Below are positions 1 to 64,000 of a stretch of 64,000 nucleotides of DNA, piece after piece. Positions within the stretch are counted from its first letter, which is position 1; every line of letters begins with the position of its first letter. Below the pieces are notes generated by a model, which worked only from the letters and a program-made list of their open reading frames with translations, did no database searches and was not told the DNA's origin. Both the position numbers and the translations under genes were made by a program. The stretch comes from Bacillota bacterium (GTDB lineage: Bacteria > Bacillota > Clostridia > Peptostreptococcales > Anaerovoracaceae), in assembly GCA_017433375.1 (NCBI GenBank), contig JAFRHG010000004.1, forward strand, positions 113,251 to 177,250, in the 5' to 3' direction.

Positions 1-1
1 G

Positions 2-364
2 TTTTCCGAGGACGAGCCGGTGCCGACGGACCTCGTCCGGTGCTGGAAGGCGACGGAAGACGGCCGGCTGATCGGCGCCTTCGTGCTGGCCAGGAGGGAC
101 GGGGAATTCATCTGCGATGGGATCGCCGTCGATCCGGAATACCGGAGGAGCCAGCTGGGCCGCGCCATGCTGAAACTGGGCATGGAGGAGGCGGTACGGA
201 GAGGGGGAACGAGGATGTACCTCGTCGCCCGGGCTCCGGAATTCTTTCGTAAACAGGGCTTCGAGGAAGTGGCGAGAGAGGATGCGCCCGACTTCTTCGA
301 ATGCCTGACCTGTGATCAGTATGGGGTCACCTGCCATCCGGAGGTGATGAAGAGGGACCTCTGA
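2..364 (+). CDS. GNAT-family N-acetyltransferase (5' end outside window)
   Basis: The frame is open from the first bases of the window, so the start lies upstream. A GTG at 20 is only an internal codon that could serve as a start. The product resembles GCN5-related acetyltransferases, which move the acetyl group of acetyl-CoA to an amine: it has a beta-strand followed by the acetyl-CoA pyrophosphate loop (R-R-S-Q-L-G-R-A, near codons 47-54 from that GTG), then an LVARAPEFF segment and the F-R-K-Q-G-F-E-E motif typical of the fold. The C-terminus carries a Cys-rich tail (C-x2-C-x2-Y-x3-C-H-P). The substrate cannot be deduced. It ends about 50 bases before the lysozyme gene and may not be functionally related to it. 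Confidence 0.8.
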   Translation, partial: FSEDEPVPTDLVRCWKATEDGRLIGAFVLARRDGEFICDGIAVDPEYRRSQLGRAMLKLGMEEAVRRGGTRMYLVARAPEFFRKQGFEEVAREDAPDFFECLTCDQYGVTCHPEVMKRDL

Positions 365-416
365 TCACGCAGCAGTTATATATTGGATTATGGGAATGTG
401 AGGAAAGAGTATGGTA

Positions 417-1421
417 ATGAAGAGAACAGTGGCCATCGTCCTGGCTGCGGCAATGTTTGTCTCTCTCGGCTTCCTGCCGGGAGGCGAATCATCGGCAGCG
501 GGCCTGTTATCGGCGACGGTCCCGACGAAGTACAAGAACAGCTGTGATGTCTATCGATGCATCGACATCTCCAATCATCAGGGAGCCCTTTCGGTATCCC
601 AGTTCAAGCAGATCAAGGCGCTGGGCATCCCCTGCGTCATCCTGCGGGCAGGCTACACCCGTCTGCTGACCTTCACCCTGAAAGAGGATACCTCCTTCAG
701 GACCAACATCAACAACGCCTACGCGGCGGGCATGAAGATCGGCATCTACTATTATTCTCAGGCGAAGAATGTGGATGAAGCGAAGAAGGAAGCGGCCTAC
801 ACCCTTAAGCTGATCACGCCCTACAAGTCGAAGATCTCCATGCCGGTAGCCTTCGATTACGAGTTCGGCGGCCGGCTCAACGCGGCGGTCGCGAAGAAGG
901 CGGGCAGAACGGCGATGACCAACAACGCCCTCGCCTACTGCAACGCCATCCGTTCGGCGGGATTCACGCCCATGTTCTACGGCAACGTGTCCATGCTCAA
1001 CAGTTACATGAACCGCGACGTGATCCACAGCCACTACCCTGTCTGGCTGGCCCACTACACCAGAAATGGAAAGGCAACGGACTACAGCAAGGACATTTAC
1101 ATGTGGCAGTACAGCTCCTCCGGGAGGCTGAACAACGCGTCCACGGGCAAGGCCATCGTCAAGGGCAGAATCGATATGGATTATGTCTTTGTCAAGAAGG
1201 GAACCAACTTCCTGCCGGGAACATCGGCGGCCTCCATCAGCGGCAGCTACAAGGTCAAGATGAAGAAGACCGTGTACAAGAGGAAAGGGCCCGGCAAGAA
1301 GTATAAGAAGAACGGCAAAGCCAAGAAGGGCAAGAAATTCACTATCGTCGAGACGAAGAACGGTTGGGGCAAGATCAAGAAAAAGCAGTGGATCAAGCTC
1401 AGCTACACGAAGCGGATATGA
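417..1421 (+). CDS. Secreted GH25 lysozyme-like muramidase with basic SH3-like tail
   Basis: This is a predicted peptidoglycan hydrolase of glycoside hydrolase family 25, which cleaves the MurNAc-GlcNAc linkage. I chose the ATG at 417 over the one at 411 because AGGAAAG at 401-407 is correctly spaced only for 417. Residues 1-29 form a signal peptide ending near S-S-A-A. The GH25 barrel runs from about 45 to 255, with Asp50 in the DISNHQG motif and the FDYE motif holding Asp147 and Glu149, the expected catalytic acids. The last 70 residues are extremely Lys-rich and look like a degenerate bacterial SH3 wall-binding domain. The protein has 334 residues. An LCP gene follows 47 bases downstream, consistent with a cell-wall role. 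Confidence 0.9.
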   Translation: MKRTVAIVLAAAMFVSLGFLPGGESSAAGLLSATVPTKYKNSCDVYRCIDISNHQGALSVSQFKQIKALGIPCVILRAGYTRLLTFTLKEDTSFRTNINNAYAAGMKIGIYYYSQAKNVDEAKKEAAYTLKLITPYKSKISMPVAFDYEFGGRLNAAVAKKAGRTAMTNNALAYCNAIRSAGFTPMFYGNVSMLNSYMNRDVIHSHYPVWLAHYTRNGKATDYSKDIYMWQYSSSGRLNNASTGKAIVKGRIDMDYVFVKKGTNFLPGTSAASISGSYKVKMKKTVYKRKGPGKKYKKNGKAKKGKKFTIVETKNGWGKIKKKQWIKLSYTKRI

Positions 1422-1468
1422 CGCGCGGTGTCAGTTGACCGTCTTTGTCGGAAGCATCGGGTAATACT

Positions 1469-3268
1469 ATGAAGGATGACAGATATTCGGAAGAGGAACG
1501 GCGGGCCAAGGAAGAGGCCTACCGTGAATATCTCAGACTGAGGCAGGAGGCGCCGAAGGTATCCATTACGGAGACACCTTACGGAGCCTCTGCTCTGCGT
1601 AAAAAGCAGCGCGAGGAGGAGGATGCCAGGGCAGCCTACGAGGCGGCGAGGGAAGCCGCCAAAGGGGAGTCCAGGGGCAGACGCTTCCCGGGCCGCGCAG
1701 ACCGCCGCCGCAGAGAGGAAGGCCGCAGCCGCCGGGAGCCGGAACGTCCGCAGAGAGACGGAGAACGGCCGCGCCGGGAAGCCCGTCCGCGCCGGGAGGA
1801 GGATCTCCGCCGGGCGGATGCCCAGCGCACCCGGAGGGGAACGGAACGTCCCCGCCGGTCCGGGCAGCAGGCGGCATACGGCGCGGATCAGGCGCGGAGG
1901 GAAGGACGCCCCTACCGGGAAGAGGACCTTCGCCGGGCGGACGCCCAGCGGGCCTACCGGGAAGCCAGGCAGTCCGGCCGCTCTGAGGAACAGGCGTATC
2001 GGGGAGCCCAGCGCTCCCGCCGCTCCGAAGAGCAGACCTACCAGGGCGCCCAGCGCACCCGCAGGGAGCCGGCGCCGTTGCGCCGGGAGTCCGCGCGGCC
2101 GAGGCGCAGAAGCCAGATGGAGCAGCAGAAACCCATGCCCATCGCCGAAAACACCAGCGAGGAAACCATCCGCAAGAGGGAAAAGCGGGACAGGAAGAGC
2201 GGTGGCGGCGGAGGCAGAGGCCCGAAGAAGCGCACCGGCATGCGCAGGGCCGCCATTATCGCAGCGGCTGTGCTGGCGGCTCTGATCGCCCTTTTCGCCG
2301 GTGCCTTTATCGTGGCGGCGAGCACGTTGAGCAGCATCGGTTCCCTGGATATCGACAAGCACAACATCGGCATCAGCGACCAGGCCAAGAGCACGCTGAA
2401 GGACTATGAAAACATCGCCGTTCTCGGCGTCGACTCCCGGGATATGGAGGACGACACCGACAGCCGGAGCGACGCCATGGTCATCGTCAGCATCAACAAG
2501 AAAACGGATGAGGTGAAGATGTTCTCCGTGTTCCGGGATACCCTGCTGGATCTGGGCGACGATCACGGGCTGGATAAGATCACCCACGCCTACGCCTACG
2601 GCGGGGCGGAACTGACCCTTTATACCCTGAACCATAACATCGACCTCAACATCAAAAAGGCGGTGGTCATCAACTGGAAGACCGTCGCGGAGATCATCGA
2701 TACCATCGGCGGCATCGAGATCGATGTGCAGGAATCGGAGATCGATGAGATCAACAAATACGTCGGCGGAACGGCCAAACGGACGGGAAGCGAGAAGATT
2801 AAGGTAGAGCACGCCGGCAAGCAGACGCTGAACGGCGCCCAGGCCGTGACCTATGCCCGTATCCGTAAGGACGCCGTCACCGGGGATTACCGCCGGAACG
2901 AGCGGATGAAGGTCGTCATGGCGACCACCTTCAAGAAGCTGAAGGAGTCCGACCTGATGACCATCAAAGAAGTCTGCGACAACGCTCTTCCCCAGGCCAA
3001 GACCAACCTCTCCACCACGGAGATGATGAAGCTGGGCCTGAAGTTCAAAAAGCTCAACATGACCAGCAGCACGACCGGATGGCCCTATGACGTAGAGGGC
3101 TGGATCGGCACGGCCGGCGGCGGAGCGGCATGGTACGGCCCGCCGGTAACGCTGGAAAGCAACGTGAAAAAACTCTACAAGAAATTCTTCGGCATCAGCG
3201 GATACGAACCCACGATGGAGGTGAAGTCCATCAGCGAGGAGATCTCCGCCCTGACCGGACTGTATTGA
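1469..3268 (+). CDS. LytR-CpsA-Psr (LCP) family protein with long Arg-rich N-terminal tail
   Basis: LCP proteins transfer lipid-linked glycopolymers such as teichoic acids onto peptidoglycan. The ATG at 1469 is preferred over an in-frame TTG at 1445 with no ribosome site, although the Shine-Dalgarno for 1469 (GGAAG near 1450) is itself poor. Residues 1 to about 255 are hydrophilic, rich in Arg, Glu and Ala, and partly repetitive. A single membrane segment follows at about 261-285, then the extracellular LCP domain from about 313, with L-G-V-D-S-R-D, S-D-A-M, F-R-D-T and the downstream R-x-R-K-D and Y-R-R-N-E-R motifs that bind the polyprenyl pyrophosphate. The cytoplasmic tail is much longer than usual for the family. 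ddl follows 15 bases later, so the two are probably cotranscribed. Confidence 0.9.
   Translation: MKDDRYSEEERRAKEEAYREYLRLRQEAPKVSITETPYGASALRKKQREEEDARAAYEAAREAAKGESRGRRFPGRADRRRREEGRSRREPERPQRDGERPRREARPRREEDLRRADAQRTRRGTERPRRSGQQAAYGADQARREGRPYREEDLRRADAQRAYREARQSGRSEEQAYRGAQRSRRSEEQTYQGAQRTRREPAPLRRESARPRRRSQMEQQKPMPIAENTSEETIRKREKRDRKSGGGGGRGPKKRTGMRRAAIIAAAVLAALIALFAGAFIVAASTLSSIGSLDIDKHNIGISDQAKSTLKDYENIAVLGVDSRDMEDDTDSRSDAMVIVSINKKTDEVKMFSVFRDTLLDLGDDHGLDKITHAYAYGGAELTLYTLNHNIDLNIKKAVVINWKTVAEIIDTIGGIEIDVQESEIDEINKYVGGTAKRTGSEKIKVEHAGKQTLNGAQAVTYARIRKDAVTGDYRRNERMKVVMATTFKKLKESDLMTIKEVCDNALPQAKTNLSTTEMMKLGLKFKKLNMTSSTTGWPYDVEGWIGTAGGGAAWYGPPVTLESNVKKLYKKFFGISGYEPTMEVKSISEEISALTGLY
1793..1951 (+). 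repeat. Two imperfect 36-nt direct repeats inside the LCP Arg-rich region
   Basis: Positions 1793-1828 and 1916-1951 encode the same twelve residues (R-E-E-D-L-R-R-A-D-A-Q-R) and lie 123 bases apart in frame. They differ at five bases, all synonymous. This shows that the Arg-rich tail grew at least partly by duplication and is conserved at protein level. Related shorter motifs (E-E-Q-x-Y-x-G-A-Q-R-x-R-R) recur just downstream. Confidence 0.75.
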
Positions 3269-3283
3269 CGGGAGGGAGAACCC

Positions 3284-4357
3284 GTGAGTCGAAAAAAGGT
3301 ACTGGTGCTGTTCGGCGGAGAATCCTCCGAACACGAAATATCGAGACGGTCCGCTGTATGCGTCCTGGACAGCATTGACCGGGAACGCTACGAGGTGCTG
3401 ACCGCCGGGATCACCAAGAAGGGAAGCTGGTATCTGACCGGCGCGCCTCTTACGGCCATCGGCGACGGCAGCTGGGAGCAGGACAAAGGCAACGCGCCCC
3501 TGGCTCTGTCCCTGGACAGGGAGAACCCCGGATTCCTCTGCGTCACAGAGGAAGGGGAGAAGGCCCTTGCCGTGGACGTGGTGTTCCCCGTGCTCCACGG
3601 GCTGTACGGAGAGGACGGCACGGTGCAGGGCATGCTGCGCATGGCAGGGATCCCCTTCGTGGGATCGGACACCAAGACGTCCGCCGCCTGCATGGACAAG
3701 GGGCTGGCCAAGGCCCTTGTCGAACAGGCGGAGGCTGCGCACCAGGCGAAATGCTGCATCCTTTACCGGCAGAACTGTGATCCGGAAGAAGCGGCGGAGG
3801 GAGTGGAGGAGTTTTTCCGCAGGAAATATCCCCTCTTTGTCAAGCCGTCGGCATCCGGTTCCTCCGTGGGCATCAGCAAAGTGCGGACCAGACAGGAACT
3901 GGTCGACGGAATCGGCGTTGCCTTTGCAGAAGACGACAAGATCCTCATCGAGGAGGCCATCGAAGGACGGGAACTGGAGGTTGCCGTTCTCGGAAACGAG
4001 TCGCCCGAGGCATCCCCCGTGGGAGAGATCTTTTCCGCCCACGAGTTCTACGATTACGAGGCTAAGTATCAGGATCAGGGTTCCCGAACCGCCCTGGCGG
4101 AGGACATTCCGGAAGAGATCCTGGAGGAGATCCGGGAAACAGCGGTGCTGGTCTACCGGATCCTGGAATGCCGGGGACTGGCCCGGGTGGACTTCTTCCT
4201 GCGGGAGGACGGGACGGTGATCTTCAACGAGATCAATACCATGCCCGGATTCACGGACATCAGCATGTATCCCCAGCTGTGGATGGCGGCGGGCATGAGC
4301 TATGCCCAGCTGATCGACCGGCTCATCACCCTGGCCCTGGAAGGGGAGGGCTGCTGA
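3284..4357 (+). CDS. ddl: D-alanine--D-alanine ligase
   Basis: Ddl joins two D-alanines with ATP to make the dipeptide that terminates the peptidoglycan stem. The GTG start at 3284 is preceded by GGGAGGGAG. The 357-residue ATP-grasp protein has the N-terminal V-L-F-G-G-E-S-S-E-H-E signature, H-G-x-Y-G-E-D-G-x-x-Q-G near residues 106-117, the Lys-binding K-P-S-x-S-G-S-S-V-G loop, the omega-loop F-Y-D-Y-E-A-K-Y typical of D-Ala-D-Ala enzymes rather than VanA-type ligases, and the metal-binding N-E-I-N-T-M-P-G-F-T near the C-terminus. It sits downstream of an LCP gene and is followed by a strong terminator. Confidence 0.97.
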   Translation: MSRKKVLVLFGGESSEHEISRRSAVCVLDSIDRERYEVLTAGITKKGSWYLTGAPLTAIGDGSWEQDKGNAPLALSLDRENPGFLCVTEEGEKALAVDVVFPVLHGLYGEDGTVQGMLRMAGIPFVGSDTKTSAACMDKGLAKALVEQAEAAHQAKCCILYRQNCDPEEAAEGVEEFFRRKYPLFVKPSASGSSVGISKVRTRQELVDGIGVAFAEDDKILIEEAIEGRELEVAVLGNESPEASPVGEIFSAHEFYDYEAKYQDQGSRTALAEDIPEEILEEIRETAVLVYRILECRGLARVDFFLREDGTVIFNEINTMPGFTDISMYPQLWMAAGMSYAQLIDRLITLALEGEGC

Positions 4358-4419
4358 CCGGAACGGGAGGACTCCCGGCCGGGAAGAGGCGGCTGGAAAT
4401 AAATGTAAGCTATGAAGAG

Positions 4420-4446
4420 CACCCCCGAAGGCGGGGTGTTTTTTTT
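4420..4446 (+). terminator. Rho-independent terminator after ddl
   Basis: CACCCC (4420-4425) pairs with GGGGTG (4433-4438) and is followed by eight Ts. It closes the lysozyme-LCP-ddl transcription unit. Confidence 0.9.
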
Positions 4447-4551
4447 CGGCATTCTGTGGTATAATTTAACCCCTGTGTGCGGTTTTCCTTTGGGGAAAGA
4501 GAAGAAGCGCCGTATTTTCCAGCGCTTCCGAACAGCCAAAGCCGTTGTTTT

Positions 4552-4627
4552 TGGCGAGGCACCGGGGACTCGAACCCCGAACCAACAGATTCGAAGTCTG
4601 GTACTCTATCCATTGAGCTAGTGCCCC
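4552..4627 (-). tRNA. tRNA-Arg (anticodon UCG)
   Basis: Read on the minus strand, the molecule starts GGGGCAC, which pairs with GTGCCTC at the 3' end (one G-U pair). It has a D-arm with the AGCTCAATGGATAGAG pattern, the anticodon loop CTTCGAA with anticodon TCG at 34-36, and the TpsiC sequence GGTTCGAGTCC. The terminal CCA is encoded (4552-4554) after discriminator G. It decodes CGA and, by wobble, probably other CGN codons. The top base pair of the anticodon stem is mismatched (C-U). A consensus promoter lies directly upstream. Confidence 0.95.
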
Positions 4628-4643
4628 CTATGAAGATGAATTC

Positions 4644-4672
4644 ATTATAGGGCAGATTACCGGAAATGACAA
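4644..4672 (-). promoter_or_regulatory. Sigma-A promoter for tRNA-Arg
   Basis: On the minus strand TTGTCA (4672-4667) is separated by 17 bases from TATAAT (4649-4644), about 17 bases before the tRNA 5' end. Its -35 box overlaps the Shine-Dalgarno region of the divergent LCP gene at 4683. Confidence 0.9.
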
Positions 4673-4682
4673 GAAGGGGAAC

Positions 4683-6290
4683 ATGGACAACAACAACGTG
4701 AAGAAAAAAAGAAAACAGTACAGTCCCAACGGCCAGGCCGGAGGGGATGGTCAGAAGACGAAGGGTCGGTGGAAGGCCTTTTTGGGCAAGGAATACCACC
4801 AGGTGCACGACGTCCAGACCGCGGTTCCCGCACCGGTGATTTTCGGTGTGCTGATCGCGGGGCTCGCCCTGGAGGTCATCTTTATCGCTCTGGTGCTGAA
4901 CCTGGCGCTGCTTCCCCTGAAGTACGTCCTGCTGCTCGTCCTGATCCTGCTGGCCATCGACGCGGGGATCCTGGCCCTCATCCTCAACCGGCACAAGGGC
5001 ATCCGGCGATTCTATACCGGTATGATCCTGACGGTGGTGATGATGATCCTGCTGCTGCCGGCCATCTACTTCCTGACCAGTACGGGAGACGCCCTCCAGA
5101 GGATCAGCGCTCAGCGGGACCAGTGGGAGGAATACCAGGTCGTCGCCCTGGAGGGAAGCGGCTATGAGGACCTGGACGACATCAAGAACAAGACGGTCTA
5201 CTGCATCAGCAGCAAGTCAAAGATGAATGACGAGGCCAAGGAGCGGCTGGTCACCGCCGCCGATGTGGACATCAAGGATGAGCGGGATATCCTGTCCCTG
5301 GGCGGCCAGCTCGTGGACGATAAGGGCAACCTGCACAACAACCTGATCTTCACCAGCAAATCCTACTATAAGATGCAGTGCGAGGAGATCCCGGACTTCA
5401 AGAAGAACACCAAAGTGGTCTACACCATGCAGGTGATGAAGCGGCCCAACGAAAACAGCAAGCGGATCGATGTGACCAGAGATCCGTTCAACGTCTACAT
5501 CACCGGCATCGACACCTGGGGCAACATCGACAAGGTGTCCCGAAGCGATGTCAACATGATCGCCACGGTCAATCCCCAGACGAGAGAGATCCTGCTCACC
5601 TCCATTCCCAGAGACGCCTATGTGGAACTGCATTCCTTCGGCCAGATGGACAAGCTGACCCACAGCGGCATCTACGGCGTGGATGAGACCCTGGAGACGG
5701 TGGAAGACTGGCTGGACATCGATATCAACTACTACGTGAAGCTGAACTTCTCCATGGTGGTGCGGCTGATCAACGCCATCGACGGAATCGACGTCTACTC
5801 GGATAAGGAATTCAAATCCTCCGTATCCAAGTACACTTATAAGAAGGGCTGGAACCACATGCGGGGCAAGAAGGCGCTGTTCTTCGCCCGGGAGAGAAAG
5901 TCCTTTGAGAAGGGTGACGCAGAGCGGATCAAGAACCAGCAGAAGGTGCTGAAGGCACTGATCAAGAAGGTCACCACCAGCAGGGTGATCCTGACCACCT
6001 ATCCGGAACTGCTTGACGCGGTTGCCGATAACATGGTGACCAACATGAACAAGCGGGAGATGGCGAGACTGGCCAGGATGCAGCTGCGGGATATGGACAA
6101 GCGCTGGAGCGTCAAGACCATCAACATCGCCTGCACCGAGGCCTACCGGGGCACCTACAGCATGGGCATGGGCCGTGAGCTCTTCGTCAACATCCCCAAG
6201 GAAGAGAGCGTGGAGAAGGCGAAGAAAGAGATCCACGACGTTATGTACCCGGCGGAAGCGGGGGAGGAAACCCAGCCGCTGCTGCCCTAA
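4683..6290 (+). CDS. LytR-CpsA-Psr (LCP) family glycopolymer transferase
   Basis: This is the second LCP protein of the window (535 residues), predicted to attach an undecaprenyl-linked glycopolymer to peptidoglycan outside the membrane. The ATG at 4683 follows AAGAAGGGGA. Residues 1-50 are basic and cytoplasmic. Three hydrophobic segments follow at about 54-76, 81-102 and 113-133, then a linker domain, and the LCP domain begins near 268 with Y-I-T-G-I-D-T-W-G. Ligand-binding motifs are S-R-S-D-V-N, I-P-R-D-A-Y and, later, F-A-R-E-R-K-S and G-D-A-E-R-I-K-N-Q. Three membrane spans and the spacer domain distinguish it from the single-span LCP protein at 1469. It leads a run of envelope genes beginning with an LDH-like gene 21 bases downstream. 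Confidence 0.92.
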   Translation: MDNNNVKKKRKQYSPNGQAGGDGQKTKGRWKAFLGKEYHQVHDVQTAVPAPVIFGVLIAGLALEVIFIALVLNLALLPLKYVLLLVLILLAIDAGILALILNRHKGIRRFYTGMILTVVMMILLLPAIYFLTSTGDALQRISAQRDQWEEYQVVALEGSGYEDLDDIKNKTVYCISSKSKMNDEAKERLVTAADVDIKDERDILSLGGQLVDDKGNLHNNLIFTSKSYYKMQCEEIPDFKKNTKVVYTMQVMKRPNENSKRIDVTRDPFNVYITGIDTWGNIDKVSRSDVNMIATVNPQTREILLTSIPRDAYVELHSFGQMDKLTHSGIYGVDETLETVEDWLDIDINYYVKLNFSMVVRLINAIDGIDVYSDKEFKSSVSKYTYKKGWNHMRGKKALFFARERKSFEKGDAERIKNQQKVLKALIKKVTTSRVILTTYPELLDAVADNMVTNMNKREMARLARMQLRDMDKRWSVKTINIACTEAYRGTYSMGMGRELFVNIPKEESVEKAKKEIHDVMYPAEAGEETQPLLP

Positions 6291-6311
6291 GGGACACAGG
6301 AGGAACAATAC

Positions 6312-7283
6312 ATGGCAGAGTCAAAACTCTACGCAGCCATTGACAACCGGAAAGTCGCCATCATCGGCGCGGGATACGTGGGCGCATCCATCGCCTACGC
6401 CCTGACCGTCAAGGACCTGGCCAGCGAGATCGTCCTCGTGGATATCGACGAGAAAAAGGCCAAGGGCGAGGCCCAGGACATCCAGCACGGCATTCCCTAT
6501 ATGGGAACCTCTTCGGTCCGGGCAGGATCCTATGAGGACTGCCGGAACTGCGACCTGACCATCATCACCGCGGGCCGGAACCGCCGATACGGGGAATCCC
6601 GGCTGGACATGATCGCGGACAATATCACCACCATGCGCGATGTGGTGGAATCCATCCGTCCCTACTATACCCACGGCGTCCTGCTGGTGGTCTCCAATCC
6701 GGTGGACATCCTGACCTACAAGTGCGCCGAATGGATGGGCCTGCCCAACGGCAGGGTCCTGGGAACGGGATGCATCCTGGACACTTCCCGGCTGGTGCGG
6801 CGGATCGCCGACTATACGGGACTGAATATCGAAGCGGTCAAGTGCAACATCGTCGGCGAACACGGCGACACTCAGTTCCCGGTATGGAGCCGGCTGGCCA
6901 TCGCCGGCGTGCCCATGCAGGAGTACTGCAACAACGTGGGGCTGCCCTGGGGAGAGGAACAGATGGATCTCCTCTACAACCAGGTGCGGAAGATGGGCGA
7001 GGAGATCATCTCGGCCAAAGGCAAGACTCACTACGGGATCGCTTCCTGCGTATGTTCCCTGGCGGCGGCAGTGCTGAATCAGCGGCTGACCGTAGCGCCG
7101 GTCACCTCGCCGCTGGAAGGCGAGTACGGAATAGAAGATGTCTCCCTGAGCATCCCCTCCATCGTCGGCGTCAACGGCGTGGAGCACCGTCTGGTGGAAC
7201 GCTGGACGGAAGAGGAACAGGAGCGTCTGCACAAGAGCGGCATGCTGCTGAAAGAGACCCTGGCCGGTCTTCGCGAGTATTAA
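6312..7283 (+). CDS. L-lactate/malate dehydrogenase-family 2-hydroxyacid dehydrogenase
   Basis: This 323-residue NAD-dependent enzyme interconverts a 2-oxo acid and an L-2-hydroxy acid. It has the G-A-G-Y-V-G Rossmann loop (residues 19-24), S-N-P-V-D near 128-132, the catalytic G-E-H-G-D-T with His184, Asp157 and the carboxylate-binding Arg160. The specificity loop reads A-G-R-N-R-R-Y-G-E-S-R, putting Arg91 where LDHs have Gln102 and malate dehydrogenases have Arg. Overall similarity is to LDH, but that substitution is the classic malate-type switch, so lactate specificity should not be assumed. AGGAGG precedes the start. It lies between an LCP gene and dTDP-sugar genes, which suggests a role in polymer precursor supply rather than fermentation (inference). 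Confidence 0.85.
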   Translation: MAESKLYAAIDNRKVAIIGAGYVGASIAYALTVKDLASEIVLVDIDEKKAKGEAQDIQHGIPYMGTSSVRAGSYEDCRNCDLTIITAGRNRRYGESRLDMIADNITTMRDVVESIRPYYTHGVLLVVSNPVDILTYKCAEWMGLPNGRVLGTGCILDTSRLVRRIADYTGLNIEAVKCNIVGEHGDTQFPVWSRLAIAGVPMQEYCNNVGLPWGEEQMDLLYNQVRKMGEEIISAKGKTHYGIASCVCSLAAAVLNQRLTVAPVTSPLEGEYGIEDVSLSIPSIVGVNGVEHRLVERWTEEEQERLHKSGMLLKETLAGLREY

Positions 7284-7304
7284 GCCAAGCGATAGGAGAA
7301 CCCG

Positions 7305-8444
7305 ATGATAAAGTACAGTTTTAACCGATCCCCCTTTACCGGGAAGGAAGAGGAACACCTGGCCAAGGTGATGGAATCCGGAAAGATCTGCGGCGACGGA
7401 CCCTACACGAAGCGCTGCAATCAGTGGATCGAGGAGAGGACCGGCGCGGCCGGGGCCTACCTGACCACATCCTGCACCCAGGCCCTGGAGATGGCAGCCC
7501 TGCTGTCGGATATCCAGCCGGGGGACGAGGTGATCCTGCCCTCCTATACCTTCGTATCCACAGCGAACGCCTTCGCATTGCGGGGCGCGGAACTGGTCTT
7601 CGTGGACATCCGGCCGGACACCAACAATATCGATGAGACCCTCATCGAAGGGGCGATCACCGACAAAACCAAGGCCATCGTCCCGGTCCATTACGCCGGC
7701 GTTGGATGCGAGATGGATACCATCTGCGCCATCGCGAAGGAACACGGGCTGACGGTGGTGGAGGACGCCGCCCAGGGGGTCATGGCCACCTATAAGGGCA
7801 AGGCGCTGGGCAGCATCGGCGATTACGGCTGCTACAGTTTTCATGAGACGAAGAATTACAGCATGGGCGAAGGCGGCGCCATCCTGATCCGGGATCCCCA
7901 GCAGACGGAGCTGGCGGAGATCATCCGGGAGAAGGGGACTGACCGGAGCCGGTTCCTCCGGGGACAGGTAGACAAGTACAGCTGGGTGAGCATAGGCTCC
8001 TCCTATCTGCCCAGTGAACTGAACGCGGCCTATCTGTGGCCCCAGCTGGAGGCGGCGGAGGAGATCAACCGCGCACGGCTGGCCTGCTGGAACCGTTACT
8101 ATGAGGATCTGGCGGACCTTGAGAAGGCCGGAAAGGTCCAGCTTCCGGTGATCCCGGAGGAGTGTGAGCACAACGCCCACATGTTCTATCTGAAGACGGC
8201 GGGGCTGGAGGAACGCACCCGGCTGATCGGCTGGCTGAAGGAGAAGGGCATCCAGGCGGTGTTCCACTATGTGCCCCTGCATTCCGCCCGGGCCGGGAAG
8301 CTCTACGGACGGTTCCACGGAGAGGACCGGTACACCACGAAGGAAAGCGAACGGCTGGTCCGGCTGCCCATGTATTACGGCCTCACACCGGAGGACGCCA
8401 GCATCATCGCAGAGCAGATCCGCGCGTTCTACGCGCAGAAATAA
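7305..8444 (+). CDS. wecE: DegT/DnrJ/EryC1-family dTDP-4-amino-4,6-dideoxyhexose transaminase (WecE-like)
   Basis: This is a PLP-dependent sugar aminotransferase predicted to convert dTDP-4-keto-6-deoxyglucose to a dTDP-4-amino-4,6-dideoxy sugar, using glutamate as amino donor. The P-S-Y-T-F-V-S-T-A-N-A-F-A and F-V-D-I-R-P-D-T-x-N-I-D-E segments closely match enterobacterial WecE/RffA as I remember it. E-D-A-A-Q contains the pyridine-binding Asp, and Lys183 in H-E-T-K-N-Y-S is the Schiff-base lysine. Length (379 residues) fits the family. RmlA is encoded 36 bases downstream and RmlB 17 kb away, together supplying the substrate. No rmlC or rmlD is in the window, consistent with an amino sugar rather than rhamnose as the product. 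Confidence 0.92.
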   Translation: MIKYSFNRSPFTGKEEEHLAKVMESGKICGDGPYTKRCNQWIEERTGAAGAYLTTSCTQALEMAALLSDIQPGDEVILPSYTFVSTANAFALRGAELVFVDIRPDTNNIDETLIEGAITDKTKAIVPVHYAGVGCEMDTICAIAKEHGLTVVEDAAQGVMATYKGKALGSIGDYGCYSFHETKNYSMGEGGAILIRDPQQTELAEIIREKGTDRSRFLRGQVDKYSWVSIGSSYLPSELNAAYLWPQLEAAEEINRARLACWNRYYEDLADLEKAGKVQLPVIPEECEHNAHMFYLKTAGLEERTRLIGWLKEKGIQAVFHYVPLHSARAGKLYGRFHGEDRYTTKESERLVRLPMYYGLTPEDASIIAEQIRAFYAQK

Positions 8445-8480
8445 AGACAATCCATCGTACCAGAGAAGGAGGACACCGAT

Positions 8481-9344
8481 ATGAAAGGAATCGTACTGGC
8501 CGGAGGGAAGGGAACGAGACTGTATCCCATGACCAAGACAATCTCCAAGCAGCTGCTGCCCATCTACGACAAGCCGCTGATCTATTATCCCCTGTCCGTC
8601 CTTCTTCTGGCCGGGATCCGGGATATCCTGATCATTTCCACCCCGGTGGACATCGGGGACTACGAGGACCTTCTGGGTGACGGAAGCCAGCTGGGGGTGA
8701 ATTTCTCCTACAAGATTCAGGACAAGCCCCGGGGCCTGGCCGATGCTTTCATCCTGGGCGAGGAATTCATCGGGGACGATGACGTCTGCCTGGTGCTGGG
8801 GGACAACGTCTTCTACGGACAGGACCTGACCAAGATCGTCACCGACGCCAGAAAGGATCTGGACGGGGCGAAAGTGTTCGGCTACCCGGTCAAGGATGCC
8901 ACAGCTTTCGGCGTGGTTGAGTTTGATCAGGACAACAACGTCATCTCCCTGGAGGAAAAGCCGGCCAACCCCAAGTCCAACTACGCGGTTCCCGGCCTGT
9001 ATTTCTACGACAACCAGGTGGTGGAGATCGCCAAGAACATCAAGCCTTCCGCCAGGGGCGAGCTGGAGATCACCTCCGTGAACAACGCCTATCTGGAGAT
9101 GGGAAAGCTCAAGGTCGCTCTCATGAAGAGGGGCATGGCCTGGCTGGATACGGGCACCCCGGAGGGCATGCTGAAGGCGGCTGAGTTCGTCGAAGCGGTC
9201 CAGTCCCGTCAGGGATTCTACATCGCCTGCCTGGAGGAGATCGCCTGGCGGCGGGGGTTCATCGATATGGACCAGCTGCGCCGGATCGGCGAGGAACTGA
9301 GCATGACCGAATACGGCAAGTACCTGCTGTCCCTCCGTGACTGA
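8481..9344 (+). CDS. rmlA: Glucose-1-phosphate thymidylyltransferase
   Basis: RmlA (RfbA) couples glucose-1-phosphate with dTTP to give dTDP-glucose, the entry point of dTDP-deoxysugar synthesis. The product is a short-form, 287-residue enzyme with the [11 protein letters not shown] nucleotide loop at the N-terminus, [11 protein letters not shown], the metal-site region V-L-G-D-N-V-F-Y-G, and the conserved F-G-V-V-E-F and E-K-P-x-x-P-K-S-N-Y-A-V-x-G-L-Y segments. GAAGGAGG precedes the ATG. It is in the same unit as wecE and is followed by a flippase gene 20 bases on. Confidence 0.97.
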
Positions 9345-9364
9345 CCGTTTCCGGGTCCATCGTC

Positions 9365-10666
9365 ATGCTTGCTCTTATCCGCACAGCGCTGAACAAAACC
9401 AATAACATCAACCGAAGCACCTACCTGTGGAACGCGATCAACGCGGGACTGTCGGCGGCTCTCTGCCCGGTGATCCTCATGGTCATGAACCGGACCAACG
9501 GAGTCTATGACGCGGGGGTGTTTTCCATTGCCTTTGCGGTGGCGGCCCTGATGCTCTTTGTCGGCCAGTACGGCCTGCGCCGGTACCAGTCATCGGACAT
9601 CCACGAGAAATATTCCTTCCCGGAATACCACGGCATGCGGTTCCTGACCTGCGGGGCCATGCTCATCGCCAGTGCGGCCTACTGCTTCTACGGCGTCTTC
9701 ATGCGGGACTATACCCTGGACAAGTTTCTGGTGATCCTGCTGATCTGCCTGCTGAAAGAGGTGCAGGCTTACGCCGATGTGATCCACGGCCATATGCAGC
9801 AGAAGGGGAGGCTGGACGTGGCGGCCAAGGCATCGGCGGTCCGCTTCCTGGCGGAACTGGTGTCCTGCTGCGTCGCCCTGATCATCACCCATAATCTGCT
9901 GATCGCTTCGGCGGTCTGCCTTCTGACCTCCGTCGCCGTGCTGCTGCTGACCACGGTCAATGCGGCCCGGGATTACTGCGGAAGCCTTCGCCCGTCCCTG
10001 AGCCGGTGGGCCTGCCGGCAGCTGCTGATCGACGGATTCCCGCTCTTTGCCAGCCTGTTCCTGAACATGTACATCAGCAATGCGCCCAAGTACGCCATCG
10101 ACCAGTACCTGAACGATGAGGTGCAGGCCTACTTCAACTATATCTTCATGCCGGCCTTCGCCATTCAGCTGATCGCCTATTTCATCTTCAACCCGATCCT
10201 GACCACATACGCCAGGCTCTGGCTCTCCGAAAAACAGGAAGACCTGAAAAAACTCAGGTCCCTCATGCGCCGGCAGTGCGTGGTGCTGCTGGGGCTGACC
10301 GCACTCGCCGTTCTGGTGGCCCTCACCATCGGCATCCCGGTGCTGTCCTTCCTGTTCGGCGTGGACCTGAAGGGATACCGGAACGATCTGTGCCTGCTGA
10401 TGGTGGGCGGCGGACTGATGGCCTACGGCGTGTTCTTCAACTACGTCATCACCATCATCCGGGAGCAGAAGTACCTGCTGATCAGCTACGGCCTCACGTT
10501 CCTGGCGGCCAAGGCCCTGGCCGGGTTCTTCGTCGTCCACTACGGCATCACCGGTGCAGTCATCCTGTACACGGTGCTCATGGGCGTTCTGGCCGTCATG
10601 CTGGCCATTGTCACGGTGTGGAAGGTGCGCGCCCACCGGGCTGAAATTGAAAAAGGCGCGGAATAG
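9365..10666 (+). CDS. Wzx-like polysaccharide flippase (copy 1)
   Basis: This polytopic membrane protein of 433 residues belongs to the MATE/MOP-type oligosaccharide flippases that move lipid-linked sugars across the membrane. About twelve hydrophobic stretches are visible. It is clearly homologous to the protein at 39587: both share N-R-T-N-G, D-A-G-V-F-S-I-A, F-Q/M-Q-Q-K-G-R-L-D-V-A-A-K-A, S-K-Y-A-I-D and L-V-A-L-T-I-G segments. The ATG at 9365 follows rmlA by 20 bases without an obvious strong ribosome site, suggesting translational coupling. It converges on the minus-strand ATP-grasp gene. Confidence 0.85.
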   Translation: MLALIRTALNKTNNINRSTYLWNAINAGLSAALCPVILMVMNRTNGVYDAGVFSIAFAVAALMLFVGQYGLRRYQSSDIHEKYSFPEYHGMRFLTCGAMLIASAAYCFYGVFMRDYTLDKFLVILLICLLKEVQAYADVIHGHMQQKGRLDVAAKASAVRFLAELVSCCVALIITHNLLIASAVCLLTSVAVLLLTTVNAARDYCGSLRPSLSRWACRQLLIDGFPLFASLFLNMYISNAPKYAIDQYLNDEVQAYFNYIFMPAFAIQLIAYFIFNPILTTYARLWLSEKQEDLKKLRSLMRRQCVVLLGLTALAVLVALTIGIPVLSFLFGVDLKGYRNDLCLLMVGGGLMAYGVFFNYVITIIREQKYLLISYGLTFLAAKALAGFFVVHYGITGAVILYTVLMGVLAVMLAIVTVWKVRAHRAEIEKGAE

Positions 10667-10677
10667 TTTTCCCGCGC
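10650..10677 (-). terminator. Rho-independent terminator for the minus-strand GT2/ATP-grasp unit
   Basis: On the minus strand GCGCGG (10677-10672) pairs with CCGCGC (10661-10656) and is followed by CTTTTTC. It overlaps the last bases of the convergent flippase gene. Confidence 0.75.
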
Positions 10678-10704
10678 GCTTCCGTATCTGTTTAGTTTTC
10701 CTTG

Positions 10705-11907
10705 CTACTCGACGGTGATCCGGATGTTGTCCAGGGCCTGGTGGAGTTTTTCCACCGCCTCATCCAGGGTGGCGCCCCGGGTGATCACGTGGCCGATCCG
10801 GTGGGGACCCACATGGAACTTCCGCACCGTATCTCCCGGCTGATAATCGAACTGCACATCCACGATATCCGGATCCTCCGGATTATTGTTTTCCTGGGCC
10901 CGGATCACGCCGTCCCGGTCGCTCATCAGCAGCATGCTGGCGTTGGGCGTTCCCGCGCACCGGTCGGCAGGCGTCCCGTCTCCCGCGCGGAAATCCACCG
11001 GCTCGCCCAGAGCCGTCTTCAGGATCTTTTCGTAGTAATTGTATCCGTAGTAGATGGAGACCAGTTCGGCCAGGCAGGTGGCGCCGGAGCGTCCCCCGAT
11101 CTCCAGCACGTAGGTCTTCCCGTCCTTCATGATGAAGTCGGCGTTGATGGCGCAGTTGTCCAGACCCATGGCGCGGATGGCCCGCTGCAGCTGCTCCTTC
11201 GTGTCCTCCAGCCTTTCCGGGGAAAGGGCGTAGGGAGCGAAGTGGCCGACGGGCACGCCGGTGTCGCCTTTGAAGATATAATCCCCGTGGGGAAGGATGA
11301 ACTGGATCTCTCCGCCGCGGACGAAGGCCTGGGCGCCGAACTCCTCGCCCTCGATGAATTCCTCCACGACGAAGTAGTTGGAGCGGGTGTTTTCCAGCAC
11401 CACGTTCCGGGCGTCATCGAACTCCGCGGGGGAGTTGACTTTGACGATGCCCCGGCTTCCCGATGAGTCGACGGATTTGAACATGAGGGGAAAGGCCAGA
11501 TCGCTGATCTGACGGGCGTAATCCTCATCGTCGAAGGAGATCCGGCGGAACCGGGCCGTGCGCACGCCGTTTTCCTCGTAGCAGGTCTTCATCTTCAGTT
11601 TGTCCGTGGCGATGCTGGCCGCCTGGAAACTGAGGCCGGGAAGCCCCAGGGTGTCGCAGACGCGGCCGATGGTGATCACCGCCACGTCCGTTCCGGTGGT
11701 GATGATCCCGTCGATCTTCTCCCGGCGGGCGATGGCCAGGATCTTTCCGTAATCGGTGGTATTCTCAAAATACACCTTGTCCGCCAGTTCGAATCCGGGA
11801 TAGTTGCCCGGGATGCTGGCCACGATGGTGTAGATGCCCATTTTCTTCGCGGTCTGGATCAGTGGCACCTGGTAGATGCCGGCGCCGAGAATAAGAACCT
11901 TCTTCAC
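10705..11907 (-). CDS. ATP-grasp carboxylate-amine ligase-like protein (copy 1)
   Basis: This 400-residue protein has the layout of carbamoyl-phosphate-synthase-like ATP-grasp enzymes, which activate a carboxylate as acyl-phosphate and join it to an amine. The N-terminus (V-L-I-L-G-A-G-I-Y-Q) forms a pre-ATP-grasp Rossmann-like domain. ATP-grasp motifs are K-S-V-D-S-S-G-S-R-G-I, V-V-E-E-F-I-E-G-E-E-F and L-E-I-G-G-R-S-G-A-T. The start overlaps the stop of the upstream GT2 gene by four bases, so the pair is translationally coupled. The first 15 residues are nearly identical to those of the ligase at 37363. The substrate is unknown; an amino-acid or hydroxy-acid modification of a sugar is an inference from neighbours. 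Confidence 0.85.
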   Translation of the reverse strand: MKKVLILGAGIYQVPLIQTAKKMGIYTIVASIPGNYPGFELADKVYFENTTDYGKILAIARREKIDGIITTGTDVAVITIGRVCDTLGLPGLSFQAASIATDKLKMKTCYEENGVRTARFRRISFDDEDYARQISDLAFPLMFKSVDSSGSRGIVKVNSPAEFDDARNVVLENTRSNYFVVEEFIEGEEFGAQAFVRGGEIQFILPHGDYIFKGDTGVPVGHFAPYALSPERLEDTKEQLQRAIRAMGLDNCAINADFIMKDGKTYVLEIGGRSGATCLAELVSIYYGYNYYEKILKTALGEPVDFRAGDGTPADRCAGTPNASMLLMSDRDGVIRAQENNNPEDPDIVDVQFDYQPGDTVRKFHVGPHRIGHVITRGATLDEAVEKLHQALDNIRITVE

Positions 11908-12869
11908 TCCGAACCTCCTGAATCTCCGTCTTTGTCTTCAAGCTTTCCTTCATAGAGGCAGCGTACGACGAACTGGGGATTGTTGCTCTGCCCCAGGTAC
12001 ATTCTTCCCAGATACTCTCCGATCAGGCCGAGGAAGAGCATGATCAGCCCGGAGAAGAAGCAGATGGCGACCATCATGGAATACCAGCCCACAGCGCTGG
12101 TCGGCGCGATCAGTTTCTTCAGGGCGATGCCGATGGCGCCGCAGATGCTGATCAGGGAGAAGAATACGCCGGCGTTCCGGGCGATCCGCAGGGGCACGAT
12201 GGAGTAGCCCATGATGTTGGACCAGAGGTTGACCAGTTTCTTCAGGGTGTAGCCGGAATGGCCGTAGGCCCGGTCGAAGTGCTGGATGGGAACGCTGACG
12301 ATGTTTCTGGTCGTCCGCAGAAAGATGCCCTGCAGGTGGGTGAAGGAACTCCGGTACTGGATGGAATAATCCCGGATGAACTTCCGGATGATCCAGAAGC
12401 TGGAGGTCTTCAGCTCCTTGGGCTTGTTGATCAGGATGCGGACGGACATATAGTTGACCCAGCTTCCGAAGTTGCGGAAGGGGGAGTGCTTTTTTTCCGG
12501 GTAGTAGCCGTAGGCGATGTCATATCCCTTGTCAAATTCGGCGAAGAGCGCCGGCAGCTGGGAAGGATGGGTCTGCAGGTCGTCGTCCATGCAGACGATG
12601 ACATCCCCCTGGACCTCGTTGAGGCCGGCCATGACGGCGTTGTGCTGCCCCGCGTTCTGGGCAAGCTCAATGACGCGCACGGATGGATACTCATCGGCCA
12701 GACGGCGCAGCTCACAGATGGTCTCGCCGCCGTCGGGGGAGAAGTCGTCCACCAGAACGAATTCATAGGGTGTCTTTCCCAGGCCCTCCATCTCATCCAT
12801 AGTCAGCTCAACGACCTGGCGGATGGTGTGGGAGGACTGATAGCAGGGAATAATGATGGAATACAGCAT
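11904..12869 (-). CDS. GT2 glycosyltransferase with C-terminal membrane anchor (copy 1)
   Basis: This is a family 2 glycosyltransferase of the DPM1/GtrB type, which transfers a sugar from a nucleotide donor to polyprenyl phosphate or a lipid-linked acceptor. I start it at the ATG at 12869 because the catalytic domain begins there (L-Y-S-I-I-I-P-C-Y) as in its paralogue at 40855, and GTGAGGA lies upstream. The GT-A core has V-D-D-F-S-P-D-G, N-A-G-Q-H-N-A and D-D-D-L-Q-T; two hydrophobic segments lie in the last third. It has 321 residues. It is cotranscribed with the ATP-grasp gene (four-base overlap) from a promoter at 12910-12937. Confidence 0.9.
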   Translation of the reverse strand: MLYSIIIPCYQSSHTIRQVVELTMDEMEGLGKTPYEFVLVDDFSPDGGETICELRRLADEYPSVRVIELAQNAGQHNAVMAGLNEVQGDVIVCMDDDLQTHPSQLPALFAEFDKGYDIAYGYYPEKKHSPFRNFGSWVNYMSVRILINKPKELKTSSFWIIRKFIRDYSIQYRSSFTHLQGIFLRTTRNIVSVPIQHFDRAYGHSGYTLKKLVNLWSNIMGYSIVPLRIARNAGVFFSLISICGAIGIALKKLIAPTSAVGWYSMMVAICFFSGLIMLFLGLIGEYLGRMYLGQSNNPQFVVRCLYEGKLEDKDGDSGGSE

Positions 12870-12909
12870 AAAAAAGCAATCCTCACTGTTAAGGGGTTTT
12901 CTCCACTTC

Positions 12910-12937
12910 ATTTTAACATATTATGGCAGTTTATCAA
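12910..12937 (-). promoter_or_regulatory. Sigma-A-type promoter of the GT2/ATP-grasp unit
   Basis: On the minus strand TTGATA (12937-12932), a 16-base spacer and TAAAAT (12915-12910). Its -35 box overlaps that of the divergent promoter for the gene at 13000. Confidence 0.7.
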
Positions 12938-12958
12938 CCTCTGATTCTATGATACAAT
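12930..12958 (+). promoter_or_regulatory. Sigma-A-type promoter of the membrane-protein gene at 13000
   Basis: TTTATC (12930-12935), or TTATCA one base later, lies 16-17 bases from TACAAT (12953-12958). The transcript would start near 12965 and carry the GGAGGGAGG ribosome site at about 12982. Confidence 0.7.
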
Positions 12959-12999
12959 GAACCAAGATGATGTGCACGGAACGGAGGGAGGCACAGAAT

Positions 13000-14721
13000 A
13001 TGGTATTTCGCAACAACTGGGTAAAGGCGATTCTGATCAACGGCGTCATTCTGGCGCTGGCCCTGATCTTTTCCTATATGTCCTACGAGACCAACGACGA
13101 TTACGCCATCGCCGCCCGGCTTCAGGCGGGGGATCCCTACACGGGGTACGTGAACTATTATCTCTGCCTGCTTCTGATCGAGCTGCAGAAGCTGCTGCCC
13201 GCCTTCAACGCCTTCGTGATGGCGGAGGTGTTCCTGTCCTTCGTCTCCTTCACCATGATCACCAAGATCATCCTGGACCTGGAGAGGGGGATCTGGTTCT
13301 CCATTCTCTTCGTCATGATCCTGGCCCTGTACTCTCTGGACCAGTACTGCATCCTGCAGTTCACTAAGACCAGCGCCCTGCTGGTGACCGCCGGCATGCT
13401 TCTGCTGGTGGACGCCATGATCCGCTGCCGGCCCTGGGGGTATTATCCCATGGCCCTGATCCTGTTCTATCTCGGCGCGGCCCTGCGCATCAAGAACATC
13501 GCCGTCGCCATCGGCTTCGCCGGCCTGTTCCTTCTCTTTTGGGTGATCGAGAACCGGAAGGAGCTGAAGCCTGAGGGCTACCTGAAGAAGTCCAGGGTCG
13601 TCTCCTATGTGATCCTGCTGGTGCTGGTGGCCGGCGTGCTGGGGGTGAATGCCTGGTCCAACCAGGTCAACGAGTCCACCGAGGCCCTGAAGACCTATCA
13701 CGACTACAACGGCGAGCGTTCGACCATCATCGATTATTCCGGTTTCGACCAGTACGAGGACAGCGCGGAGGAATTCGACGCCCTGGGACTGTCCAAGGAC
13801 GACCTCTATCTGATCCACAACTGGTATTTCGACTATGACGGCGCGGCCAGCGAGGAGAACCTGCACAAGATCAACCAGATCTACGCCAAGAACCGGGAGA
13901 CCGGAACGACCGCCGCGGTCCACGCGGCCAAGAGCTGCATCAGGCACATCATATCCCAGGTGAAAAAGCGCACCGCCACGGGCGTCCATCTGGCCGTCCT
14001 CGTGGTCATCGCCGTCCTGGGCCTGATCCTTCTGCGGCCCCGTTACTGGCCCTTCATCTTCGCGGCAGGGGCGGCCACCCTGTGCATCTATATGGGCCTG
14101 TTCTATATCGGCAGGCCGGCTTACCGGGCCATGTATGTGGCGGACCTGGGGGCGACCCTTTGGCTGCTCTACTACTACGACTGGTTCAAGTGCTGGTCCC
14201 TCTGGGTGGAGAAGGAGACCGCGGCGGAGAAGGCGGCGTCGGTGGCTGTCGGCCTGGTCAGCGCCGTCCTGATCATCGGGCTGGCGGGAGGCATCTACCT
14301 GGGCTGGCAGCGCTGCACGGACAAACACCAGGAGATGGTGAAGAACCTTCGCCCGGTGAACCTGACGGAGCGGATCGCCGGCGATCCCAACCACGTCTAC
14401 GTGTTCTCCACCCGGGAGAAGAAGAATCTGTCCTCCTACGCCTCGCCCCTGCGGGCTCCCCAGGCTGACCCCAACGTTCTGACCTTCGGCGGGTGGGGCA
14501 CCAAGTCTCCCTACCTGCTGGAGAAGATGAAAACCTTCGGCCTGGACAACGTCTTCGGGGACATCATCGACAACAAAAAAGTCTATGTCATCGAGGACAG
14601 AAACGTGGACAGGATGGAGGATTATTTCAACAAATGGTACGGCAAGGAAGGCGGGAAAGTCACCTACGAAGCCGTGGATGAAGTGGACGGATTCCGGATC
14701 TGGAAGGTGGTCCGCAAGTGA
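13000..14721 (+). CDS. Polytopic membrane protein, possible GT-C glycosyltransferase
   Basis: This 573-residue membrane protein is of unknown function. The ATG at 13000 has a strong ribosome site (GGAGGGAGG); a more upstream in-frame ATG at 12967 has none. The first span is followed by an external loop with N-D-D-Y, an acidic pair in the place where GT-C glycosyltransferases carry catalytic Asp residues. About ten spans follow. A periplasmic-type insertion lies at roughly 215-305, and a soluble C-terminal region of about 110 residues ends the protein. The GT-C assignment is a guess from topology and context. It has its own promoter and stands between a divergent GT2 unit and a YkuD gene. Confidence 0.6.
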   Translation: MVFRNNWVKAILINGVILALALIFSYMSYETNDDYAIAARLQAGDPYTGYVNYYLCLLLIELQKLLPAFNAFVMAEVFLSFVSFTMITKIILDLERGIWFSILFVMILALYSLDQYCILQFTKTSALLVTAGMLLLVDAMIRCRPWGYYPMALILFYLGAALRIKNIAVAIGFAGLFLLFWVIENRKELKPEGYLKKSRVVSYVILLVLVAGVLGVNAWSNQVNESTEALKTYHDYNGERSTIIDYSGFDQYEDSAEEFDALGLSKDDLYLIHNWYFDYDGAASEENLHKINQIYAKNRETGTTAAVHAAKSCIRHIISQVKKRTATGVHLAVLVVIAVLGLILLRPRYWPFIFAAGAATLCIYMGLFYIGRPAYRAMYVADLGATLWLLYYYDWFKCWSLWVEKETAAEKAASVAVGLVSAVLIIGLAGGIYLGWQRCTDKHQEMVKNLRPVNLTERIAGDPNHVYVFSTREKKNLSSYASPLRAPQADPNVLTFGGWGTKSPYLLEKMKTFGLDNVFGDIIDNKKVYVIEDRNVDRMEDYFNKWYGKEGGKVTYEAVDEVDGFRIWKVVRK

Positions 14722-14730
14722 GGATAGGAC

Positions 14731-14759
14731 TTGATTGTCCCGGGTATACTTGATATAAT
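14731..14759 (+). promoter_or_regulatory. Sigma-A promoter of the YkuD-domain gene
   Basis: TTGATT (14731-14736), a 17-base spacer and TATAAT (14754-14759); predicted start near 14766, giving a leader of about 60 bases. Confidence 0.85.
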
Positions 14760-14825
14760 GATTGCAGGTATGACACAACAGCAGTAGCAGTAGTTTTAGC
14801 AACAGGAAAAGAGAAAGGATTAGTG

Positions 14826-16013
14826 ATGAAGAATTTCAAAAAGACACTGTGCATTCTGACAGCCGTCGCGATGCTTTTCACCATGACCGGCCTGGGCGTT
14901 TTTGCCGCGGAGGACGTGGAGAATCCGGCAGAGGATCAGGTTGTCGAAACGCAGGTTGCGGAGGATCAGGCTGTCATTGAGGAAGACGGTGTGGTTGAGC
15001 TGCAGGAAAATGACGCGGCCGAGCCGGCCGAGGTCACCGTGCAGCAGGAAGAAACAAAAATCATTCCTGGACAGCCTACAGTAACGGCCCTGTCCGGATT
15101 CCATTCCATTAAGTTGAAGTGGGACGCGACCGAGAACGCAGAGGCCTATAACGTCGGTATTCAGAATGATGACGGCAGCTGGGGATGGCTCGGAACCACA
15201 ACGAAGAATGTCCTGGAGATTGAGAAGAAGGGGCTGAAGCAGCGGAAGACTTATCACTTCCGTGTGTTTGCGGCTGTGTTGAACGATGATGCAAAGGATA
15301 AGACAGAGCTGACCTACAAGGACATCAAGGGATATAAGGCCGGCAGCAACTGGAGTGAGGCATGGATCTCTCCCATGACTTATGTCGACAAGCAGATCGT
15401 CAACAAGATGCATATCGCCGTCACCCTGAAGAAGACGAGAAAGTACGGCGGTGTCCGGATGAAGGCCGGCACCCGCGTTGTCACCGACGGCTATGCGGCG
15501 GGCAACTACTACTTCGACAACCCCAAGGGCAAGAGAGCCTATGTCGCCAGAATCGCGGCGAGAAACGCGAAGGCGGACTACAAGCCCAAGAGCAAGTACG
15601 AGCTGGATGAGGCGACCTACTTCATCAACCGCTACATGGAGAACAACAAAAAACTGAACCCGAAGAACGGCCGGGTGATCTGGGTCAGCACCTACACCCA
15701 GCACCTGTACATGTTCAAGAAGGAAGGCGGCAAGTGGGTCTCCCTGAACGGCTACAACTGGCCCGTATCCATGGGTAAGGCGAGCACGCCCAGCCCCACG
15801 GGCAACAAGGTGATCGGAAAGAGGATCTCCGCCCGCCACGGTATCAAGTTCTGGAGCTGCTACTCCGGACTGAACGCCCTCCACGGCGTCAAGGGCAACT
15901 GGGGCAAGAAGCTGGGCAAGCTGGCTTCCCACGGATGCATCCGGAACCCCAAGGACGGTGCCCAGAAGATCTGGAAGAACTGTAAAAAGGGCACCAGAGT
16001 CATCGTATACTAA
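14826..16013 (+). CDS. Secreted L,D-transpeptidase (YkuD domain) with N-terminal FN3-like domain
   Basis: YkuD enzymes make 3-3 cross-links in peptidoglycan or attach proteins to it. The ATG at 14826 is placed seven bases after AAAGGA. Residues 1-27 are a signal peptide ending in V-F-A-A. An acidic stretch rich in Glu, Asp and Gln follows (about 28-75), then a fibronectin-III-like domain (about 80-165; L-K-W-D-A-T-E-N-A-E-A-Y). The YkuD catalytic domain occupies the C-terminal 150 residues and contains the S-H-G-C-I-R motif with His369 and the nucleophile Cys371. The protein (395 residues) ends in V-I-V-Y. It has its own promoter and terminator, so it is a single-gene unit within the polymer cluster. 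Confidence 0.92.
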   Translation: MKNFKKTLCILTAVAMLFTMTGLGVFAAEDVENPAEDQVVETQVAEDQAVIEEDGVVELQENDAAEPAEVTVQQEETKIIPGQPTVTALSGFHSIKLKWDATENAEAYNVGIQNDDGSWGWLGTTTKNVLEIEKKGLKQRKTYHFRVFAAVLNDDAKDKTELTYKDIKGYKAGSNWSEAWISPMTYVDKQIVNKMHIAVTLKKTRKYGGVRMKAGTRVVTDGYAAGNYYFDNPKGKRAYVARIAARNAKADYKPKSKYELDEATYFINRYMENNKKLNPKNGRVIWVSTYTQHLYMFKKEGGKWVSLNGYNWPVSMGKASTPSPTGNKVIGKRISARHGIKFWSCYSGLNALHGVKGNWGKKLGKLASHGCIRNPKDGAQKIWKNCKKGTRVIVY

Positions 16014-16044
16014 AGATTGCTCTGCATAAGAAACTGTGTTTCGG

Positions 16045-16073
16045 ACAGGGGCCGTATCATCGGCCCCTGTTTT
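16045..16073 (+). terminator. Rho-independent terminator after the YkuD gene
   Basis: ACAGGGGCCG (16045-16054) pairs perfectly with CGGCCCCTGT (16061-16070) across a six-base loop and is followed by TTT. The stem is strong but the T run is short, so some read-through into tagG is possible. Confidence 0.8.
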
Positions 16074-16095
16074 GAGGAAGCAAGAGGTTCTACGG

Positions 16096-16902
16096 GTGGA
16101 AGCACTGAAGGAAATCATTAATCAGCATTTCGTCTGGCGCAAGCAGGTTTTCCTGCTGGCCAAGTCGGACATCATCAAGACATACAGCGGCGCGGCTCTG
16201 GGATGGGCGTGGGCTCTGGTTAAGCCCCTCATCACCATATCCGTGTTTTGGTTTGCCTTTACCTACGGCCTGCGCAGCGGAGGCAGCGTGAACGGATTCC
16301 CCTTCGCCCTGTGGATGATTCCCGGCTTCATGGCCTGGTTCTACATGAGCGACATGCTCAATCAGGGTGCCAACTCCATCCGGAAATACCGGTATCTGGT
16401 CACGAAGATGAAGTTCCCCGTGTCCACCATACCGACCTTCATTTCCATGTCCAAGCTGGCCATCCACATGTGCCTCATGTGCATCGTGGCCATCATCTTC
16501 GTGGTGACGGGGCACTTCCCCCAGATCTACTGGCTGCAGGTCTTTTTCTACATGTTTCTGATGTTTGCCTTCTGGACGGCGTGGGGGCTCTTTGCGTCCA
16601 TGCTGGGGGCCATGAGCCGGGACTTCATCAACCTGGTCAAGTCCATCAGCACAGCGGTGTTCTGGCTGTCCGGCATCATGTGGGATGTGAACGGCATCGA
16701 CATCCCCTGGCTCCAGAAGGTTCTCTATTTCAATCCGGTGACCTATCTGGCGACCGGATACCGCAACTGCTTTATCTATCACCGGTGGTTCTGGGAGGAA
16801 CCGCTGCAGCTCGTCATTTTCCTCGGGCTGCTCCTGGTCATGGTCATCATGGCCGTATGGAGCTACCGGAAACTGATCCGTGAGATCCCGGATGTGCTGT
16901 AG
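16096..16902 (+). CDS. tagG: Teichoic-acid/polysaccharide ABC transporter permease (TagG/Wzm-like)
   Basis: This is the ABC-2 type permease that, with TagH, exports lipid-linked teichoic acid or a similar polymer. I use the GTG at 16096, eight bases after AAGAGG; the longer in-frame reading starts inside the upstream terminator. The 268-residue protein begins with a cytoplasmic helix containing W-R-K-Q-V-F-L-L-A-K-S-D and Y-S-G-A-A-L-G-W-A-W, the family signature before the first span, and has six hydrophobic segments. The ATPase gene follows 14 bases later. Confidence 0.9.
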   Translation: MEALKEIINQHFVWRKQVFLLAKSDIIKTYSGAALGWAWALVKPLITISVFWFAFTYGLRSGGSVNGFPFALWMIPGFMAWFYMSDMLNQGANSIRKYRYLVTKMKFPVSTIPTFISMSKLAIHMCLMCIVAIIFVVTGHFPQIYWLQVFFYMFLMFAFWTAWGLFASMLGAMSRDFINLVKSISTAVFWLSGIMWDVNGIDIPWLQKVLYFNPVTYLATGYRNCFIYHRWFWEEPLQLVIFLGLLLVMVIMAVWSYRKLIREIPDVL

Positions 16903-16916
16903 ACAGGGGAAACAAC

Positions 16917-17642
16917 ATGGCAAAGGAACATAAGGTCGTTGAGTTCATCGACGTAGTCAAGCGATACAAACTGTACAAGAACGACAAGAGACGGTTTATG
17001 GCGATCTTTTCCTCGAAGGTTCCCTACAAGGAGAAGATCGCGGTCAACCATGTCAGTTTTGACGTGAATAAGGGAGAAGCCGTAGCCCTCTTCGGCAAGA
17101 ACGGCGCCGGAAAGTCAACCATACTGAAGATGATCACCGGCGTGACCTTCCCCACATCGGGAGAGATCATCGTCCGGGGACGGGTCAGCGCCCTGCTGGA
17201 ACTCACCTCCGGATTCGACCCGGAACTCACGGGCCGGGAGAACATCTACCTGAAGGGACAGCTCTGCGGGCTCCATGACCGGGAGATCGCCGAGCTGGAA
17301 GACGAGATCATTGCCTTTGCGGAAGTCGATGAATACATCGACCAGCCGGTCCGCTCCTATTCCAGCGGAATGAAGGCGCGGCTGGGATTCGCCGTGAACG
17401 TGAACATCCGGCCGGAGATCCTCATCGTGGACGAAGCCCTGAGTGTAGGGGACAAGGCCTTCCGCCAGAAGTGCCTGGAGAAGGTCCGGAAAATCATCGA
17501 CGAGGACGGTGTGACCCTGCTCTTCGTCACCCATTCCACGGGGACGGCGCGGAAGTTCTGCGAGCGGGGCATCGTAATGCAGAAGGGCAAGCTGGTCTAC
17601 GACGGCGATATCGACGAAGCGATCGCCCTCTATGAGGCGTAG
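16917..17642 (+). CDS. tagH: Teichoic-acid/polysaccharide ABC transporter ATPase (TagH/Wzt-like)
   Basis: This ATP-binding subunit powers the TagG-like permease. The 241-residue protein has Walker A F-G-K-N-G-A-G-K-S-T near residue 59, a Q-loop, the signature S-Y-S-S-G-M-K-A-R-L-G-F-A-V and Walker B I-L-I-V-D-E-A-L-S-V-G-D, all in the form typical of the polysaccharide/teichoic-acid subfamily. It lacks the long C-terminal extracytoplasmic part of B. subtilis TagH and the carbohydrate-binding domain of some Wzt proteins. The CDP-glycerol transferase gene begins six bases later. Confidence 0.93.
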   Translation: MAKEHKVVEFIDVVKRYKLYKNDKRRFMAIFSSKVPYKEKIAVNHVSFDVNKGEAVALFGKNGAGKSTILKMITGVTFPTSGEIIVRGRVSALLELTSGFDPELTGRENIYLKGQLCGLHDREIAELEDEIIAFAEVDEYIDQPVRSYSSGMKARLGFAVNVNIRPEILIVDEALSVGDKAFRQKCLEKVRKIIDEDGVTLLFVTHSTGTARKFCERGIVMQKGKLVYDGDIDEAIALYEA

Positions 17643-17648
17643 GAGAAG

Positions 17649-18785
17649 ATGAATAAGGGGCCGCGGACCATACTGAACGCCGGGCTGGCCGTGCTGCGCG
17701 GCATCTATGCGCCCATGAAGGGACGGCAGCTCCGCAATAAGACGACCATTATTTCCAGGCAGAGTGATGAGCCATCCATGGACATCGCCCTGCTTGCTGA
17801 TTATCTGCACCGGAATCATCCGGATATGGAGGTGAAGGTGCTGTGCCATATGCTCGAGGGACGCAGCCGGCTGGGCTATGCCTTTCATATGCTGCGGCAG
17901 ATGTGGCACATGGGCAATTCCCCTGTGGTGGTCCTGGACGGCTACTGCATCGCGGCCTGCGTGCTCGACCACCGGCCGGAGACGGAAATCGTGCAGATGT
18001 GGCACGCCCTGACGGCGGTGAAGAAGTTCGGCTACCAGTCCATCGGACGCTCAACGGGACGGTCGGAGGAGATCGCGGACATCATGCGCATGCACCGGAA
18101 CTACGATCACATTCTCTGTCCGGGCGGGGAGACAGGAAGGCTCTTCTGTGAGGCCTTCCACGCCGGCCGGGAGCAGCTGGTCCCCCTGGGGCTTCCCCGG
18201 ATCGACCGGATCCTGGAGCCGCCGGAGAAGGGGGCAGGCCTGCGGGAGGAATACGGGATCCCCGAGGGCAGGGAGGTCCTGCTCTACGCGCCTACCTTCC
18301 GCCGGGACGGCAGCGTAATGCCGGGGGACCTGCTTTCCGTCATCGATCCGGACCGGTTCGCTCTGGTGGTCTGCCTCCATCCTCTGGATGAGGATGTGTC
18401 CGCTTTCCGGCAGGAGGCGGATTCCCCTCTGCAGGTGATCATCGACCGCCGGCACACCACCTACGACTGGCTGGCGGAGTGCGACCGGATCATCACCGAT
18501 TATTCGGCCCTGGGACTGGAGGCGGCCCTTACGGACAAGCCGGTCTATTTCTACGTCTACGATATCGAGGACTACGCGAAGAGCACCGGCCTGAACATCG
18601 ACCCCCGGGAGGAGATTCCCCGGGCGACGGCGGTGACCGCCGGGCAGCTGGCGGAGCTTCTCGATCAGCCTTATGACAGGGAGGGCCTGCGCGCCTTCCG
18701 GGATAAATACGTGGAGATCAATACGTCAAACTGTACGGAAAAGCTGGGAGAATATATCTATGGATTGGCTGAAAAAGCACATTAG
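17649..18785 (+). CDS. CDP-glycerol glycerophosphotransferase-family protein (TagB/TagF type), short form
   Basis: This 378-residue enzyme is of the family that moves glycerol-phosphate (or ribitol-phosphate) from a CDP-linked donor to a lipid-linked polymer at the cytoplasmic membrane face. Family marks are Q-M-W-H-A-L near residue 116, G-x-P-R-I-D-R, L-Y-A-P-T-F-R-R-D-G and the C-terminal D-R-I-I-T-D-Y-S-A-L-G-L-E-A. It is the shortest of the three relatives here and lacks an extra N-terminal domain. It follows tagH by six bases and overlaps the next transferase gene by 26 bases, so the three are one unit. Confidence 0.88.
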   Translation: MNKGPRTILNAGLAVLRGIYAPMKGRQLRNKTTIISRQSDEPSMDIALLADYLHRNHPDMEVKVLCHMLEGRSRLGYAFHMLRQMWHMGNSPVVVLDGYCIAACVLDHRPETEIVQMWHALTAVKKFGYQSIGRSTGRSEEIADIMRMHRNYDHILCPGGETGRLFCEAFHAGREQLVPLGLPRIDRILEPPEKGAGLREEYGIPEGREVLLYAPTFRRDGSVMPGDLLSVIDPDRFALVVCLHPLDEDVSAFRQEADSPLQVIIDRRHTTYDWLAECDRIITDYSALGLEAALTDKPVYFYVYDIEDYAKSTGLNIDPREEIPRATAVTAGQLAELLDQPYDREGLRAFRDKYVEINTSNCTEKLGEYIYGLAEKAH

Positions 18786-20010
18786 GCGGTTTCTGATGAA
18801 CCACAGCGGCCTCCGGATGAAGGTACGGAAGGTCCACGTGGCGGAGAAGCGGTTCCGCTACCGGCGGAGCGCCGGCAAGGTGAAGGTAGACGATCATCTG
18901 ATCCTTTTCGAGACCTTCATGGGCCGGCAATACGGGGACAATCCCCGGGCGATCTACGAGCGGATGATCGCCGATCCCCGCTTTGACGGCTTCCGCTACA
19001 TCTGGGTGCTCATGGACAAGGAAAAGAAAGACCTCTTCCCCCAGCTGGCCAATGTGGAGACGGTGGACCGGGATGACTGGAACTACTACGACCTGGTCGC
19101 CTCCGCGAAGTACGTCATCACCAATTCCAATCTGGATTACGGCATCACCAAGAGGGAAGGGCAGGTCTTCCTGCAGACCTGGCACGGCACGCCCCTGAAG
19201 AGGCTGCGCTGCGACATCCAGGCGGAGCACGGCAACGCCATCAACTCCATCGAAGAGATCCATATGCGGAACGATCTGGACGCGGTCCGCTACGATTATT
19301 TCCTTTCCCCGTCGCCTTTCGCTACGGAGAAGTTCACCAGCGCCTTCGACCTGAAGAAGCTGGGGAAGGAGGACATCCTGGTGGAGACCGGCTATCCCCG
19401 CAACGACCTGCTGTACAACTACACGGAGGAAGACGCGGCGAGGATCCGGGAGGAACTGGACATTCCCGAAGGGAAGAAGGTCATCCTCTACGCGCCCACA
19501 TTCCGGGACAACCGGCATGACGGGGGCGGCTACGTCTACGATCTACATCTGGATATGGACCGGCTCCAGCGGGAGTTCGGCGAGGAGTACGTGATGCTGT
19601 TCAGGGTCCACTACTTCGTGGCCAACAGCTTCGACTTCAGCCGGTACAGCGACTTCGTCCGGAACGTGAGCGGACTGGACGACATCTCGCCCCTGTACAC
19701 CATCGCGGATATTCTGATCACCGACTATTCCAGCGTCTTCTTCGATTATGCCAATCTCCGCCGGCCCATGATCTTCTACATGTACGACAAGGAGGATTAC
19801 GCCGGCGATATCCGCGGCTTCTACCTGAGCCTGGACGAGCTGCCGGGGCCAATCGTGACCACGGAGGAGGAGCTCTGCCGGGAGATCCGCCGGGCGTCCA
19901 TCGAACCCTGGCAGGAGAAGTACGACCGGTTCAATGAAAAGTATAACCCCCTCGATGACGGGCACGCCAGCGAGAGGGTCATTGACATTCTCTTCGGTGA
20001 CCGGCTCTAG
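18760..20010 (+). CDS. CDP-glycerol glycerophosphotransferase-family protein (TagF type)
   Basis: This is the second transferase of the tagGH unit (416 residues). I choose the ATG at 18760, preceded by GGGAG, over the in-frame ATG at 18673 deep inside the previous gene. The enzyme has T-W-H-G-T-P-L-K-R-L near residue 145, a motif that contributes catalytic His, followed by G-Y-P-R-N-D, L-Y-A-P-T-F-R-D-N, a Phe-R-V-H-Y segment and I-T-D-Y-S-S-V-F-F-D-Y. It is a good candidate for the polymerase or a primase of poly(glycerol-phosphate); which one cannot be told from sequence alone. The gene ends 15 bases before a convergent lipoprotein gene. Confidence 0.9.
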   Translation: MDWLKKHIRRFLMNHSGLRMKVRKVHVAEKRFRYRRSAGKVKVDDHLILFETFMGRQYGDNPRAIYERMIADPRFDGFRYIWVLMDKEKKDLFPQLANVETVDRDDWNYYDLVASAKYVITNSNLDYGITKREGQVFLQTWHGTPLKRLRCDIQAEHGNAINSIEEIHMRNDLDAVRYDYFLSPSPFATEKFTSAFDLKKLGKEDILVETGYPRNDLLYNYTEEDAARIREELDIPEGKKVILYAPTFRDNRHDGGGYVYDLHLDMDRLQREFGEEYVMLFRVHYFVANSFDFSRYSDFVRNVSGLDDISPLYTIADILITDYSSVFFDYANLRRPMIFYMYDKEDYAGDIRGFYLSLDELPGPIVTTEEELCREIRRASIEPWQEKYDRFNEKYNPLDDGHASERVIDILFGDRL

Positions 20011-20025
20011 GCCGGGATTGCCTTT

Positions 20026-20496
20026 TTACTCCACTTTTCTCATGGTGACACGGACGCCGGAGTCCTCGATGATCATGCGGCAGGTTTCGCCGTAGTAGAT
20101 CTTCCCGCTCATCAGCTCGCTGGTGTAGGAGATCCCTCCGTCGATCTTGGTCCACGTGCCGGAGAATTTCTCATCGGTCACGTCGGCATCGAAGGTGCCG
20201 TTGTCATTGATGGTGATCTTCAGGTGGCCGTAGAGGTTCTTGGCTTCCTCGGACGTCGCTTCCCAGGTCCCGATAAAGTTATCGATGTTCTTGTTCAGCT
20301 CTCTGGCCTCAGAGGCTTTTTTCTTGTCCACCGTCGTCGGCTGGTCCGCACCTTCGTTGAGCATGTAGTCGATGTCGTCATCGGACAGCTCCTCTTCCTC
20401 TCCGCAGCCCGTCAGGCCAAAGGCAAAGGCAACCATGACCGCGAGAAGAAGCGCGATGAGCATTCTGTGCTTTTTGTGTTCTGTCGTGTTGTTCAT
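20026..20496 (-). CDS. Small lipoprotein with a lipocalin-like beta domain
   Basis: This predicted lipoprotein has 156 residues. The ATG at 20496 is eight bases from GGAGGG. The signal sequence ends in the lipobox L-T-G-C with Cys31 as the lipidated residue. An acidic linker follows, then a compact beta-rich domain with F-I-G-T-W-E-A-T-S and F-S-G-T-W-T-K repeats resembling lipocalin-like or META-type stability domains. Function unknown. It lies 55 bases downstream of the large membrane-protein gene on the same strand and is probably cotranscribed with it. Confidence 0.8.
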   Translation of the reverse strand: MNNTTEHKKHRMLIALLLAVMVAFAFGLTGCGEEEELSDDDIDYMLNEGADQPTTVDKKKASEARELNKNIDNFIGTWEATSEEAKNLYGHLKITINDNGTFDADVTDEKFSGTWTKIDGGISYTSELMSGKIYYGETCRMIIEDSGVRVTMRKVE

Positions 20497-20551
20497 GTTT
20501 ATGTCCCTCCAATCCGGATTCCCCGAACACCTTTTCCCTGCAGACAGTTTA

Positions 20552-22642
20552 CTATCGGATCTCGTATACGTCAATGTCTCTGTTGGAGAAACAGAGATGG
20601 TAATCCTCGCTGGACAGATCCCCCGCGTCGGTGAAGTCCCGGGACACGACCACATAGTCGATGCCCAGTTTTCTGGCCAGATCGCCCCGGCCCGGATCAT
20701 TCCGGTCATAGAGCTGATCGTTCAGCGCGATCCGCTCCGCCAGGCGGTCCACCTCGGAGGCGGGGAGATTGTAGCCGCAGCCCGCCAGATAGCAGATGCG
20801 GTTGGAATAGTCGGAATAGAGGAAGAACCGGTTGTGCCAGCGGTCCGTATAGTCGTACTCGTCGAGGGGGAGGCTGTAGTAGCGGTCCGTAGCCAGCAGG
20901 GCGTCCTTGGGCGTGTTGCCGTCGATCCACCGCATGGCCTCGTACTCATCGTGGCTGAGGGACTTGTACCGGCTGGCGTCCGCCCCGGGATCCGAAGCGT
21001 CCTTTGCCGAGGAGAACAGGCTCCCCAGGTGGGAGAACAGGCCGATGGAAGTCAGGATCAGGGTCAGGATGAAGAAGCCCCGGACCAGTTTCATCAGAAC
21101 GCCCCGGTTATCCTCCATGTCCTCAAAGAACCAGAAGGCGATGAGGGGGGCGAAGAATACGGTCACGAAGCCGAAGTACACCTGGCTGTGACCGTGGTAG
21201 TTCAGCACCATCAGGGCGATAAAGCCGATGAGGCTGGCGGCGTACACGGTGATGCGGGTGAAATCGTAATCCCGCTTTCCCGTGAGGACCAGGAACAGTT
21301 CCCGGATATAGCCGATCACGAAGGGCACGAAGAAGACCGTCAGCAGGAAGACGGTAAAGACCGCCAGCAGGACGGCATAACGGATGATCAGGGGCAGGCC
21401 GATGGACTTCATCAGAGCGACCAGGGGCCCCTTGTAGAAGGTGATGTTGATAATGGTGGCCAGGGCGAAGAGGGACTGGCCGGTGGTGCCCTGTCCCTTG
21501 GATCCCAGCACGGTCATGTAGACCAGCAGGAAGCCGGCGGTCATCAGGATGATGGGCAGGACCACGCGGAAAGGAACCTTCCGCAGGATCAGACCCAGGG
21601 CGAAGGTCCCCCAGACGGCGCCCAGCATGACGATGCCGAAGGGGCCCTTGATGCCGGTGACCAGCATGAGCACGGCGATGACCAGGAGCAGCTGCCTCCA
21701 GGACGAGGTGCCCTCGGAGGAAAAGGCCCGGTACCACTCCCGGATCAGGATGACCAGGACCAGGGTGCAGCTGACGCCGTAGCCGGCGGTATTCTCGTTC
21801 CGGAAGATGAACAGGAAGGCCAGGGAAATGTCGATGCCCCTGGCGATGAAGATGTTCGACAGCAGGACGGTCAGGCAGTAGAGCCCGGCGCGCCGCGCCT
21901 TGGCGCACATCTCCCGGAAGAGGGCGTACATGGAGACGCCGATGGCATAGACGGTCATGAAGGGACCGCAGGTCAGAAGAGCCACATCCGCGGTGAGGCC
22001 GAAGAGGCGCACGGGCACGGAATAGAGCAGCTCGGTGAATACGTGATAGTTGAAGTAGAGGCCCGAAAACCAGGGGCACTCCAGGGGATAGCCGTGGGAG
22101 AGGGAATTGATCAGTCCGATGTGGAACCCCTTGTCCGGGTTCATGGAAATGAACTCATCGATCTCCGGGGACAGATACAGGTACTGGGTCTCCAGCATGG
22201 CGTACAGGAAGCCCAGGGTGACGAACAGGCAGAAAGCGGTGGACAGACGGTTCGGCCGGAAGCGGAAGGGGAAGGACCCCTGCCGGCGCCGGTTCTTTGC
22301 CACCATCACCAGATAAACCGCCGTGCAGACCGGTCCCGCGGCGTAGAGCAGCAGGTTGGTGTGGATCAGCTCCGTCAGGAAATACTGGAGGGTGACCCAG
22401 GCCCAGCCGGCGAAGAAGCCGGCGGCCAGCAGGGTGGACAGGTGGGCGGCGCGAAAGCCCGCCAGTTTCAGCATCAGCTGGCCCGGAAGCTGTATGTAGA
22501 CGACCGCAAAGGCAATGAACAGGAGCAGCTCCGGCCAGTTCGCCCGGTACACGGTCAGGCCGATGATGATCATGGCGATCACCGCGGCCAGACAGAGCAG
22601 GCGGACGACGGTATTCAGTGTGTTGTTCCGCAGGATATCCAT
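20552..22642 (-). CDS. Large polytopic membrane protein, possible GT-C glycosyltransferase
   Basis: This integral membrane protein has about 696 residues and well over ten hydrophobic spans. It has a luminal-type loop with E-I-D-E-F and F-H-I-G-L-I-N-S-L-S-H-G-Y-P-L, resembling GT-C/YfhO-like transferases, and a soluble C-terminal region of about 140 residues. The start is uncertain. The ATG at 22642 sits exactly where transcription from the promoter at 22649-22677 should begin, so the mRNA would be leaderless. An in-frame TTG at 22693 would lie upstream of that promoter. Function is inferred only from topology and its place in the polymer cluster. Confidence 0.65.
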   Translation of the reverse strand: MDILRNNTLNTVVRLLCLAAVIAMIIIGLTVYRANWPELLLFIAFAVVYIQLPGQLMLKLAGFRAAHLSTLLAAGFFAGWAWVTLQYFLTELIHTNLLLYAAGPVCTAVYLVMVAKNRRRQGSFPFRFRPNRLSTAFCLFVTLGFLYAMLETQYLYLSPEIDEFISMNPDKGFHIGLINSLSHGYPLECPWFSGLYFNYHVFTELLYSVPVRLFGLTADVALLTCGPFMTVYAIGVSMYALFREMCAKARRAGLYCLTVLLSNIFIARGIDISLAFLFIFRNENTAGYGVSCTLVLVILIREWYRAFSSEGTSSWRQLLLVIAVLMLVTGIKGPFGIVMLGAVWGTFALGLILRKVPFRVVLPIILMTAGFLLVYMTVLGSKGQGTTGQSLFALATIINITFYKGPLVALMKSIGLPLIIRYAVLLAVFTVFLLTVFFVPFVIGYIRELFLVLTGKRDYDFTRITVYAASLIGFIALMVLNYHGHSQVYFGFVTVFFAPLIAFWFFEDMEDNRGVLMKLVRGFFILTLILTSIGLFSHLGSLFSSAKDASDPGADASRYKSLSHDEYEAMRWIDGNTPKDALLATDRYYSLPLDEYDYTDRWHNRFFLYSDYSNRICYLAGCGYNLPASEVDRLAERIALNDQLYDRNDPGRGDLARKLGIDYVVVSRDFTDAGDLSSEDYHLCFSNRDIDVYEIR

Positions 22643-22648
22643 GTGGAT

Positions 22649-22677
22649 ATTATAAAGAAATCCGGCCCGTTCGGCAA
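22649..22677 (-). promoter_or_regulatory. Sigma-A promoter abutting the membrane-protein start codon
   Basis: On the minus strand TTGCCG (22677-22672), 17 bases, TATAAT (22654-22649). The ATG at 22642 begins seven bases after the -10 box, so little or no leader is predicted. Confidence 0.75.
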
Positions 22678-22698
22678 GGGGGTGGGCGGCCAATCTCG

Positions 22699-22727
22699 TT
22701 GCGCCTGACCGGTGGATATGGTATCAT
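22699..22727 (+). promoter_or_regulatory. Sigma-A promoter of the CapK/PaaK-like unit
   Basis: TTGCGC (22699-22704), 17 bases, TATCAT (22722-22727). It is divergent from the minus-strand promoter 22 bases away and supports the downstream GTG start at 22790. Confidence 0.7.
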
Positions 22728-22789
22728 ATAGAAAATATTCGAGGGGGCGGTTTCGACGGCGAAAACGCCTGAAAAAGAGAGGAAAAACC

Positions 22790-24106
22790 GTGGGAAAATT
22801 CTTGCAGAGTGAGTGGAAAAACCTGATGACACTGGTCTATCTGGCCCGCCTGGACCGGCGTGTGCCGACGGACCACAGCATGATGCGCAGACGTCAGGGC
22901 AGGAAGATACACAAGCTGATGAAGAAGGCCTGGACCATTCCTTTTTACCGGGAACGCTTCGAGGCCTGCGGCTGCACGCCGGATGATTTCCACAGCGCCG
23001 AGGACCTGGCCAAGTTTCCGGTGATGACCCGGGCGGACCTACGGACCTGGATGCAGGAAGAACTGAAGGACTACCGGGAGGAGGAAGGGCGGCTGGAGAT
23101 CTTCAAGACCAGTGGTTCCTCCGGAATACCTCTCCGCTTTGCCCTGTCCCACCGGGAGGCAGCCTGCATGAACGCCAACTGGATCCGGGTGACCATGTTC
23201 GCCGGATACCGGCCGCTGCGGGGCAAGATGCTCAGCTTCCTGACCACCCATTCCCACGTGGACCCGGAAAAGGGGGATTCCTTCATTCAGAAACTGGGCT
23301 TCTTCCGGCGAAAGGTGGTTCCCGAGCACCTCTATGTAGGAGAGGGCATGCGGGACCTGATCGATCTGATCAACGATTACCGCCCGGATATGATTGCCTT
23401 TCGAAAAAACGTCCTGGTCCGGCTGGCGGTCTACGCCAGGAACCACAGCATGACCATCATGAAGCCCAAGGCCTATACGCCGGTCAGCGAGATGGTGGAC
23501 GACATCACCAGAAGGCTGCTGCTGGACACTTTCGGCGAAGGGCTTTTTGACGCCTACGGATGCAACGAAACGGGAAGCTGCGCGGTGCGGCTGCCCGGTA
23601 AGGATAACTACTATATCTACAGCGATACCCACGTCCTGAACCTGGTTGACGATGAGGGGAACCTGACCGACGAGGGCCGGGTGATCGCCACCACTCTGTA
23701 CAAGTTCGACTTCCCGATCATCAACTATGAAGTGGGTGACCGGGCGACCTCGGAGACCATCGAAGGCATCCGCTATCTGAAGCGGATCATGGGCCGGACC
23801 AACGACATGGTGAAGCACGCCAACGGAACGGAGACCTCCGCGACGGAACTGATGAAGATCCCCAACGGCATCACCGGGGTGTCCCAGTTCCGCTATGTGC
23901 AGAACTCCCTGGACGAGATCAGCGTTCTGCTGGTGGAGGATCCGGGGGATACGGCCCACACCCGGGAGGACATCGAAGCCTTCTTCACCCGGAAGGTGGA
24001 GGAGCTGTACGGCTATCCGGAATACCGGCTGCGGTTCTGCTGGATGGACGAGATACCTCCCGATCAGAACGGGAAGATGCGCTGCTTTATCTGTGAGGTC
24101 AAGTAG
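22790..24106 (+). CDS. CapK/PaaK-like adenylate-forming enzyme
   Basis: This protein belongs to the phenylacetate-CoA ligase / coenzyme F390 synthetase-like superfamily, whose CapK branch is common in capsule and wall-polymer loci. Such enzymes adenylate a carboxylic acid with ATP. The GTG at 22790 has GAGAGG seven bases upstream and follows a promoter; longer readings start before or within that promoter. Motifs are the P-loop K-T-S-G-S-S-G-I-P, Y-G-C-N-E-T-G in the core, and Y-E-V-G-D-R. At 438 residues the length fits. The acid and acceptor are unknown. A CDP-glycerol transferase gene follows ten bases on, suggesting a shared substrate polymer. Confidence 0.85.
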   Translation: MGKFLQSEWKNLMTLVYLARLDRRVPTDHSMMRRRQGRKIHKLMKKAWTIPFYRERFEACGCTPDDFHSAEDLAKFPVMTRADLRTWMQEELKDYREEEGRLEIFKTSGSSGIPLRFALSHREAACMNANWIRVTMFAGYRPLRGKMLSFLTTHSHVDPEKGDSFIQKLGFFRRKVVPEHLYVGEGMRDLIDLINDYRPDMIAFRKNVLVRLAVYARNHSMTIMKPKAYTPVSEMVDDITRRLLLDTFGEGLFDAYGCNETGSCAVRLPGKDNYYIYSDTHVLNLVDDEGNLTDEGRVIATTLYKFDFPIINYEVGDRATSETIEGIRYLKRIMGRTNDMVKHANGTETSATELMKIPNGITGVSQFRYVQNSLDEISVLLVEDPGDTAHTREDIEAFFTRKVEELYGYPEYRLRFCWMDEIPPDQNGKMRCFICEVK

Positions 24107-24116
24107 AGGGAGCGGG

Positions 24117-25703
24117 ATGGAATCCACCGGATGCGGCATACTCTGGAAAAAGGTGACGGCGGGAAAGGACGCGGTCACCGTGCGCGGGATCTGCGCGCTG
24201 AAGCTTGATCTGGCCGGCCGCCGGTCGGAAATGAGCAGGCTTTCTTTTCGCGTGCACGGGGAGGAGAAGAATCCGATCCGGGTGCGGTTTTTCATGCCGA
24301 AGGGCATCCCCTTCATCGGTGGATACCGGCTGCATCCCTTTCGCATGGAGATCCCCTACGAGGATGCTCTTCTCCTGGACGTGCAGAACCGGATCATGCT
24401 CTGGTACGGGGACCAGGAGGTCTGCGGGGTCAGCTACAACCTGCTGGAACGCCGGCAGGGCGCGTTCCGCACCAGCCGGCTGATCCGCTCCGGCGGGAAG
24501 GTGATGTACTTCCGCCAGACCGCCGGCAATAAAATGTGGTTTGTCGTCCGGCCGGAGAACCGCTATGACAGCCCGGCGGAAAGCTTCCGCGTTTTCCGGG
24601 CGTGGCTTCTCGCCCGGCTCATGGGCAGATCGGACCACATCCTGATGTTTGAGAAGGAGTCCTCCCGCTACGAGGAGAGCGCCTCGGTGCTCTTCGAAAA
24701 GCTGGTGGACCAGGGATACCGGAACGTGTACTATATCATCGACCGGGATAATCCGGCGGTGAAGGACCTGGACGAGGCCTACCGGGCGCAGATGATCGAG
24801 AAGGACAGCTTCCGGCACCTGCTGTATTTTTTCCGGTGCCACCGGTTCGTGGGCACGGAGACCATGGAGCACGCCGCCCAGCTGCGCACCTCCAACCGCC
24901 GTCTCATGGCCAAGGCCCGCAGCACCGACCTGACCCACGTGTTCCTGCAGCACGGGGTGATGTACATGGTTTCCCTGGATGCCGATGCCCGGGCCGGCTT
25001 CATCGACCGCAAGGTGGATCAGTACCGGACCGTGGTCTCCTCCGAGGCGGAGGCCATGCACTTCATGCTCCTCGGCGGATTCCAGAGGGAGGAGCTCTAC
25101 GTCACCGGACTGGCGAAGTTTGACCGCAGCGTCCGGGAGCCGGATGCGGACCGGATCATGATCATGCCCACCTGGCGCAGATGGGAGACCAACCTGGCCG
25201 AGCGGGATTTCCAGAGCATCGGCTACTACCGGATGCTGGAGGGCATGGTCGCCGCCGTGCCGGAGGAGTGGAGGGACCGGATCATCATCAAGCCCCATCC
25301 CCTGATGGAGCAGATGATGGAGGGCGGCAAAACGCCCCTGGCCCGGTACCTGCAGCCGGAGATGAGCCACGACGAGGCCCTGCGCCACTGCCGCCTGCTG
25401 ATCACCGACTACTCATCCATCGCCTACGACGCTTTCTACCGGGGCGCCAACGTGGTGTTCTGCTGGGGCGATAAGGAGAGCTGCATGAAGCATTACGGCG
25501 GCGCCCACCTGATGCTCAACGAGTACAACGCCTTCGGCGATATCTGCTACACGCGGGAACAGACGGAGCGGGCAGTGCGGGCCGGCTATTCCATGGAACA
25601 GAATCCGGACTATGTGAGAAAGTACCGGCGGATCGTGGAGTTCCACGACAACCGGAACACGGAACGGATCATCGATAAACTGAAGCAGGACCATATCCTG
25701 TGA
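24117..25703 (+). CDS. CDP-glycerol glycerophosphotransferase-family protein with extra N-terminal domain
   Basis: This is the third and longest (528 residues) member of the family in the window. The ATG at 24117 follows GAGGGAG. About 170 N-terminal residues form a beta-rich domain unlike the other two copies and of unknown role. The transferase core then runs from about 175 with L-Q-H-G-V-M-Y near residue 280, V-T-G-L-A-K-F-D, I-K-P-H-P-L-M and the late L-I-T-D-Y-S-S-I-A-Y-D. The usual W-H-G-T motif is replaced by Q-H-G-V, as in several teichoic acid modifiers. It is in an operon with the CapK-like gene and rmlB. Confidence 0.87.
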   Translation: MESTGCGILWKKVTAGKDAVTVRGICALKLDLAGRRSEMSRLSFRVHGEEKNPIRVRFFMPKGIPFIGGYRLHPFRMEIPYEDALLLDVQNRIMLWYGDQEVCGVSYNLLERRQGAFRTSRLIRSGGKVMYFRQTAGNKMWFVVRPENRYDSPAESFRVFRAWLLARLMGRSDHILMFEKESSRYEESASVLFEKLVDQGYRNVYYIIDRDNPAVKDLDEAYRAQMIEKDSFRHLLYFFRCHRFVGTETMEHAAQLRTSNRRLMAKARSTDLTHVFLQHGVMYMVSLDADARAGFIDRKVDQYRTVVSSEAEAMHFMLLGGFQREELYVTGLAKFDRSVREPDADRIMIMPTWRRWETNLAERDFQSIGYYRMLEGMVAAVPEEWRDRIIIKPHPLMEQMMEGGKTPLARYLQPEMSHDEALRHCRLLITDYSSIAYDAFYRGANVVFCWGDKESCMKHYGGAHLMLNEYNAFGDICYTREQTERAVRAGYSMEQNPDYVRKYRRIVEFHDNRNTERIIDKLKQDHIL

Positions 25704-25761
25704 TGGGAAATCACGATAGCAGGAGCAACGGAGAAGTGAGAAAAGGAAGGAGAACGGATCA

Positions 25762-26781
25762 ATGAAGATTCTGGTGACCGGAGGAGCCGGTTTTATCGGC
25801 GCCAACTTTGTGTTTTATATGCTGGAGGAGCATCCCGAGGACGAGATCGTCTGCCTGGATGCCCTGACCTACGCGGGGAATCTGGAGACCCTGGAGCCGG
25901 CTATGGACAATCCCCGTTTCCGGTTCGTGAAGGGCGATGTGGCCGACCGGAAGGCGGTCTTCCCCCTCTTTGAGGAGGAAGGGTTCGATGTGGTGGTCAA
26001 CTTCGCCGCCGAATCCCATGTGGACCGGTCCATCGAGGATCCGGGCATCTTCCTGAAGACCAACATCCTGGGCACCCAGGTGCTCATGGACGCCTCCCGT
26101 GAGTACGGCGTGAAGCGATTCCATCAGGTGGGCACCGACGAAGTGTACGGCGACCTGCCCCTGGACCGGCCGGACCTGTTCTTTACCGAGGACATGCCCG
26201 TCACCGCCTCCAGCCCCTATTCGGCATCCAAGGCGTCGGCGGACCTCCTGGTCATGGCCTATCACCGGACCTTCGGGCTGCCGGTGACCATCAGCCGCTG
26301 CTCCAACAACTACGGACCCTACCAGTTCCCGGAGAAGCTGATCCCCCTGATGATCGCCAACGCCCTGGCGGACAAGCCCCTGCCCGTATACGGCACCGGC
26401 GAGAACGTGCGGGACTGGCTCTATGTGGAGGATCACTGCCGGGCCATCGACATGATCCTGCGCGGCGGCCGGGAAGGGGAGGTCTACAACATCGGCGGCC
26501 ACAATGAGCGGAACAACCTGGAGGTCGTCAAGACCATCCTCGCCCAGCTGGGCAAGCCGGAGAGCCTGATCACCTTCGTGGGCGACCGGAAGGGCCACGA
26601 CCTGCGGTACGCCATCGATCCGACCAAGATCCACGAGGAACTGGGATGGCTGCCCACCACGACATTCGATGACGGCATCCGCCAGACCATCGACTGGTAC
26701 CTGAACAACGAGCCCTGGTGGAAGAACATCATCAGCGGAGAGTATCAGCAGTACTACGAGAAGATGTATTCGAACCGGTAG
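25762..26781 (+). CDS. rmlB: dTDP-glucose 4,6-dehydratase
   Basis: RmlB (RfbB) converts dTDP-glucose to dTDP-4-keto-6-deoxyglucose, the substrate of the WecE-like aminotransferase at 7305. The 339-residue SDR-family protein shows the NAD loop G-G-A-G-F-I-G at the N-terminus, the active-site T-D-E-V-Y-G-D, and Y-S-A-S-K-A-S-A-D with the Tyr-Lys pair. The ribosome site is AGGAAGGAG. It stands 17 kb from rmlA, in an operon with the CapK-like and CDP-glycerol-transferase genes and followed 16 bases on by a membrane-protein gene. Confidence 0.97.
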
Positions 26782-26797
26782 AGACAGGAAGCGGACA

Positions 26798-28060
26798 ATG
26801 GGACAGGAGCAAAAGCAATACCGCCTGCGTGACAGGCTGAAGGACGGCTATACGGTGACGATCCGATGGACGGACATCCTCTGGGTGAGCGTCATCGGGC
26901 TGTTTTCCGGCGTATGCCTGGAGCTGTTTTACCGGATGATCGTGGATTACAACGACAAGTATTCCTCGGACATGCGGTACTACGTGGTGACCAACGTGGA
27001 AAACGGGGAGGAGCACGACCGGCTCCTCGGCTTCCTGTTTCAGTTTTTCTATGACATCAACCAGAACACCATGGAGGCCAACATCTATCTGGCCGCGGTC
27101 ATCGCCGCCATCATCGTGGTGAACTATCTGGTCATCCGCTTCTTCCTGAAGGACGACGGCATGCTGGAGGGGGTTCCCCGTCCGGCCATGCAGTTTTTCT
27201 CCGTGGCGGTCCTGTTCATCGGTCCCATCTGGGTGCCGGTGATCCACGAGTGGTTCTACCGCCACTCCTTCCAGTCCTTCGCCTGGCATTCCCCGACCCA
27301 GCAGTCCATGACCCTGTTCTCCATGATTGCCTCCCTCTGCTTCCTGAAAATGTATCTCCACGCAGAGGAGAAGGGGGTGCATCCCGGCTGGTGGATCGCC
27401 ACCATGATGACCGTCTTTCTGTCGGCCTTCGCCAAACCAAGCTTTTTCTTCGGCCTCGTTGCCACAGTGGTGGTCATGTTCATCATCGATCTGGTACGGG
27501 GCGGAAAGGAAGGATGGGCGAAGCGCCTGGGCAGACTGTTTATCATGGGTTGTTCCCTGATCCCCAGCGGGCTCTATGTGATCTATCTGCACACCCAGCA
27601 GTTCGGTGACGGCGGCGCTTCGGAGGAGGTCCACAAGGTCATCGTGGGCATCTCCCATGTCATCCACTACGACAATCTGCTGGCCGCGGTGGTCTGCGGA
27701 ATGGCCTTCCCCCTGGTGGTCTGCTTCGCCAACATCCGCCGCCTGAAGGACAAGAAGTATCAGTTCACCTTCTGGGTGTTCTTTATGGGCGTGCTCCAGT
27801 GGGCCCTGCTGACGGAAACGGGACGGCGGGGGAAGTACGGCAACTTCGGCTGGGGACAGGTCTACGGTTCCTATTTTATCACCCTGGTGAGCACTGCCCT
27901 GGCGCTGGAGAACTTCTATCACAAGGATTCCGTTTTTGCCGGTAAAAAAACCGCCAGAACAATTTACTTCATCGTTCTGGCGATTCTGCTTGTCTTGCAT
28001 ATTGCGTCCCAGCTCTGGTACTTCCGCCTCATTCTGACGGGGCACGGCTACATGCACTAG
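26798..28060 (+). CDS. Polytopic membrane protein of unknown function
   Basis: This 420-residue protein has about nine or ten hydrophobic segments. Visible features are an N-terminal basic helix, a first span followed by an external loop of about 60 residues (Y-N-D-K-Y-S-S-D), a loop with H-E-W-F-Y-R-H-S-F, and a late G-R-R-G-K-Y-G-N-F-G-W-G-Q-V-Y segment. I do not recognise a family. Its operon position after rmlB suggests a role in sugar transfer or polymer assembly, and GT-C or O-acyltransferase activity are possibilities I cannot support by motifs. Confidence 0.6.
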   Translation: MGQEQKQYRLRDRLKDGYTVTIRWTDILWVSVIGLFSGVCLELFYRMIVDYNDKYSSDMRYYVVTNVENGEEHDRLLGFLFQFFYDINQNTMEANIYLAAVIAAIIVVNYLVIRFFLKDDGMLEGVPRPAMQFFSVAVLFIGPIWVPVIHEWFYRHSFQSFAWHSPTQQSMTLFSMIASLCFLKMYLHAEEKGVHPGWWIATMMTVFLSAFAKPSFFFGLVATVVVMFIIDLVRGGKEGWAKRLGRLFIMGCSLIPSGLYVIYLHTQQFGDGGASEEVHKVIVGISHVIHYDNLLAAVVCGMAFPLVVCFANIRRLKDKKYQFTFWVFFMGVLQWALLTETGRRGKYGNFGWGQVYGSYFITLVSTALALENFYHKDSVFAGKKTARTIYFIVLAILLVLHIASQLWYFRLILTGHGYMH

Positions 28061-28083
28061 AGCCTTCGGAACACGGCGGTGTC

Positions 28084-28129
28084 TTAAAACACCATGGCCG
28101 CCCGGCCGGGCTTTAAAGCACCATGGCCG
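28084..28129 (-). repeat. Short direct repeat at the 3' end of the lysin-like gene
   Basis: Positions 28084-28100 and 28113-28129 match at 16 of 17 bases. The second copy encodes the last residues (A-M-V-L) and stop of the minus-strand lysin-like gene. The first, 29 bases further on, would encode A-M-V-F and a stop. It looks like a duplicated gene tail. Confidence 0.6.
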
Positions 28130-29408
28130 TGTGTCTTCCCGGACTGATCAGGATATCCCCTCGCTGCAGGTAGATCTCTGTGGTGAGGGTTTTGCTGTCG
28201 GTGATCTTGACGAAATATCCCGTAGCCATCAGCGGATTCAGGAAGTCGGAATTGCCCGTGCTTCCGGGAGCCTTGTTGCCTCCCGTAAAGGCCGGGGTGA
28301 TGCCGGCGCAGTTCACGCAGGCGCCCACCAGCGGGGAACAGGAGACCTCACAGTTCTTGGTAATTTTTGACATATCCCAGTTGGCCTTCTGGGCCAGGAG
28401 ACGAAGCTCTCCCCGGCCGCCGGCCGGCTTCTGGTCGTATCCGATGTGGTTGTTGGCGCAGGCGGCTTCCATGGCGGTTGCTGCCCGGTTGGCCAGGGTG
28501 GCATTCTTGAACCGGACGATGACCCGCCAGTTGTTGTAGGATCCCTTCTTGGAACTGTAGGACCAGTTGGAGGTGGCCACTTCGCTGCCGGTCTGATCGC
28601 CGGCCTTCCCGCCGGTCGTATTCCAGTGCTCGTCTCCGGCCGCCTGGCCGATCCGGGTCTTTCTCGCCGAAGCGGACCGCTTATCGGAAACCGGTCCCGT
28701 GCAGGTCTTGCCGTTCAGTACCGCGTAGGCCTGAACCGTGTAGGACCAGGTGGAGTTCACCTTTTTATCGTAATACAGGGCGCAGGGATCGCTTCCGGCG
28801 GCGACGGTGCGGGTGGAGATCAGCTTGCCGCTGCTGTCATATTCCTTGACGTAGTAGCCGCGCACTCCGGCCAGGGCCTTCCAGCGGACGTCCATCCGGC
28901 GGTATCCCGGGCTGTATACGTTGATCGACGGCTTGGTGAGGGCCAGCTTCTTGGTTTTGATCTTCTTCACTGCGGAGAACCGGCCGCTTTTCTGGGCCAG
29001 GCGTGTGCGCTGAACGAAGATGGGCAGGGGCCGCTTGGAAACCCACTTATGCTTCTTGGAATGGTAGTACTGGGTGTATTCCCGGAAGGCCCGGACCTTG
29101 AACTTGTAGTTGGTGGAAGGCTTCAGGTTGCGCGCGGTGTAGGCGGTGACGCCGTTGTCGTTGATGGTTTTGAGCCAGACGTACTTTTTCCGCTTGCTGT
29201 TGTACATGTAGACCTGGTAGCCTTTGGCCTTCTTGACCTTCTTCCATTTCAGGGTGACGTAGTCCACGCCGGACACGGCCCGCTTCTGGATGACCTTCGC
29301 CGGGCGGGAGGCAGCGTAACTGCCCTCCGGCAGGATCAGGTCCGCGGAGAAGGCGACAGCCAGGATCAGCATGGCCAGAATTGCCTTTGCAAAAATGTTC
29401 TTTCTCAT
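28113..29408 (-). CDS. Secreted FN3-domain protein with phage-lysin-like cysteine peptidase domain (copy 1)
   Basis: This is a predicted secreted cell-wall hydrolase (431 residues). The ATG at 29408 is used because AAAGAGG lies ten bases upstream; an in-frame TTG at 29429 lies within that site. A signal peptide (about 1-33, ending S-Y-A-A-S) precedes two fibronectin-III-like, Lys-rich repeats (about 35-235). The C-terminal 170 residues (G-Q-A-A-G-D, K-A-G-D-Q-T-G, N-H-I-G-Y-D-Q-K-P) resemble catalytic modules of gut-phage endolysins as I remember them, with the likely nucleophile in E-V-S-C-S-P and His in the terminal G-R-H-T-A-M-V-L. The protein at 34568 is a close paralogue. Confidence 0.75.
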   Translation of the reverse strand: MRKNIFAKAILAMLILAVAFSADLILPEGSYAASRPAKVIQKRAVSGVDYVTLKWKKVKKAKGYQVYMYNSKRKKYVWLKTINDNGVTAYTARNLKPSTNYKFKVRAFREYTQYYHSKKHKWVSKRPLPIFVQRTRLAQKSGRFSAVKKIKTKKLALTKPSINVYSPGYRRMDVRWKALAGVRGYYVKEYDSSGKLISTRTVAAGSDPCALYYDKKVNSTWSYTVQAYAVLNGKTCTGPVSDKRSASARKTRIGQAAGDEHWNTTGGKAGDQTGSEVATSNWSYSSKKGSYNNWRVIVRFKNATLANRAATAMEAACANNHIGYDQKPAGGRGELRLLAQKANWDMSKITKNCEVSCSPLVGACVNCAGITPAFTGGNKAPGSTGNSDFLNPLMATGYFVKITDSKTLTTEIYLQRGDILISPGRHTAMVL

Positions 29409-29441
29409 TTCTCTAACCTCTTTACGCAATTTTCCATACTC

Positions 29442-29447
29442 ATTATA
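29442..29447 (-). promoter_or_regulatory. -10 box of the lysin-like gene
   Basis: TATAAT on the minus strand, predicting transcription from about 29435 and a short leader that contains the ribosome site of the gene starting at 29408. No good -35 box stands at the usual distance. Confidence 0.5.
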
Positions 29448-29740
29448 TAGGAAAGCAAAATGTCAGTTCCAGTTTTTTATGGAAAGATAAGATTTTTTTG
29501 CCGAAATTTTCCTGTAATGAAAAGGAAATTGGACGAAACGGGGAAGATATTGTAGAATTTCCCCCTTTCCCCGAAAAGGCACACAACATATCCCCGGGCA
29601 AAAGAGGGCCGGTCAGCCGGCGGCGGGGCGGGGAAGGCTGCCGGGAGAAAAGGGAGAAACCCGTTGCAATCACTGGGATGCAGTCGATGAAAGCCGGGAC
29701 GGTGAGAAGGGGCCTGGAGGGCCTCCGGAGCCGCTATCAA
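29448..29740. other. Gene-free divergent intergenic stretch with a GC-rich inverted-repeat block
   Basis: The first 100 bases are AT-rich. From about 29600 to 29730 the sequence becomes GC-rich with several short self-complementary blocks (for example around 29608-29625, and 29711-29735 where GGCCTGGAGGGCCTCC occurs). A possible plus-strand promoter (TTGGAC, 16 bases, TGTAGA) starts near 29531. No open frame with a ribosome site is convincing, so a small structured RNA is possible but unproven. Confidence 0.35.
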
Positions 29741-29769
29741 TTGCTTACTGGAAAAAAATAGGATATAAT
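29741..29769 (+). promoter_or_regulatory. Sigma-A promoter of the NlpC/P60-like gene at 29823
   Basis: TTGCTT (29741-29746), 17 bases, TATAAT (29764-29769); leader of about 47 bases. Confidence 0.85.
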
Positions 29770-29822
29770 TCTCATCGCAGCAGTCGTTACAGTACGGATT
29801 GAGAAAAGGAAGGAAGAATAGC

Positions 29823-31277
29823 ATGAGCACGTGTGAAAGAAAGCATGGCCGCATGATGGTTTTCCTGCTCGTTCTTTTTGTCGCAGTGGCCTTCAGCATG
29901 CCTGAAGGAGCGGACGCGGCATCGAAAAAGCCGGGCAAGGTAAAGGGCCTGAAGGTAACGTCGACGAGCTACAATTCCGTTTCACTGAATTGGAAGAAGC
30001 CTGCGAAGGCAAAGAAATACGAAGTATACCGGTCCACATCCAGAACCGGAAAATACAAGAAGGTCAAAAAGACCGGATCCCGGTCCTTCAAGAGCAGCGG
30101 TCTCGTCACAGGACAGACCTACTGGTATAAGGTACGGGCGATCAACGGAAAGAGGAAGGGGAAGTTCAGCGCGGCAGTTTCCGCCGTTCCCCAGCTGAAG
30201 AAACCCGGGTTCACAGCAACGTCCAACGCGGGCGGCCCGAAGCTGGTTGCCGGCAAGGTGACCGGCGCGTCCGGCTACATCTTCTACCGGGACGGCCAGG
30301 CCATCGCCAAACAGGCGGGGACGACCTTTGTGGATTCCGCCATTTCCGAAAAATCCACCCACAACTACCGGACGGCGGCCTACCGGACCCAGAACGGAAA
30401 GACCATCGTGTCTCCCCTCTCCCGGACCATGCCCGCTTCCAAGCTCTCCGTCGCCGTGGATCTGGTCAACTGCAATACGGTGAACAGTCTGCAGGCGGGA
30501 GGATCCTTTGATCTGACGGGAACGATCAGGTCTACCTCCCTCATCAAGAGGGTGGAGATCGGCATCGTGGACAAGTCCACCAACAAGTGGGTGAGCGGAG
30601 CCAAGTACGACAACGGCAACGTAAATGCCAAGGAGTTCAATATCGCCAACGCGAAGAGCGCCATTTCCTTCGGCGCCCTCTATGGAGGCGTGTACAGTTA
30701 CCGGATCTACGCCCATCTTGAGGACGGCAGCCTGGTGACCGTGCTGAACCACACCTTCTCCGTGGCGGCGGGAACGGGCGCGGCAGCCATCGCCTCGACG
30801 GCGGCCCGGCTGGCATGGCCCTACGGAACGTCATCCAGCAAATACGCGTATCCCAGCGGCAGTGCGACCGACGCCTTCAACGCGGCCATTCAGCTGGCCT
30901 ACGGATCACGGTCCGGATGGGGCGCCCAGACCAAGGCCGGCGCGTCATGCGACGTATTCGTGGGAACCTGCATTCGTGCTTCCGGCTACGACACCGGATT
31001 CCCCCGCGGCCTGGACGGCGTGGAGAGCTACTGCAGCAAGCATCCGGAAAAGTGGAGAGTCACCGGTCTGAAAAGTGAGAGCGGCATGGTGGCAGGAGAT
31101 GTGATCTACCAGATCTACAGCGGAGGCGGCGGCCACATCCTGATCTATCTGGGCAACAACAGGGTCGCCAACGCCCACTACAACGGCAAGACTTACGGCA
31201 TCATCCAGACATTCTCCAGCCAGGTCAAGGCAGCGTCCAAGTGCAAGAAGTACATCGTCTACCGGGCGGTGCAATAG
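29823..31277 (+). CDS. Secreted FN3-domain NlpC/P60-like cell-wall peptidase
   Basis: This predicted peptidoglycan hydrolase has 484 residues. The ATG at 29823 follows GGAAGGAAG and fits the promoter. A signal peptide ends near A-D-A-A-S (about residue 35). A fibronectin-III-like domain (S-V-S-L-N-W-K-K) and a second FN3-like repeat reach about residue 215, followed by a beta-rich domain to about 320. The C-terminal 150 residues are papain-like, with a probable nucleophile Cys376 in G-A-S-C-D-V-F and His438 in G-G-G-H-I-L-I-Y. The first 200 residues are clearly homologous to those of the protein at 42799. It has its own promoter and terminator. Confidence 0.8.
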   Translation: MSTCERKHGRMMVFLLVLFVAVAFSMPEGADAASKKPGKVKGLKVTSTSYNSVSLNWKKPAKAKKYEVYRSTSRTGKYKKVKKTGSRSFKSSGLVTGQTYWYKVRAINGKRKGKFSAAVSAVPQLKKPGFTATSNAGGPKLVAGKVTGASGYIFYRDGQAIAKQAGTTFVDSAISEKSTHNYRTAAYRTQNGKTIVSPLSRTMPASKLSVAVDLVNCNTVNSLQAGGSFDLTGTIRSTSLIKRVEIGIVDKSTNKWVSGAKYDNGNVNAKEFNIANAKSAISFGALYGGVYSYRIYAHLEDGSLVTVLNHTFSVAAGTGAAAIASTAARLAWPYGTSSSKYAYPSGSATDAFNAAIQLAYGSRSGWGAQTKAGASCDVFVGTCIRASGYDTGFPRGLDGVESYCSKHPEKWRVTGLKSESGMVAGDVIYQIYSGGGGHILIYLGNNRVANAHYNGKTYGIIQTFSSQVKAASKCKKYIVYRAVQ

Positions 31278-31319
31278 TTCGGACGGGGCCCTGACGGGAC
31301 TTTGGAAACCAGTAAGAAT

Positions 31320-31354
31320 ACCGCTCCGCGGAGGTCCCTCCGCGGGGCGGTTTT
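31320..31354 (+). terminator. Rho-independent terminator after the NlpC/P60-like gene
   Basis: ACCGCTCCGCGGAGG (31320-31334) pairs with CCTCCGCGGGGCGGT (31337-31351) with one wobble or mismatch, followed by TTTT. Confidence 0.88.
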
Positions 31355-31413
31355 ACGTTCTGAAGGGATGTTTGTTTTTTGAAAAAAGAGTCGACCTCCA
31401 TACCCGGTTAATA

Positions 31414-31422
31414 TGGTATACT
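31414..31422 (+). promoter_or_regulatory. Extended -10 promoter abutting the lysO start codon
   Basis: TGG-TATACT (31414-31422) is an extended -10 element. The ATG at 31429 begins seven bases after it, so the mRNA is predicted to be leaderless. No Shine-Dalgarno sequence precedes the ATG. Confidence 0.6.
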
Positions 31423-31428
31423 AACTCC

Positions 31429-32478
31429 ATGGGTTATCTGGCCATGTACCTGGCCATTACCGTTGCCGGGTACTTCATCGGAAAACAACTGAAAAAAAAG
31501 GATATCCCGCTGCCCTGGCTCAGCCATGTGCAGACGGCGGTCATCATGATCCTGGTATTCTTCATGGGCAGCCGGATCGGTGCCAACGAGGAGATCATCC
31601 GGTCGCTGGATACCATCGGGCTGGTTGCCTTTGCCTATACGCTGATCATCTTCGCGGTGACGACGGCGATTTTTTCCCTGTGCCGGCGGCTGATGGGATT
31701 TGACCGCTACGGCGTGCGCCGCGCGGACCGGAAGAAGAAGGGCCGAGAGCAGGCCGCAGAGCAGAGCACGGAGCAGAGCATAGAACAGAGCGCGGAACAG
31801 GGCGCGGAGCAGACCGGGGAGGCTACCCCGGTTTCCGCCGATCCTTCGGAGGAGAAGCCGGCGGAGGGAAACCGGGTCAACGGGCTGACCATCCTCATCG
31901 TGATCTGCATGGCCATCGGCGTGGTGTGCGGCTGGAAAATTCTGCCAGACGCTTTCATCGCCCACACGGGCACTCTGCTGACGGTTACCCTGTGCGTCCT
32001 TCTGGTGCTCATCGGCATCGACATCGGCACATCGGGATCTCTGGGACAGAACTTCCGCAGCGCGGGCTGGCGCATCCTGGCCTTTCCCTTCATCAATATG
32101 GGGGCCATGGCGGTCAGTTCATTCATCGCGGCGCTGGTGCTTCCCCTCAGCGTGCAGGACGGCCTGTGCATCGGATCGGGCTTCGCCTGGTACTCCCTGG
32201 CGCCGGTCATGCTGGCGGAGTACTCCACCCGGGTCAGCGCCATCTCCTTCATGCACAATATTTTCCGTGAAGTGCTGGGCATCATCCTGATCCCCACGGT
32301 GGCGAAACGGGTAGGCTACATCGAGTGCTACTGCCTGCCGGGATCCACATCCATGGATGTCTGCCTCCCGGTGATCGAGCGGTCCACCAGCGCTGAGGTG
32401 GCGGTGTACTCCTTCATCAACGGGGCCATCCTGTCGGCATCGGTCCCCGTACTGGTCAGCCTATTCATGAGTTTATAA
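31429..32478 (+). CDS. lysO: LysO-family (DUF340) lysine exporter-like membrane protein
   Basis: LysO (YbjE) proteins export lysine in enterobacteria. This 349-residue protein shows the family halves: an N-terminal domain of three spans (W-L-S-H-V-Q-T-A, F-M-G-S-R-I-G-A-N) and a C-terminal core with G-I-D-I-G, G-S-G-F-A-W-Y-S-L-A-P and G-S-T-S-M-D-V-C-L-P. An unusual hydrophilic insert of about 50 residues near 100-148, built of Glu-Gln repeats, separates them. The ATG at 31429 lacks a ribosome site and lies seven bases after an extended -10 box; an in-frame TTG at 31372 would lie upstream of the promoter. Substrate in this organism is not shown. Confidence 0.85.
   Translation: MGYLAMYLAITVAGYFIGKQLKKKDIPLPWLSHVQTAVIMILVFFMGSRIGANEEIIRSLDTIGLVAFAYTLIIFAVTTAIFSLCRRLMGFDRYGVRRADRKKKGREQAAEQSTEQSIEQSAEQGAEQTGEATPVSADPSEEKPAEGNRVNGLTILIVICMAIGVVCGWKILPDAFIAHTGTLLTVTLCVLLVLIGIDIGTSGSLGQNFRSAGWRILAFPFINMGAMAVSSFIAALVLPLSVQDGLCIGSGFAWYSLAPVMLAEYSTRVSAISFMHNIFREVLGIILIPTVAKRVGYIECYCLPGSTSMDVCLPVIERSTSAEVAVYSFINGAILSASVPVLVSLFMSL
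31747..31818 (+). repeat. Six 12-nt tandem repeats encoding (E-Q-x-x)n in lysO
   Basis: Six 12-base units encode E-Q-A-A, E-Q-S-T, E-Q-S-I, E-Q-S-A, E-Q-G-A, E-Q-T-G in frame, in the cytoplasmic loop between the two halves of the exporter. Such arrays can change length by slippage without breaking the frame. Confidence 0.85.
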
Positions 32479-32521
32479 TTCAACGAAACATATATCTTCT
32501 GCAGGAAAGGAACAGACAACC

Positions 32522-33364
32522 ATGAGCAACGTAAACCTGTTTACCGGAAGCAGCGGCTATGTCGTCACCCCGGAACTGATGGACGCCGTCAACGTATCCA
32601 TCGCCCTGAAAAAGCCCCTCCTGATCAAGGGGGAGCCGGGAACGGGCAAGACCATGCTGGCCCAGGCCATCGCGGAATCCCTGGACAAGCCACTGATCGT
32701 CTGGAGCATCAAGTCCACCACCAAGGCCCAGGACGGCCTCTATCTCTACGATACGGTGCAGCGGCTCTACGACAGCCAGTTCGGCGAGGGAGACGTCAGC
32801 GACATCGGCCAGTACATCCGTCTGGGCAAGCTGGGCGAGGCGTTCACCTCGGAGGACCAGGCGGTCCTGCTCATCGACGAGATCGACAAGGCGGACCTGG
32901 AATTCCCCAACGACCTGCTCTGGGAGCTGGACCGGATGGAGTTCTACATCAATGAGACGAAGGAGACCATCACCACGAAGCACCGTCCCATCGTCATCAT
33001 TACCTCCAACGCGGAAAAGGAACTGCCCGACGCCTTCCTGCGCCGGTGCATCTTCCACTACATCGAATTCCCCGACGAGGAGAAGATGCGGGAGATCATC
33101 CGGGTGCATTACGGGGACCTGGATGGCAAGCTGGTGGAGAACGCCCTGGAGGCCTTTTATCAGATCCGGGAGATGAGCGATCTGCAGAAGAAGCCCAGCA
33201 CCTCGGAACTTTTGGACTGGATCCAGGCACTGATGGTGAGCGGCGTCAGCGTGGATGACCTCTCGGAGAAGATGCCCTTCGTCGGCGTGCTGCTGAAGAA
33301 GAACGAGGACATCGAGGTCATGCAGGAAATCAAGGAAAAGGGATATTCCCTCCGCAGGTGGTAA
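32522..33364 (+). CDS. MoxR-family AAA+ ATPase
   Basis: MoxR ATPases act as chaperones, usually with a partner VWA-domain protein, to mature or insert cofactors in target complexes. The 280-residue protein has Walker A G-E-P-G-T-G-K-T near residue 37, Walker B L-L-I-D-E-I-D-K-A near 117, sensor I S-N-A-E-K and the F-L-R-R-C arginine-finger region. AGGAAAGG precedes the ATG. The VWA gene starts 13 bases downstream, the standard pairing. Nothing in the neighbourhood identifies their client. Confidence 0.93.
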   Translation: MSNVNLFTGSSGYVVTPELMDAVNVSIALKKPLLIKGEPGTGKTMLAQAIAESLDKPLIVWSIKSTTKAQDGLYLYDTVQRLYDSQFGEGDVSDIGQYIRLGKLGEAFTSEDQAVLLIDEIDKADLEFPNDLLWELDRMEFYINETKETITTKHRPIVIITSNAEKELPDAFLRRCIFHYIEFPDEEKMREIIRVHYGDLDGKLVENALEAFYQIREMSDLQKKPSTSELLDWIQALMVSGVSVDDLSEKMPFVGVLLKKNEDIEVMQEIKEKGYSLRRW

Positions 33365-33377
33365 GCGAGGTCGCCCC

Positions 33378-34571
33378 ATGTTTTTGGAATTCTTTTATCT
33401 GCTTCGCGCCAAGGGTCTGAACGTGACCATCAACGAATGGATGACGCTGATGGAGGCGCTGGACAAGGGAATGGCAAAGGCAAGCCTGACCGGGTTCTAC
33501 CGCCTTTGCCGTAGCGTGCTGATCAAGACGGAAGCGGATTTCGACAAATTTGACCAGGTGTTCATGGAGTACTTCGGCGCCATCGAAACGCCGGAGGATC
33601 TGCCCCAGGAATTCTGGGACTGGCTGGCCCACGGGGAGCGGGAGAGGGACCTGGATGATCACGGTGATCAGGAACTCTTCGCCCGGGAACTGGAGGAGCT
33701 GCTTCGCATGTTCGAGGAGCGGATCCAGGAACAGAAGGAGGAGCACCACGGCGGCAACTACTGGATCGGAACCGGAGGCACATCGACCATGGGCCGGGGC
33801 GGCTACAATCCCACGGGCATCCGGGTCGGCGGCAAAAGCCGCCACAAGACGGCGCTGCAGGTGGCCGGCGAGCGGAACTTCAAGGACTTCCGGGAGGATA
33901 CGATCCTGGGCATCCGCCAGTTTCAGATGGCCTTCCGCAAGCTGCGCCAGTATTCCACCCGCGTGGACGGCGTGGAGAAGGAACTGGATCTGGACAAGAC
34001 GGTGGACGAGACCTGCGACAACGCGGGGATGCTCACTCTGGCCTATGAGCGGCCGCGGAAGAACACGGTCAAGGTGCTGCTGCTCATCGACTCAGAAGGG
34101 TCCATGCTGCCCTACAGCCGGCTGTGCAACCGGCTCTTTCAGGCCGTCAGCAAATCCAATCACTTCAAGGATCTGAAGATTTACTATTTCCACAACGCCA
34201 TCTATGACCAGCTCTACACCACGCCCCACTGCAAGATGCGGGATTCGGTGGAGACCACCTGGGTCTTCCACAAGCTGGACAGCGAGTACAAGGTGATCTT
34301 CGTCGGGGACGCGGCCATGGCGCCTTCGGAGCTGCACCGGCCGGGAGGCAACGCCATCATCGGCGTATACAACCGGGAGACGGGCATAGAATGGTTCAAC
34401 AAATTCAAAAAGAGGTTCAAAAAGCAGATCTGGCTGAACCCCATCGAAGAAAAGTACTGGGACAATACCTACGGCTCCGCCACCATCGGCGAGATCCGGA
34501 AGGTGTTCCCCATGTTTGAATTGTCTCTGACCGGTCTGGAGGCGGGGCTGAAGAAGCTGATGGTCCGTTAG
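33378..34571 (+). CDS. VWA-domain (CoxE-like) partner of the MoxR ATPase
   Basis: The product (397 residues) is of the CoxE-like family that partners MoxR proteins. The N-terminal half is helical. The middle has the family hallmark H-H-G-G-N-Y-W-I-G-T-G-G-T-S and G-Y-N-P-T-G-I-R. The VWA domain begins near residue 230. Its metal-site motif reads L-L-I-D-S-E-G-S-M, with Glu where the canonical D-x-S-x-S has Ser. The gene's stop codon overlaps that of the convergent lysin-like gene by four bases. Confidence 0.9.
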   Translation: MFLEFFYLLRAKGLNVTINEWMTLMEALDKGMAKASLTGFYRLCRSVLIKTEADFDKFDQVFMEYFGAIETPEDLPQEFWDWLAHGERERDLDDHGDQELFARELEELLRMFEERIQEQKEEHHGGNYWIGTGGTSTMGRGGYNPTGIRVGGKSRHKTALQVAGERNFKDFREDTILGIRQFQMAFRKLRQYSTRVDGVEKELDLDKTVDETCDNAGMLTLAYERPRKNTVKVLLLIDSEGSMLPYSRLCNRLFQAVSKSNHFKDLKIYYFHNAIYDQLYTTPHCKMRDSVETTWVFHKLDSEYKVIFVGDAAMAPSELHRPGGNAIIGVYNRETGIEWFNKFKKRFKKQIWLNPIEEKYWDNTYGSATIGEIRKVFPMFELSLTGLEAGLKKLMVR

Positions 34572-36001
34572 AGCACCATGCCGGTGTGTCTGCCCGGGCT
34601 CACCAGGATATCGCCCTCCATCAGATTTTTGTCGCTGCTGGTATAGTCTTTGTCCGTGATGATATCGAATTCACCGGTTCTTTCCAGGGGCCGGAGAAAG
34701 TCCGAATTGCCCGTGCTGCCGGGGGCGGGCAGATCGATGCCCGCGCAGTTGACGCATGCCCCCACCAGCGGGGAGCAGGATGCTTCACAGTTGGTGGTGA
34801 TGGCGGACATATCCCAGTTGGCCGCTTCCGCCAGTTTCTTCAGTTCGCCGCGGCCGCCGCCCGGCTTCTGATCGTAGCCGATATGGTCGTTGGCGCAGGC
34901 GTCCTTCATGGCCTGGGCGGCGATGGCCGCCTTCTGGGGGTCCTTGAACCGGGCTACGTATTTCCAGTTGTTCCACGCGTGATTCTTGGAACTGTAACTC
35001 CATTTGCCGGTGGCCATTTCATGGCCGCCTTTTTGATCGCCGGCCTTGTTTCCCGTATGCCCGTTTTCGCCGCCGATGGCCTGGCCCATTCTGGGCGACG
35101 CAGGGGACGTGGTGACGCCCTCGGATTCCGGACTTTCATAGCTCTGGCCGTCAATGGTGGCGATGGCATGCATGGTATAGGTGTAGGAGTTGCCTTTGTC
35201 CCTCCGCAGGAAGCTGGCGGCGGTCTGGTCCGCGGGGACGGTGACCGAATCCGTTTCCCCGTTGGATTCGCATTTCTCCGTGACCACGTAGCCCTGGGCT
35301 TCCGCCACCGGTTCCCAGGTCACATCGATGTGGCCCGCGCCCGGGCTGGAAGCCTGGATCACCGGCTGCTTCAGGGGATTGATCACCGCGGTGGCATCCG
35401 CCGGCGCGGAAAGGGTCTTCGACGGGCCGGCGACGGCAGTGACGGCGAAGTCGTATTCGCCGAAGCCATCCACATCCTTGAAGTCGAAGGCGGTATCCTC
35501 GGTGGTGTACTTCTTCGGCTCGGACTTATCCAGCTTTCTGGCCGCCGTGATCTCGTAGTGGTCGCAGCAGGAGGAGGGCTCCCAGGTCAGGTGAATGACG
35601 CTGTTCTTCTCATTTTTCTTATCCCCCTTCACATCCGCCTTGAGATTCTTGGCCGGATCCACATGGATCCGGAAGGACGGTGAGACGACGCCGGTATACT
35701 CGCCGATGCCGGCGATGACCACATGGGCTTTGCCCGGGTTCTTATTGCTCCGGTACCGGAGGACATAGTCCTTTCCCTTCTTCAGGGTATCCTTGTCATG
35801 GGTGATGACGACCTTCGGCTTGACCGCCTTTCCCGTATAATCGCAGTCCGCCGGTTCGACGGTGACGCTGCAGTCCCGCAGGGAAACAGCATAAACCTCC
35901 CGGATCAGGACGGCGGCAGCCGTTCCCAGAACCAGGAAGAGCAGGATCGCGGCCACAAGGGCCTTTCGGTTGTGCTGGAGTCTATGGATCAGTTCCGACA
36001 T
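34568..36001 (-). CDS. Membrane-anchored or secreted protein with phage-lysin-like cysteine peptidase domain (copy 2)
   Basis: This is a 477-residue paralogue of the protein at 28113. AGGAA precedes the ATG at 36001. Residues 14-38 form a signal or anchor helix. An Ig-like domain (about 40-115; K-P-K-V-V-I, Y-T-G) and two FN3-like domains (about 118-300) follow. The lysin-like module runs from about 305: G-Q-A-I-G-G, K-A-G-D-Q-K-G, N-D-H-I-G-Y-D-Q-K-P, E-A-S-C-S-P with the likely nucleophile, and terminal G-R-H-T-G-M-V-L with the likely His. It has its own promoter at 36045-36073. The role as peptidoglycan amidase or endopeptidase is inferred from phage relatives. Confidence 0.75.
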   Translation of the reverse strand: MSELIHRLQHNRKALVAAILLFLVLGTAAAVLIREVYAVSLRDCSVTVEPADCDYTGKAVKPKVVITHDKDTLKKGKDYVLRYRSNKNPGKAHVVIAGIGEYTGVVSPSFRIHVDPAKNLKADVKGDKKNEKNSVIHLTWEPSSCCDHYEITAARKLDKSEPKKYTTEDTAFDFKDVDGFGEYDFAVTAVAGPSKTLSAPADATAVINPLKQPVIQASSPGAGHIDVTWEPVAEAQGYVVTEKCESNGETDSVTVPADQTAASFLRRDKGNSYTYTMHAIATIDGQSYESPESEGVTTSPASPRMGQAIGGENGHTGNKAGDQKGGHEMATGKWSYSSKNHAWNNWKYVARFKDPQKAAIAAQAMKDACANDHIGYDQKPGGGRGELKKLAEAANWDMSAITTNCEASCSPLVGACVNCAGIDLPAPGSTGNSDFLRPLERTGEFDIITDKDYTSSDKNLMEGDILVSPGRHTGMVL

Positions 36002-36044
36002 CTGTTCCTGCTTTCCGCGTGCTGAACACTATAGGACGGACTAT

Positions 36045-36073
36045 ATTATAATGCAGACCGACCGAGTACACAA
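36045..36073 (-). promoter_or_regulatory. Sigma-A promoter of lysin-like copy 2
   Basis: On the minus strand TTGTGT (36073-36068), 17 bases, TATAAT (36050-36045). Confidence 0.85.
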
Positions 36074-36092
36074 TACGTGGTTTTCGCATTTC

Positions 36093-36121
36093 TTGACAAG
36101 GATTATGGCGGACAATATAAT
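36093..36121 (+). promoter_or_regulatory. Consensus sigma-A promoter of the ATP-grasp/flippase operon
   Basis: TTGACA (36093-36098), 17 bases, TATAAT (36116-36121): a perfect consensus, among the strongest promoters in the window. The predicted start near 36128 rules out start codons before it. Confidence 0.95.
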
Positions 36122-36163
36122 AATTTTTGGAGTATGCTTTCGCAGAGAAAGGGACCAAAAGCA

Positions 36164-37366
36164 ATGAAAAAAGTCATGATTCTGGGTGCGGGAAGGGGCC
36201 AGGTCGGTCTGTACAACGCCGCGAAAAGACTGGGTTACGAGACCATCGCGGTCAGCATTGACGGGGACTGGCCCGGATTCGCCCTGGCGGACCGGATATA
36301 TTACCTGAATCTTTACGATACGGAAGGCATCGCCGCCCTGGCGGAGGAGATCGGCGCCGACGGCGTGGTGACCGCCTGCCTGGAGATCGGCCTGCCGGCG
36401 CTGGGCGCCGCCTGCGACAGGAATCATCTGCCGGGGATATCCTATGAAACCGCGCTGATTTCCACGGATAAACTGCTGATGAAGGAAGCGCTGATGAAGG
36501 GCGGGGTGAGGACCGCCCGCTTCCGCCGCGCAGCCGCGGAGGAGGATCTGGAGGACATCAAAAAGGAGCTGGACTTCCCCCTGATCACCAAGGCGGTGGA
36601 CCTCTCCGGAACCCGGGGAATCCACATTGCCTTTGAAGAGAAGGACCTGCTGCCCTGCTTCCGGAAGACCATGGAAGCCACGGGCAAGGACTACTGTGTG
36701 ATCGAGGAGTATCTGGAAGGGTACGAGTGCAGCGCCACGTCCCTGATCGCCAACGGGAAAGTGGCTTTCGTCCTTCCCACCGGCGACCTGCGGTACGGGG
36801 AAAACGACGAGGTCCCCATCGGCCACTACCTTCCCTATGAGGACAGCGAGGATATCCTGCAGCAGATCGAGGAGGAAGTGACAAAGGCGATCTACGCCAT
36901 CGGCCTGGACAACTGCGCCGTCAATGTGGACATCATGATCTGCCGGGGCAAGGCCTATATCCTGGAGCTGACCGGACGGATCGGTGCCAACGCCATGCCG
37001 GAACTGACCTCCATCTACTACGGGTTCGACATCCATGAGATGATCGTGGAGACCGCCGTGGGCAACTTCGACATGGCGGAGAATTTCGCCGAAAGGAAGA
37101 TCCCCCGGACGGCCTGCATCGGGGAAATGATCCTGTCGGAGAAGGAGGGCACGATCCGTTGCCTTTCCATAGATGAACCGGACCCCGAACACGTGGAGCA
37201 GGTCTGGATGTTCGTCTCCGAGGGCTCGGAGATCAGGAAGTTTACCAATCCCAAGGACTGCATCGGACAGATCGTCGTGAAGGGCGATGACCTGGAGCAG
37301 TGCAGGCGGATCGCCGATGAGACGGTTGCCGGGATACACATAGAACTGGAGCAGGAAAGAGAATGA
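36164..37366 (+). CDS. ATP-grasp carboxylate-amine ligase-like protein (copy 2)
   Basis: This 400-residue ATP-grasp protein is the first gene of an operon with a consensus promoter. I use the ATG at 36164 (AAAGGG ten bases upstream); the frame is open further back but that part precedes the transcription start. It has the N-terminal V-M-I-L-G-A-G-R-G-Q fold, K-A-V-D-L-S-G-T-R-G-I, C-V-I-E-E-Y-L-E-G-Y-E-C and I-L-E-L-T-G-R-I-G-A-N-A-M-P-E-L. It is more distant from the ligases at 10705 and 37363 than these are from each other. Its stop overlaps the next ligase start by four bases, implying they work together, perhaps sequentially. Confidence 0.85.
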   Translation: MKKVMILGAGRGQVGLYNAAKRLGYETIAVSIDGDWPGFALADRIYYLNLYDTEGIAALAEEIGADGVVTACLEIGLPALGAACDRNHLPGISYETALISTDKLLMKEALMKGGVRTARFRRAAAEEDLEDIKKELDFPLITKAVDLSGTRGIHIAFEEKDLLPCFRKTMEATGKDYCVIEEYLEGYECSATSLIANGKVAFVLPTGDLRYGENDEVPIGHYLPYEDSEDILQQIEEEVTKAIYAIGLDNCAVNVDIMICRGKAYILELTGRIGANAMPELTSIYYGFDIHEMIVETAVGNFDMAENFAERKIPRTACIGEMILSEKEGTIRCLSIDEPDPEHVEQVWMFVSEGSEIRKFTNPKDCIGQIVVKGDDLEQCRRIADETVAGIHIELEQERE

Positions 37367-38589
37367 AAAAGGTTTTGATTCTGGGAGCCGGGATCTATCA
37401 GGTCCCCCTGATCCGCGCGGCGAAGAACGCCGGACTGTACACCATCGTTTCCAGCATTCCCGGAGACTGGCCGGGTTTCGCGGAGGCGGATCAGATCTAC
37501 TGCGTGAACACCACGGACAAGGAGGGGATCCTTCAGATCGCCCGGGAGGAAAAGATCGACGGGATCTGCACCACGGGCACCGATGTGGCGGCTGCCACCA
37601 TCGGGTATGTGAATGAGAAGCTGGGGCTGCACGGCCTGTCGGAGGCCTCCGCCGCGAGAACCTCTGACAAGACCATCATGCAGGAGACCTTCCATCGGGG
37701 CAACGTTTCCTCGGCGGCCTACATTCGCGCCGACTCCCCCCAGGAGGCTATGGAGGCGGCGGAAAAGATCGGCTATCCCGTGGTGGTCAAGTGCGTGGAC
37801 AGCTCCGGAAGCCGGGGAATCACCGCGGTTCACCGGCCGGAGGATATCGAGCAGGCCTTTGCTGAGGCCCTGGCCCACTCCCGCAAGGACTACGTCATCG
37901 TGGAGGAAAAGCTGGCCGGCGTGGAGATCGGCGTTGACGGACTGATCCAGGACGGCAAGCTGGTCTTCCTCGCGCCTCATCACAAGATCGTCTGCAAGCG
38001 CTTCAACAAGACCATCACGGCGGGGCACAGCTTCCCCTATCACGGCAGCGACGCCCTGCTGGCGGAGATCGAAAAGCAGATCCGCACGGCCATCGAGGCC
38101 ATGGGCTTCGACAACAGCGCCTTCAATTCCGATGCTTTCGTGGACGGGGATCACGTGTCCATCATCGAGATCGGCGGCAGGGCAGGGGCCACCTGCATTC
38201 CTGAGCTGATCACCCACTGCTTCGGATTCAATTACTACGAACAGATCCTCCGGCTGGCCTTCGGACAACCCGTGGAGCTGCCCGGGGAAAAGGCAACGGT
38301 TCCCTGCATGGCCAAGCTGATCATGAGTCCCGTCGACGGATTCATCACCAAGCTGGACCGGGAGGGATTTGAAGAGCTGCGCCGGGACGGGGTGGACCTG
38401 AGCATGGACTTCGCCATCGGACACGCGGTGGACTCCATGATCAACGGATCACAGAGGATCGGCCAGTTCATCGTTCCCACCCAGGACGAGGAGGAACTGA
38501 ACCTGATCGAACGCCGGGTCAACCGCTGCATTTACGTGAACGGAAAGACGCTGGATGAGCTCTGGCAGCAGGAAGAACTGCAGAAATGA
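37363..38589 (+). CDS. ATP-grasp carboxylate-amine ligase-like protein (copy 3)
   Basis: This 408-residue ATP-grasp protein is very close at its N-terminus to the ligase at 10705. Motifs are V-L-I-L-G-A-G-I-Y-Q, K-C-V-D-S-S-G-S-R-G-I, V-I-V-E-E-K-L-A-G-V-E-I and I-I-E-I-G-G-R-A-G-A-T-C. Carboxylate activation through an acyl-phosphate is expected for the superfamily; neither acid nor amine can be read from the sequence. It overlaps the preceding ligase by four bases and is followed seven bases later by a PLP-fold gene. Confidence 0.85.
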   Translation: MKKVLILGAGIYQVPLIRAAKNAGLYTIVSSIPGDWPGFAEADQIYCVNTTDKEGILQIAREEKIDGICTTGTDVAAATIGYVNEKLGLHGLSEASAARTSDKTIMQETFHRGNVSSAAYIRADSPQEAMEAAEKIGYPVVVKCVDSSGSRGITAVHRPEDIEQAFAEALAHSRKDYVIVEEKLAGVEIGVDGLIQDGKLVFLAPHHKIVCKRFNKTITAGHSFPYHGSDALLAEIEKQIRTAIEAMGFDNSAFNSDAFVDGDHVSIIEIGGRAGATCIPELITHCFGFNYYEQILRLAFGQPVELPGEKATVPCMAKLIMSPVDGFITKLDREGFEELRRDGVDLSMDFAIGHAVDSMINGSQRIGQFIVPTQDEEELNLIERRVNRCIYVNGKTLDELWQQEELQK

Positions 38590-38596
38590 GGATGGG

Positions 38597-39565
38597 ATGA
38601 CGAAGGAAATCGGCGGATATCTGGAACTGGAACACTTTCACGGGCAGGAATACTACCCGGATTTCCCCAAGGTGAATCTGGGCCGGACAGCCCTCGTGTG
38701 GCTGCTCCGCTCCGTGGGGTGCCGGAAGCTGTTCATGCCTTACTATATCTGCGACACGGTGACGGATGCCGTGGTGAAGGAAGGCGTGGAGGTGATGAAC
38801 TATCATCTGGACGAGGACCTGCGGCCCGTGTTCGCCGCCGGTGCGGAACCGGCGAAAGAGGACTGGCTCTATCTGGTCAACTACTACGGACAGCTTTCCC
38901 ATGAACAGATCCGGGAATACCGGGCGCAGTACGACAACGTGATCGTGGACAACGCCCAGGCTTACTACGATCCTCCGGCGGAAGGGGTGCACACCATCTA
39001 CACCTGCCGGAAATTCCTGGGGGTCAGCGACGGGGCCTATCTGGCTACGGATGCGCCCCTCTGCCCGAACCGGGAAGAGGATCATTCCTTCGAATACATG
39101 CAGCATCTCCTCGGCCGCTTCGAACAGGACGCCTCCGCGTGGTACAGCAGAATGCTGGAGATCGCCGAAGGGTTCGAGCATACGCCGGTGCGGCGGATGT
39201 CCGCGCTGACGGAGAACCTGCTGCGGGCCATCGACGACGAGGAGGTGATCCGAAAGAGGAGGGAGAATTACCTCACCCTGCAGGAACTGCTTCCCTCGGA
39301 CAACCCCTTCACGAAGAGGATGCCGACGGCGCCTTTCGCCTATCCCTACGCCCACGAGAACGGGGTCGAGCTGCGCAGGGCGCTGGCCGCCCAGAAGATC
39401 TACGTGCCGACCAACTGGTCGGTGCTTCTGAAGACCTGCCCGGAGGACAGCCTGGAATACCGGTGGTCCGCCGACATTCTGCCCCTTCCCGTGGATCAGC
39501 GCTACGGGGCGGACGACATGAAGCGCATCGCCGAGGCGATCAGGGAGTTTGACCGGGCGCGGTAA
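38597..39565 (+). CDS. PLP-dependent aminotransferase-fold protein, unassigned
   Basis: This 322-residue protein has the marks of a compact type I PLP enzyme distantly related to the DegT family: V-D-N-A-Q matches the Asp-containing E-D-A-A-Q region, and T-C-R-K-F-L-G-V-S-D-G-A carries a Lys at the Schiff-base position before a small-residue turn. The ATG at 38597 (GAGGATGGG upstream) is preferred to an upstream in-frame start inside the ligase gene. It is shorter than sugar aminotransferases such as the one at 7305. Its role might be to make or modify an amino sugar, or to handle the amino acid used by the ligases; this is inference. Confidence 0.7.
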   Translation: MTKEIGGYLELEHFHGQEYYPDFPKVNLGRTALVWLLRSVGCRKLFMPYYICDTVTDAVVKEGVEVMNYHLDEDLRPVFAAGAEPAKEDWLYLVNYYGQLSHEQIREYRAQYDNVIVDNAQAYYDPPAEGVHTIYTCRKFLGVSDGAYLATDAPLCPNREEDHSFEYMQHLLGRFEQDASAWYSRMLEIAEGFEHTPVRRMSALTENLLRAIDDEEVIRKRRENYLTLQELLPSDNPFTKRMPTAPFAYPYAHENGVELRRALAAQKIYVPTNWSVLLKTCPEDSLEYRWSADILPLPVDQRYGADDMKRIAEAIREFDRAR

Positions 39566-39586
39566 GGCGGCCTTTCCGAATTTGGT

Positions 39587-40861
39587 ATGAAAAATCTTCT
39601 CCGAAAACTGTTTCTTCAGACGAAGGATGTCGAGCGTTCCAGCTATATCTGGAACGCGGTCTACGGCATCGTCTTCGCATTGCAGTCGGCCGTTCTGCTG
39701 ATGGTCATCAACCGGACCAACGGACTGGACGACGCCGGCGTGTTTTCCATCGCTTACGCCATCGCCACGCTGATTTCCTTCATCGGCGATTTCGGCGTGC
39801 GGAAATACCAGGTCAGCGATATCCGGGAAGAGAATTCCTTCGCTGACTATTTCACCTCCCGCATCCTGACCTGTTCGGTGATGATGCTGGCCTGTCTGGG
39901 CGCAGCCGTTTACGGCGTGCTGTTCAACAGTTATTCCGTGTCCAAGTTCATCGTAATCATGCTCATGGGACTGGTGAAGCTGGTGGAGTCCTTCGCCGAC
40001 GTGTTTTACGGAAGATTCCAGCAGAAGGGCAGGTTGGATGTGGCGGCGAAGGCCAACAGCTTTCGGATCGCCTTTGGCATGTGCTGCTGCTCCGCCGCGC
40101 TGATCCTGACCCACGACCTGGTGATCTCCAGCGTCGTCTGGGTGCTGTCCTCCTTCGTCGGATTCTGCTGCTCCATGCTCCTGGTGTCGCCGGAGTTCTG
40201 CACCATCAGGGTTCATTTCGCGAAGGTGCCCCAGCTGAGGATCATCCGGGAGTGCCTGCCCCTGTTCATCGGGGCCTTCCTCCTGATCTACCTGGGGAAC
40301 GCGTCCAAGTACGCCATCGACGCCTACATGGACGACGCCAGCCAGGCCTGCTACAACTTCATCTATATGCCCGTATTCGCCATCGGTCTTTTGGCCAACT
40401 TCGTGTTCAATCCGGTGCTGGTGACCATGAGCGAAAACTGGGATACGGGAAACTATAAGGCCTTTCATCGCATTATCTGGAAGCAGCAGGGCGTCATCGC
40501 CGCCCTGACGATCCTGGCGGTCCTGGTGGCGCTGACCATCGGATGCCCGATCCTGGGCATCCTGTACCACGCGGATCTGTCGGAATTCAAAATGGAACTG
40601 GTGGTGCTGATGATCGGCGGCGGCATGCTGGCCCTGGTCAATTTCTACACGGTGGTGATCACCGTTATACGCTGCCAGAAGCATCTGACCGCCGGATATA
40701 TCGGCGTAGCGCTGATTGCGTGGATTATGGCTGGAAAATTCGTGCAGGGTTATGGTATTATGGGAGCAGCGGTTCTGTATACCGCCCTGATGACCCTGCT
40801 GGCCATCGTGTTTGCCGGCGTACTGCTGATCTGTGATCGATTGGAGCGTAAAAAATGCTGA
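39587..40861 (+). CDS. Wzx-like polysaccharide flippase (copy 2)
   Basis: This 424-residue polytopic protein is homologous along its length to the flippase at 9365 (shared N-R-T-N-G, D-A-G-V-F-S-I-A, F-Q-Q-K-G-R-L-D-V-A-A-K-A, S-K-Y-A-I-D, L-V-A-L-T-I-G). It is predicted to translocate a lipid-linked sugar intermediate. It stands in the operon between the PLP-fold gene and a GT2 gene whose start overlaps its end by seven bases. Confidence 0.85.
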   Translation: MKNLLRKLFLQTKDVERSSYIWNAVYGIVFALQSAVLLMVINRTNGLDDAGVFSIAYAIATLISFIGDFGVRKYQVSDIREENSFADYFTSRILTCSVMMLACLGAAVYGVLFNSYSVSKFIVIMLMGLVKLVESFADVFYGRFQQKGRLDVAAKANSFRIAFGMCCCSAALILTHDLVISSVVWVLSSFVGFCCSMLLVSPEFCTIRVHFAKVPQLRIIRECLPLFIGAFLLIYLGNASKYAIDAYMDDASQACYNFIYMPVFAIGLLANFVFNPVLVTMSENWDTGNYKAFHRIIWKQQGVIAALTILAVLVALTIGCPILGILYHADLSEFKMELVVLMIGGGMLALVNFYTVVITVIRCQKHLTAGYIGVALIAWIMAGKFVQGYGIMGAAVLYTALMTLLAIVFAGVLLICDRLERKKC

Positions 40862-41811
40862 TTTCATTTGTGATACCCTGTTACCGTTCCGTGGATACCC
40901 TGCCCCATGTGGTGCAGGATATTCAGGACATGGTGGCGTCCAGAGACGGATACGAGGCGGAGATCGTTCTCGTCAACGACTGTTCGCCCGATGACACCTT
41001 CCAGTGCATCCAGCGGCTGACGGAGGAGCACGACAACGTGATCGGCATCGACATAGCCAAGAACCGGGGACAGCAGAACGCCATGATGGCGGGTTTCCAC
41101 TATACCTCCGGCGAGCTGATCATCGGCTGCGACGATGACGGGCAGACACCGGTGGAAACGGTCTTCGAGATGATCGACCACCTGAACGAGGGTGATTACG
41201 ATGTGGTCTGCGCCCGATACAAGGACCGGGGAAACCGTTCCCTCTTCCGCAGGCTGGGCACCTGGGCGGACCGGAAGATGGTCAAGGTCTTCCTGGAAAA
41301 ACCGGACGAGTTCAACACGGCCATCTATTTTGTGGCCCGCCGCTTCGTCATCGAGGAGATCATGCAGTACGACAACCCGTATCCCTACTGGACGGGGCTG
41401 CTGCTGCGGACGACCCACAATGTGGGCAACGTGGAGACGGTGCAGAAGGACCGGATCGCCGGCACATCCAACTACAATTTCCGAAAGCTGTTCGGCCTGT
41501 GGATCAACGGCATCACATCCTGTTCCATCAAGCCCCTGCGGTTCGCCTCCATGATCGGCGCGCTGCTGGCGCTGGCGGGATTCGTCATCATCATCATCCT
41601 GGTCATCATGAAGATCGCTTCCGGCTTCTCCATGGGGTGGACATCCCTGATCGCCACCAACATCCTGGTCGGCGGCATGATCATGCTGATGCTGGGCCTG
41701 ATCGGTGAATACATCGGAAGAATCTATCTGAGCCTGAACAAGGAGCCGCAATACGTGATCCGGCGGGTCATCGACCGGAAAAACCGCGGCGACGATGAAC
41801 AGAAAGACTGA
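40855..41811 (+). CDS. GT2 glycosyltransferase with C-terminal membrane anchor (copy 2)
   Basis: This 318-residue family 2 glycosyltransferase is a paralogue of the one at 11904. The GT-A core has I-S-F-V-I-P-C-Y at the N-terminus, V-N-D-C-S-P-D-D, N-R-G-Q-Q-N-A and C-D-D-D-G-Q-T; two hydrophobic segments lie after about residue 225, placing the enzyme on the inner membrane face. GtrB- or DPM1-like transfer to polyprenyl phosphate is plausible. The start overlaps the flippase gene by seven bases. Confidence 0.9.
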   Translation: MLISFVIPCYRSVDTLPHVVQDIQDMVASRDGYEAEIVLVNDCSPDDTFQCIQRLTEEHDNVIGIDIAKNRGQQNAMMAGFHYTSGELIIGCDDDGQTPVETVFEMIDHLNEGDYDVVCARYKDRGNRSLFRRLGTWADRKMVKVFLEKPDEFNTAIYFVARRFVIEEIMQYDNPYPYWTGLLLRTTHNVGNVETVQKDRIAGTSNYNFRKLFGLWINGITSCSIKPLRFASMIGALLALAGFVIIIILVIMKIASGFSMGWTSLIATNILVGGMIMLMLGLIGEYIGRIYLSLNKEPQYVIRRVIDRKNRGDDEQKD

Positions 41812-41825
41812 AGGAGGCTTACCTG

Positions 41826-42242
41826 ATGAAACGCGTACTGACCTACGGAACCTACGATCTGCTTCACTACGGCCACATCCGCCTGCTGAAGCGGGCCAAG
41901 GCGCTGGGCGATTATCTGATCGTGGCCATCTCCACCGACGAGTTCAATGCGGGCAAAGGCAAGAAGGCCTACCACAACTACGAGACCCGCAAGGAGATGC
42001 TGGAAGCCGTCCGCTACGTTGACCTGGTGATCCCGGAGGAGAGCTGGGAGCAGAAGATCAACGATGTGCTCACTTACAAGGTGGACGTGGTGGTCATGGG
42101 CGGCGACTGGAGAGGAAGCGACCGTTTCGAATACCTGAAGGACTACTGCGAAGTGGTCTACCTGGACCGGACGGAGGGCGTCTCCACGACCCAGATCAAA
42201 AAAGAACTGAACCTGCAGGAACCCCCGGGGATACCCGACTAG
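41826..42242 (+). CDS. tagD: Glycerol-3-phosphate cytidylyltransferase
   Basis: TagD makes CDP-glycerol from CTP and glycerol-3-phosphate, the donor for the three CDP-glycerol transferases in this window. The 138-residue protein is a standard nucleotidyltransferase with the T-Y-G-T-Y-D-L-L-H-Y-G-H H-x-G-H motif near residues 7-18, G-G-D-W-R-G-S-D, and the R-T-E-G-V-S-T-T signature near residue 119. AAGGAGG precedes the ATG. It is the last gene of the operon from 36164 and is followed by a terminator. Confidence 0.95.
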   Translation: MKRVLTYGTYDLLHYGHIRLLKRAKALGDYLIVAISTDEFNAGKGKKAYHNYETRKEMLEAVRYVDLVIPEESWEQKINDVLTYKVDVVVMGGDWRGSDRFEYLKDYCEVVYLDRTEGVSTTQIKKELNLQEPPGIPD

Positions 42243-42295
42243 GGGAGGGGCTGCATCAGGTGCGGCGGATACTGAGGCATCAGCCGGTTTTCATG

Positions 42296-42326
42296 CGGCG
42301 GAAGGAACACCCTCCGCCGTTTTTTA
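42296..42326 (+). terminator. Rho-independent terminator after tagD
   Basis: CGGCGGA (42296-42302) pairs with TCCGCCG (42313-42319), followed by seven Ts. Confidence 0.92.
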
Positions 42327-42669
42327 CTGCGGGGAAGAATCCCATCCGCCTTACGGAGGCTGTTGACTAACTAAAAACGACGCTTCTACGAAAATCAACA
42401 ACATACGCCAATAAGCGGGCCTGATTTCAGGGTCGAATCAAACTGTCTTACGGAACTAAGAGGAGATTTACAACACTTTTCATGAAAAGTGTTGTAAATC
42501 TCCTCGCAACGGGGGAAAGCAGTTGAGTTTCAGGGGTTGTGGCGGCCGATGAGAGGGGAAAATCGAACTGAAATTGACAGTAAACAGATTATTAACAACA
42601 AAGGGGAAGCCGTGCGCGTCCTGGCGATTGGCCGGCATAATAGAAAAACAATACAGGTTTGGAAAAAAC
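42327..42669. other. Gene-free stretch, AT-richer than its surroundings
   Basis: No open frame with a ribosome site is convincing in this interval. It holds the perfect palindrome at 42460-42505 and an AT-rich segment (42360-42420) in which GTTGA and TCAAC form a weak inverted pair about 30 bases apart. Composition differs from neighbouring genes, as in inserted or decayed mobile DNA, but no transposase remnant is recognisable. Confidence 0.5.
42460..42505. repeat. Perfect 46-bp palindrome
   Basis: The 23-base left arm begins GAGGAGATTTACAAC. The right arm is its exact reverse complement, with no spacer, centred on CATG at 42480-42483. There is no T run, so it is not an ordinary terminator. 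It could form a cruciform in DNA or a long hairpin in RNA. Confidence 0.95.
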
Positions 42670-42698
42670 TTGAAATCCGCAGAGGGATGATATACAAT
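42670..42698 (+). promoter_or_regulatory. Sigma-A promoter of the NlpC/P60-like gene at 42799
   Basis: TTGAAA (42670-42675), 17 bases, TACAAT (42693-42698). The transcript would start near 42705 and have a leader of about 95 bases. Confidence 0.75.
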
Positions 42699-42798
42699 GT
42701 ACGGTAGACTTCAGCGGCTAAGGAAGTTCGTCGCTGGCAGTGCGCCCCGGGCGGAAACCCTGCACCGATGGCGCGCGCTGGAGAGAGGAGAGATCGGA

Positions 42799-43968
42799 AT
42801 GAGCGGAACAGAAAGAAGGACAGGATCGAAGACGGGCATTGCCGCCGTCATCATTATGGTGATCGTCGCGGTTGCCTTTTGCCTTCCGGAAACATCTTCG
42901 GCTACGCTGAAGAAGCCGGGCAAGGTGAAGAACGTCAAGGTCGCTGCGAAATCATATAACTCCGTCAGCCTGACCTGGAACCCGGCGGGAAACGCGAAGG
43001 CCTACCAGATCTACCGGGCGGAGAAGAACAAAGGATTCAAGAGGATCAAGAAGGTGAGCGAGACATCGTTCACCGACAAGAAGCTGGTCACGGGAAAGAA
43101 ATACAAGTATAAGATCCGGGCGGTCAACGGAGTCCGCAAGGGCGACTGGTGCCGTGTCCTGACGGTAACGCCCAGACTGAATAAGCCGGTGCTGCGGGCC
43201 CGTTCCACCGAGGAAGGACCGGTGCTGACCATTGAGAAGGTACCCGGCGCGACGGGATACTGTTTCTTCCGTGACGGAAAACAGATCGCCCGCCAGCGAC
43301 CCCTGACCTTCGTGGACCGCAGCGTCAAAAAGGGCACGACCCATAAGTACAAGGTGAAGGCCTACCGGGTGGTCAAGGGAAAGAAGAAATACTCTCCCGT
43401 ATCCCAGGTTCTCGCCGCGTCCAAGACGAAATCCTCAGCTGAAGTGGGCAGAGCCGCGGCCGTCGCCTGGGCGAAGAAGATCGCAAACGACAACAGCTTC
43501 ACCTATGGAACCGGGAGAAAGGCCCACCGGCGGGGCTGCTACTTCTGCGGAACGAACAAGAAGTACAAGCCGGCGGGATACGAGAAAACCTATTGCTGCA
43601 ACCCCTTCGTCCTGGCGGCGTACGCCCACGGGGCGAAGCATCCCAAGGTACTGGCCGGATGCAAGAAGGGGGACTGCGCAGGAATGCTTCCCAGCGACTG
43701 GACGAAATACGGCTGCTTCGATAATGTGGGCAAGACGACCGCCGTGCCCTTCGCCACGCTGAAGAGCGGGGACATCATCATCAGCCAGAAGAGTGCGGGA
43801 GGACCCTTCGAGCACGTTTGGCTGTACTGCGGCGGCAACGAGTACGTTGACGCCGGCTCCGAGGGATGGGACGCCAAATCCATCTCGGTCAAAAAGAACG
43901 CGGAGAAGTACTACAAGATCTACCTGCGCAAGGGCTGCTACGTGATCCGGTACAACGGCAAGCAGTAA
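42799..43968 (+). CDS. Secreted FN3-domain NlpC/P60-like cell-wall peptidase (second copy)
   Basis: This predicted secreted wall hydrolase has 389 residues. I choose the ATG at 42799 because GAGAGGAGAG lies seven bases upstream and the signal peptide (about 1-36) then starts normally; the ATG at 42697 lies upstream of the predicted transcription start. Two FN3-like Lys-rich repeats (about 38-210) align with those of the protein at 29823. The catalytic domain has a Cys pair at 266-267 in Y-C-C-N-P-F, one of which is the likely nucleophile, and His339 in F-E-H-V-W-L-Y-C. Extra cysteines (C-Y-F-C, G-C-K-K-G-D-C) may form disulfides or bind metal. It ends in a terminator that doubles as the lexA control region. 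Confidence 0.8.
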   Translation: MSGTERRTGSKTGIAAVIIMVIVAVAFCLPETSSATLKKPGKVKNVKVAAKSYNSVSLTWNPAGNAKAYQIYRAEKNKGFKRIKKVSETSFTDKKLVTGKKYKYKIRAVNGVRKGDWCRVLTVTPRLNKPVLRARSTEEGPVLTIEKVPGATGYCFFRDGKQIARQRPLTFVDRSVKKGTTHKYKVKAYRVVKGKKKYSPVSQVLAASKTKSSAEVGRAAAVAWAKKIANDNSFTYGTGRKAHRRGCYFCGTNKKYKPAGYEKTYCCNPFVLAAYAHGAKHPKVLAGCKKGDCAGMLPSDWTKYGCFDNVGKTTAVPFATLKSGDIIISQKSAGGPFEHVWLYCGGNEYVDAGSEGWDAKSISVKKNAEKYYKIYLRKGCYVIRYNGKQ

Positions 43969-44010
43969 GCGGTCTGCAAAGGCAACGGACAAAGGCAGCG
44001 AACAAACGCG

Positions 44011-44049
44011 AACGGAACGCAAACAAATGTTTGCATTCCGTTCTTTTTT
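44011..44049 (+). terminator. Rho-independent terminator after the NlpC/P60-like gene
   Basis: AACGGAACGCAAACA (44011-44025) pairs with TGTTTGCATTCCGTT (44028-44042) with one mismatch and a very tight loop, followed by CTTTTTTG. The loop and inner stem are the LexA operator, and the right arm contains the lexA -35 box. Confidence 0.88.
44020..44033 (+). promoter_or_regulatory. LexA operator (SOS box)
   Basis: CAAACAAATGTTTG matches the Gram-positive SOS-box consensus CGAACRNRYGTTYG at 13 of 14 positions. It overlaps the lexA -35 box (44031-44036), as expected for autorepression. Confidence 0.8.
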
Positions 44050-44059
44050 GTGTTATCAT
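44031..44059 (+). promoter_or_regulatory. Sigma-A promoter of lexA
   Basis: TTGCAT (44031-44036), 17 bases, TATCAT (44054-44059), giving a leader of about 48 bases before the ATG at 44114. Confidence 0.8.
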
Positions 44060-44113
44060 GTGGGCAAGAGGGGTATTTGAATCTGTTGCCGCGTCAATGG
44101 AAGGAGTTTTATA

Positions 44114-44758
44114 ATGAAAGACCGGGAAAGAAAAGTGCTGGAGTACATGAAGCAGGAGATCCGGCAGAAGGGTTACCCGCCCACTGTCCGGGAGATCTGC
44201 ACAGCGCTGAACATCAAATCGACCTCAACGGTGTTCAAGGATATCGCCAGCCTGGAGAAGCAGGGGTACCTGAAGAAGGACCCGTCGAAGCCCAGGGCCC
44301 TGATGATCGTCGATGGAGACAGCCCCATGGGGGCCGGTGAATCCGCCGCCGGCCAGGAAGTGGTTCCGGCTGATGTGGTGGAAGTCCCTGTCGTCGGCAG
44401 GATCGCGGCCGGCACGCCCATTCTGGCGGAGCAGAACATCGAGGACAGTTTCCCCGTGCCCGCCCGGTTCGTCAGCGGAGGAACCAACTTCATGCTGACC
44501 GTCCGGGGAGAGAGCATGATCGAAGCGGGGATCATGGACGGCGACTACATTCTGGTGGAGGAGCAGCAGACCGCCCGGGACGGGGAGATCGTCGTGGCTA
44601 TGGTGGACGGCTTCGAGAGCGAAGCGACGGTGAAGACCTTCTACCGGGAAGATGACCACGTCCGGCTGCAGCCCGAGAACTCATCCATGAGTCCCATCAT
44701 CGTGGACGATGTGAAGATCCTTGGCAAGGTCAAGGGCGTCTTCCGCTATTTCTCCTAG
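44114..44758 (+). CDS. lexA: LexA repressor, SOS response
   Basis: LexA represses DNA-damage genes and cleaves itself when stimulated by RecA filaments. The 214-residue protein begins with a winged-helix domain (P-P-T-V-R-E-I-C near residues 19-26 and K-S-T-S-T-V-F-K-D-I as recognition helix region). The self-cleavage site is Ala99-Gly100 in G-R-I-A-A-G-T. The catalytic dyad is Ser134 in R-G-E-S-M and Lys174 in E-A-T-V-K-T-F. GGAAGGAG precedes the ATG. The gene is preceded by its own predicted operator and followed by a terminator, so it is monocistronic. Confidence 0.97.
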   Translation: MKDRERKVLEYMKQEIRQKGYPPTVREICTALNIKSTSTVFKDIASLEKQGYLKKDPSKPRALMIVDGDSPMGAGESAAGQEVVPADVVEVPVVGRIAAGTPILAEQNIEDSFPVPARFVSGGTNFMLTVRGESMIEAGIMDGDYILVEEQQTARDGEIVVAMVDGFESEATVKTFYREDDHVRLQPENSSMSPIIVDDVKILGKVKGVFRYFS

Positions 44759-44832
44759 AAACCTCCCGGAACATCGGGCTCCGGTTGAATGATTCCGCCG
44801 GCCCTCCCGATGACCGATTCCATCGAATGAAA

Positions 44833-44873
44833 AACATACGCCGTATCCGAAAAGACCCGGCGTATGTTTTTTT
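44833..44873 (+). terminator. Rho-independent terminator after lexA
   Basis: ACATACGCCG (44834-44843) pairs with CGGCGTATGT (44858-44867), followed by a run of Ts to 44873. Confidence 0.92.
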
Positions 44874-45034
44874 CGTGTACTCGCCCATTCCCGGGATGGA
44901 AATAGTGGATTATTCTTCTCTTTTATGCGATAATAAATTGGTTATCTGTGGGGAGTTCATGACGGTCTGCCGGGGAAGAGAATCCGCCGGCACAGACAGG
45001 AGAAGAAAACGACAGGAGCAAGAGGAAAAGACTG

Positions 45035-46291
45035 ATGAGAGTAAGCCCAATAAAGATAAAACCAAGGAAACTGTTTGACCGAGGATACCAGACAGTCATG
45101 GGCGTGGCCATGAGGGTCCTGCCCGCGTATAAACAGGAACTGATCGTGGGCGAGGGAAGCCTGGAACAGACCCCCTGGCTGCTGCGGGAAAACAACTGCA
45201 GCCGTCCCATGATCGTTACCGGACCCAGGGTCAGCCAGACGGAATTCTTCCAGAAGCTTCTGGACATGGTTCCCGACAGCGTGGTCTTCGACCAGGTTGA
45301 ACCGGATCCGACGACGGATCTTGTGGAGAAGATCATCGAACGGTATATGGAGAAGGACTGCGACAGCTTCGTAGCCATCGGCGGGGGATCCAATATCGAC
45401 GCGGCCAAAGCGGCCGCCGCCGGACTGGCCCGGAAGGACAAGAGCCTGACCCAGCTGGGCGGCGTATTGAAAGTCAGGGAGATGATTCCCTTCTTCATCG
45501 CCATTCCCACTACGGCGGGAACCGGCTCGGAATGCACCATCTCAGCGGTGATCACCGACAGCGAGACGGGACGGAAGTTCGCCATCAGCGACCCGGCCCT
45601 CAGCCCCTATGCGGCCATTCTTGACCCGGCGCTGACGGAGAGCCTGCCGAAAGAGATGATCGCGGCCAGCGGAATGGACGCCCTGACCCACGCGGTGGAG
45701 GCCTACTTCAACTGGCGCTATCATAAGCGGAAGACGCCGAAGCTCTGTCTGGCAGCGATCCACGACGTGATGCTCTATCTGCCCTTTGTCTACGAGGACA
45801 ACAGCAGCGTGGCCGCGCGGCAGAAACTGCAGCTGGCCTCATACCGGGCCGGGCAGGCCTTCAGCACGGCCTGCGTGGGCAACGTTCACGCCATCGCCCA
45901 TGCCATCGGCGGAATGTACCATCTGCCTCACGGCTACGTCAACGCGGTGGTGCTGCCGGCGGTGCTGGAGGACTACGGCAAAAAGGTCATCCGTCCTCTG
46001 GCGGATATGGGCCGCATCAGCCGGTGCGAGGGCAGCAGCCGGGAGGAGCTGGCCCAGGCGTTCATCGAAAAGATTCGGGAAATGAACCGGGAAATGGATA
46101 TACCCCGGACCCTGCCCCAGATCCGGCAGGAGGATATGGACCAGATGGCGGAGTGGGCGGTAAAGGAAGCAAACCCCCTCTATCCGGTGCCGATCATCTA
46201 TACCAGGGATGACGTGAAACGCATACTGACCGCGGTCAGTGAGCCGGACCAGGAGCCGGACCAGGAAATAGAAGATCAAATTCAGAAATAA
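45035..46291 (+). CDS. Iron-containing (group III) alcohol dehydrogenase
   Basis: This is a 418-residue NAD(P)-dependent oxidoreductase of the iron-containing alcohol dehydrogenase family. It has the nucleotide-binding G-G-G-S-N-I-D-A-A-K near residue 115, the P-T-T-A-G-T-G-S-E motif, and metal-binding residues in D-A-L-T-H-A-V-E and A-H-A-I-G-G-M-Y-H-L-P-H-G. AGAGGAAAAG lies upstream of the ATG at 45035. The last 20 residues are acidic and repetitive (D-Q-E-P-D-Q-E). The natural substrate is not evident; relatives reduce small aldehydes. A small membrane peptide gene follows 12 bases later. Confidence 0.92.
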   Translation: MRVSPIKIKPRKLFDRGYQTVMGVAMRVLPAYKQELIVGEGSLEQTPWLLRENNCSRPMIVTGPRVSQTEFFQKLLDMVPDSVVFDQVEPDPTTDLVEKIIERYMEKDCDSFVAIGGGSNIDAAKAAAAGLARKDKSLTQLGGVLKVREMIPFFIAIPTTAGTGSECTISAVITDSETGRKFAISDPALSPYAAILDPALTESLPKEMIAASGMDALTHAVEAYFNWRYHKRKTPKLCLAAIHDVMLYLPFVYEDNSSVAARQKLQLASYRAGQAFSTACVGNVHAIAHAIGGMYHLPHGYVNAVVLPAVLEDYGKKVIRPLADMGRISRCEGSSREELAQAFIEKIREMNREMDIPRTLPQIRQEDMDQMAEWAVKEANPLYPVPIIYTRDDVKRILTAVSEPDQEPDQEIEDQIQK

Positions 46292-46303
46292 AAGGAGGAA
46301 GGC

Positions 46304-46474
46304 ATGAGCAGCAAGAAAAACAGCAAAGGCAACAACAAAGGCAACCAGAAGAAGCCGGAGAACCAGGAGTTCAGAAGCTACCATTCCCCGATTCAGGTCT
46401 GGGCCGTGCGTATCGTGGTCGTGCTCCTTTGCGTTGCCGTGGCGGTGACCCTGATCCCGTCGGTCTTCTTTTAG
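46304..46474 (+). CDS. 56-residue single-span membrane peptide
   Basis: A short gene with a perfect ribosome site (AGGAGG eight bases before the ATG at 46304). The product starts with a very hydrophilic stretch rich in Lys, Asn, Ser and Gly (residues 1-22). A linker with S-Y-H-S-P-I-Q leads into one membrane helix (about 33-54) ending in F-F. Such basic-N-terminus small proteins with the P-I-Q-V-W-A-V-R-type entry to the helix are common in Firmicutes, but their function is unknown to me. It is probably cotranscribed with the alcohol dehydrogenase. Confidence 0.8.
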   Translation: MSSKKNSKGNNKGNQKKPENQEFRSYHSPIQVWAVRIVVVLLCVAVAVTLIPSVFF

Positions 46475-46488
46475 GCCGTCCAGGGACA

Positions 46489-46497
46489 TGGTATAAT
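46489..46497 (+). promoter_or_regulatory. Extended -10 promoter of the corrinoid operon
   Basis: TGG-TATAAT (46489-46497). The -35 position is weak. The leader from about 46504 contains two small hairpins (TGCGGT/ACCGCA at 46503-46519 and CTCC/GGAG at 46521-46532) before btuF. No cobalamin riboswitch core is recognisable. Confidence 0.65.
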
Positions 46498-46594
46498 GAC
46501 CATGCGGTCTCTCACCGCAGCTCCTGATGGAGTCAGCAGGAAAAAAGGATGAAAAGGACAGCCGTTATATTCTGCTGGACACAGGGAAGACAAA

Positions 46595-47806
46595 ATGAGG
46601 AAAGAACAGAGAAGAAGAAAACCCGGAGTGGGATGGCTTGTTTTGCCGGTCATCCTGCTTTTGATGTTCGGGCTCGGGGGCTGCGGAGACAGTGAGCCCG
46701 CGGAAGAGAGCAGAATTCCGCAGCTGGATGGTCTGACCCATGAGAGCACCATGGAGCTGGACTACGCGGAAGGCTTCGACATCTACAACTACAGCGACGG
46801 CTTCCAGGTCATCGACGTGCATGACGCCCAGACGGGCAGTTCCGTGCAGTACCTGCTGGTGCCCGAGGGGGGAAGTATCCCCGGGAATCTGCCGGAGGAG
46901 ATGATCGTGCTGCAGAAGCCGCTGGATCACATCTACCTTGCCGCCTCCGCATCCATGGCGCTGATCTCCGCCATCGACGGCCTGGATGCCGTTGCCTTTA
47001 CGGCGACGAAGGAATCGGACTGGTATCTGGATGAGGCGAAGGAAGCCATGGAGAGCGGCGCCATCCGCTACGCCGGCAAATACAGCCAGCCGGACTACGA
47101 GATGCTCCTCGATGACGGCTGCGACCTGGCGGTGGAGTCCACCATGATCCTCCACACGCCGACGGTGCAGGAAAAGCTGGAGGGACTGGACATTCCCGTC
47201 TTCATCGACCAGTCCAGCTACGAGTCCCATCCCCTGGGACGCAGCGAATGGGTCCGCGTCTACGGGGCGCTGCTGGACAAGGGAGAGGAGGCGGAAGCCT
47301 TCTTCGATGAGCAGAAGGAGATCCTCGCCCAGCTGGATGGCATCGAAAACACGGGCAAGACCGTCGCCTTCTTCTATCTGAATTCCCAGGACCAGGCAGT
47401 GGTCCGGGCGAGCGATGACTACATCCCGAAGATGATCGAGATCGCCGGAGGGAAGTACGTCTTCACCGATCTGGAGAATCCCAACAAGGACAGCCGGAGC
47501 GCCGTGGTGAAGATGTCCATGGAAGAGTTCTACGAACAGGCTTCCGACGCGGACTATCTGATCTACAACGCCAGCATCGAGAGCCCGCTGACTTCCGTGG
47601 ATGATCTGCTGCAGAAGAGCGAACTGTTTTCCAAGTTCAAAGCGGTGAAAAACGATAACGTGTGGACAACGGACAAGTACCTGTATCAGGCTACGGACAT
47701 CATGGGCCAGCTGATCCAGGACATCCACGTCATGCTGATGGACGGGGATGAGTCGAAGATGACCTTCCTGAAGAAGGTGCCGATAAACGCGAGCGGCGGG
47801 GAGTAA
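46595..47806 (+). CDS. btuF: Corrinoid/iron-chelate ABC transporter substrate-binding lipoprotein (BtuF-like)
   Basis: This 403-residue periplasmic-binding-protein-family lipoprotein has a signal sequence ending in L-G-G-C (lipidated Cys near residue 30). Its two-lobe class III fold is the type that binds vitamin B12, heme or siderophores. Motifs include the lobe-1 segment I-D-G-L-D-A-V-A-F and the second-lobe start K-T-V-A-F-F-Y. The preferred assignment to corrinoids rests on its position heading an operon with btuC, btuD and the cbi genes; sequence alone does not exclude an iron chelate. AGGGAAG precedes the ATG. Confidence 0.85.
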   Translation: MRKEQRRRKPGVGWLVLPVILLLMFGLGGCGDSEPAEESRIPQLDGLTHESTMELDYAEGFDIYNYSDGFQVIDVHDAQTGSSVQYLLVPEGGSIPGNLPEEMIVLQKPLDHIYLAASASMALISAIDGLDAVAFTATKESDWYLDEAKEAMESGAIRYAGKYSQPDYEMLLDDGCDLAVESTMILHTPTVQEKLEGLDIPVFIDQSSYESHPLGRSEWVRVYGALLDKGEEAEAFFDEQKEILAQLDGIENTGKTVAFFYLNSQDQAVVRASDDYIPKMIEIAGGKYVFTDLENPNKDSRSAVVKMSMEEFYEQASDADYLIYNASIESPLTSVDDLLQKSELFSKFKAVKNDNVWTTDKYLYQATDIMGQLIQDIHVMLMDGDESKMTFLKKVPINASGGE

Positions 47807-47815
47807 GGGCGGACC

Positions 47816-48886
47816 ATGACGAAAAGCAACGGACAATCGGTTTCGGGCGGCGCCTTCCACCAGGAGAATTTCCGGCGCAGAACCAGGTACATCACCGTCT
47901 TTCTGGCGATGATCGCCCTGCTGCTGGTGGTGGTCGTGCTCAACGTGAACATGGGCAGCGTCTCCATTTCACCGGGCGAGATCTTCCGCATCATCCTGAC
48001 CCATCAGGGACCGGATCCGAAGAATGTGGACATCATCTGGGATCTGCGGCTGCCGCGGATCCTCATGGGCGCCATTCTTGGCGGCGGGCTTGCCCTGGCG
48101 GGATTCCTCCTGCAGACCTACTTTGAGAACCCCATCGCAGGACCTTTCGTTCTGGGCATTTCCTCCGGCTCCAAGATGATCGTGGCCATCACCATGATCG
48201 TTTTCCTGAGCCGGTTTTCCCACGTGTCCTCCTGGACGCTGATCATCGCCGCCTTCATCGGGGCGCTGCTGTCCACCGGATTCATCCTGCTGATCTCCCG
48301 CCGGGTGACCCATATGGCCTCCCTGCTGGTGGCCGGCATCATGGTGGGCTACATCTGCTCCGCCATTACGGATTTCATCGTCACCTTTGCCGACGATTCG
48401 GATATCGTCAACCTGAGGGACTGGTCCCTGGGCAGCTTTTCCGGCTCCAGCTGGAGCAACGTGGGCGTGGCGGCCATCGTCATCGGCGTTGCCTTTGCCC
48501 TGACCCTGCTCCTGTCCAAACCCATCGGCGCATTCCAGCTGGGTGAGGCCTATGCCCAGAGCATGGGCGTCAACGTGAAGCGGTTCCGGGTGGCGATCAT
48601 CCTGCTGTCCAGCATGCTGTCCGGGTGCGTGACCGCTTTCGCCGGACCCATATCCTTCGTGGGCATCGCCGTGCCCTTCCTGGTGAAGATGTGCCTGAAA
48701 ACCGCCCGGCCCCTGATCGTGATCCCGGGGACATTCCTGGGCGGCGGCGTCTTCTGCATGTGGTGCGACTTCATCGCCAGGATGGCCTTCGCGCCCATGG
48801 AACTGAACATCAGCACGGTGACCGCCATGTTCGGCGCTCCGGTGGTGATCTTCATGATGATCCGGAAGAGGAGGTGGGGCGCGTGA
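47816..48886 (+). CDS. btuC: FecCD/BtuC-family ABC transporter permease
   Basis: This polytopic permease (356 residues, about nine or ten spans) of the iron/B12 family moves the ligand delivered by BtuF. It has the L-R-L-P-R-I segment after the first span, the G-x-x-L-A-x-x-G-x-x-L-Q-T motif, the P-F-V-L-G-I-S-S-G segment and the G-P-I-S-F-V-G-I-A-V-P motif that contacts the ATPase. It starts ten bases after btuF and its stop overlaps the GTG start of btuD. Confidence 0.93.
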   Translation: MTKSNGQSVSGGAFHQENFRRRTRYITVFLAMIALLLVVVVLNVNMGSVSISPGEIFRIILTHQGPDPKNVDIIWDLRLPRILMGAILGGGLALAGFLLQTYFENPIAGPFVLGISSGSKMIVAITMIVFLSRFSHVSSWTLIIAAFIGALLSTGFILLISRRVTHMASLLVAGIMVGYICSAITDFIVTFADDSDIVNLRDWSLGSFSGSSWSNVGVAAIVIGVAFALTLLLSKPIGAFQLGEAYAQSMGVNVKRFRVAIILLSSMLSGCVTAFAGPISFVGIAVPFLVKMCLKTARPLIVIPGTFLGGGVFCMWCDFIARMAFAPMELNISTVTAMFGAPVVIFMMIRKRRWGA

Positions 48887-49995
48887 CGGACAGCTACTTC
48901 TCTCTGGATAACCTCAGTGTAGGATATAACGGCAGCGCCCTGATCCGGGACATCAACATCGGGGTGACCAAGGGTGAGATCATCACCCTGATCGGCCCCA
49001 ACGGATCGGGCAAGTCAACCATACTCAAGAGCATTACCCGGCAGCTGCAGCTCATCGGCGGCAAAGTCATCTTCGAGGGAAAGGATCTGCGGAAGTTCTC
49101 CTACCGGGACCTGTCCTCCCGGATGGCGGTGGTGCTGACGGAGCGGATGAAGCCGGAGCTGATGACCTGCCACGACATCGTGGCCACGGGCCGCTATCCC
49201 TACACGGGGCGGCTGGGCATCCTGACGGAAGAGGATGAGCGCAAGGTGGAGGACGCCATGGCGGCGGTGCACGCCGAGGAGATCGGAAACCGGGACTTCA
49301 ACGCCATCAGCGACGGCCAGCGGCAGCGGGTGCTTCTGGCCCGTGCCATCTGCCAGGAGCCGGACATCATCATCCTCGACGAGCCCACGTCCTTCCTGGA
49401 CATCCGCCACAAGCTGGAGCTGCTGTCGATCCTCCGCTCCATGGCCAAGGAAAAGGGCATCACGGTCATCATGTCCCTCCACGAGATCGACCTGGCCCAG
49501 AAGGTATCCGACCGGATCGTCTGCGTCAAAGGCGACCGGATCTTCCGGTACGGACGGCCCGCGGAGATCTTCGATGAGCAGATGATCCGGGAAATGTATG
49601 AGATCGATAACGGCTATTTCGATCCTCTCTTCGGCAGCATCGAACTGCCGGCGGCCGCAGGTGAGGCGAAGGTGTTCGTCATCGCCGGCGGAGGCCGGGG
49701 GATCCCCGTCTACCGGGAGCTGCAGAAGCGGGATATCGCCTTCGCCACGGGGATCCTCTATACCAACGACGTGGACTGGCGGCTGGCCCGCCTGCTGGCC
49801 TCGGAGGTGATCGAGGCGGAACCCTTCACGGTGATGGGGGAGGAGGCTCTCGCAAAGGCAACGGCATCCATGTCCGCCTGCGGGACGGTCATCGATACGG
49901 GCGTCCCCGTCCGGGAGACGAACCGCGTTCTGGAAGAACTTCGCCGGCTAGCCGAAGAGTCGGGGAAACTTCGCCGGCTGGAGGAACTGGTATGA
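48883..49995 (+). CDS. btuD: BtuD-like ABC ATPase with a C-terminal extension
   Basis: This is the ATPase subunit of the BtuFC system. I start it at the GTG at 48883 (GTGA overlap with the permease stop; GAGGTGG upstream); the frame is open much further back inside the permease gene but is out of frame with it. Walker A is G-P-N-G-S-G-K-S-T near residue 40, the signature I-S-D-G-Q-R-Q-R near 142, and Walker B I-I-I-L-D-E-P near 163. A typical ATPase would end near 260. Here about 107 extra residues follow (V-F-V-I-A-G-G-G-R-G onward), forming a Rossmann-like domain of unknown role. Its stop overlaps the cbiD start. Confidence 0.92.
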   Translation: MTDSYFSLDNLSVGYNGSALIRDINIGVTKGEIITLIGPNGSGKSTILKSITRQLQLIGGKVIFEGKDLRKFSYRDLSSRMAVVLTERMKPELMTCHDIVATGRYPYTGRLGILTEEDERKVEDAMAAVHAEEIGNRDFNAISDGQRQRVLLARAICQEPDIIILDEPTSFLDIRHKLELLSILRSMAKEKGITVIMSLHEIDLAQKVSDRIVCVKGDRIFRYGRPAEIFDEQMIREMYEIDNGYFDPLFGSIELPAAAGEAKVFVIAGGGRGIPVYRELQKRDIAFATGILYTNDVDWRLARLLASEVIEAEPFTVMGEEALAKATASMSACGTVIDTGVPVRETNRVLEELRRLAEESGKLRRLEELV

Positions 49996-51161
49996 GTCTG
50001 GAACACTACATCAGAAAGGGAACAAAGACCCTGCGGTACGGCTACACCACGGGCACCTGCGCGGCGCTGGCGGCAGCGGGCGCTCTGCGGATCCTGCTCA
50101 CGGGGCAGCCGCCGGAGGAAGTGTCCCTCATGACGAAGAAGGGCATACCCGTGGAGCTGCCACTGGAGGAGTGGGGCCTGGATGAGGATTCCGCCTGGGC
50201 CGGTGTGCCCAAGGACGCCGGCGACGATTCGGATGTGACCGACGGCATGCTCATCTGCGCCAGGGTCCGGAAAAGGGAAGCGCCGGAAGGCGCATCGCCC
50301 GTCCTGATCGACGGCGGAAAAGGCGTGGGCCGGGTGACCCGGCCGGGGCTGGATCAGCCTGTGGGCGAGGCGGCCATCAACTCCGGACCCAGGGAGATGA
50401 TCACCGAGGAGATTCTGCGGGTGTGCCGGGAGCTGGGATACGAAGGCGGAGTGCAGGTGGAGGTCTTTGTCCCCGAAGGCGAGGAAGCGGCGCGCAAAAC
50501 CTTCAATGCCAACCTTGGCATCGAGGGCGGCATTTCCATCCTGGGGACAACGGGAATCGTGGAACCCATGAGCGAACAGGCTCTTCTGGAGACCATCGAA
50601 CTGGAAATGAAGCAGGACGGCCTGGCTGCGGACAGCCTGATTCTGACCCCGGGCAACTACGGAAGCCACTTCATCTCGGAAGAGGGGCTGGACCGGATGA
50701 CCGATGAAAAGGGCGTCCCGGTTCCCGTTCTGAAGTACTCCAATTTCCTGGGAGAGACCCTGGATATGCTTCCCTCCTGCGGCATCCGGAACGTTCTTCT
50801 GGTGGGGCACGCGGGCAAACTGGTCAAGGCGGCCGGTGGCATCATGAATACCCACTCCCGGTGGGCGGACTGCCGGGCAGAGATCCTGTGCGCCCATACG
50901 GCGGTCTGCGGGGGAAGCAGGGAGCTGTGCCGGCAGATCATGGACGGGGCGACGACGGATGCCTGCTTCGATCTGCTGGACGAGGCGGGCCTCCTGGAAC
51001 AGGTCATGGACAGTGTGATCGGCGCGGTGCAGAGGCAGCTGGACCATCGGACGGAGGAGGGGATCCGGATCGGTGTGATCCTTTTCTCCAACGTGCGGGG
51101 AAGCCTGGGCATGTCGGAGGAAGCGGGGAAGATCCTTGCCCTCTGGAACAGAGAACAATAG
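49992..51161 (+). CDS. cbiD: Cobalt-precorrin-5B C1-methyltransferase
   Basis: CbiD methylates C1 of the corrin ring in the oxygen-independent pathway. The 389-residue protein has the N-terminal R-Y-G-Y-T-T-G-T-C-A-A-L-A signature, G-V-G-R-V-T-R-P-G-L, and T-T-G-I-V-E-P-M-S-E-Q-A-L, all characteristic of CbiD. The start overlaps btuD by four bases. The cbiF gene follows after 35 bases with its own AGGAGG. Confidence 0.97.
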   Translation: MSLEHYIRKGTKTLRYGYTTGTCAALAAAGALRILLTGQPPEEVSLMTKKGIPVELPLEEWGLDEDSAWAGVPKDAGDDSDVTDGMLICARVRKREAPEGASPVLIDGGKGVGRVTRPGLDQPVGEAAINSGPREMITEEILRVCRELGYEGGVQVEVFVPEGEEAARKTFNANLGIEGGISILGTTGIVEPMSEQALLETIELEMKQDGLAADSLILTPGNYGSHFISEEGLDRMTDEKGVPVPVLKYSNFLGETLDMLPSCGIRNVLLVGHAGKLVKAAGGIMNTHSRWADCRAEILCAHTAVCGGSRELCRQIMDGATTDACFDLLDEAGLLEQVMDSVIGAVQRQLDHRTEEGIRIGVILFSNVRGSLGMSEEAGKILALWNREQ

Positions 51162-51196
51162 TTAATCCCATCAGATGGGGAAGGAGGAAAACGGAT

Positions 51197-51952
51197 ATGA
51201 TTCATTTTGTGGGAGCGGGTCCGGGAGCGCCGGATCTGATCACCCTGCGGGGTGCGGAGATGCTGAAGAAGACGGACTGCATCATCTACGCGGGAAGCCT
51301 GGTCAATCCCGCCCTGCTGGAGTACGCCAAGCCGGGCTGCCGGATCCACAACAGCGCCACCATGACTCTGGAGGAAGTGATCGCGGTCATGAAGGAGATG
51401 GAAGGAGCCGGCAAGGATACGGTGCGGCTGCACACGGGAGACGCCAGCCTCTACGGCGCCATCCGGGAGCAGATGGATATTCTGGATGAGCTGGGCATCG
51501 CCTACGACGATACGCCGGGCGTATCCAGCTTTTCCGGAGCGGCGGCGGCGCTGCAGGCGGAGTACACCCTGCCCGGGGTCAGCCAGAGCGTGGTCATCAC
51601 CCGCATGGCCGGCCGGACGCCGGTGCCGGAGAAGGAATCCCTGGCCTCATTCGCGGCCCACGACTCCACCATGGTGATTTTCCTGTCCACGGGCCTTCTG
51701 GAGGACGTCAGCCGGGAACTGATCGCCGGCGGGCGGAAGGCGGACGACGCGGCGGCCATCGTCTACAAGGCGAGCTGGCCCGACGAAAAGGTGGTGCACT
51801 GCACCATCGGAACGCTGGCGGAAGCGGCCCGGCGGGAGAACGTCACCAAGACGGCCCTGATCCTGGTGGGCGGTTTTCTGGATAAAGGGTATGACCGGAG
51901 CAAATTATATGATCCGGGTTTCACTACAGAATTTCGGGAGGCGACGAGATGA
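51197..51952 (+). CDS. cbiF: Cobalt-precorrin-4 C11-methyltransferase
   Basis: CbiF uses SAM to methylate C11. The 251-residue tetrapyrrole methylase starts at the ATG at 51197 with AGGAGG upstream. It has the F-V-G-A-G-P-G-A-P-D-L SAM loop, Y-A-G-S-L-V, the H-T-G-D-A-S-L-Y-G motif and P-G-V-S-S-F-S-G-A-A-A-A. These distinguish it from CbiH and CbiE. Its stop overlaps the cbiG start (ATGATG). Confidence 0.97.
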   Translation: MIHFVGAGPGAPDLITLRGAEMLKKTDCIIYAGSLVNPALLEYAKPGCRIHNSATMTLEEVIAVMKEMEGAGKDTVRLHTGDASLYGAIREQMDILDELGIAYDDTPGVSSFSGAAAALQAEYTLPGVSQSVVITRMAGRTPVPEKESLASFAAHDSTMVIFLSTGLLEDVSRELIAGGRKADDAAAIVYKASWPDEKVVHCTIGTLAEAARRENVTKTALILVGGFLDKGYDRSKLYDPGFTTEFREATR

Positions 51953-52974
51953 TGATGAAAAGAGAGGGCCGGGAAGCCGGCCGGATAGAAGCGATTGCCT
52001 TTACGGACAGGGGCGAGGCCCTGGCCGAGAAGCTGATGGAGTCCGTCGGCGGCACAGCCAGCCGGAGCGGACAGCCGGACAGCCTGCGGGTGTGGACGAA
52101 GAGAAACTTCAGCCAGGCCGGGGCGCTGGTCTTCGTGGGAGCGATGGGCATCGCCGTGCGGGCCATAGCGCCCTGGGTGGACAGCAAGGTGTCGGATCCG
52201 GCGGTCATCGTCATCGATGAGCAGGGGCGAAACGTCATTCCCGTCCTGTCGGGACATCTGGGCGGCGCCAACGATCTGGCGATGAAGCTGGCAAAGGTCT
52301 GCGGCGGACGCTGCGTGATCACCACGGCAACGGACATCAACGGCGTCTTTGCCGTGGACGAGTGGGCGAAGCACCAGAACTGCGCCATCCTGGAACCGGA
52401 GCGGATCAAAGATGTGTCCGGCGGCCTTCTGCACGGGGAGATGAAGACCCTGCGCAGCCACTGGCCCATCGCCGGGGCACTTCCCGACGGTCTGATGATG
52501 ACCAAGGCGGAAGAGGCGGACATCGTCATGGATATCCGTCCCACGGGGGAGAAGGCCATTCATCTGGTCCCCCGGATCTGCCGGCTGGGCATCGGCTGCC
52601 GGCGGGGAACGAAAGCGGAGGACCTGGAGTCATTCCTGCGGGATATCCTTAAGGAGACCGGCATCAGCGAGGCAGCCATCGACGGCGCGGCGACCATCGA
52701 TATCAAGGGCGACGAGAAGGGACTGGTAGAGTTCTGCGAGAATCACGGATGGGAGCTGCAACTCTTCAGCGCGCCCCAGCTGGAGCAGGCACCGGGGAAC
52801 TTCCGCGGATCAAAGTTCGTTACGGGGATCACCGGCGTGGACAACGTCTGCGAACGCAGCGCTGTCCTGGCCGCGGAGGGTGATCTGATCGTGGAAAAGA
52901 CCGCCGGCGGCGGCATCACCATGGCTCTGGCGCAGAGCAGCTATCAGCCGGATTGGGAGTGGACCAATGAGTAA
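51949..52974 (+). CDS. cbiG: Cobalt-precorrin-5A hydrolase
   Basis: CbiG opens the lactone ring of cobalt-precorrin-5A and releases acetaldehyde. The 341-residue protein has the N-terminal domain with F-V-G-A-M-G-I-A-V-R, P-V-L-S-G-H-L-G-G-A-N and T-A-T-D-I-N-G-V-F-A-V-D, and the C-terminal domain with G-I-G-C-R-R-G and the closing G-G-G-I-T-M-A-L-A. Its first four bases overlap cbiF, and it overlaps cbiH by eight bases. Confidence 0.96.
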   Translation: MMMKREGREAGRIEAIAFTDRGEALAEKLMESVGGTASRSGQPDSLRVWTKRNFSQAGALVFVGAMGIAVRAIAPWVDSKVSDPAVIVIDEQGRNVIPVLSGHLGGANDLAMKLAKVCGGRCVITTATDINGVFAVDEWAKHQNCAILEPERIKDVSGGLLHGEMKTLRSHWPIAGALPDGLMMTKAEEADIVMDIRPTGEKAIHLVPRICRLGIGCRRGTKAEDLESFLRDILKETGISEAAIDGAATIDIKGDEKGLVEFCENHGWELQLFSAPQLEQAPGNFRGSKFVTGITGVDNVCERSAVLAAEGDLIVEKTAGGGITMALAQSSYQPDWEWTNE

Positions 52975-53731
52975 GATTTACGCGGTGGGGATCGGCCCCG
53001 GCGGCCAGGAATACATGACCCAGGAGGCCTTCCAGGTGCTGGACGGGGTGGATGTGATCGCCGGATACACGGTGTACGTGGACCTGGTCAGGGACCGCTA
53101 CCCGGACAAGGAGTTCTACACCACGCCCATGAAGAAGGAGATCGAGCGCTGCCGCTGGGCCATCGAGCGTGCCCGCGAAGGAAGCAGCGTGGCCATGATC
53201 TGCAGCGGCGACGCCGGCGTGTACGGCATGGCGGGGTTGCTTTTTGAACTGGCCCAGCAGTACGAGGATGTGGACGTGGTCGTGGTGCCCGGCATCACGG
53301 CGGCCATCTCCGGGGCGGCGGTTCTGGGCGCGCCCATCGGGCACGACTTCTGTCTGATCTCCCTGTCGGATCTGCTGACGCCCTGGTCCCTCATCGAGAC
53401 GCGCCTGCGCTGCGCGGCGGAGGGGGACTTCGCCATCTGCATCTACAATCCCCGCTCGAAGAAACGGGACGACTATCTGCGGAAGGCCTGTGACATCCTT
53501 CTGCAGTACCGGCCGGCGGACAACGTCTGCGGCTGGGTGCGCAACATCGGCCGGGAAGGGGAGGAGTACCGGGTACTGCCCCTGAGCGAGCTCGGCGATG
53601 AGCCCATCGACATGTTCACCACCGTCTTCATCGGATCCACGAGGACCCGGGTGATGAACGGACGGATGATTACACCGAGAGGATATGAACAGCATGAGGA
53701 TACTTATTTTCGGCGGAACGACGGAGAGTAG
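52967..53731 (+). CDS. cbiH: Cobalt-precorrin-3B C17-methyltransferase
   Basis: CbiH methylates C17 and contracts the ring in the oxygen-independent pathway. The 254-residue SAM-dependent tetrapyrrole methylase shows the Y-A-V-G-I-G-P-G-G-Q loop, the motif I-A-G-Y-T-V-Y-V-D-L, C-S-G-D-A-G-V-Y-G-M-A-G and Y-N-P-R-S-K-K-R. It overlaps cbiG by eight bases and the start of cbiJ by about 38 bases. Confidence 0.97.
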   Translation: MSKIYAVGIGPGGQEYMTQEAFQVLDGVDVIAGYTVYVDLVRDRYPDKEFYTTPMKKEIERCRWAIERAREGSSVAMICSGDAGVYGMAGLLFELAQQYEDVDVVVVPGITAAISGAAVLGAPIGHDFCLISLSDLLTPWSLIETRLRCAAEGDFAICIYNPRSKKRDDYLRKACDILLQYRPADNVCGWVRNIGREGEEYRVLPLSELGDEPIDMFTTVFIGSTRTRVMNGRMITPRGYEQHEDTYFRRNDGE

Positions 53732-54566
53732 GCAGCTGTCGGCGGCTCTGGCCGATGCCGGCGCCGCCGTGACCGTCAGCGTAGTCTCCGCCTACGGGGC
53801 CCAGGAGCAGGGAGAGCATCCCGGCGTCGCGGTGTCCGTTGGTCCAAAGGCAACAGAGGACATGGCGGCCATGCTGGAGGAGATGGATCTGTGCATCGAC
53901 GCGACCCATCCTTTCGCCGTGAAGGTAACGGAAAACATCCACCAGGCCGCGGAGGAAGCCGGCGTTGAGCGGATCCGCCTGCGGCGGGAGGACGGTGCGG
54001 ACGCCATTCCGGACCAGAACCCCGGAAAGGGCGGAACTGACAGCAACGGAACGGACGGCGACGGAGAACGGGCTGCCTGTGTCGATGCCGCCGCGGGGCG
54101 CCCCGCGGACGGCAGGATCCGCTGGGCCAAAGACCGGGAGGAAGCCGCGGAGTTTGCCCGGGAGGAGATCGACTGCCGGACGGGCAGGATCCTGCTGACC
54201 ACCGGTGCGAAGGACCTGTCCTTTTACGGGGAGGAACTGGACCGGGAGAAACTCATCGCCCGGGTGCTGCCATCCCAGGACAGCATTCGTGCCTGTGAGG
54301 AGGCCGGTCTGGACCACCGGAACCTCGTCGCCATGCAGGGACCCTTTTCGGCCCGGCTGAACACGGCGCTGATCCGGGAGTATCAGATCGACGTGCTGAT
54401 CACCAAGGAGAGCGGTGTGCGGGGCGGCTTCCGGGACAAGCTGGAGGCCTGCCGGGAATGCGGGATCACGGCCGTGGTCATCGCCCGGCCGGAGGATCCG
54501 GGACTGACCTATGAGGAAGTCCTGGCCGAATGCCTGCGCCGGATGGGACAGGAAGAAGAGGAATAG
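53694..54566 (+). CDS. cbiJ: Cobalt-precorrin-6A reductase
   Basis: CbiJ (CobK type) reduces cobalt-precorrin-6A to 6B with NAD(P)H. I prefer the ATG at 53694 (AGAGG 11 bases upstream) to one at 53685, which is too close to the ribosome site. The 290-residue protein starts I-L-I-F-G-G-T-T-E-S-R, has D-A-T-H-P-F-A-V-K-V-T, L-L-T-T-G-A-K-D-L, A-M-Q-G-P-F-S and I-T-K-E-S-G. A hydrophilic Gly/Asp-rich insert of about 45 residues (near 100-145) is absent from typical members. Confidence 0.94.
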   Translation: MRILIFGGTTESRQLSAALADAGAAVTVSVVSAYGAQEQGEHPGVAVSVGPKATEDMAAMLEEMDLCIDATHPFAVKVTENIHQAAEEAGVERIRLRREDGADAIPDQNPGKGGTDSNGTDGDGERAACVDAAAGRPADGRIRWAKDREEAAEFAREEIDCRTGRILLTTGAKDLSFYGEELDREKLIARVLPSQDSIRACEEAGLDHRNLVAMQGPFSARLNTALIREYQIDVLITKESGVRGGFRDKLEACRECGITAVVIARPEDPGLTYEEVLAECLRRMGQEEEE

Positions 54567-54568
54567 GA

Positions 54569-55840
54569 ATGAACATTTTTCTGATCGGAACGGGCGGCGG
54601 AAGCCCGGATACCATGACCGCGGAAGCGGCGGATGTCCTGAAGAGGGCGTCTCTGATCATCGGCGCGCCCCGGCTTGTGGAGAGTCTCCCCGAAGGGTGG
54701 GGAGGCCGGCGGGAAGCGGCCATCGCTGCCGGGGATATCCTGAACATCATCCAGGCGCACCGGGCGGAGGGCGATGGGATCGTCTGCGTCGTCTTCAGCG
54801 GCGACACGGGATTCTATTCGGGGACCAGATCCCTGCTCCCCCTGCTCCGGGAGGCCGGATTGTCTCCCAGGATCATTCCGGGCATCTCCAGCGTGCAGCT
54901 TCTGGCGGCCCGGCTGCAGATCCCCTGGCAGGACTGGAAGCTGGTATCCGCCCACGGCCTGGACTGCGACGCGGCAGCCGAGGCAGCAAAGGACCGGCCC
55001 ACTTTCTTCCTGACCGGCGGAAAGATCGGCCCGGCGGATCTCTGCAGGCAGCTGCGGGATGCCGGTCTGGGCGGCCGGCGCGTGGCCATCGCCGAGCGCC
55101 TTTCCTATGACGAGGAAAAGCTCCATCAGGGAAGGGCGGAGGAGTTTGCCGGCAAACAGTTCGACTCCCTCTCCGTCATGCTGGTCTATCCGGCGGAGGA
55201 AGGGGAGGAGGCCGGATCCGGCGGAGCAGCCAACTGGCGGCCGGGCATCGATGACCGGGCCTTTATCCGCGGTGAAGTCCCCATGACCAAACAGGATGTC
55301 CGGGCGGTGATCGCCGGCCGCATGCAGGTCAGGGAAGGGGATGTGATCTGGGATGTGGGCGCCGGCACCGGAAGCGTCTCCGTGGAGTTGGCTTTGCAGA
55401 CGGGAAGCGGCCGGGTCTACGCCGTGGAGCGGGATCCGGAAGGATGCCTGCTCATCGGCCAGAACCGGGAGAAGTTCGGCCTGAAGAATCTGGATGTCGT
55501 GGAGGGATCCGCGCCGGATGCGCTGAAGTCCCTTCCCGCGCCGGACCAGGTATTTATCGGCGGAAGCGGCGGAAAGATGCGGGAGATCATCGAGCTGGCT
55601 TTGGATAAGAATCCACGGGCGCGGATCTGCGTGACGGCCATCCTGCTGGAGACGGTCAGCGACGCCCTGGGGGCTATGGAGGCCCGCGGGATGATGACGG
55701 ATGTGACCCAGGTCTCCGTCAGCACGGCCAGGTCGGTGGGCAAAAAACACATGATGATGGGCACCAACCCCATCTTCATCATCACAGGACAGGCTCCGGG
55801 GGCAAAGGCATCCGGGGACGAACAGACATCGGAGGGATAA
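54569..55840 (+). CDS. cbiET: Fused cobalt-precorrin-7 C5-methyltransferase / precorrin-6B C15-methyltransferase (CbiE-CbiT)
   Basis: One 423-residue chain carries CbiE and CbiT, as in CobL, and methylates C5 and C15 with loss of the C12 acetate carboxyl. The ATG at 54569 (AATAGGA context) follows cbiJ by two bases. CbiE (about 1-205) has I-G-T-G-G-G-S-P-D, V-V-F-S-G-D-T-G-F and P-G-I-S-S-V-Q. A linker leads to CbiT (about 230-415), with M-T-K-Q-D-V-R and the class I SAM loop D-V-G-A-G-T-G-S-V-S-V-E. The cbiA start overlaps the stop. Confidence 0.96.
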   Translation: MNIFLIGTGGGSPDTMTAEAADVLKRASLIIGAPRLVESLPEGWGGRREAAIAAGDILNIIQAHRAEGDGIVCVVFSGDTGFYSGTRSLLPLLREAGLSPRIIPGISSVQLLAARLQIPWQDWKLVSAHGLDCDAAAEAAKDRPTFFLTGGKIGPADLCRQLRDAGLGGRRVAIAERLSYDEEKLHQGRAEEFAGKQFDSLSVMLVYPAEEGEEAGSGGAANWRPGIDDRAFIRGEVPMTKQDVRAVIAGRMQVREGDVIWDVGAGTGSVSVELALQTGSGRVYAVERDPEGCLLIGQNREKFGLKNLDVVEGSAPDALKSLPAPDQVFIGGSGGKMREIIELALDKNPRARICVTAILLETVSDALGAMEARGMMTDVTQVSVSTARSVGKKHMMMGTNPIFIITGQAPGAKASGDEQTSEG

Positions 55841-57264
55841 TGATGCTGAGGATGATGGTTACAGCACCGGCGTCGGGCACGGGCAAAACCGCGGTGACCT
55901 GCGGACTGCTGGCGCTGATGAACAGAAGGGGAAAGAATCCCTGCGCATTCAAATGCGGACCCGATTACATCGACCCCATGTTTCACCGGTCGGTGCTGGG
56001 GATCGAAAGCCATAACCTGGATCTGTTCCTGGCCGGGGAGAACCGGGTCAGGGAGATCTTTGCCCGCTACGGACGGGGCCATGAGGCGGTCATCTGCGAG
56101 GGCGTCATGGGATATTACGACGGCCTGGGCGGCAGTTCGGCCATCGCCAGTCCCTGGCATCTGTCCCGGGTTTTGGATATGCCCTGCCTGCTGGTGCTGC
56201 GGCCCAAGGGCTCGGCACTGACCCTGGCGGCGGTGATCCAGGGGATCGCCCGGTTCCGTGAGGACGCCCGCATCGCCGGTGTGATCCTCAACGAGTGCAG
56301 CAAGGGATTCTTCGAAACCTACGGACCCATGCTGGAGGAGGAGAGCGGCGTTCCCGTTCTGGGTTATCTGCCCAGCATGGTAGAGGCCGTTTTCGAAAGC
56401 CGCCATCTCGGCCTGATGACGGCGGAGGAGATCGGCGATCTGAAGGAGCGCATCGAACGGATCGCCTCCGTCATGGAAAAGTCGGTGGACGTGGAGCGCC
56501 TGGAGCAGATCTTCTCGGCACCGGCAGAGGAAGCGATGGACTTCACGGGCGGCATCACCGGAGAATCAACCTCCGCCGGCACGGACACACCGTCCTCTGC
56601 CGCCGCGGGAAAGCCCCGCATCGCCGTCGCCCGGGACGAGGCCTTTTCCTTCATTTACGAAGAGTCCCTGGATGCCCTGCGGGATGCAGGGGCGGAATTG
56701 CTGTTCTTCAGCCCCCTTCGGGACAGGAACCTGCCGGAGGAGGCGAACGGCCTGTATCTGCCCGGCGGATATCCGGAGCTCTACGGGGAGCAGCTGGAGA
56801 ACAACCGGACCATGCGGGGATCCATCCGGGAGGCGGTCGGAGGCGGCATGCCCACCATCGCCGAGTGCGGCGGGTTCCTCTATCTGGGCCAGTGGCTGAA
56901 GGGAAGCGACAGCCGGTCCTGGGAGATGGCCGGTGCCCTGGAGGGCGAGGCGGCCAGCGCGGAAAGCCTGGTGCGTTTCGGCTACGGAAAGATCGCGGCG
57001 AAGGAGGAGAGCATGCTCTTCAGGCCGGGGGAGGAGATCCCCGTCCACGAGTTCCACTACTGGGATACCACGGAGCCGGGTGAGGATCTGACCCTGATCA
57101 AGGCGACGGGAGGGGATACCTGGTCCTTCGGCTACGCGACGGACAGCCTGTACGCCGGATTCCCCCACATCTATCTGGCGGGAGAGCAGGAGCTTGCCCG
57201 CCGGTTCGTGGAAGCGGCCGGCCGGTACGGACAGGCCCGCGGCAGCCGGGAGGCGGCCGAATAG
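55840..57264 (+). CDS. cbiA: Cobyrinic acid a,c-diamide synthase
   Basis: CbiA amidates the a and c side chains of (cob)yrinic acid with ATP and glutamine. The 474-residue protein has the P-loop-like A-P-A-S-G-T-G-K-T near the start, G-P-D-Y-I-D-P-M, the C-E-G-V-M-G-Y-Y-D-G segment and a glutamine amidotransferase domain with nucleophile Cys in A-E-C-G-G-F-L-Y and the late His-Phe-His-like H-E-F-H-Y-W. A Ser/Thr/Gly-rich linker (about 240-262) joins the two domains. Two adjacent ATG codons (55840, 55843) overlap the cbiET stop. Confidence 0.96.
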   Translation: MMLRMMVTAPASGTGKTAVTCGLLALMNRRGKNPCAFKCGPDYIDPMFHRSVLGIESHNLDLFLAGENRVREIFARYGRGHEAVICEGVMGYYDGLGGSSAIASPWHLSRVLDMPCLLVLRPKGSALTLAAVIQGIARFREDARIAGVILNECSKGFFETYGPMLEEESGVPVLGYLPSMVEAVFESRHLGLMTAEEIGDLKERIERIASVMEKSVDVERLEQIFSAPAEEAMDFTGGITGESTSAGTDTPSSAAAGKPRIAVARDEAFSFIYEESLDALRDAGAELLFFSPLRDRNLPEEANGLYLPGGYPELYGEQLENNRTMRGSIREAVGGGMPTIAECGGFLYLGQWLKGSDSRSWEMAGALEGEAASAESLVRFGYGKIAAKEESMLFRPGEEIPVHEFHYWDTTEPGEDLTLIKATGGDTWSFGYATDSLYAGFPHIYLAGEQELARRFVEAAGRYGQARGSREAAE

Positions 57265-57270
57265 AGGAGG

Positions 57271-58263
57271 ATGCCGTTGCTGTTCATTTTTCTGACAGGA
57301 CTGTCCATACTGCTGGGATTTCTCCTGGACCTGCTCTTTGCCGATCCGGTGAAGCTGCCCCATCCGGTGGTGATCATCGGGAAGGGGATCGCCTTTCTGG
57401 AAAAGAGCCTGCGGAGAGCCTTCCCCGACACGCCGGCCGGCAGGAGAGGGGCCGGAGCCGTGATGGCCGTGCTGATCCCGGCGACCACCCTGGCGGTGAC
57501 GGGAGGCATGTGCATCCTCGCCTGGATCCTGCACCCGCTGCTGTATTTTGCCCTGCACACCCTGTGGTGCTGGCAGGCTATCGCCGTGCGGGGACTGGAA
57601 AAGGAAGCGAAAAATGTCTACCGCTGCCTGCGGCCGGAGTGCCGCATAGAGGAAGCGCGGAAGGCGGTCGGCCGGATCGTCGGCCGGGATACGGCGGCGC
57701 TGGACGAGGCCGGGGTGATTCGGGCCGCGGTGGAGACCGTGGCGGAAAACTTTTCCGACGGTGTGGTCGCGCCCTTCTTCTACATGATGATCGGCGGAGC
57801 GCCCCTGGCGCTGACCTATAAATCCATCAACACCATGGACAGCATGGTGGGATACAAGAATGAGCGGTACATCGATTTCGGGCGCTGGCCGGCGAGGCTG
57901 GATGACGCCGCCGGTTTCCTTCCGGCAAGGATCGGGGCGCTGCTCTGGATCCTGTCGGCGGGGCTTCTCCGCCGCAGGCTGCGGGCCTCCTGGCGGATCT
58001 GGAAGCGGGACCGGAGAAACCATGCCAGCCCCAACGCGGCCCAGACGGAAGCGGCCTGTGCCGGCGCCCTGGGGGTGCAGCTGGCGGGCCCGGCCTGGTA
58101 CTTCGGCGAGTACTACGACAAGCCGACCATCGGCGATCCCGAGCGCCCCATCGAGGCGGAGGACATTCTCCGCACCAACCGGATGATGGGCGCGGCATCG
58201 ATGATGGCGCTCCTGCTGTGCCTGGCGGGGAATACGCTGATCCTCCACGGGATACTGGGATAA
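57271..58263 (+). CDS. cbiB: Adenosylcobinamide-phosphate synthase
   Basis: CbiB (CobD in some nomenclatures) joins aminopropanol phosphate to adenosylcobyric acid at the membrane. The 330-residue integral protein has D-L-L-F-A-D-P-V-x-L-P-H-P-V at the N-terminus, E-N-F-S-D-G-V-V-A-P-F-F-Y, and Y-K-N-E-R-Y-I-D-F-G, with about four or five spans. The ATG at 57271 is preceded by GAGGAGG six bases after cbiA. Confidence 0.95.
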   Translation: MPLLFIFLTGLSILLGFLLDLLFADPVKLPHPVVIIGKGIAFLEKSLRRAFPDTPAGRRGAGAVMAVLIPATTLAVTGGMCILAWILHPLLYFALHTLWCWQAIAVRGLEKEAKNVYRCLRPECRIEEARKAVGRIVGRDTAALDEAGVIRAAVETVAENFSDGVVAPFFYMMIGGAPLALTYKSINTMDSMVGYKNERYIDFGRWPARLDDAAGFLPARIGALLWILSAGLLRRRLRASWRIWKRDRRNHASPNAAQTEAACAGALGVQLAGPAWYFGEYYDKPTIGDPERPIEAEDILRTNRMMGAASMMALLLCLAGNTLILHGILG

Positions 58264-58281
58264 CGGAAGCGGAGAAAAGGA

Positions 58282-59424
58282 ATGAATAAGCAGAACAGAG
58301 CGGCCCACGGCGGAGACTGGATGGGCTTTGAAACCGAATACGGGAAGGCGCCCCTGGATTTTTCCATGAATGTCAATCCCTTCGGCATGCCGGAAGGAGT
58401 GGCAAAGGCAATCGCCGGGGCTGCGCCCCTCGCCTTTCGCTATCCGGATCCGGAATGCCGGCGGCTTCGAAAGGCCCTCTCCGAAAGGGAGAAGGTCCCG
58501 GAGGAATGGATCCTCTGCGGAAACGGGGCGGCGGATATCATCGACCGGATCGCCCTGGCCCTCAGGAGCCAGCCGGGCCATGCGCTGGTGACGGCGCCCA
58601 CCTTCTCCGAGTACGGACAGGCCCTCCGCCGGTGCGGATGGTCCGTCGATCGGTGGCCCCTGAAGGCGGAGGAGGGATTCGCCCTGAAGGAGGACATCCT
58701 GAGGGCGCTGGACGGCCCCAAGAAGCCGGACATCCTCTTTCTCTGCGAGCCGAACAACCCTACGGGGGTGACCACGGACCGGGGACTGCTGGAGAGAATT
58801 ATCGGGGCCTGCCGGGAGGCGGGGACATTTCTCGTGATCGATGAATGCTTCCACGAGTTTCTGGATGAGCCGGCGGAGCATACCATGAAGGACTTTCTGG
58901 CGGAGCATCCCAACCTGATCCTCCTGCGGGCCTTCACCAAGTTTTTCGGCATGGCCGGGGTGCGGCTGGGGTATTGCCTTTGCAGCAGTCCGGAGATCCT
59001 GGAAAAACTCCGGCAGGCGGGACAGCCCTGGAACGTGTCCCTGCTGGCGGAAGAGGCCGGACTGGCGGCCCTTGGGGAAGAGGGCTGGGCGGAGCGGACC
59101 CGGCAGCTGATCCAGCAGGAGCGGGCATGGCTCAGGCAGAAGCTGGAGGAACTGGGAGCGCGGAATGTTCTCGGCGAGGCCAACTACCTGCTCTTCCTCT
59201 GGCCCGGTGAGGGCGCGGAGGCACGGCCCGGTGAGGGTGCCGGAGACAAAGGAAGGGAAAGCCTGGCGGACAAACTGCGGCGCCGGGGAATCCTCATCCG
59301 CAGCGCGGACAACTACGAGGGCCTGGGAAGGGGCTGGTACCGGACGGCGGTGCGCACCCGGGAGGAAAACCGGCAGCTCATCGCGGCCCTGGAGGAGATC
59401 CGGGAGGACAAACAGAATGGGTAA
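58282..59424 (+). CDS. cobD: L-threonine-O-3-phosphate decarboxylase
   Basis: This PLP enzyme of the class I/II aminotransferase fold makes (R)-1-amino-2-propanol O-2-phosphate, the co-substrate of CbiB, which is encoded just upstream. The 380-residue protein has M-N-V-N-P-F-G near residue 30, C-G-N-G-A-A-D-I, C-E-P-N-N-P-T-G and the Schiff-base Lys in R-A-F-T-K-F-F-G-M-A-G-V-R-L-G. It resembles histidinol-phosphate aminotransferases, but context decides. A Gly/Glu-rich insert with two G-E-G-A units lies near residues 310-330. Its 3' end overlaps cbiP by eight bases. Confidence 0.93.
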   Translation: MNKQNRAAHGGDWMGFETEYGKAPLDFSMNVNPFGMPEGVAKAIAGAAPLAFRYPDPECRRLRKALSEREKVPEEWILCGNGAADIIDRIALALRSQPGHALVTAPTFSEYGQALRRCGWSVDRWPLKAEEGFALKEDILRALDGPKKPDILFLCEPNNPTGVTTDRGLLERIIGACREAGTFLVIDECFHEFLDEPAEHTMKDFLAEHPNLILLRAFTKFFGMAGVRLGYCLCSSPEILEKLRQAGQPWNVSLLAEEAGLAALGEEGWAERTRQLIQQERAWLRQKLEELGARNVLGEANYLLFLWPGEGAEARPGEGAGDKGRESLADKLRRRGILIRSADNYEGLGRGWYRTAVRTREENRQLIAALEEIREDKQNG

Positions 59425-60961
59425 CGATAAGGTAATCAAAAAGAAAAACCCGGGACAGCCGGCCCGCTGCATCATGGTGCAGGGGACCATGTCCGACGCG
59501 GGAAAGAGCGTGGTCTGCGCGGCCCTCTGCCGGATCTTCCGGCAGGACGGGTATCGGGTGGCGCCCTTTAAGAGCCAGAACATGGCCCTGAACAGCTACA
59601 TTACCCGGGACGGCCTGGAGATGGGCCGGGCCCAGGTGATGCAGGCGGAGGCAGCGGAGATCGAGCCCGACGCCCGGATGAATCCGGTGCTCCTCAAACC
59701 CTCCAGCGACACGGGCAGCCAGATCATCGTACTGGGAAAGATCCGCGGCCAGATGAGCGCCATGGATTATCATCACTTCAAGCCTCAGCTGGCGGGGGAG
59801 ATCATGGAAGCTTTCCGCTCCCTGGCGGAGGAGAACGACATCATCGTCATCGAGGGCGCCGGCAGTCCGGCGGAGATCAATCTGGCGGACAACGATGTGG
59901 TCAACATGGGCATGGCCCGCATGGCGAACGCCCCCGTACTGCTGGTGGGGGACATCGACCGGGGCGGAGTGTTCGCCCAGCTCTACGGAACGGTGGAACT
60001 GGTGGAGCCGGAAGACCGGGAACGCATCGAAGGCCTGGTCATCAACAAGTTCCGGGGGGATCCGGAGATCCTCCGGCCGGGGCTTGCCATGCTGGAAGAA
60101 AAGACGGGCATTCCTGTGCTGGGCGTTCTGCCCATGCTCCGGGTGGACCTGGACGATGAGGATTCCCTTGCGCCCCGGCTGCAGAAAAAGACCGTCGAAA
60201 GTCCCCTGGACATCGCCGTCATCCGTCTGCCGCGCCTGTCCAACTTCACGGACTTCAATGCCCTGGAGCAGAAATCCCTGTCGGGGGTGCGCTACGTGGA
60301 CAGCGTGACGGAACTGGGCGAGCCGGACCTGGTGATCCTGCCGGGAACCAAAAGCACCACGGCGGATCTGCTCTGGCTGCGGCAGAGCGGCCTGGAGAGC
60401 GCCATCAAGAAATACGCCTCCCGGGGCAACCCGGTGATCGGCGTCTGCGGCGGCTATCAGATGCTGGGGAACACCCTCAGCGATCCCGACGGCAATGAGG
60501 GGGACATCCCCTTCCTGAAGGGGATCGGTCTGCTGCCGGTGGATACCCTGTTTACGTCGGACAAATCCCGCACCCGGGTCCAGGGTGAGGTGACTGCCGG
60601 GGAACTGGCCGGAGCACGGCTGGACGGCTACGAGATCCACATGGGCGTCAGCATGGTCAAAGGCGATCCCTTCTGCCGTCTGGATGACGGGAAAACCGAC
60701 GGCTGCTGGCAGGACAACGTGTACGGCACCTATCTGCACGGCCTCTTCGATACGGGGGAGGTGACGGAGAGGCTCATCGGATGGCTCTGCCGGCGGAAGG
60801 GAATCGACGCCGGGAAACTGCGTCCCGTTCCCCGGGAGGAATACGTGCGGCAGCAGTACGACAAGCTGGCGGAGGAAGCCAGGAAAGCATTGGATATGGA
60901 CCGGATCTACGACATCATGGACCGGTATGCCGATAAAGAAGGGGACCAGAGGAAAGACTGA
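59417..60961 (+). CDS. cbiP: Cobyric acid synthase
   Basis: CbiP (CobQ) amidates the remaining four peripheral carboxyls of adenosylcobyrinic acid diamide. The ATG at 59417, with GGAGG upstream, is chosen over long in-frame extensions inside cobD. The 514-residue protein has V-Q-G-T-M-S-D-A-G-K-S and P-F-K-S-Q-N-M-A-L-N-S near residues 21-60, G-D-I-D-R-G-G-V-F-A, P-G-T-K-S-T, and an amidotransferase domain with Cys in G-V-C-G-G-Y-Q-M and His in Y-G-T-Y-L-H-G-L-F. Length fits the family. Confidence 0.97.
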   Translation: MGNDKVIKKKNPGQPARCIMVQGTMSDAGKSVVCAALCRIFRQDGYRVAPFKSQNMALNSYITRDGLEMGRAQVMQAEAAEIEPDARMNPVLLKPSSDTGSQIIVLGKIRGQMSAMDYHHFKPQLAGEIMEAFRSLAEENDIIVIEGAGSPAEINLADNDVVNMGMARMANAPVLLVGDIDRGGVFAQLYGTVELVEPEDRERIEGLVINKFRGDPEILRPGLAMLEEKTGIPVLGVLPMLRVDLDDEDSLAPRLQKKTVESPLDIAVIRLPRLSNFTDFNALEQKSLSGVRYVDSVTELGEPDLVILPGTKSTTADLLWLRQSGLESAIKKYASRGNPVIGVCGGYQMLGNTLSDPDGNEGDIPFLKGIGLLPVDTLFTSDKSRTRVQGEVTAGELAGARLDGYEIHMGVSMVKGDPFCRLDDGKTDGCWQDNVYGTYLHGLFDTGEVTERLIGWLCRRKGIDAGKLRPVPREEYVRQQYDKLAEEARKALDMDRIYDIMDRYADKEGDQRKD

Positions 60962-60985
60962 AGGAGGAAGGCAGGAGAACGACCC

Positions 60986-61669
60986 ATGGACAGACAATAT
61001 ACCTACACTCGTCCCGCGGACATAGAAAAGGAAAGCATGCGGATCATCGAGGAGGAGATGGCGGAAAAGGCGATCCGCATCCCCGACGATCAGCTGGCGG
61101 TGGTGAAGCGGGTGATCCACACCACGGCGGATTTTGATTACGGAGAGAACCTGCGGTTCACGGAGGGCGCGGTATCCCGCAGCCTGCAGACCCTGGGGCA
61201 GGGGGGAGCGGTGTTCATCACCGACACAAACATGGCCCTGTCGGGGATCAGCAAGCCCTCTCTGGAGAAACTTTCCGCCAGGGCCTTCTGCTACATGGCC
61301 CGGCCGGAGATCATGGAGCGGGCGAAGGCGGAGGGGAAGACCCGCGCCGCCGTATCCATGGAGCAGGGGGCAGAGGATTATCCGGAAGGGATCTTCGTCT
61401 CCGGCAACGCTCCCACAGCGCTGATCACCCTGTCGAAGCTGATCCGGGAGGGTCTTCGTCCGTCTCTGGTCATCGGCGTGCCCGTCGGCTTCGTCAACGT
61501 GGTGGAGAGCAAAGAAGAACTCTTTGCCGTCTGCAGGGAGGCGGACGTGCCGGCGATCGTTGCCTTTGGACGAAAGGGAGGCAGCAACGTGGCGGCCTCC
61601 ATCTGCAACGCCCTGCTCTACAGCGCGGCGGGAACCATCGACCCGGTGAAGCGGGGATGGCAGGTATGA
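60986..61669 (+). CDS. cbiC: Cobalt-precorrin-8 methylmutase
   Basis: CbiC moves the C11 methyl to C12, giving cobyrinic acid. The 227-residue protein has the I-E-K-E-S-M-R-I-I motif, I-H-T-T-A-D-F-D-Y with the proton-shuttling His, D-T-N-M-A, and G-V-P-V-G-F-V-N-V-V-E-S-K. AAGGAGGAAGG lies upstream. In the operon it is last of the recognised cobalamin genes although it acts before CbiA. Confidence 0.96.
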   Translation: MDRQYTYTRPADIEKESMRIIEEEMAEKAIRIPDDQLAVVKRVIHTTADFDYGENLRFTEGAVSRSLQTLGQGGAVFITDTNMALSGISKPSLEKLSARAFCYMARPEIMERAKAEGKTRAAVSMEQGAEDYPEGIFVSGNAPTALITLSKLIREGLRPSLVIGVPVGFVNVVESKEELFAVCREADVPAIVAFGRKGGSNVAASICNALLYSAAGTIDPVKRGWQV

Positions 61670-61710
61670 ACAACCGTTAACACTGTACAGAGGAATGAGG
61701 TGAGAGCATT

Positions 61711-61908
61711 ATGAAAATTACATTCAACGAAGACCGGAAGATCGTGGAAGCGATCCGGGAAGGCCTGAAGAAAAAGGAAGGCTACTGCCCCTGCCGTCTG
61801 CAGAAGACGGAGGAGAACATCTGCATGTGCCAGGAATTCCGGGACCAGATCGCGGATCCCGAGTTCGAAGGCTACTGCCACTGCCGCCTGTATTACAAGG
61901 CGAAATAG
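61711..61908 (+). CDS. Miniature ferredoxin:thioredoxin reductase catalytic-chain-like protein
   Basis: This 65-residue protein contains three Cys-x-Cys motifs in the order C-P-C (26/28), C-M-C (38/40), C-H-C (56/58), each in an FTR-like context (Y-C-P-C-R-L, C-M-C-Q-E-F-R-D, G-Y-C-H-C-R-L-Y). In the plant-type catalytic subunit four of six such cysteines bind a 4Fe-4S cluster and two form the active disulfide. The protein lacks most of the N-terminal part of that subunit. GAGGTGAG precedes the ATG. It lies 41 bases after cbiC, so it is probably read with the cobalamin operon. Whether it reduces thioredoxin or another partner is unknown. Confidence 0.8.
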   Translation: MKITFNEDRKIVEAIREGLKKKEGYCPCRLQKTEENICMCQEFRDQIADPEFEGYCHCRLYYKAK

Positions 61909-61990
61909 TACAGAAAACAGTTCCCGTGCGTCGGATTCCGGCAGTGATACTGGCCGTATGCGTTGGTTTTGCAGGCCAGAGAGGAAATTG

Positions 61991-62017
61991 TTAGCACTCT
62001 TTTGAGGTGAGTGCTAA
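61991..62017. promoter_or_regulatory. CIRCE element (HrcA operator)
   Basis: TTAGCACTC (61991-61999), nine bases, GAGTGCTAA (62009-62017): an exact match to the CIRCE consensus recognised by the heat-shock repressor HrcA. It ends seven bases before the -35 box of the clpB promoter. Confidence 0.97.
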
Positions 62018-62024
62018 AAAGTTG

Positions 62025-62053
62025 TTGACATTACCCCTGGGCGGATTTACAAT
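62025..62053 (+). promoter_or_regulatory. Sigma-A promoter of clpB
   Basis: TTGACA (62025-62030), 17 bases, TACAAT (62048-62053); predicted start near 62060. HrcA bound at the adjacent CIRCE should block it. Confidence 0.93.
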
Positions 62054-62080
62054 GGAATCAGCCTAAAGGGGGTGATTTTT

Positions 62081-64000
<1,920 letters not shown>

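Follow-up and report, generated by a model that had tools for sequence, protein, structure and literature searches.

The operon described here lies in a 64,000-nucleotide stretch of DNA (the window) from a gut bacterium of the Bacillota and couples two ATP-grasp ligases to a Wzx-type flippase and a GT2. It probably joins an acid, which may be an amino acid, to an amino sugar en route to a lipid carrier, the product then being exported to decorate a wall polymer. Overall, a wall-polymer sugar-decoration pathway that includes the ligases is the best explanation of these genes, and one that can be held with moderate confidence; the operon would be a second, enlarged copy of it.

The operon and its neighbourhood

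The families, gene order, conservation and linkage were established by sequence comparison. Six coupled genes follow one another on the forward strand, as had been observed in an earlier, sequence-only reading of this DNA, and the tight coupling and consensus promoter claimed there are borne out: the promoter-like site upstream (TTGACA-17-TATAAT, 36093..36121, forward strand) matches the sigma-70-type consensus at 12 of 12 positions. The genes encode ATP-grasp ligase 1 (ATPg1, 36164..37366), which is L-amino-acid-ligase-like with a LAL_C2 domain and 81% identical in genome G011; ATP-grasp ligase 2 (ATPg2, 37363..38589; 84% identical in G011); a compact PLP-fold (DegT/ArnB-like) enzyme in which Lys139 and Asp118 are kept (38597..39565); a Wzx-type flippase (PF01943, 39587..40861); an ArnC/GtrB-type GT2 with a pair of membrane helices at its C-terminus, which is predicted to be an undecaprenyl-phosphate sugar transferase (40855..41811); and TagD, a glycerol-3-phosphate cytidylyltransferase (41826..42242, above the TIGR01518 cut-off).

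Another set of related genes occupies 7305-12911, so that a GT2 and a flippase are found together in both copies. It begins on the forward strand with wecE (dTDP-4-amino-4,6-dideoxygalactose transaminase, 7305..8444; NF008687, 619.9 against 375 bits), rmlA (glucose-1-phosphate thymidylyltransferase, 8481..9344; TIGR01207, 466 against 361 bits) and a second Wzx-type flippase (9365..10666, 43% identical to that of the operon), and continues on the reverse strand with a third ligase, ATPg3 (10705..11907, with a LAL_C2 domain), and a second ArnC-like GT2 that overlaps it by four bases (11904..12911). The gene rmlB (dTDP-glucose 4,6-dehydratase) lies at 25762..26781 on the forward strand, with TIGR01181 above cut-off at G000:C15:139015-139980. 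Because WecE, RmlA and RmlB exceed their curated cut-offs, the sugar is probably dTDP-Fuc4N. The wecE gene belongs to a separate transcription unit, 28 kb away from the operon, and its product may be used only by the ligase set beside it. Neither this likely sugar, with rmlA, rmlB and wecE, nor the ligase/GT2/flippase set at 9365-12911 had figured in the sequence-only reading. The wall-polymer and lipid-linked-sugar setting that it did describe agrees with the biosynthesis genes of the neighbourhood, among them forward-strand genes for teichoic-acid export and polymerisation at 16036..20010, which are TagG- and TagH-like (named by eye, the TagG-like protein having no NCBIfam match) and TarB-/TarF-like (both below cut-off).

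The ligases and the GT2

Pfam ATP-grasp families match the ligases, whose ATP-grasp domain keeps its Lys, Lys, Glu and Arg; K103, K143, E181 and R272 are invariant in the family members aligned (38/38) and are presumably the catalytic residues of ATP-grasp ligases. In Pfam, LAL_C2 scores above the gathering score in ATPg1 and ATPg3 and has no match in ATPg2, and at E<=0.001 it is present in 21 of 38 scanned members, with PylC-like_N in 15 of 38. Residues 16-393 of ATPg1 align with the L-amino acid ligase BL00235, and the motif that reads ELTGRIG and EIGGRAG in the ligases is nearer to EVGARIG of BL00235 than to EVSPRPHDTG of the PurT-like chain 2czg. The ligases resemble L-amino-acid ligases more closely than purine enzymes in sequence, and amide-bond formation on an amino acid is predicted.

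Weak Pfam matches to GARS_A and CPSase would suit ordinary purine or carbamoyl-phosphate enzymes placed here by chance, as would the name phosphoribosylglycinamide synthetase carried by 4dim, the PDB chain closest to ATPg1 (5.8e-94, far ahead of any PurD chain), although that label may have been given automatically. Among the NCBIfam matches judged (the best 25 of 28 and the best 25 of 54 families), the listed equivalog models nevertheless fall far below their cut-offs (PurD 50.0 against 288; CPSase 55.1 against 1027; the CPSase-like PRK12767 38.0 against 218), three ligase copies are present in one window, and the polysaccharide context is kept in kin. A housekeeping role was rejected on these scores and is extremely unlikely; the earlier separation of the ligases from such enzymes stands, LAL_C2 in ATPg1 and ATPg3 adding to its support.

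GT2s of the ArnC/GtrB kind load single sugars on undecaprenyl phosphate. The best PDB match of the operon GT2 is ArnC (5.6e-36), the ArnC and sll0501 chains aligning with its residues 3-309 and 3-303, and its best NCBIfam match is the ArnC model NF007986, at 152.5 bits against a cut-off of 529; judged by these matches, it works like ArnC but is not ArnC proper. This best match describes the transferase for undecaprenyl-phosphate 4-formamido-arabinose, and PurT models are among the better NCBIfam matches of the ligases (72.8 and 72.5 bits for ATPg2), which together would fit PurT-like ligases that activate formate and N-formylate Fuc4N, followed by an ArnA/ArnC-like loading of the formamide on the lipid. 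Such a formylation is unlikely, however, given PurT scores far below the cut-offs of 339 and 502 bits, a motif nearer to BL00235 than to 2czg and the presence of LAL_C2 in more than half of the members scanned; formylation alone would also leave two ligases unexplained.

Conservation in the genus and in wider kin

The exact six-gene set was seen whole in the host genome (G000) and in only one other, G011, where it is split over two contigs, and as a conserved unit it was rejected; in G034 the rest of the set cannot be judged because the short contig with the ligase pair ends inside the second ligase. A core is common in the genus, where such ligases are found close to wecE and rmlA, together with a flippase and an ArnC-like GT2. 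Across 37 genomes of the genus, WecE (scoring above its curated cut-off in 26) and an ATPg2-like ligase (E<=1e-40) are both present in 22, the ligase alone in 2 (G002 and G027) and WecE alone in 4, and both are missing from 9 (Fisher p 2.4e-4, without correction for kinship). Two of the genomes with WecE alone, G003 (91% complete) and G020 (96% complete), have no ligase at this threshold, while in G005 part of a ligase is visible where a contig ends, and in G012 a ligase of more distant kinship adjoins a GT2. Of 24 genomes from elsewhere in the order, none contains the ligase at E<=1e-40, and six have WecE over cut-off.

WecE and the ligase are at most 10 kb apart in 15 of the 22 genomes with both. 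All 14 other genomes chosen for this distance were examined: WecE, the flippase, an ATPg3-like ligase and the GT2 stand in one stretch in 10, two more are the same up to the contig end, and the remaining two have a GT2-ligase-ligase set near rmlA-wecE. In locus L138, a single strand carries wecE, tagD, two YfhO genes, a teichoic-acid polymerase, rmlA, rmlB, a GT2 (70% identical) and two tandem ligases.

The ligases are related to BacD, DdaF and BL00235, which produce free dipeptides, and they might likewise make a free dipeptide or modify a non-sugar target (for example glycerol phosphate or a lipid), in which case the linkage would reflect a shared surface island. This is quite improbable in view of the four-base overlap of ATPg3 with its GT2, the single transcription unit that ATPg1 and ATPg2 share with the flippase and GT2, and the closeness of ligase and WecE in those 15 genomes; moreover, GNAT acetyltransferases directly adjoin the PLP-fold protein in 4 of 74 loci of its wider kin, at the positions held by the ligase in other loci.

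The PLP-fold protein has fold type I of the sugar aminotransferases (DegT/DnrJ/EryC1/StrS). Its K139 and D118, which are invariant in 30 family members and align with K183 and D154 of WecE, are taken to be the PLP lysine and the ring-contacting aspartate. No Pfam or NCBIfam model matches it, the 30 members give a single weak profile match (to YfjL_C), and PDB sequence and profile searches with the protein returned nothing useful. It is probably an accessory, aminotransferase-like protein, and may act as a transaminase on a sugar nucleotide. The possibility of its being an essential partner of the ligases was rejected: it is not needed beside tandem ligases, because in L138, L139 and L133 two ligases stand beside a GT2 and no PLP gene is visible nearby, a PLP match being likewise absent from the respective genomes (G007, G014 and G035).

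The PLP family is sparse, being present, with G000 counted each time, in 6 of 37 same-genus genomes, 8 of 291 of the class (E<=0.001, two weak) and 6 of 398 of the phylum (E<=1e-20, four distant). Among 497 stretches matching the scan pattern, 485 relatives were found; the neighbourhoods of the best 80 were used, and six without the PLP protein in the gene call were dropped, leaving 74 loci (L010 and L018, which have internal stops, were excluded from A2, and L068 from A3). A ligase directly adjoins the PLP protein in 47 of the 74, against a mean of 6.9 and a maximum of 15 in 500 random-gene draws, an ArnC-like GT2 adjoins it in 36, and a sugar aminotransferase is its direct neighbour in only one, all counts being tilted to close kin because only the best 80 of 485 relatives were used. 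What stands of the conserved neighbourhood first proposed is this ligase-PLP adjacency, together with the association of ligase, GT2, flippase and WecE in the genus; the exact set was seen whole in two genomes only. Four aminotransferases of the wider loci, chosen as 64-70% identical to the window WecE, all exceed the WecE cut-off. In a quick tree of the ATP-grasp proteins, which has long branches and was used for set membership only, the three window ligases fall within a 40-row set that also contains every one of the 19 ligases encoded upstream of a PLP gene, while 11 of 12 and 24 of 24 of those downstream of one (following a ligase or a GT2) belong to the other set.

In wider kin, ligase-PLP-ligase sets adjoin Polysacc_synt_3 flippases, DesI-like aminotransferases (below cut-off) and rmlAB in capsule-cluster-like loci; two small paired EamA-type transporters also occur, one of which matches ArnF/ArnE weakly. 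Proteus mirabilis has PLP homologues with WbqC in an apparent O-antigen cluster (several genes named by eye), and the available portions of PMC5560731 and PMC9630907 do not give a solved Proteus O-antigen structure for this PLP/WbqC module. These loci, and the Wzx-type flippase itself, would be expected of a Wzx/Wzy-type polysaccharide repeat unit, with the acylated amino sugar as a backbone residue rather than a side branch. That arrangement is nonetheless rather unlikely here: the GT2 in the window and genus is of the ArnC/GtrB kind, no Wzy was recognised among the operon genes, L138 links teichoic-acid genes to YfhO, and a Wzx-type flippase (GacK) has been proposed in a side-branch system too (PMC8035078).

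A proposed pathway and its relation to known systems

For the decoration of a wall polymer by the operon, we infer the following substrates, acyl group, step order and acceptor. RmlA, RmlB and WecE would make dTDP-Fuc4N (dTDP-4-amino-4,6-dideoxygalactose), to the 4-amino group of which one or both ATP-grasp ligases, using ATP in the cytosol, would amide-link a carboxylic acid, an amino acid being the likeliest. The acylated sugar would be passed to undecaprenyl phosphate by the ArnC-like GT2, the lipid-linked form would be turned outward by the Wzx-type flippase, and a membrane transferase would add the sugar to glycerol-phosphate teichoic acid, whose precursor TagD would make. The PLP-fold protein would perhaps produce some unusual amino acid used by the ligases, or give the sugar a second amino group. 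The candidate outer-side (GT-C) transferase is a multi-pass membrane protein at 12967..14721 (forward strand) with an invariant YETNDDY near its N-terminus, which matched nothing in family, PDB or YfhO profile searches and whose single-sequence model was unusable (mean pLDDT 42); alternatively, a YfhO encoded elsewhere in the host genome might act at this step. The polymer modification suggested by the sequence-only reading keeps the support of ligase family and context, and loses that of the exact set, which is hardly conserved; stepwise addition by the two ligases, which it also suggested, is a hypothesis.

No published assay of any enzyme of the set, and no description of such chemistry in Gram-positive bacteria, was found in the literature surveyed. 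A broader proposal, given slightly less than an even chance, is that of a class of Gram-positive wall modification, thin but broad in gut Firmicutes, in which 4-amino-4,6-dideoxy sugars with amide-bonded (amino) acids would be built by dedicated ligases on dTDP-sugars and carried via undecaprenyl phosphate onto teichoic acid, with a special building block coming from the divergent, compact aminotransferases. If the ligases aminoacylate sugars destined for the lipid carrier, charged groups would reach teichoic acids by a route separate from D-alanylation. The scheme offers testable chemistry for the uncharacterised ligases that accompany sugar genes in gut Firmicutes. In addition, a PLP protein family without a Pfam or NCBIfam model match here gains a fold and a context.

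With BL00235, BacD and PylC the ligases share the ATP-grasp fold, LAL_C2 or a PylC-like N-domain (in part of the family) and an E-x-G-x-R-x-G-like motif, but they are distant in sequence and their predicted substrate is an aminodeoxy sugar. TupA, the sugar-transfer-associated families (PF14305, PF14397) and, reportedly, the amidoligases surveyed by Iyer et al. (2009) are ATP-grasps with a predicted role in making surface polymers or novel metabolites; in the Pfam scan, PF14397 is found in 2 of 38 ligase members and TupA is absent among the 15 families listed. The RmlA-RmlB-WecE-WecD branch of enterobacterial common antigen shares RmlA, RmlB and a WecE over the curated cut-off, and there WecD acetylates Fuc4N from acetyl-CoA, whereas here a ligase is linked to WecE. 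Fuc4NAc is reported only in Gammaproteobacteria in the accessible part of PMC7725333, in contrast to WecE in 26 of the 37 genomes of this genus, which points to a use of Fuc4N beyond that class.

Multi-component transmembrane glycosylation systems, such as CsbB/GtcA/YfhO and GacI/GacK/GacL, are described in the accessible parts of PMC8035078 and PMC5836110 as combining a flippase and an outer GT-C/YfhO protein with a membrane GT2 for the loading of undecaprenyl phosphate, teichoic acid or rhamnan being the acceptor, and the operon is like them in its membrane GT2 and flippase (GacK being Wzx-type). The added sugars in Table 1 of PMC8035078 are Glc, Gal, GlcNAc and some unknown ones, and its accessible text does not contain the term "ATP-grasp". 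The system proposed here differs in that it incorporates a pathway to an aminodeoxy sugar as well as one or two ligases. To the Gram-negative aminoarabinose (Arn) pathway, the likeness lies in a 4-amino sugar, N-acylation before lipid loading and an ArnC-like GT2. Arn uses UDP-Ara4N and the ArnA formyltransferase, the sugar being loaded on the lipid as a formamide; here the counterparts would be dTDP-Fuc4N and ATP-grasp ligases, with a Wzx flippase and teichoic acid as the likely acceptor. If the broader class of wall modification proposed above is real, it would be to Gram-positive bacteria what the aminoarabinose pathway is to Gram-negative ones, and it could serve to adjust the surface charge.

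Two ligase, GT2 and flippase sets in the window

The sequence-only reading had described six tightly coupled genes (the ATP-grasp ligases ATPg1 and ATPg2, a compact PLP-fold enzyme, a Wzx-type flippase, a GT2 and tagD), and gene calls in the window bore this operon out as real. The source genome is a 1.95 Mb draft (G000; window at C15:113251-177250), and the closest named kin of the window are ruminant-gut Clostridiales/Bacillota MAGs, part of them labelled Mogibacterium (genome scan, best 80 of 485 relatives). A homologue search of the same genome revealed a third ligase, ATPg3 (10705-11907, minus strand), which shares four bases with a second ArnC-like GT2 (11904-12911, minus) and faces, in convergent orientation, the gene for a second Wzx-type flippase (9365-10666, plus), itself downstream of wecE and rmlA (7305-9344, plus). 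Identities between the window copies are 34-43% for the ligases, 43% for the flippases and 36% for the GT2s. The surrounding genes encode TarB-like and TarF-like proteins, an L,D-transpeptidase (YkuD), a CDP-glycerol polymerase-like protein and RmlB, with TagG-like and TagH-like genes, named by eye, also nearby.

Next to the second GT2 lies a membrane protein (12967-14721) that is retained by 5 of the 10 genomes with the full WecE, flippase, ligase and GT2 set (below), one more copy being cut by a contig end. It gave no profile match in the searches run on it, and its invariant YETNDDY, close to the N-terminus, resembles the modified DxD motif that PMC8035078 describes for GT-C enzymes.

Elsewhere in the window lie a protein with an endolysin-like ELLD domain (PF25309; 34568-36001, minus) and, by eye, its look-alike (28113-29429, minus), two fn3 proteins with weak NlpC/P60 matches that are perhaps wall hydrolases (29799-31277 and 42697-43968), the lysine exporter LysO (PF03956; 31372-32478), and an AAA ATPase with a weak MadB match paired with a CoxE-like VWA protein (32522-34571). 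A PaaK/CapK-like adenylate-forming enzyme, recognised by eye and without a Pfam match (22712-24106), has a look-alike, also by eye, after a GT2 and a ligase in a relative's locus (L140, 13189-14496).

The probable sugar and its link to the ligases

WecE, RmlA and RmlB of the window scored 619.9, 466 and 492 bits against curated cut-offs of 375, 361 and 365, which puts dTDP-4-amino-4,6-dideoxygalactose (dTDP-Fuc4N) probably within the cell's synthetic capacity. Among 37 genus-set genomes, 22 held both WecE and an ATPg2-like ligase, 2 the ligase only, 4 WecE only and 9 neither (Fisher p 2.4e-4, uncorrected for kinship), and the two genes lay at most 10 kb apart in 15 of the 22. Outside the genus, WecE exceeded its cut-off in 6 of 24 genomes of the order and an ATPg2-like ligase at E<=1e-40 was found in none, so the link was not seen there. 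Fourteen other genomes, chosen as having ligase and WecE within 10 kb, were fetched; WecE, flippase, ligase and GT2 formed a single set, like window 7305-12911, in ten, while contig ends interrupted it in two and a GT2-ligase-ligase set took its place in two. The earlier proposal that an acid is put on a sugar before export fits these data well, and the sugar can now probably be given a name; the core gene set had to be redrawn.

In one relative (L138 in G007), a single strand carries wecE, tagD, two YfhO genes (302 and 278 bits against a cut-off of 28.5), a Glyphos_transf polymerase, rmlA, rmlB, a GT2 that shares 70% identity with the operon's, and two ligases, the last 53% identical to ATPg1, besides a protein weakly like the window L,D-transpeptidase (24%). 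Sugar genes, loading enzyme, tandem ligases, likely outer transferase and polymer precursor genes are united here in one run; neither the PLP gene nor a flippase is in view at this locus. A similar set in a second relative (L139 in G014), divided between two orientations, comprises GT2-ligase-ligase, YfhO, rmlA, tagD, an rmlB recognised by eye and a protein distantly related (23%) to the 12967-14721 membrane protein.

Ligases, PLP-fold enzyme and proposed pathway

The window ligases are ATP-grasp proteins whose catalytic-type residues are invariant in an alignment of 38 members, with LAL_C2 in 21/38 and PylC-like_N in 15/38. Their closest PDB chain is 4dim (5.8e-94 for ATPg1), followed for ATPg1 by the L-amino acid ligase BL00235 (6.3e-17). 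PDB 4dim carries the name phosphoribosylglycinamide synthetase, yet groups with these ligases. Scores far below cut-offs, among the family matches listed, speak against a purine enzyme, and a PurT type is disfavoured, the ligases reading ELTGRIG/EIGGRAG where the PurT-like 2czg reads EVSPRPHDTG.

For the proposed pathway, the families to which the genes belong, their order and linkage, and the residues conserved in their products are direct observations. Judging from their families, RmlA, RmlB, WecE, the ArnC-like GT2, the flippase and TagD would perform their customary reactions. More tentatively, the ligases may N-acylate the sugar, and the timing, acyl group, outer transferase and acceptor are proposed with the same reserve. 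The most tentative step of all is that of the PLP-fold enzyme (38597-39565). A homologue lies in a Proteus mirabilis H63 locus (L023, 12130-16972) with a DesI-like aminotransferase, a GT2-like protein, WbqC and an epimerase, adjoining genes resembling cpxR/cpxA, and the polysaccharide structure of that locus could disclose the PLP product; the record (NZ_OL790811.1), labelled a plasmid, is 4.08 Mb and chromosome-like. Two homologues (L010, L018) have an in-frame stop inside the matched stretch and are perhaps decayed copies, and two genomes carry a second, remoter paralogue (31-32% identical) 2-3 kb from the first (L033, 5592-6593; L034, 11850-12851).

Comparison with known systems

In the literature searched, mostly without subscription papers, no description of ligases joined to this sugar-decoration pathway was found among the matches listed. 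PMC8035078 gives Glc, Gal and GlcNAc as sugars added by multi-component systems, proposes a Wzx-type flippase, and does not name ATP-grasp in that account; PMC5836110 presents a CsbB/YfhO model, and PMC7725333 reports Fuc4NAc from no group other than Gammaproteobacteria. The operon is genuine: a variant, functionally coherent and in part conserved, of a type of system already known.
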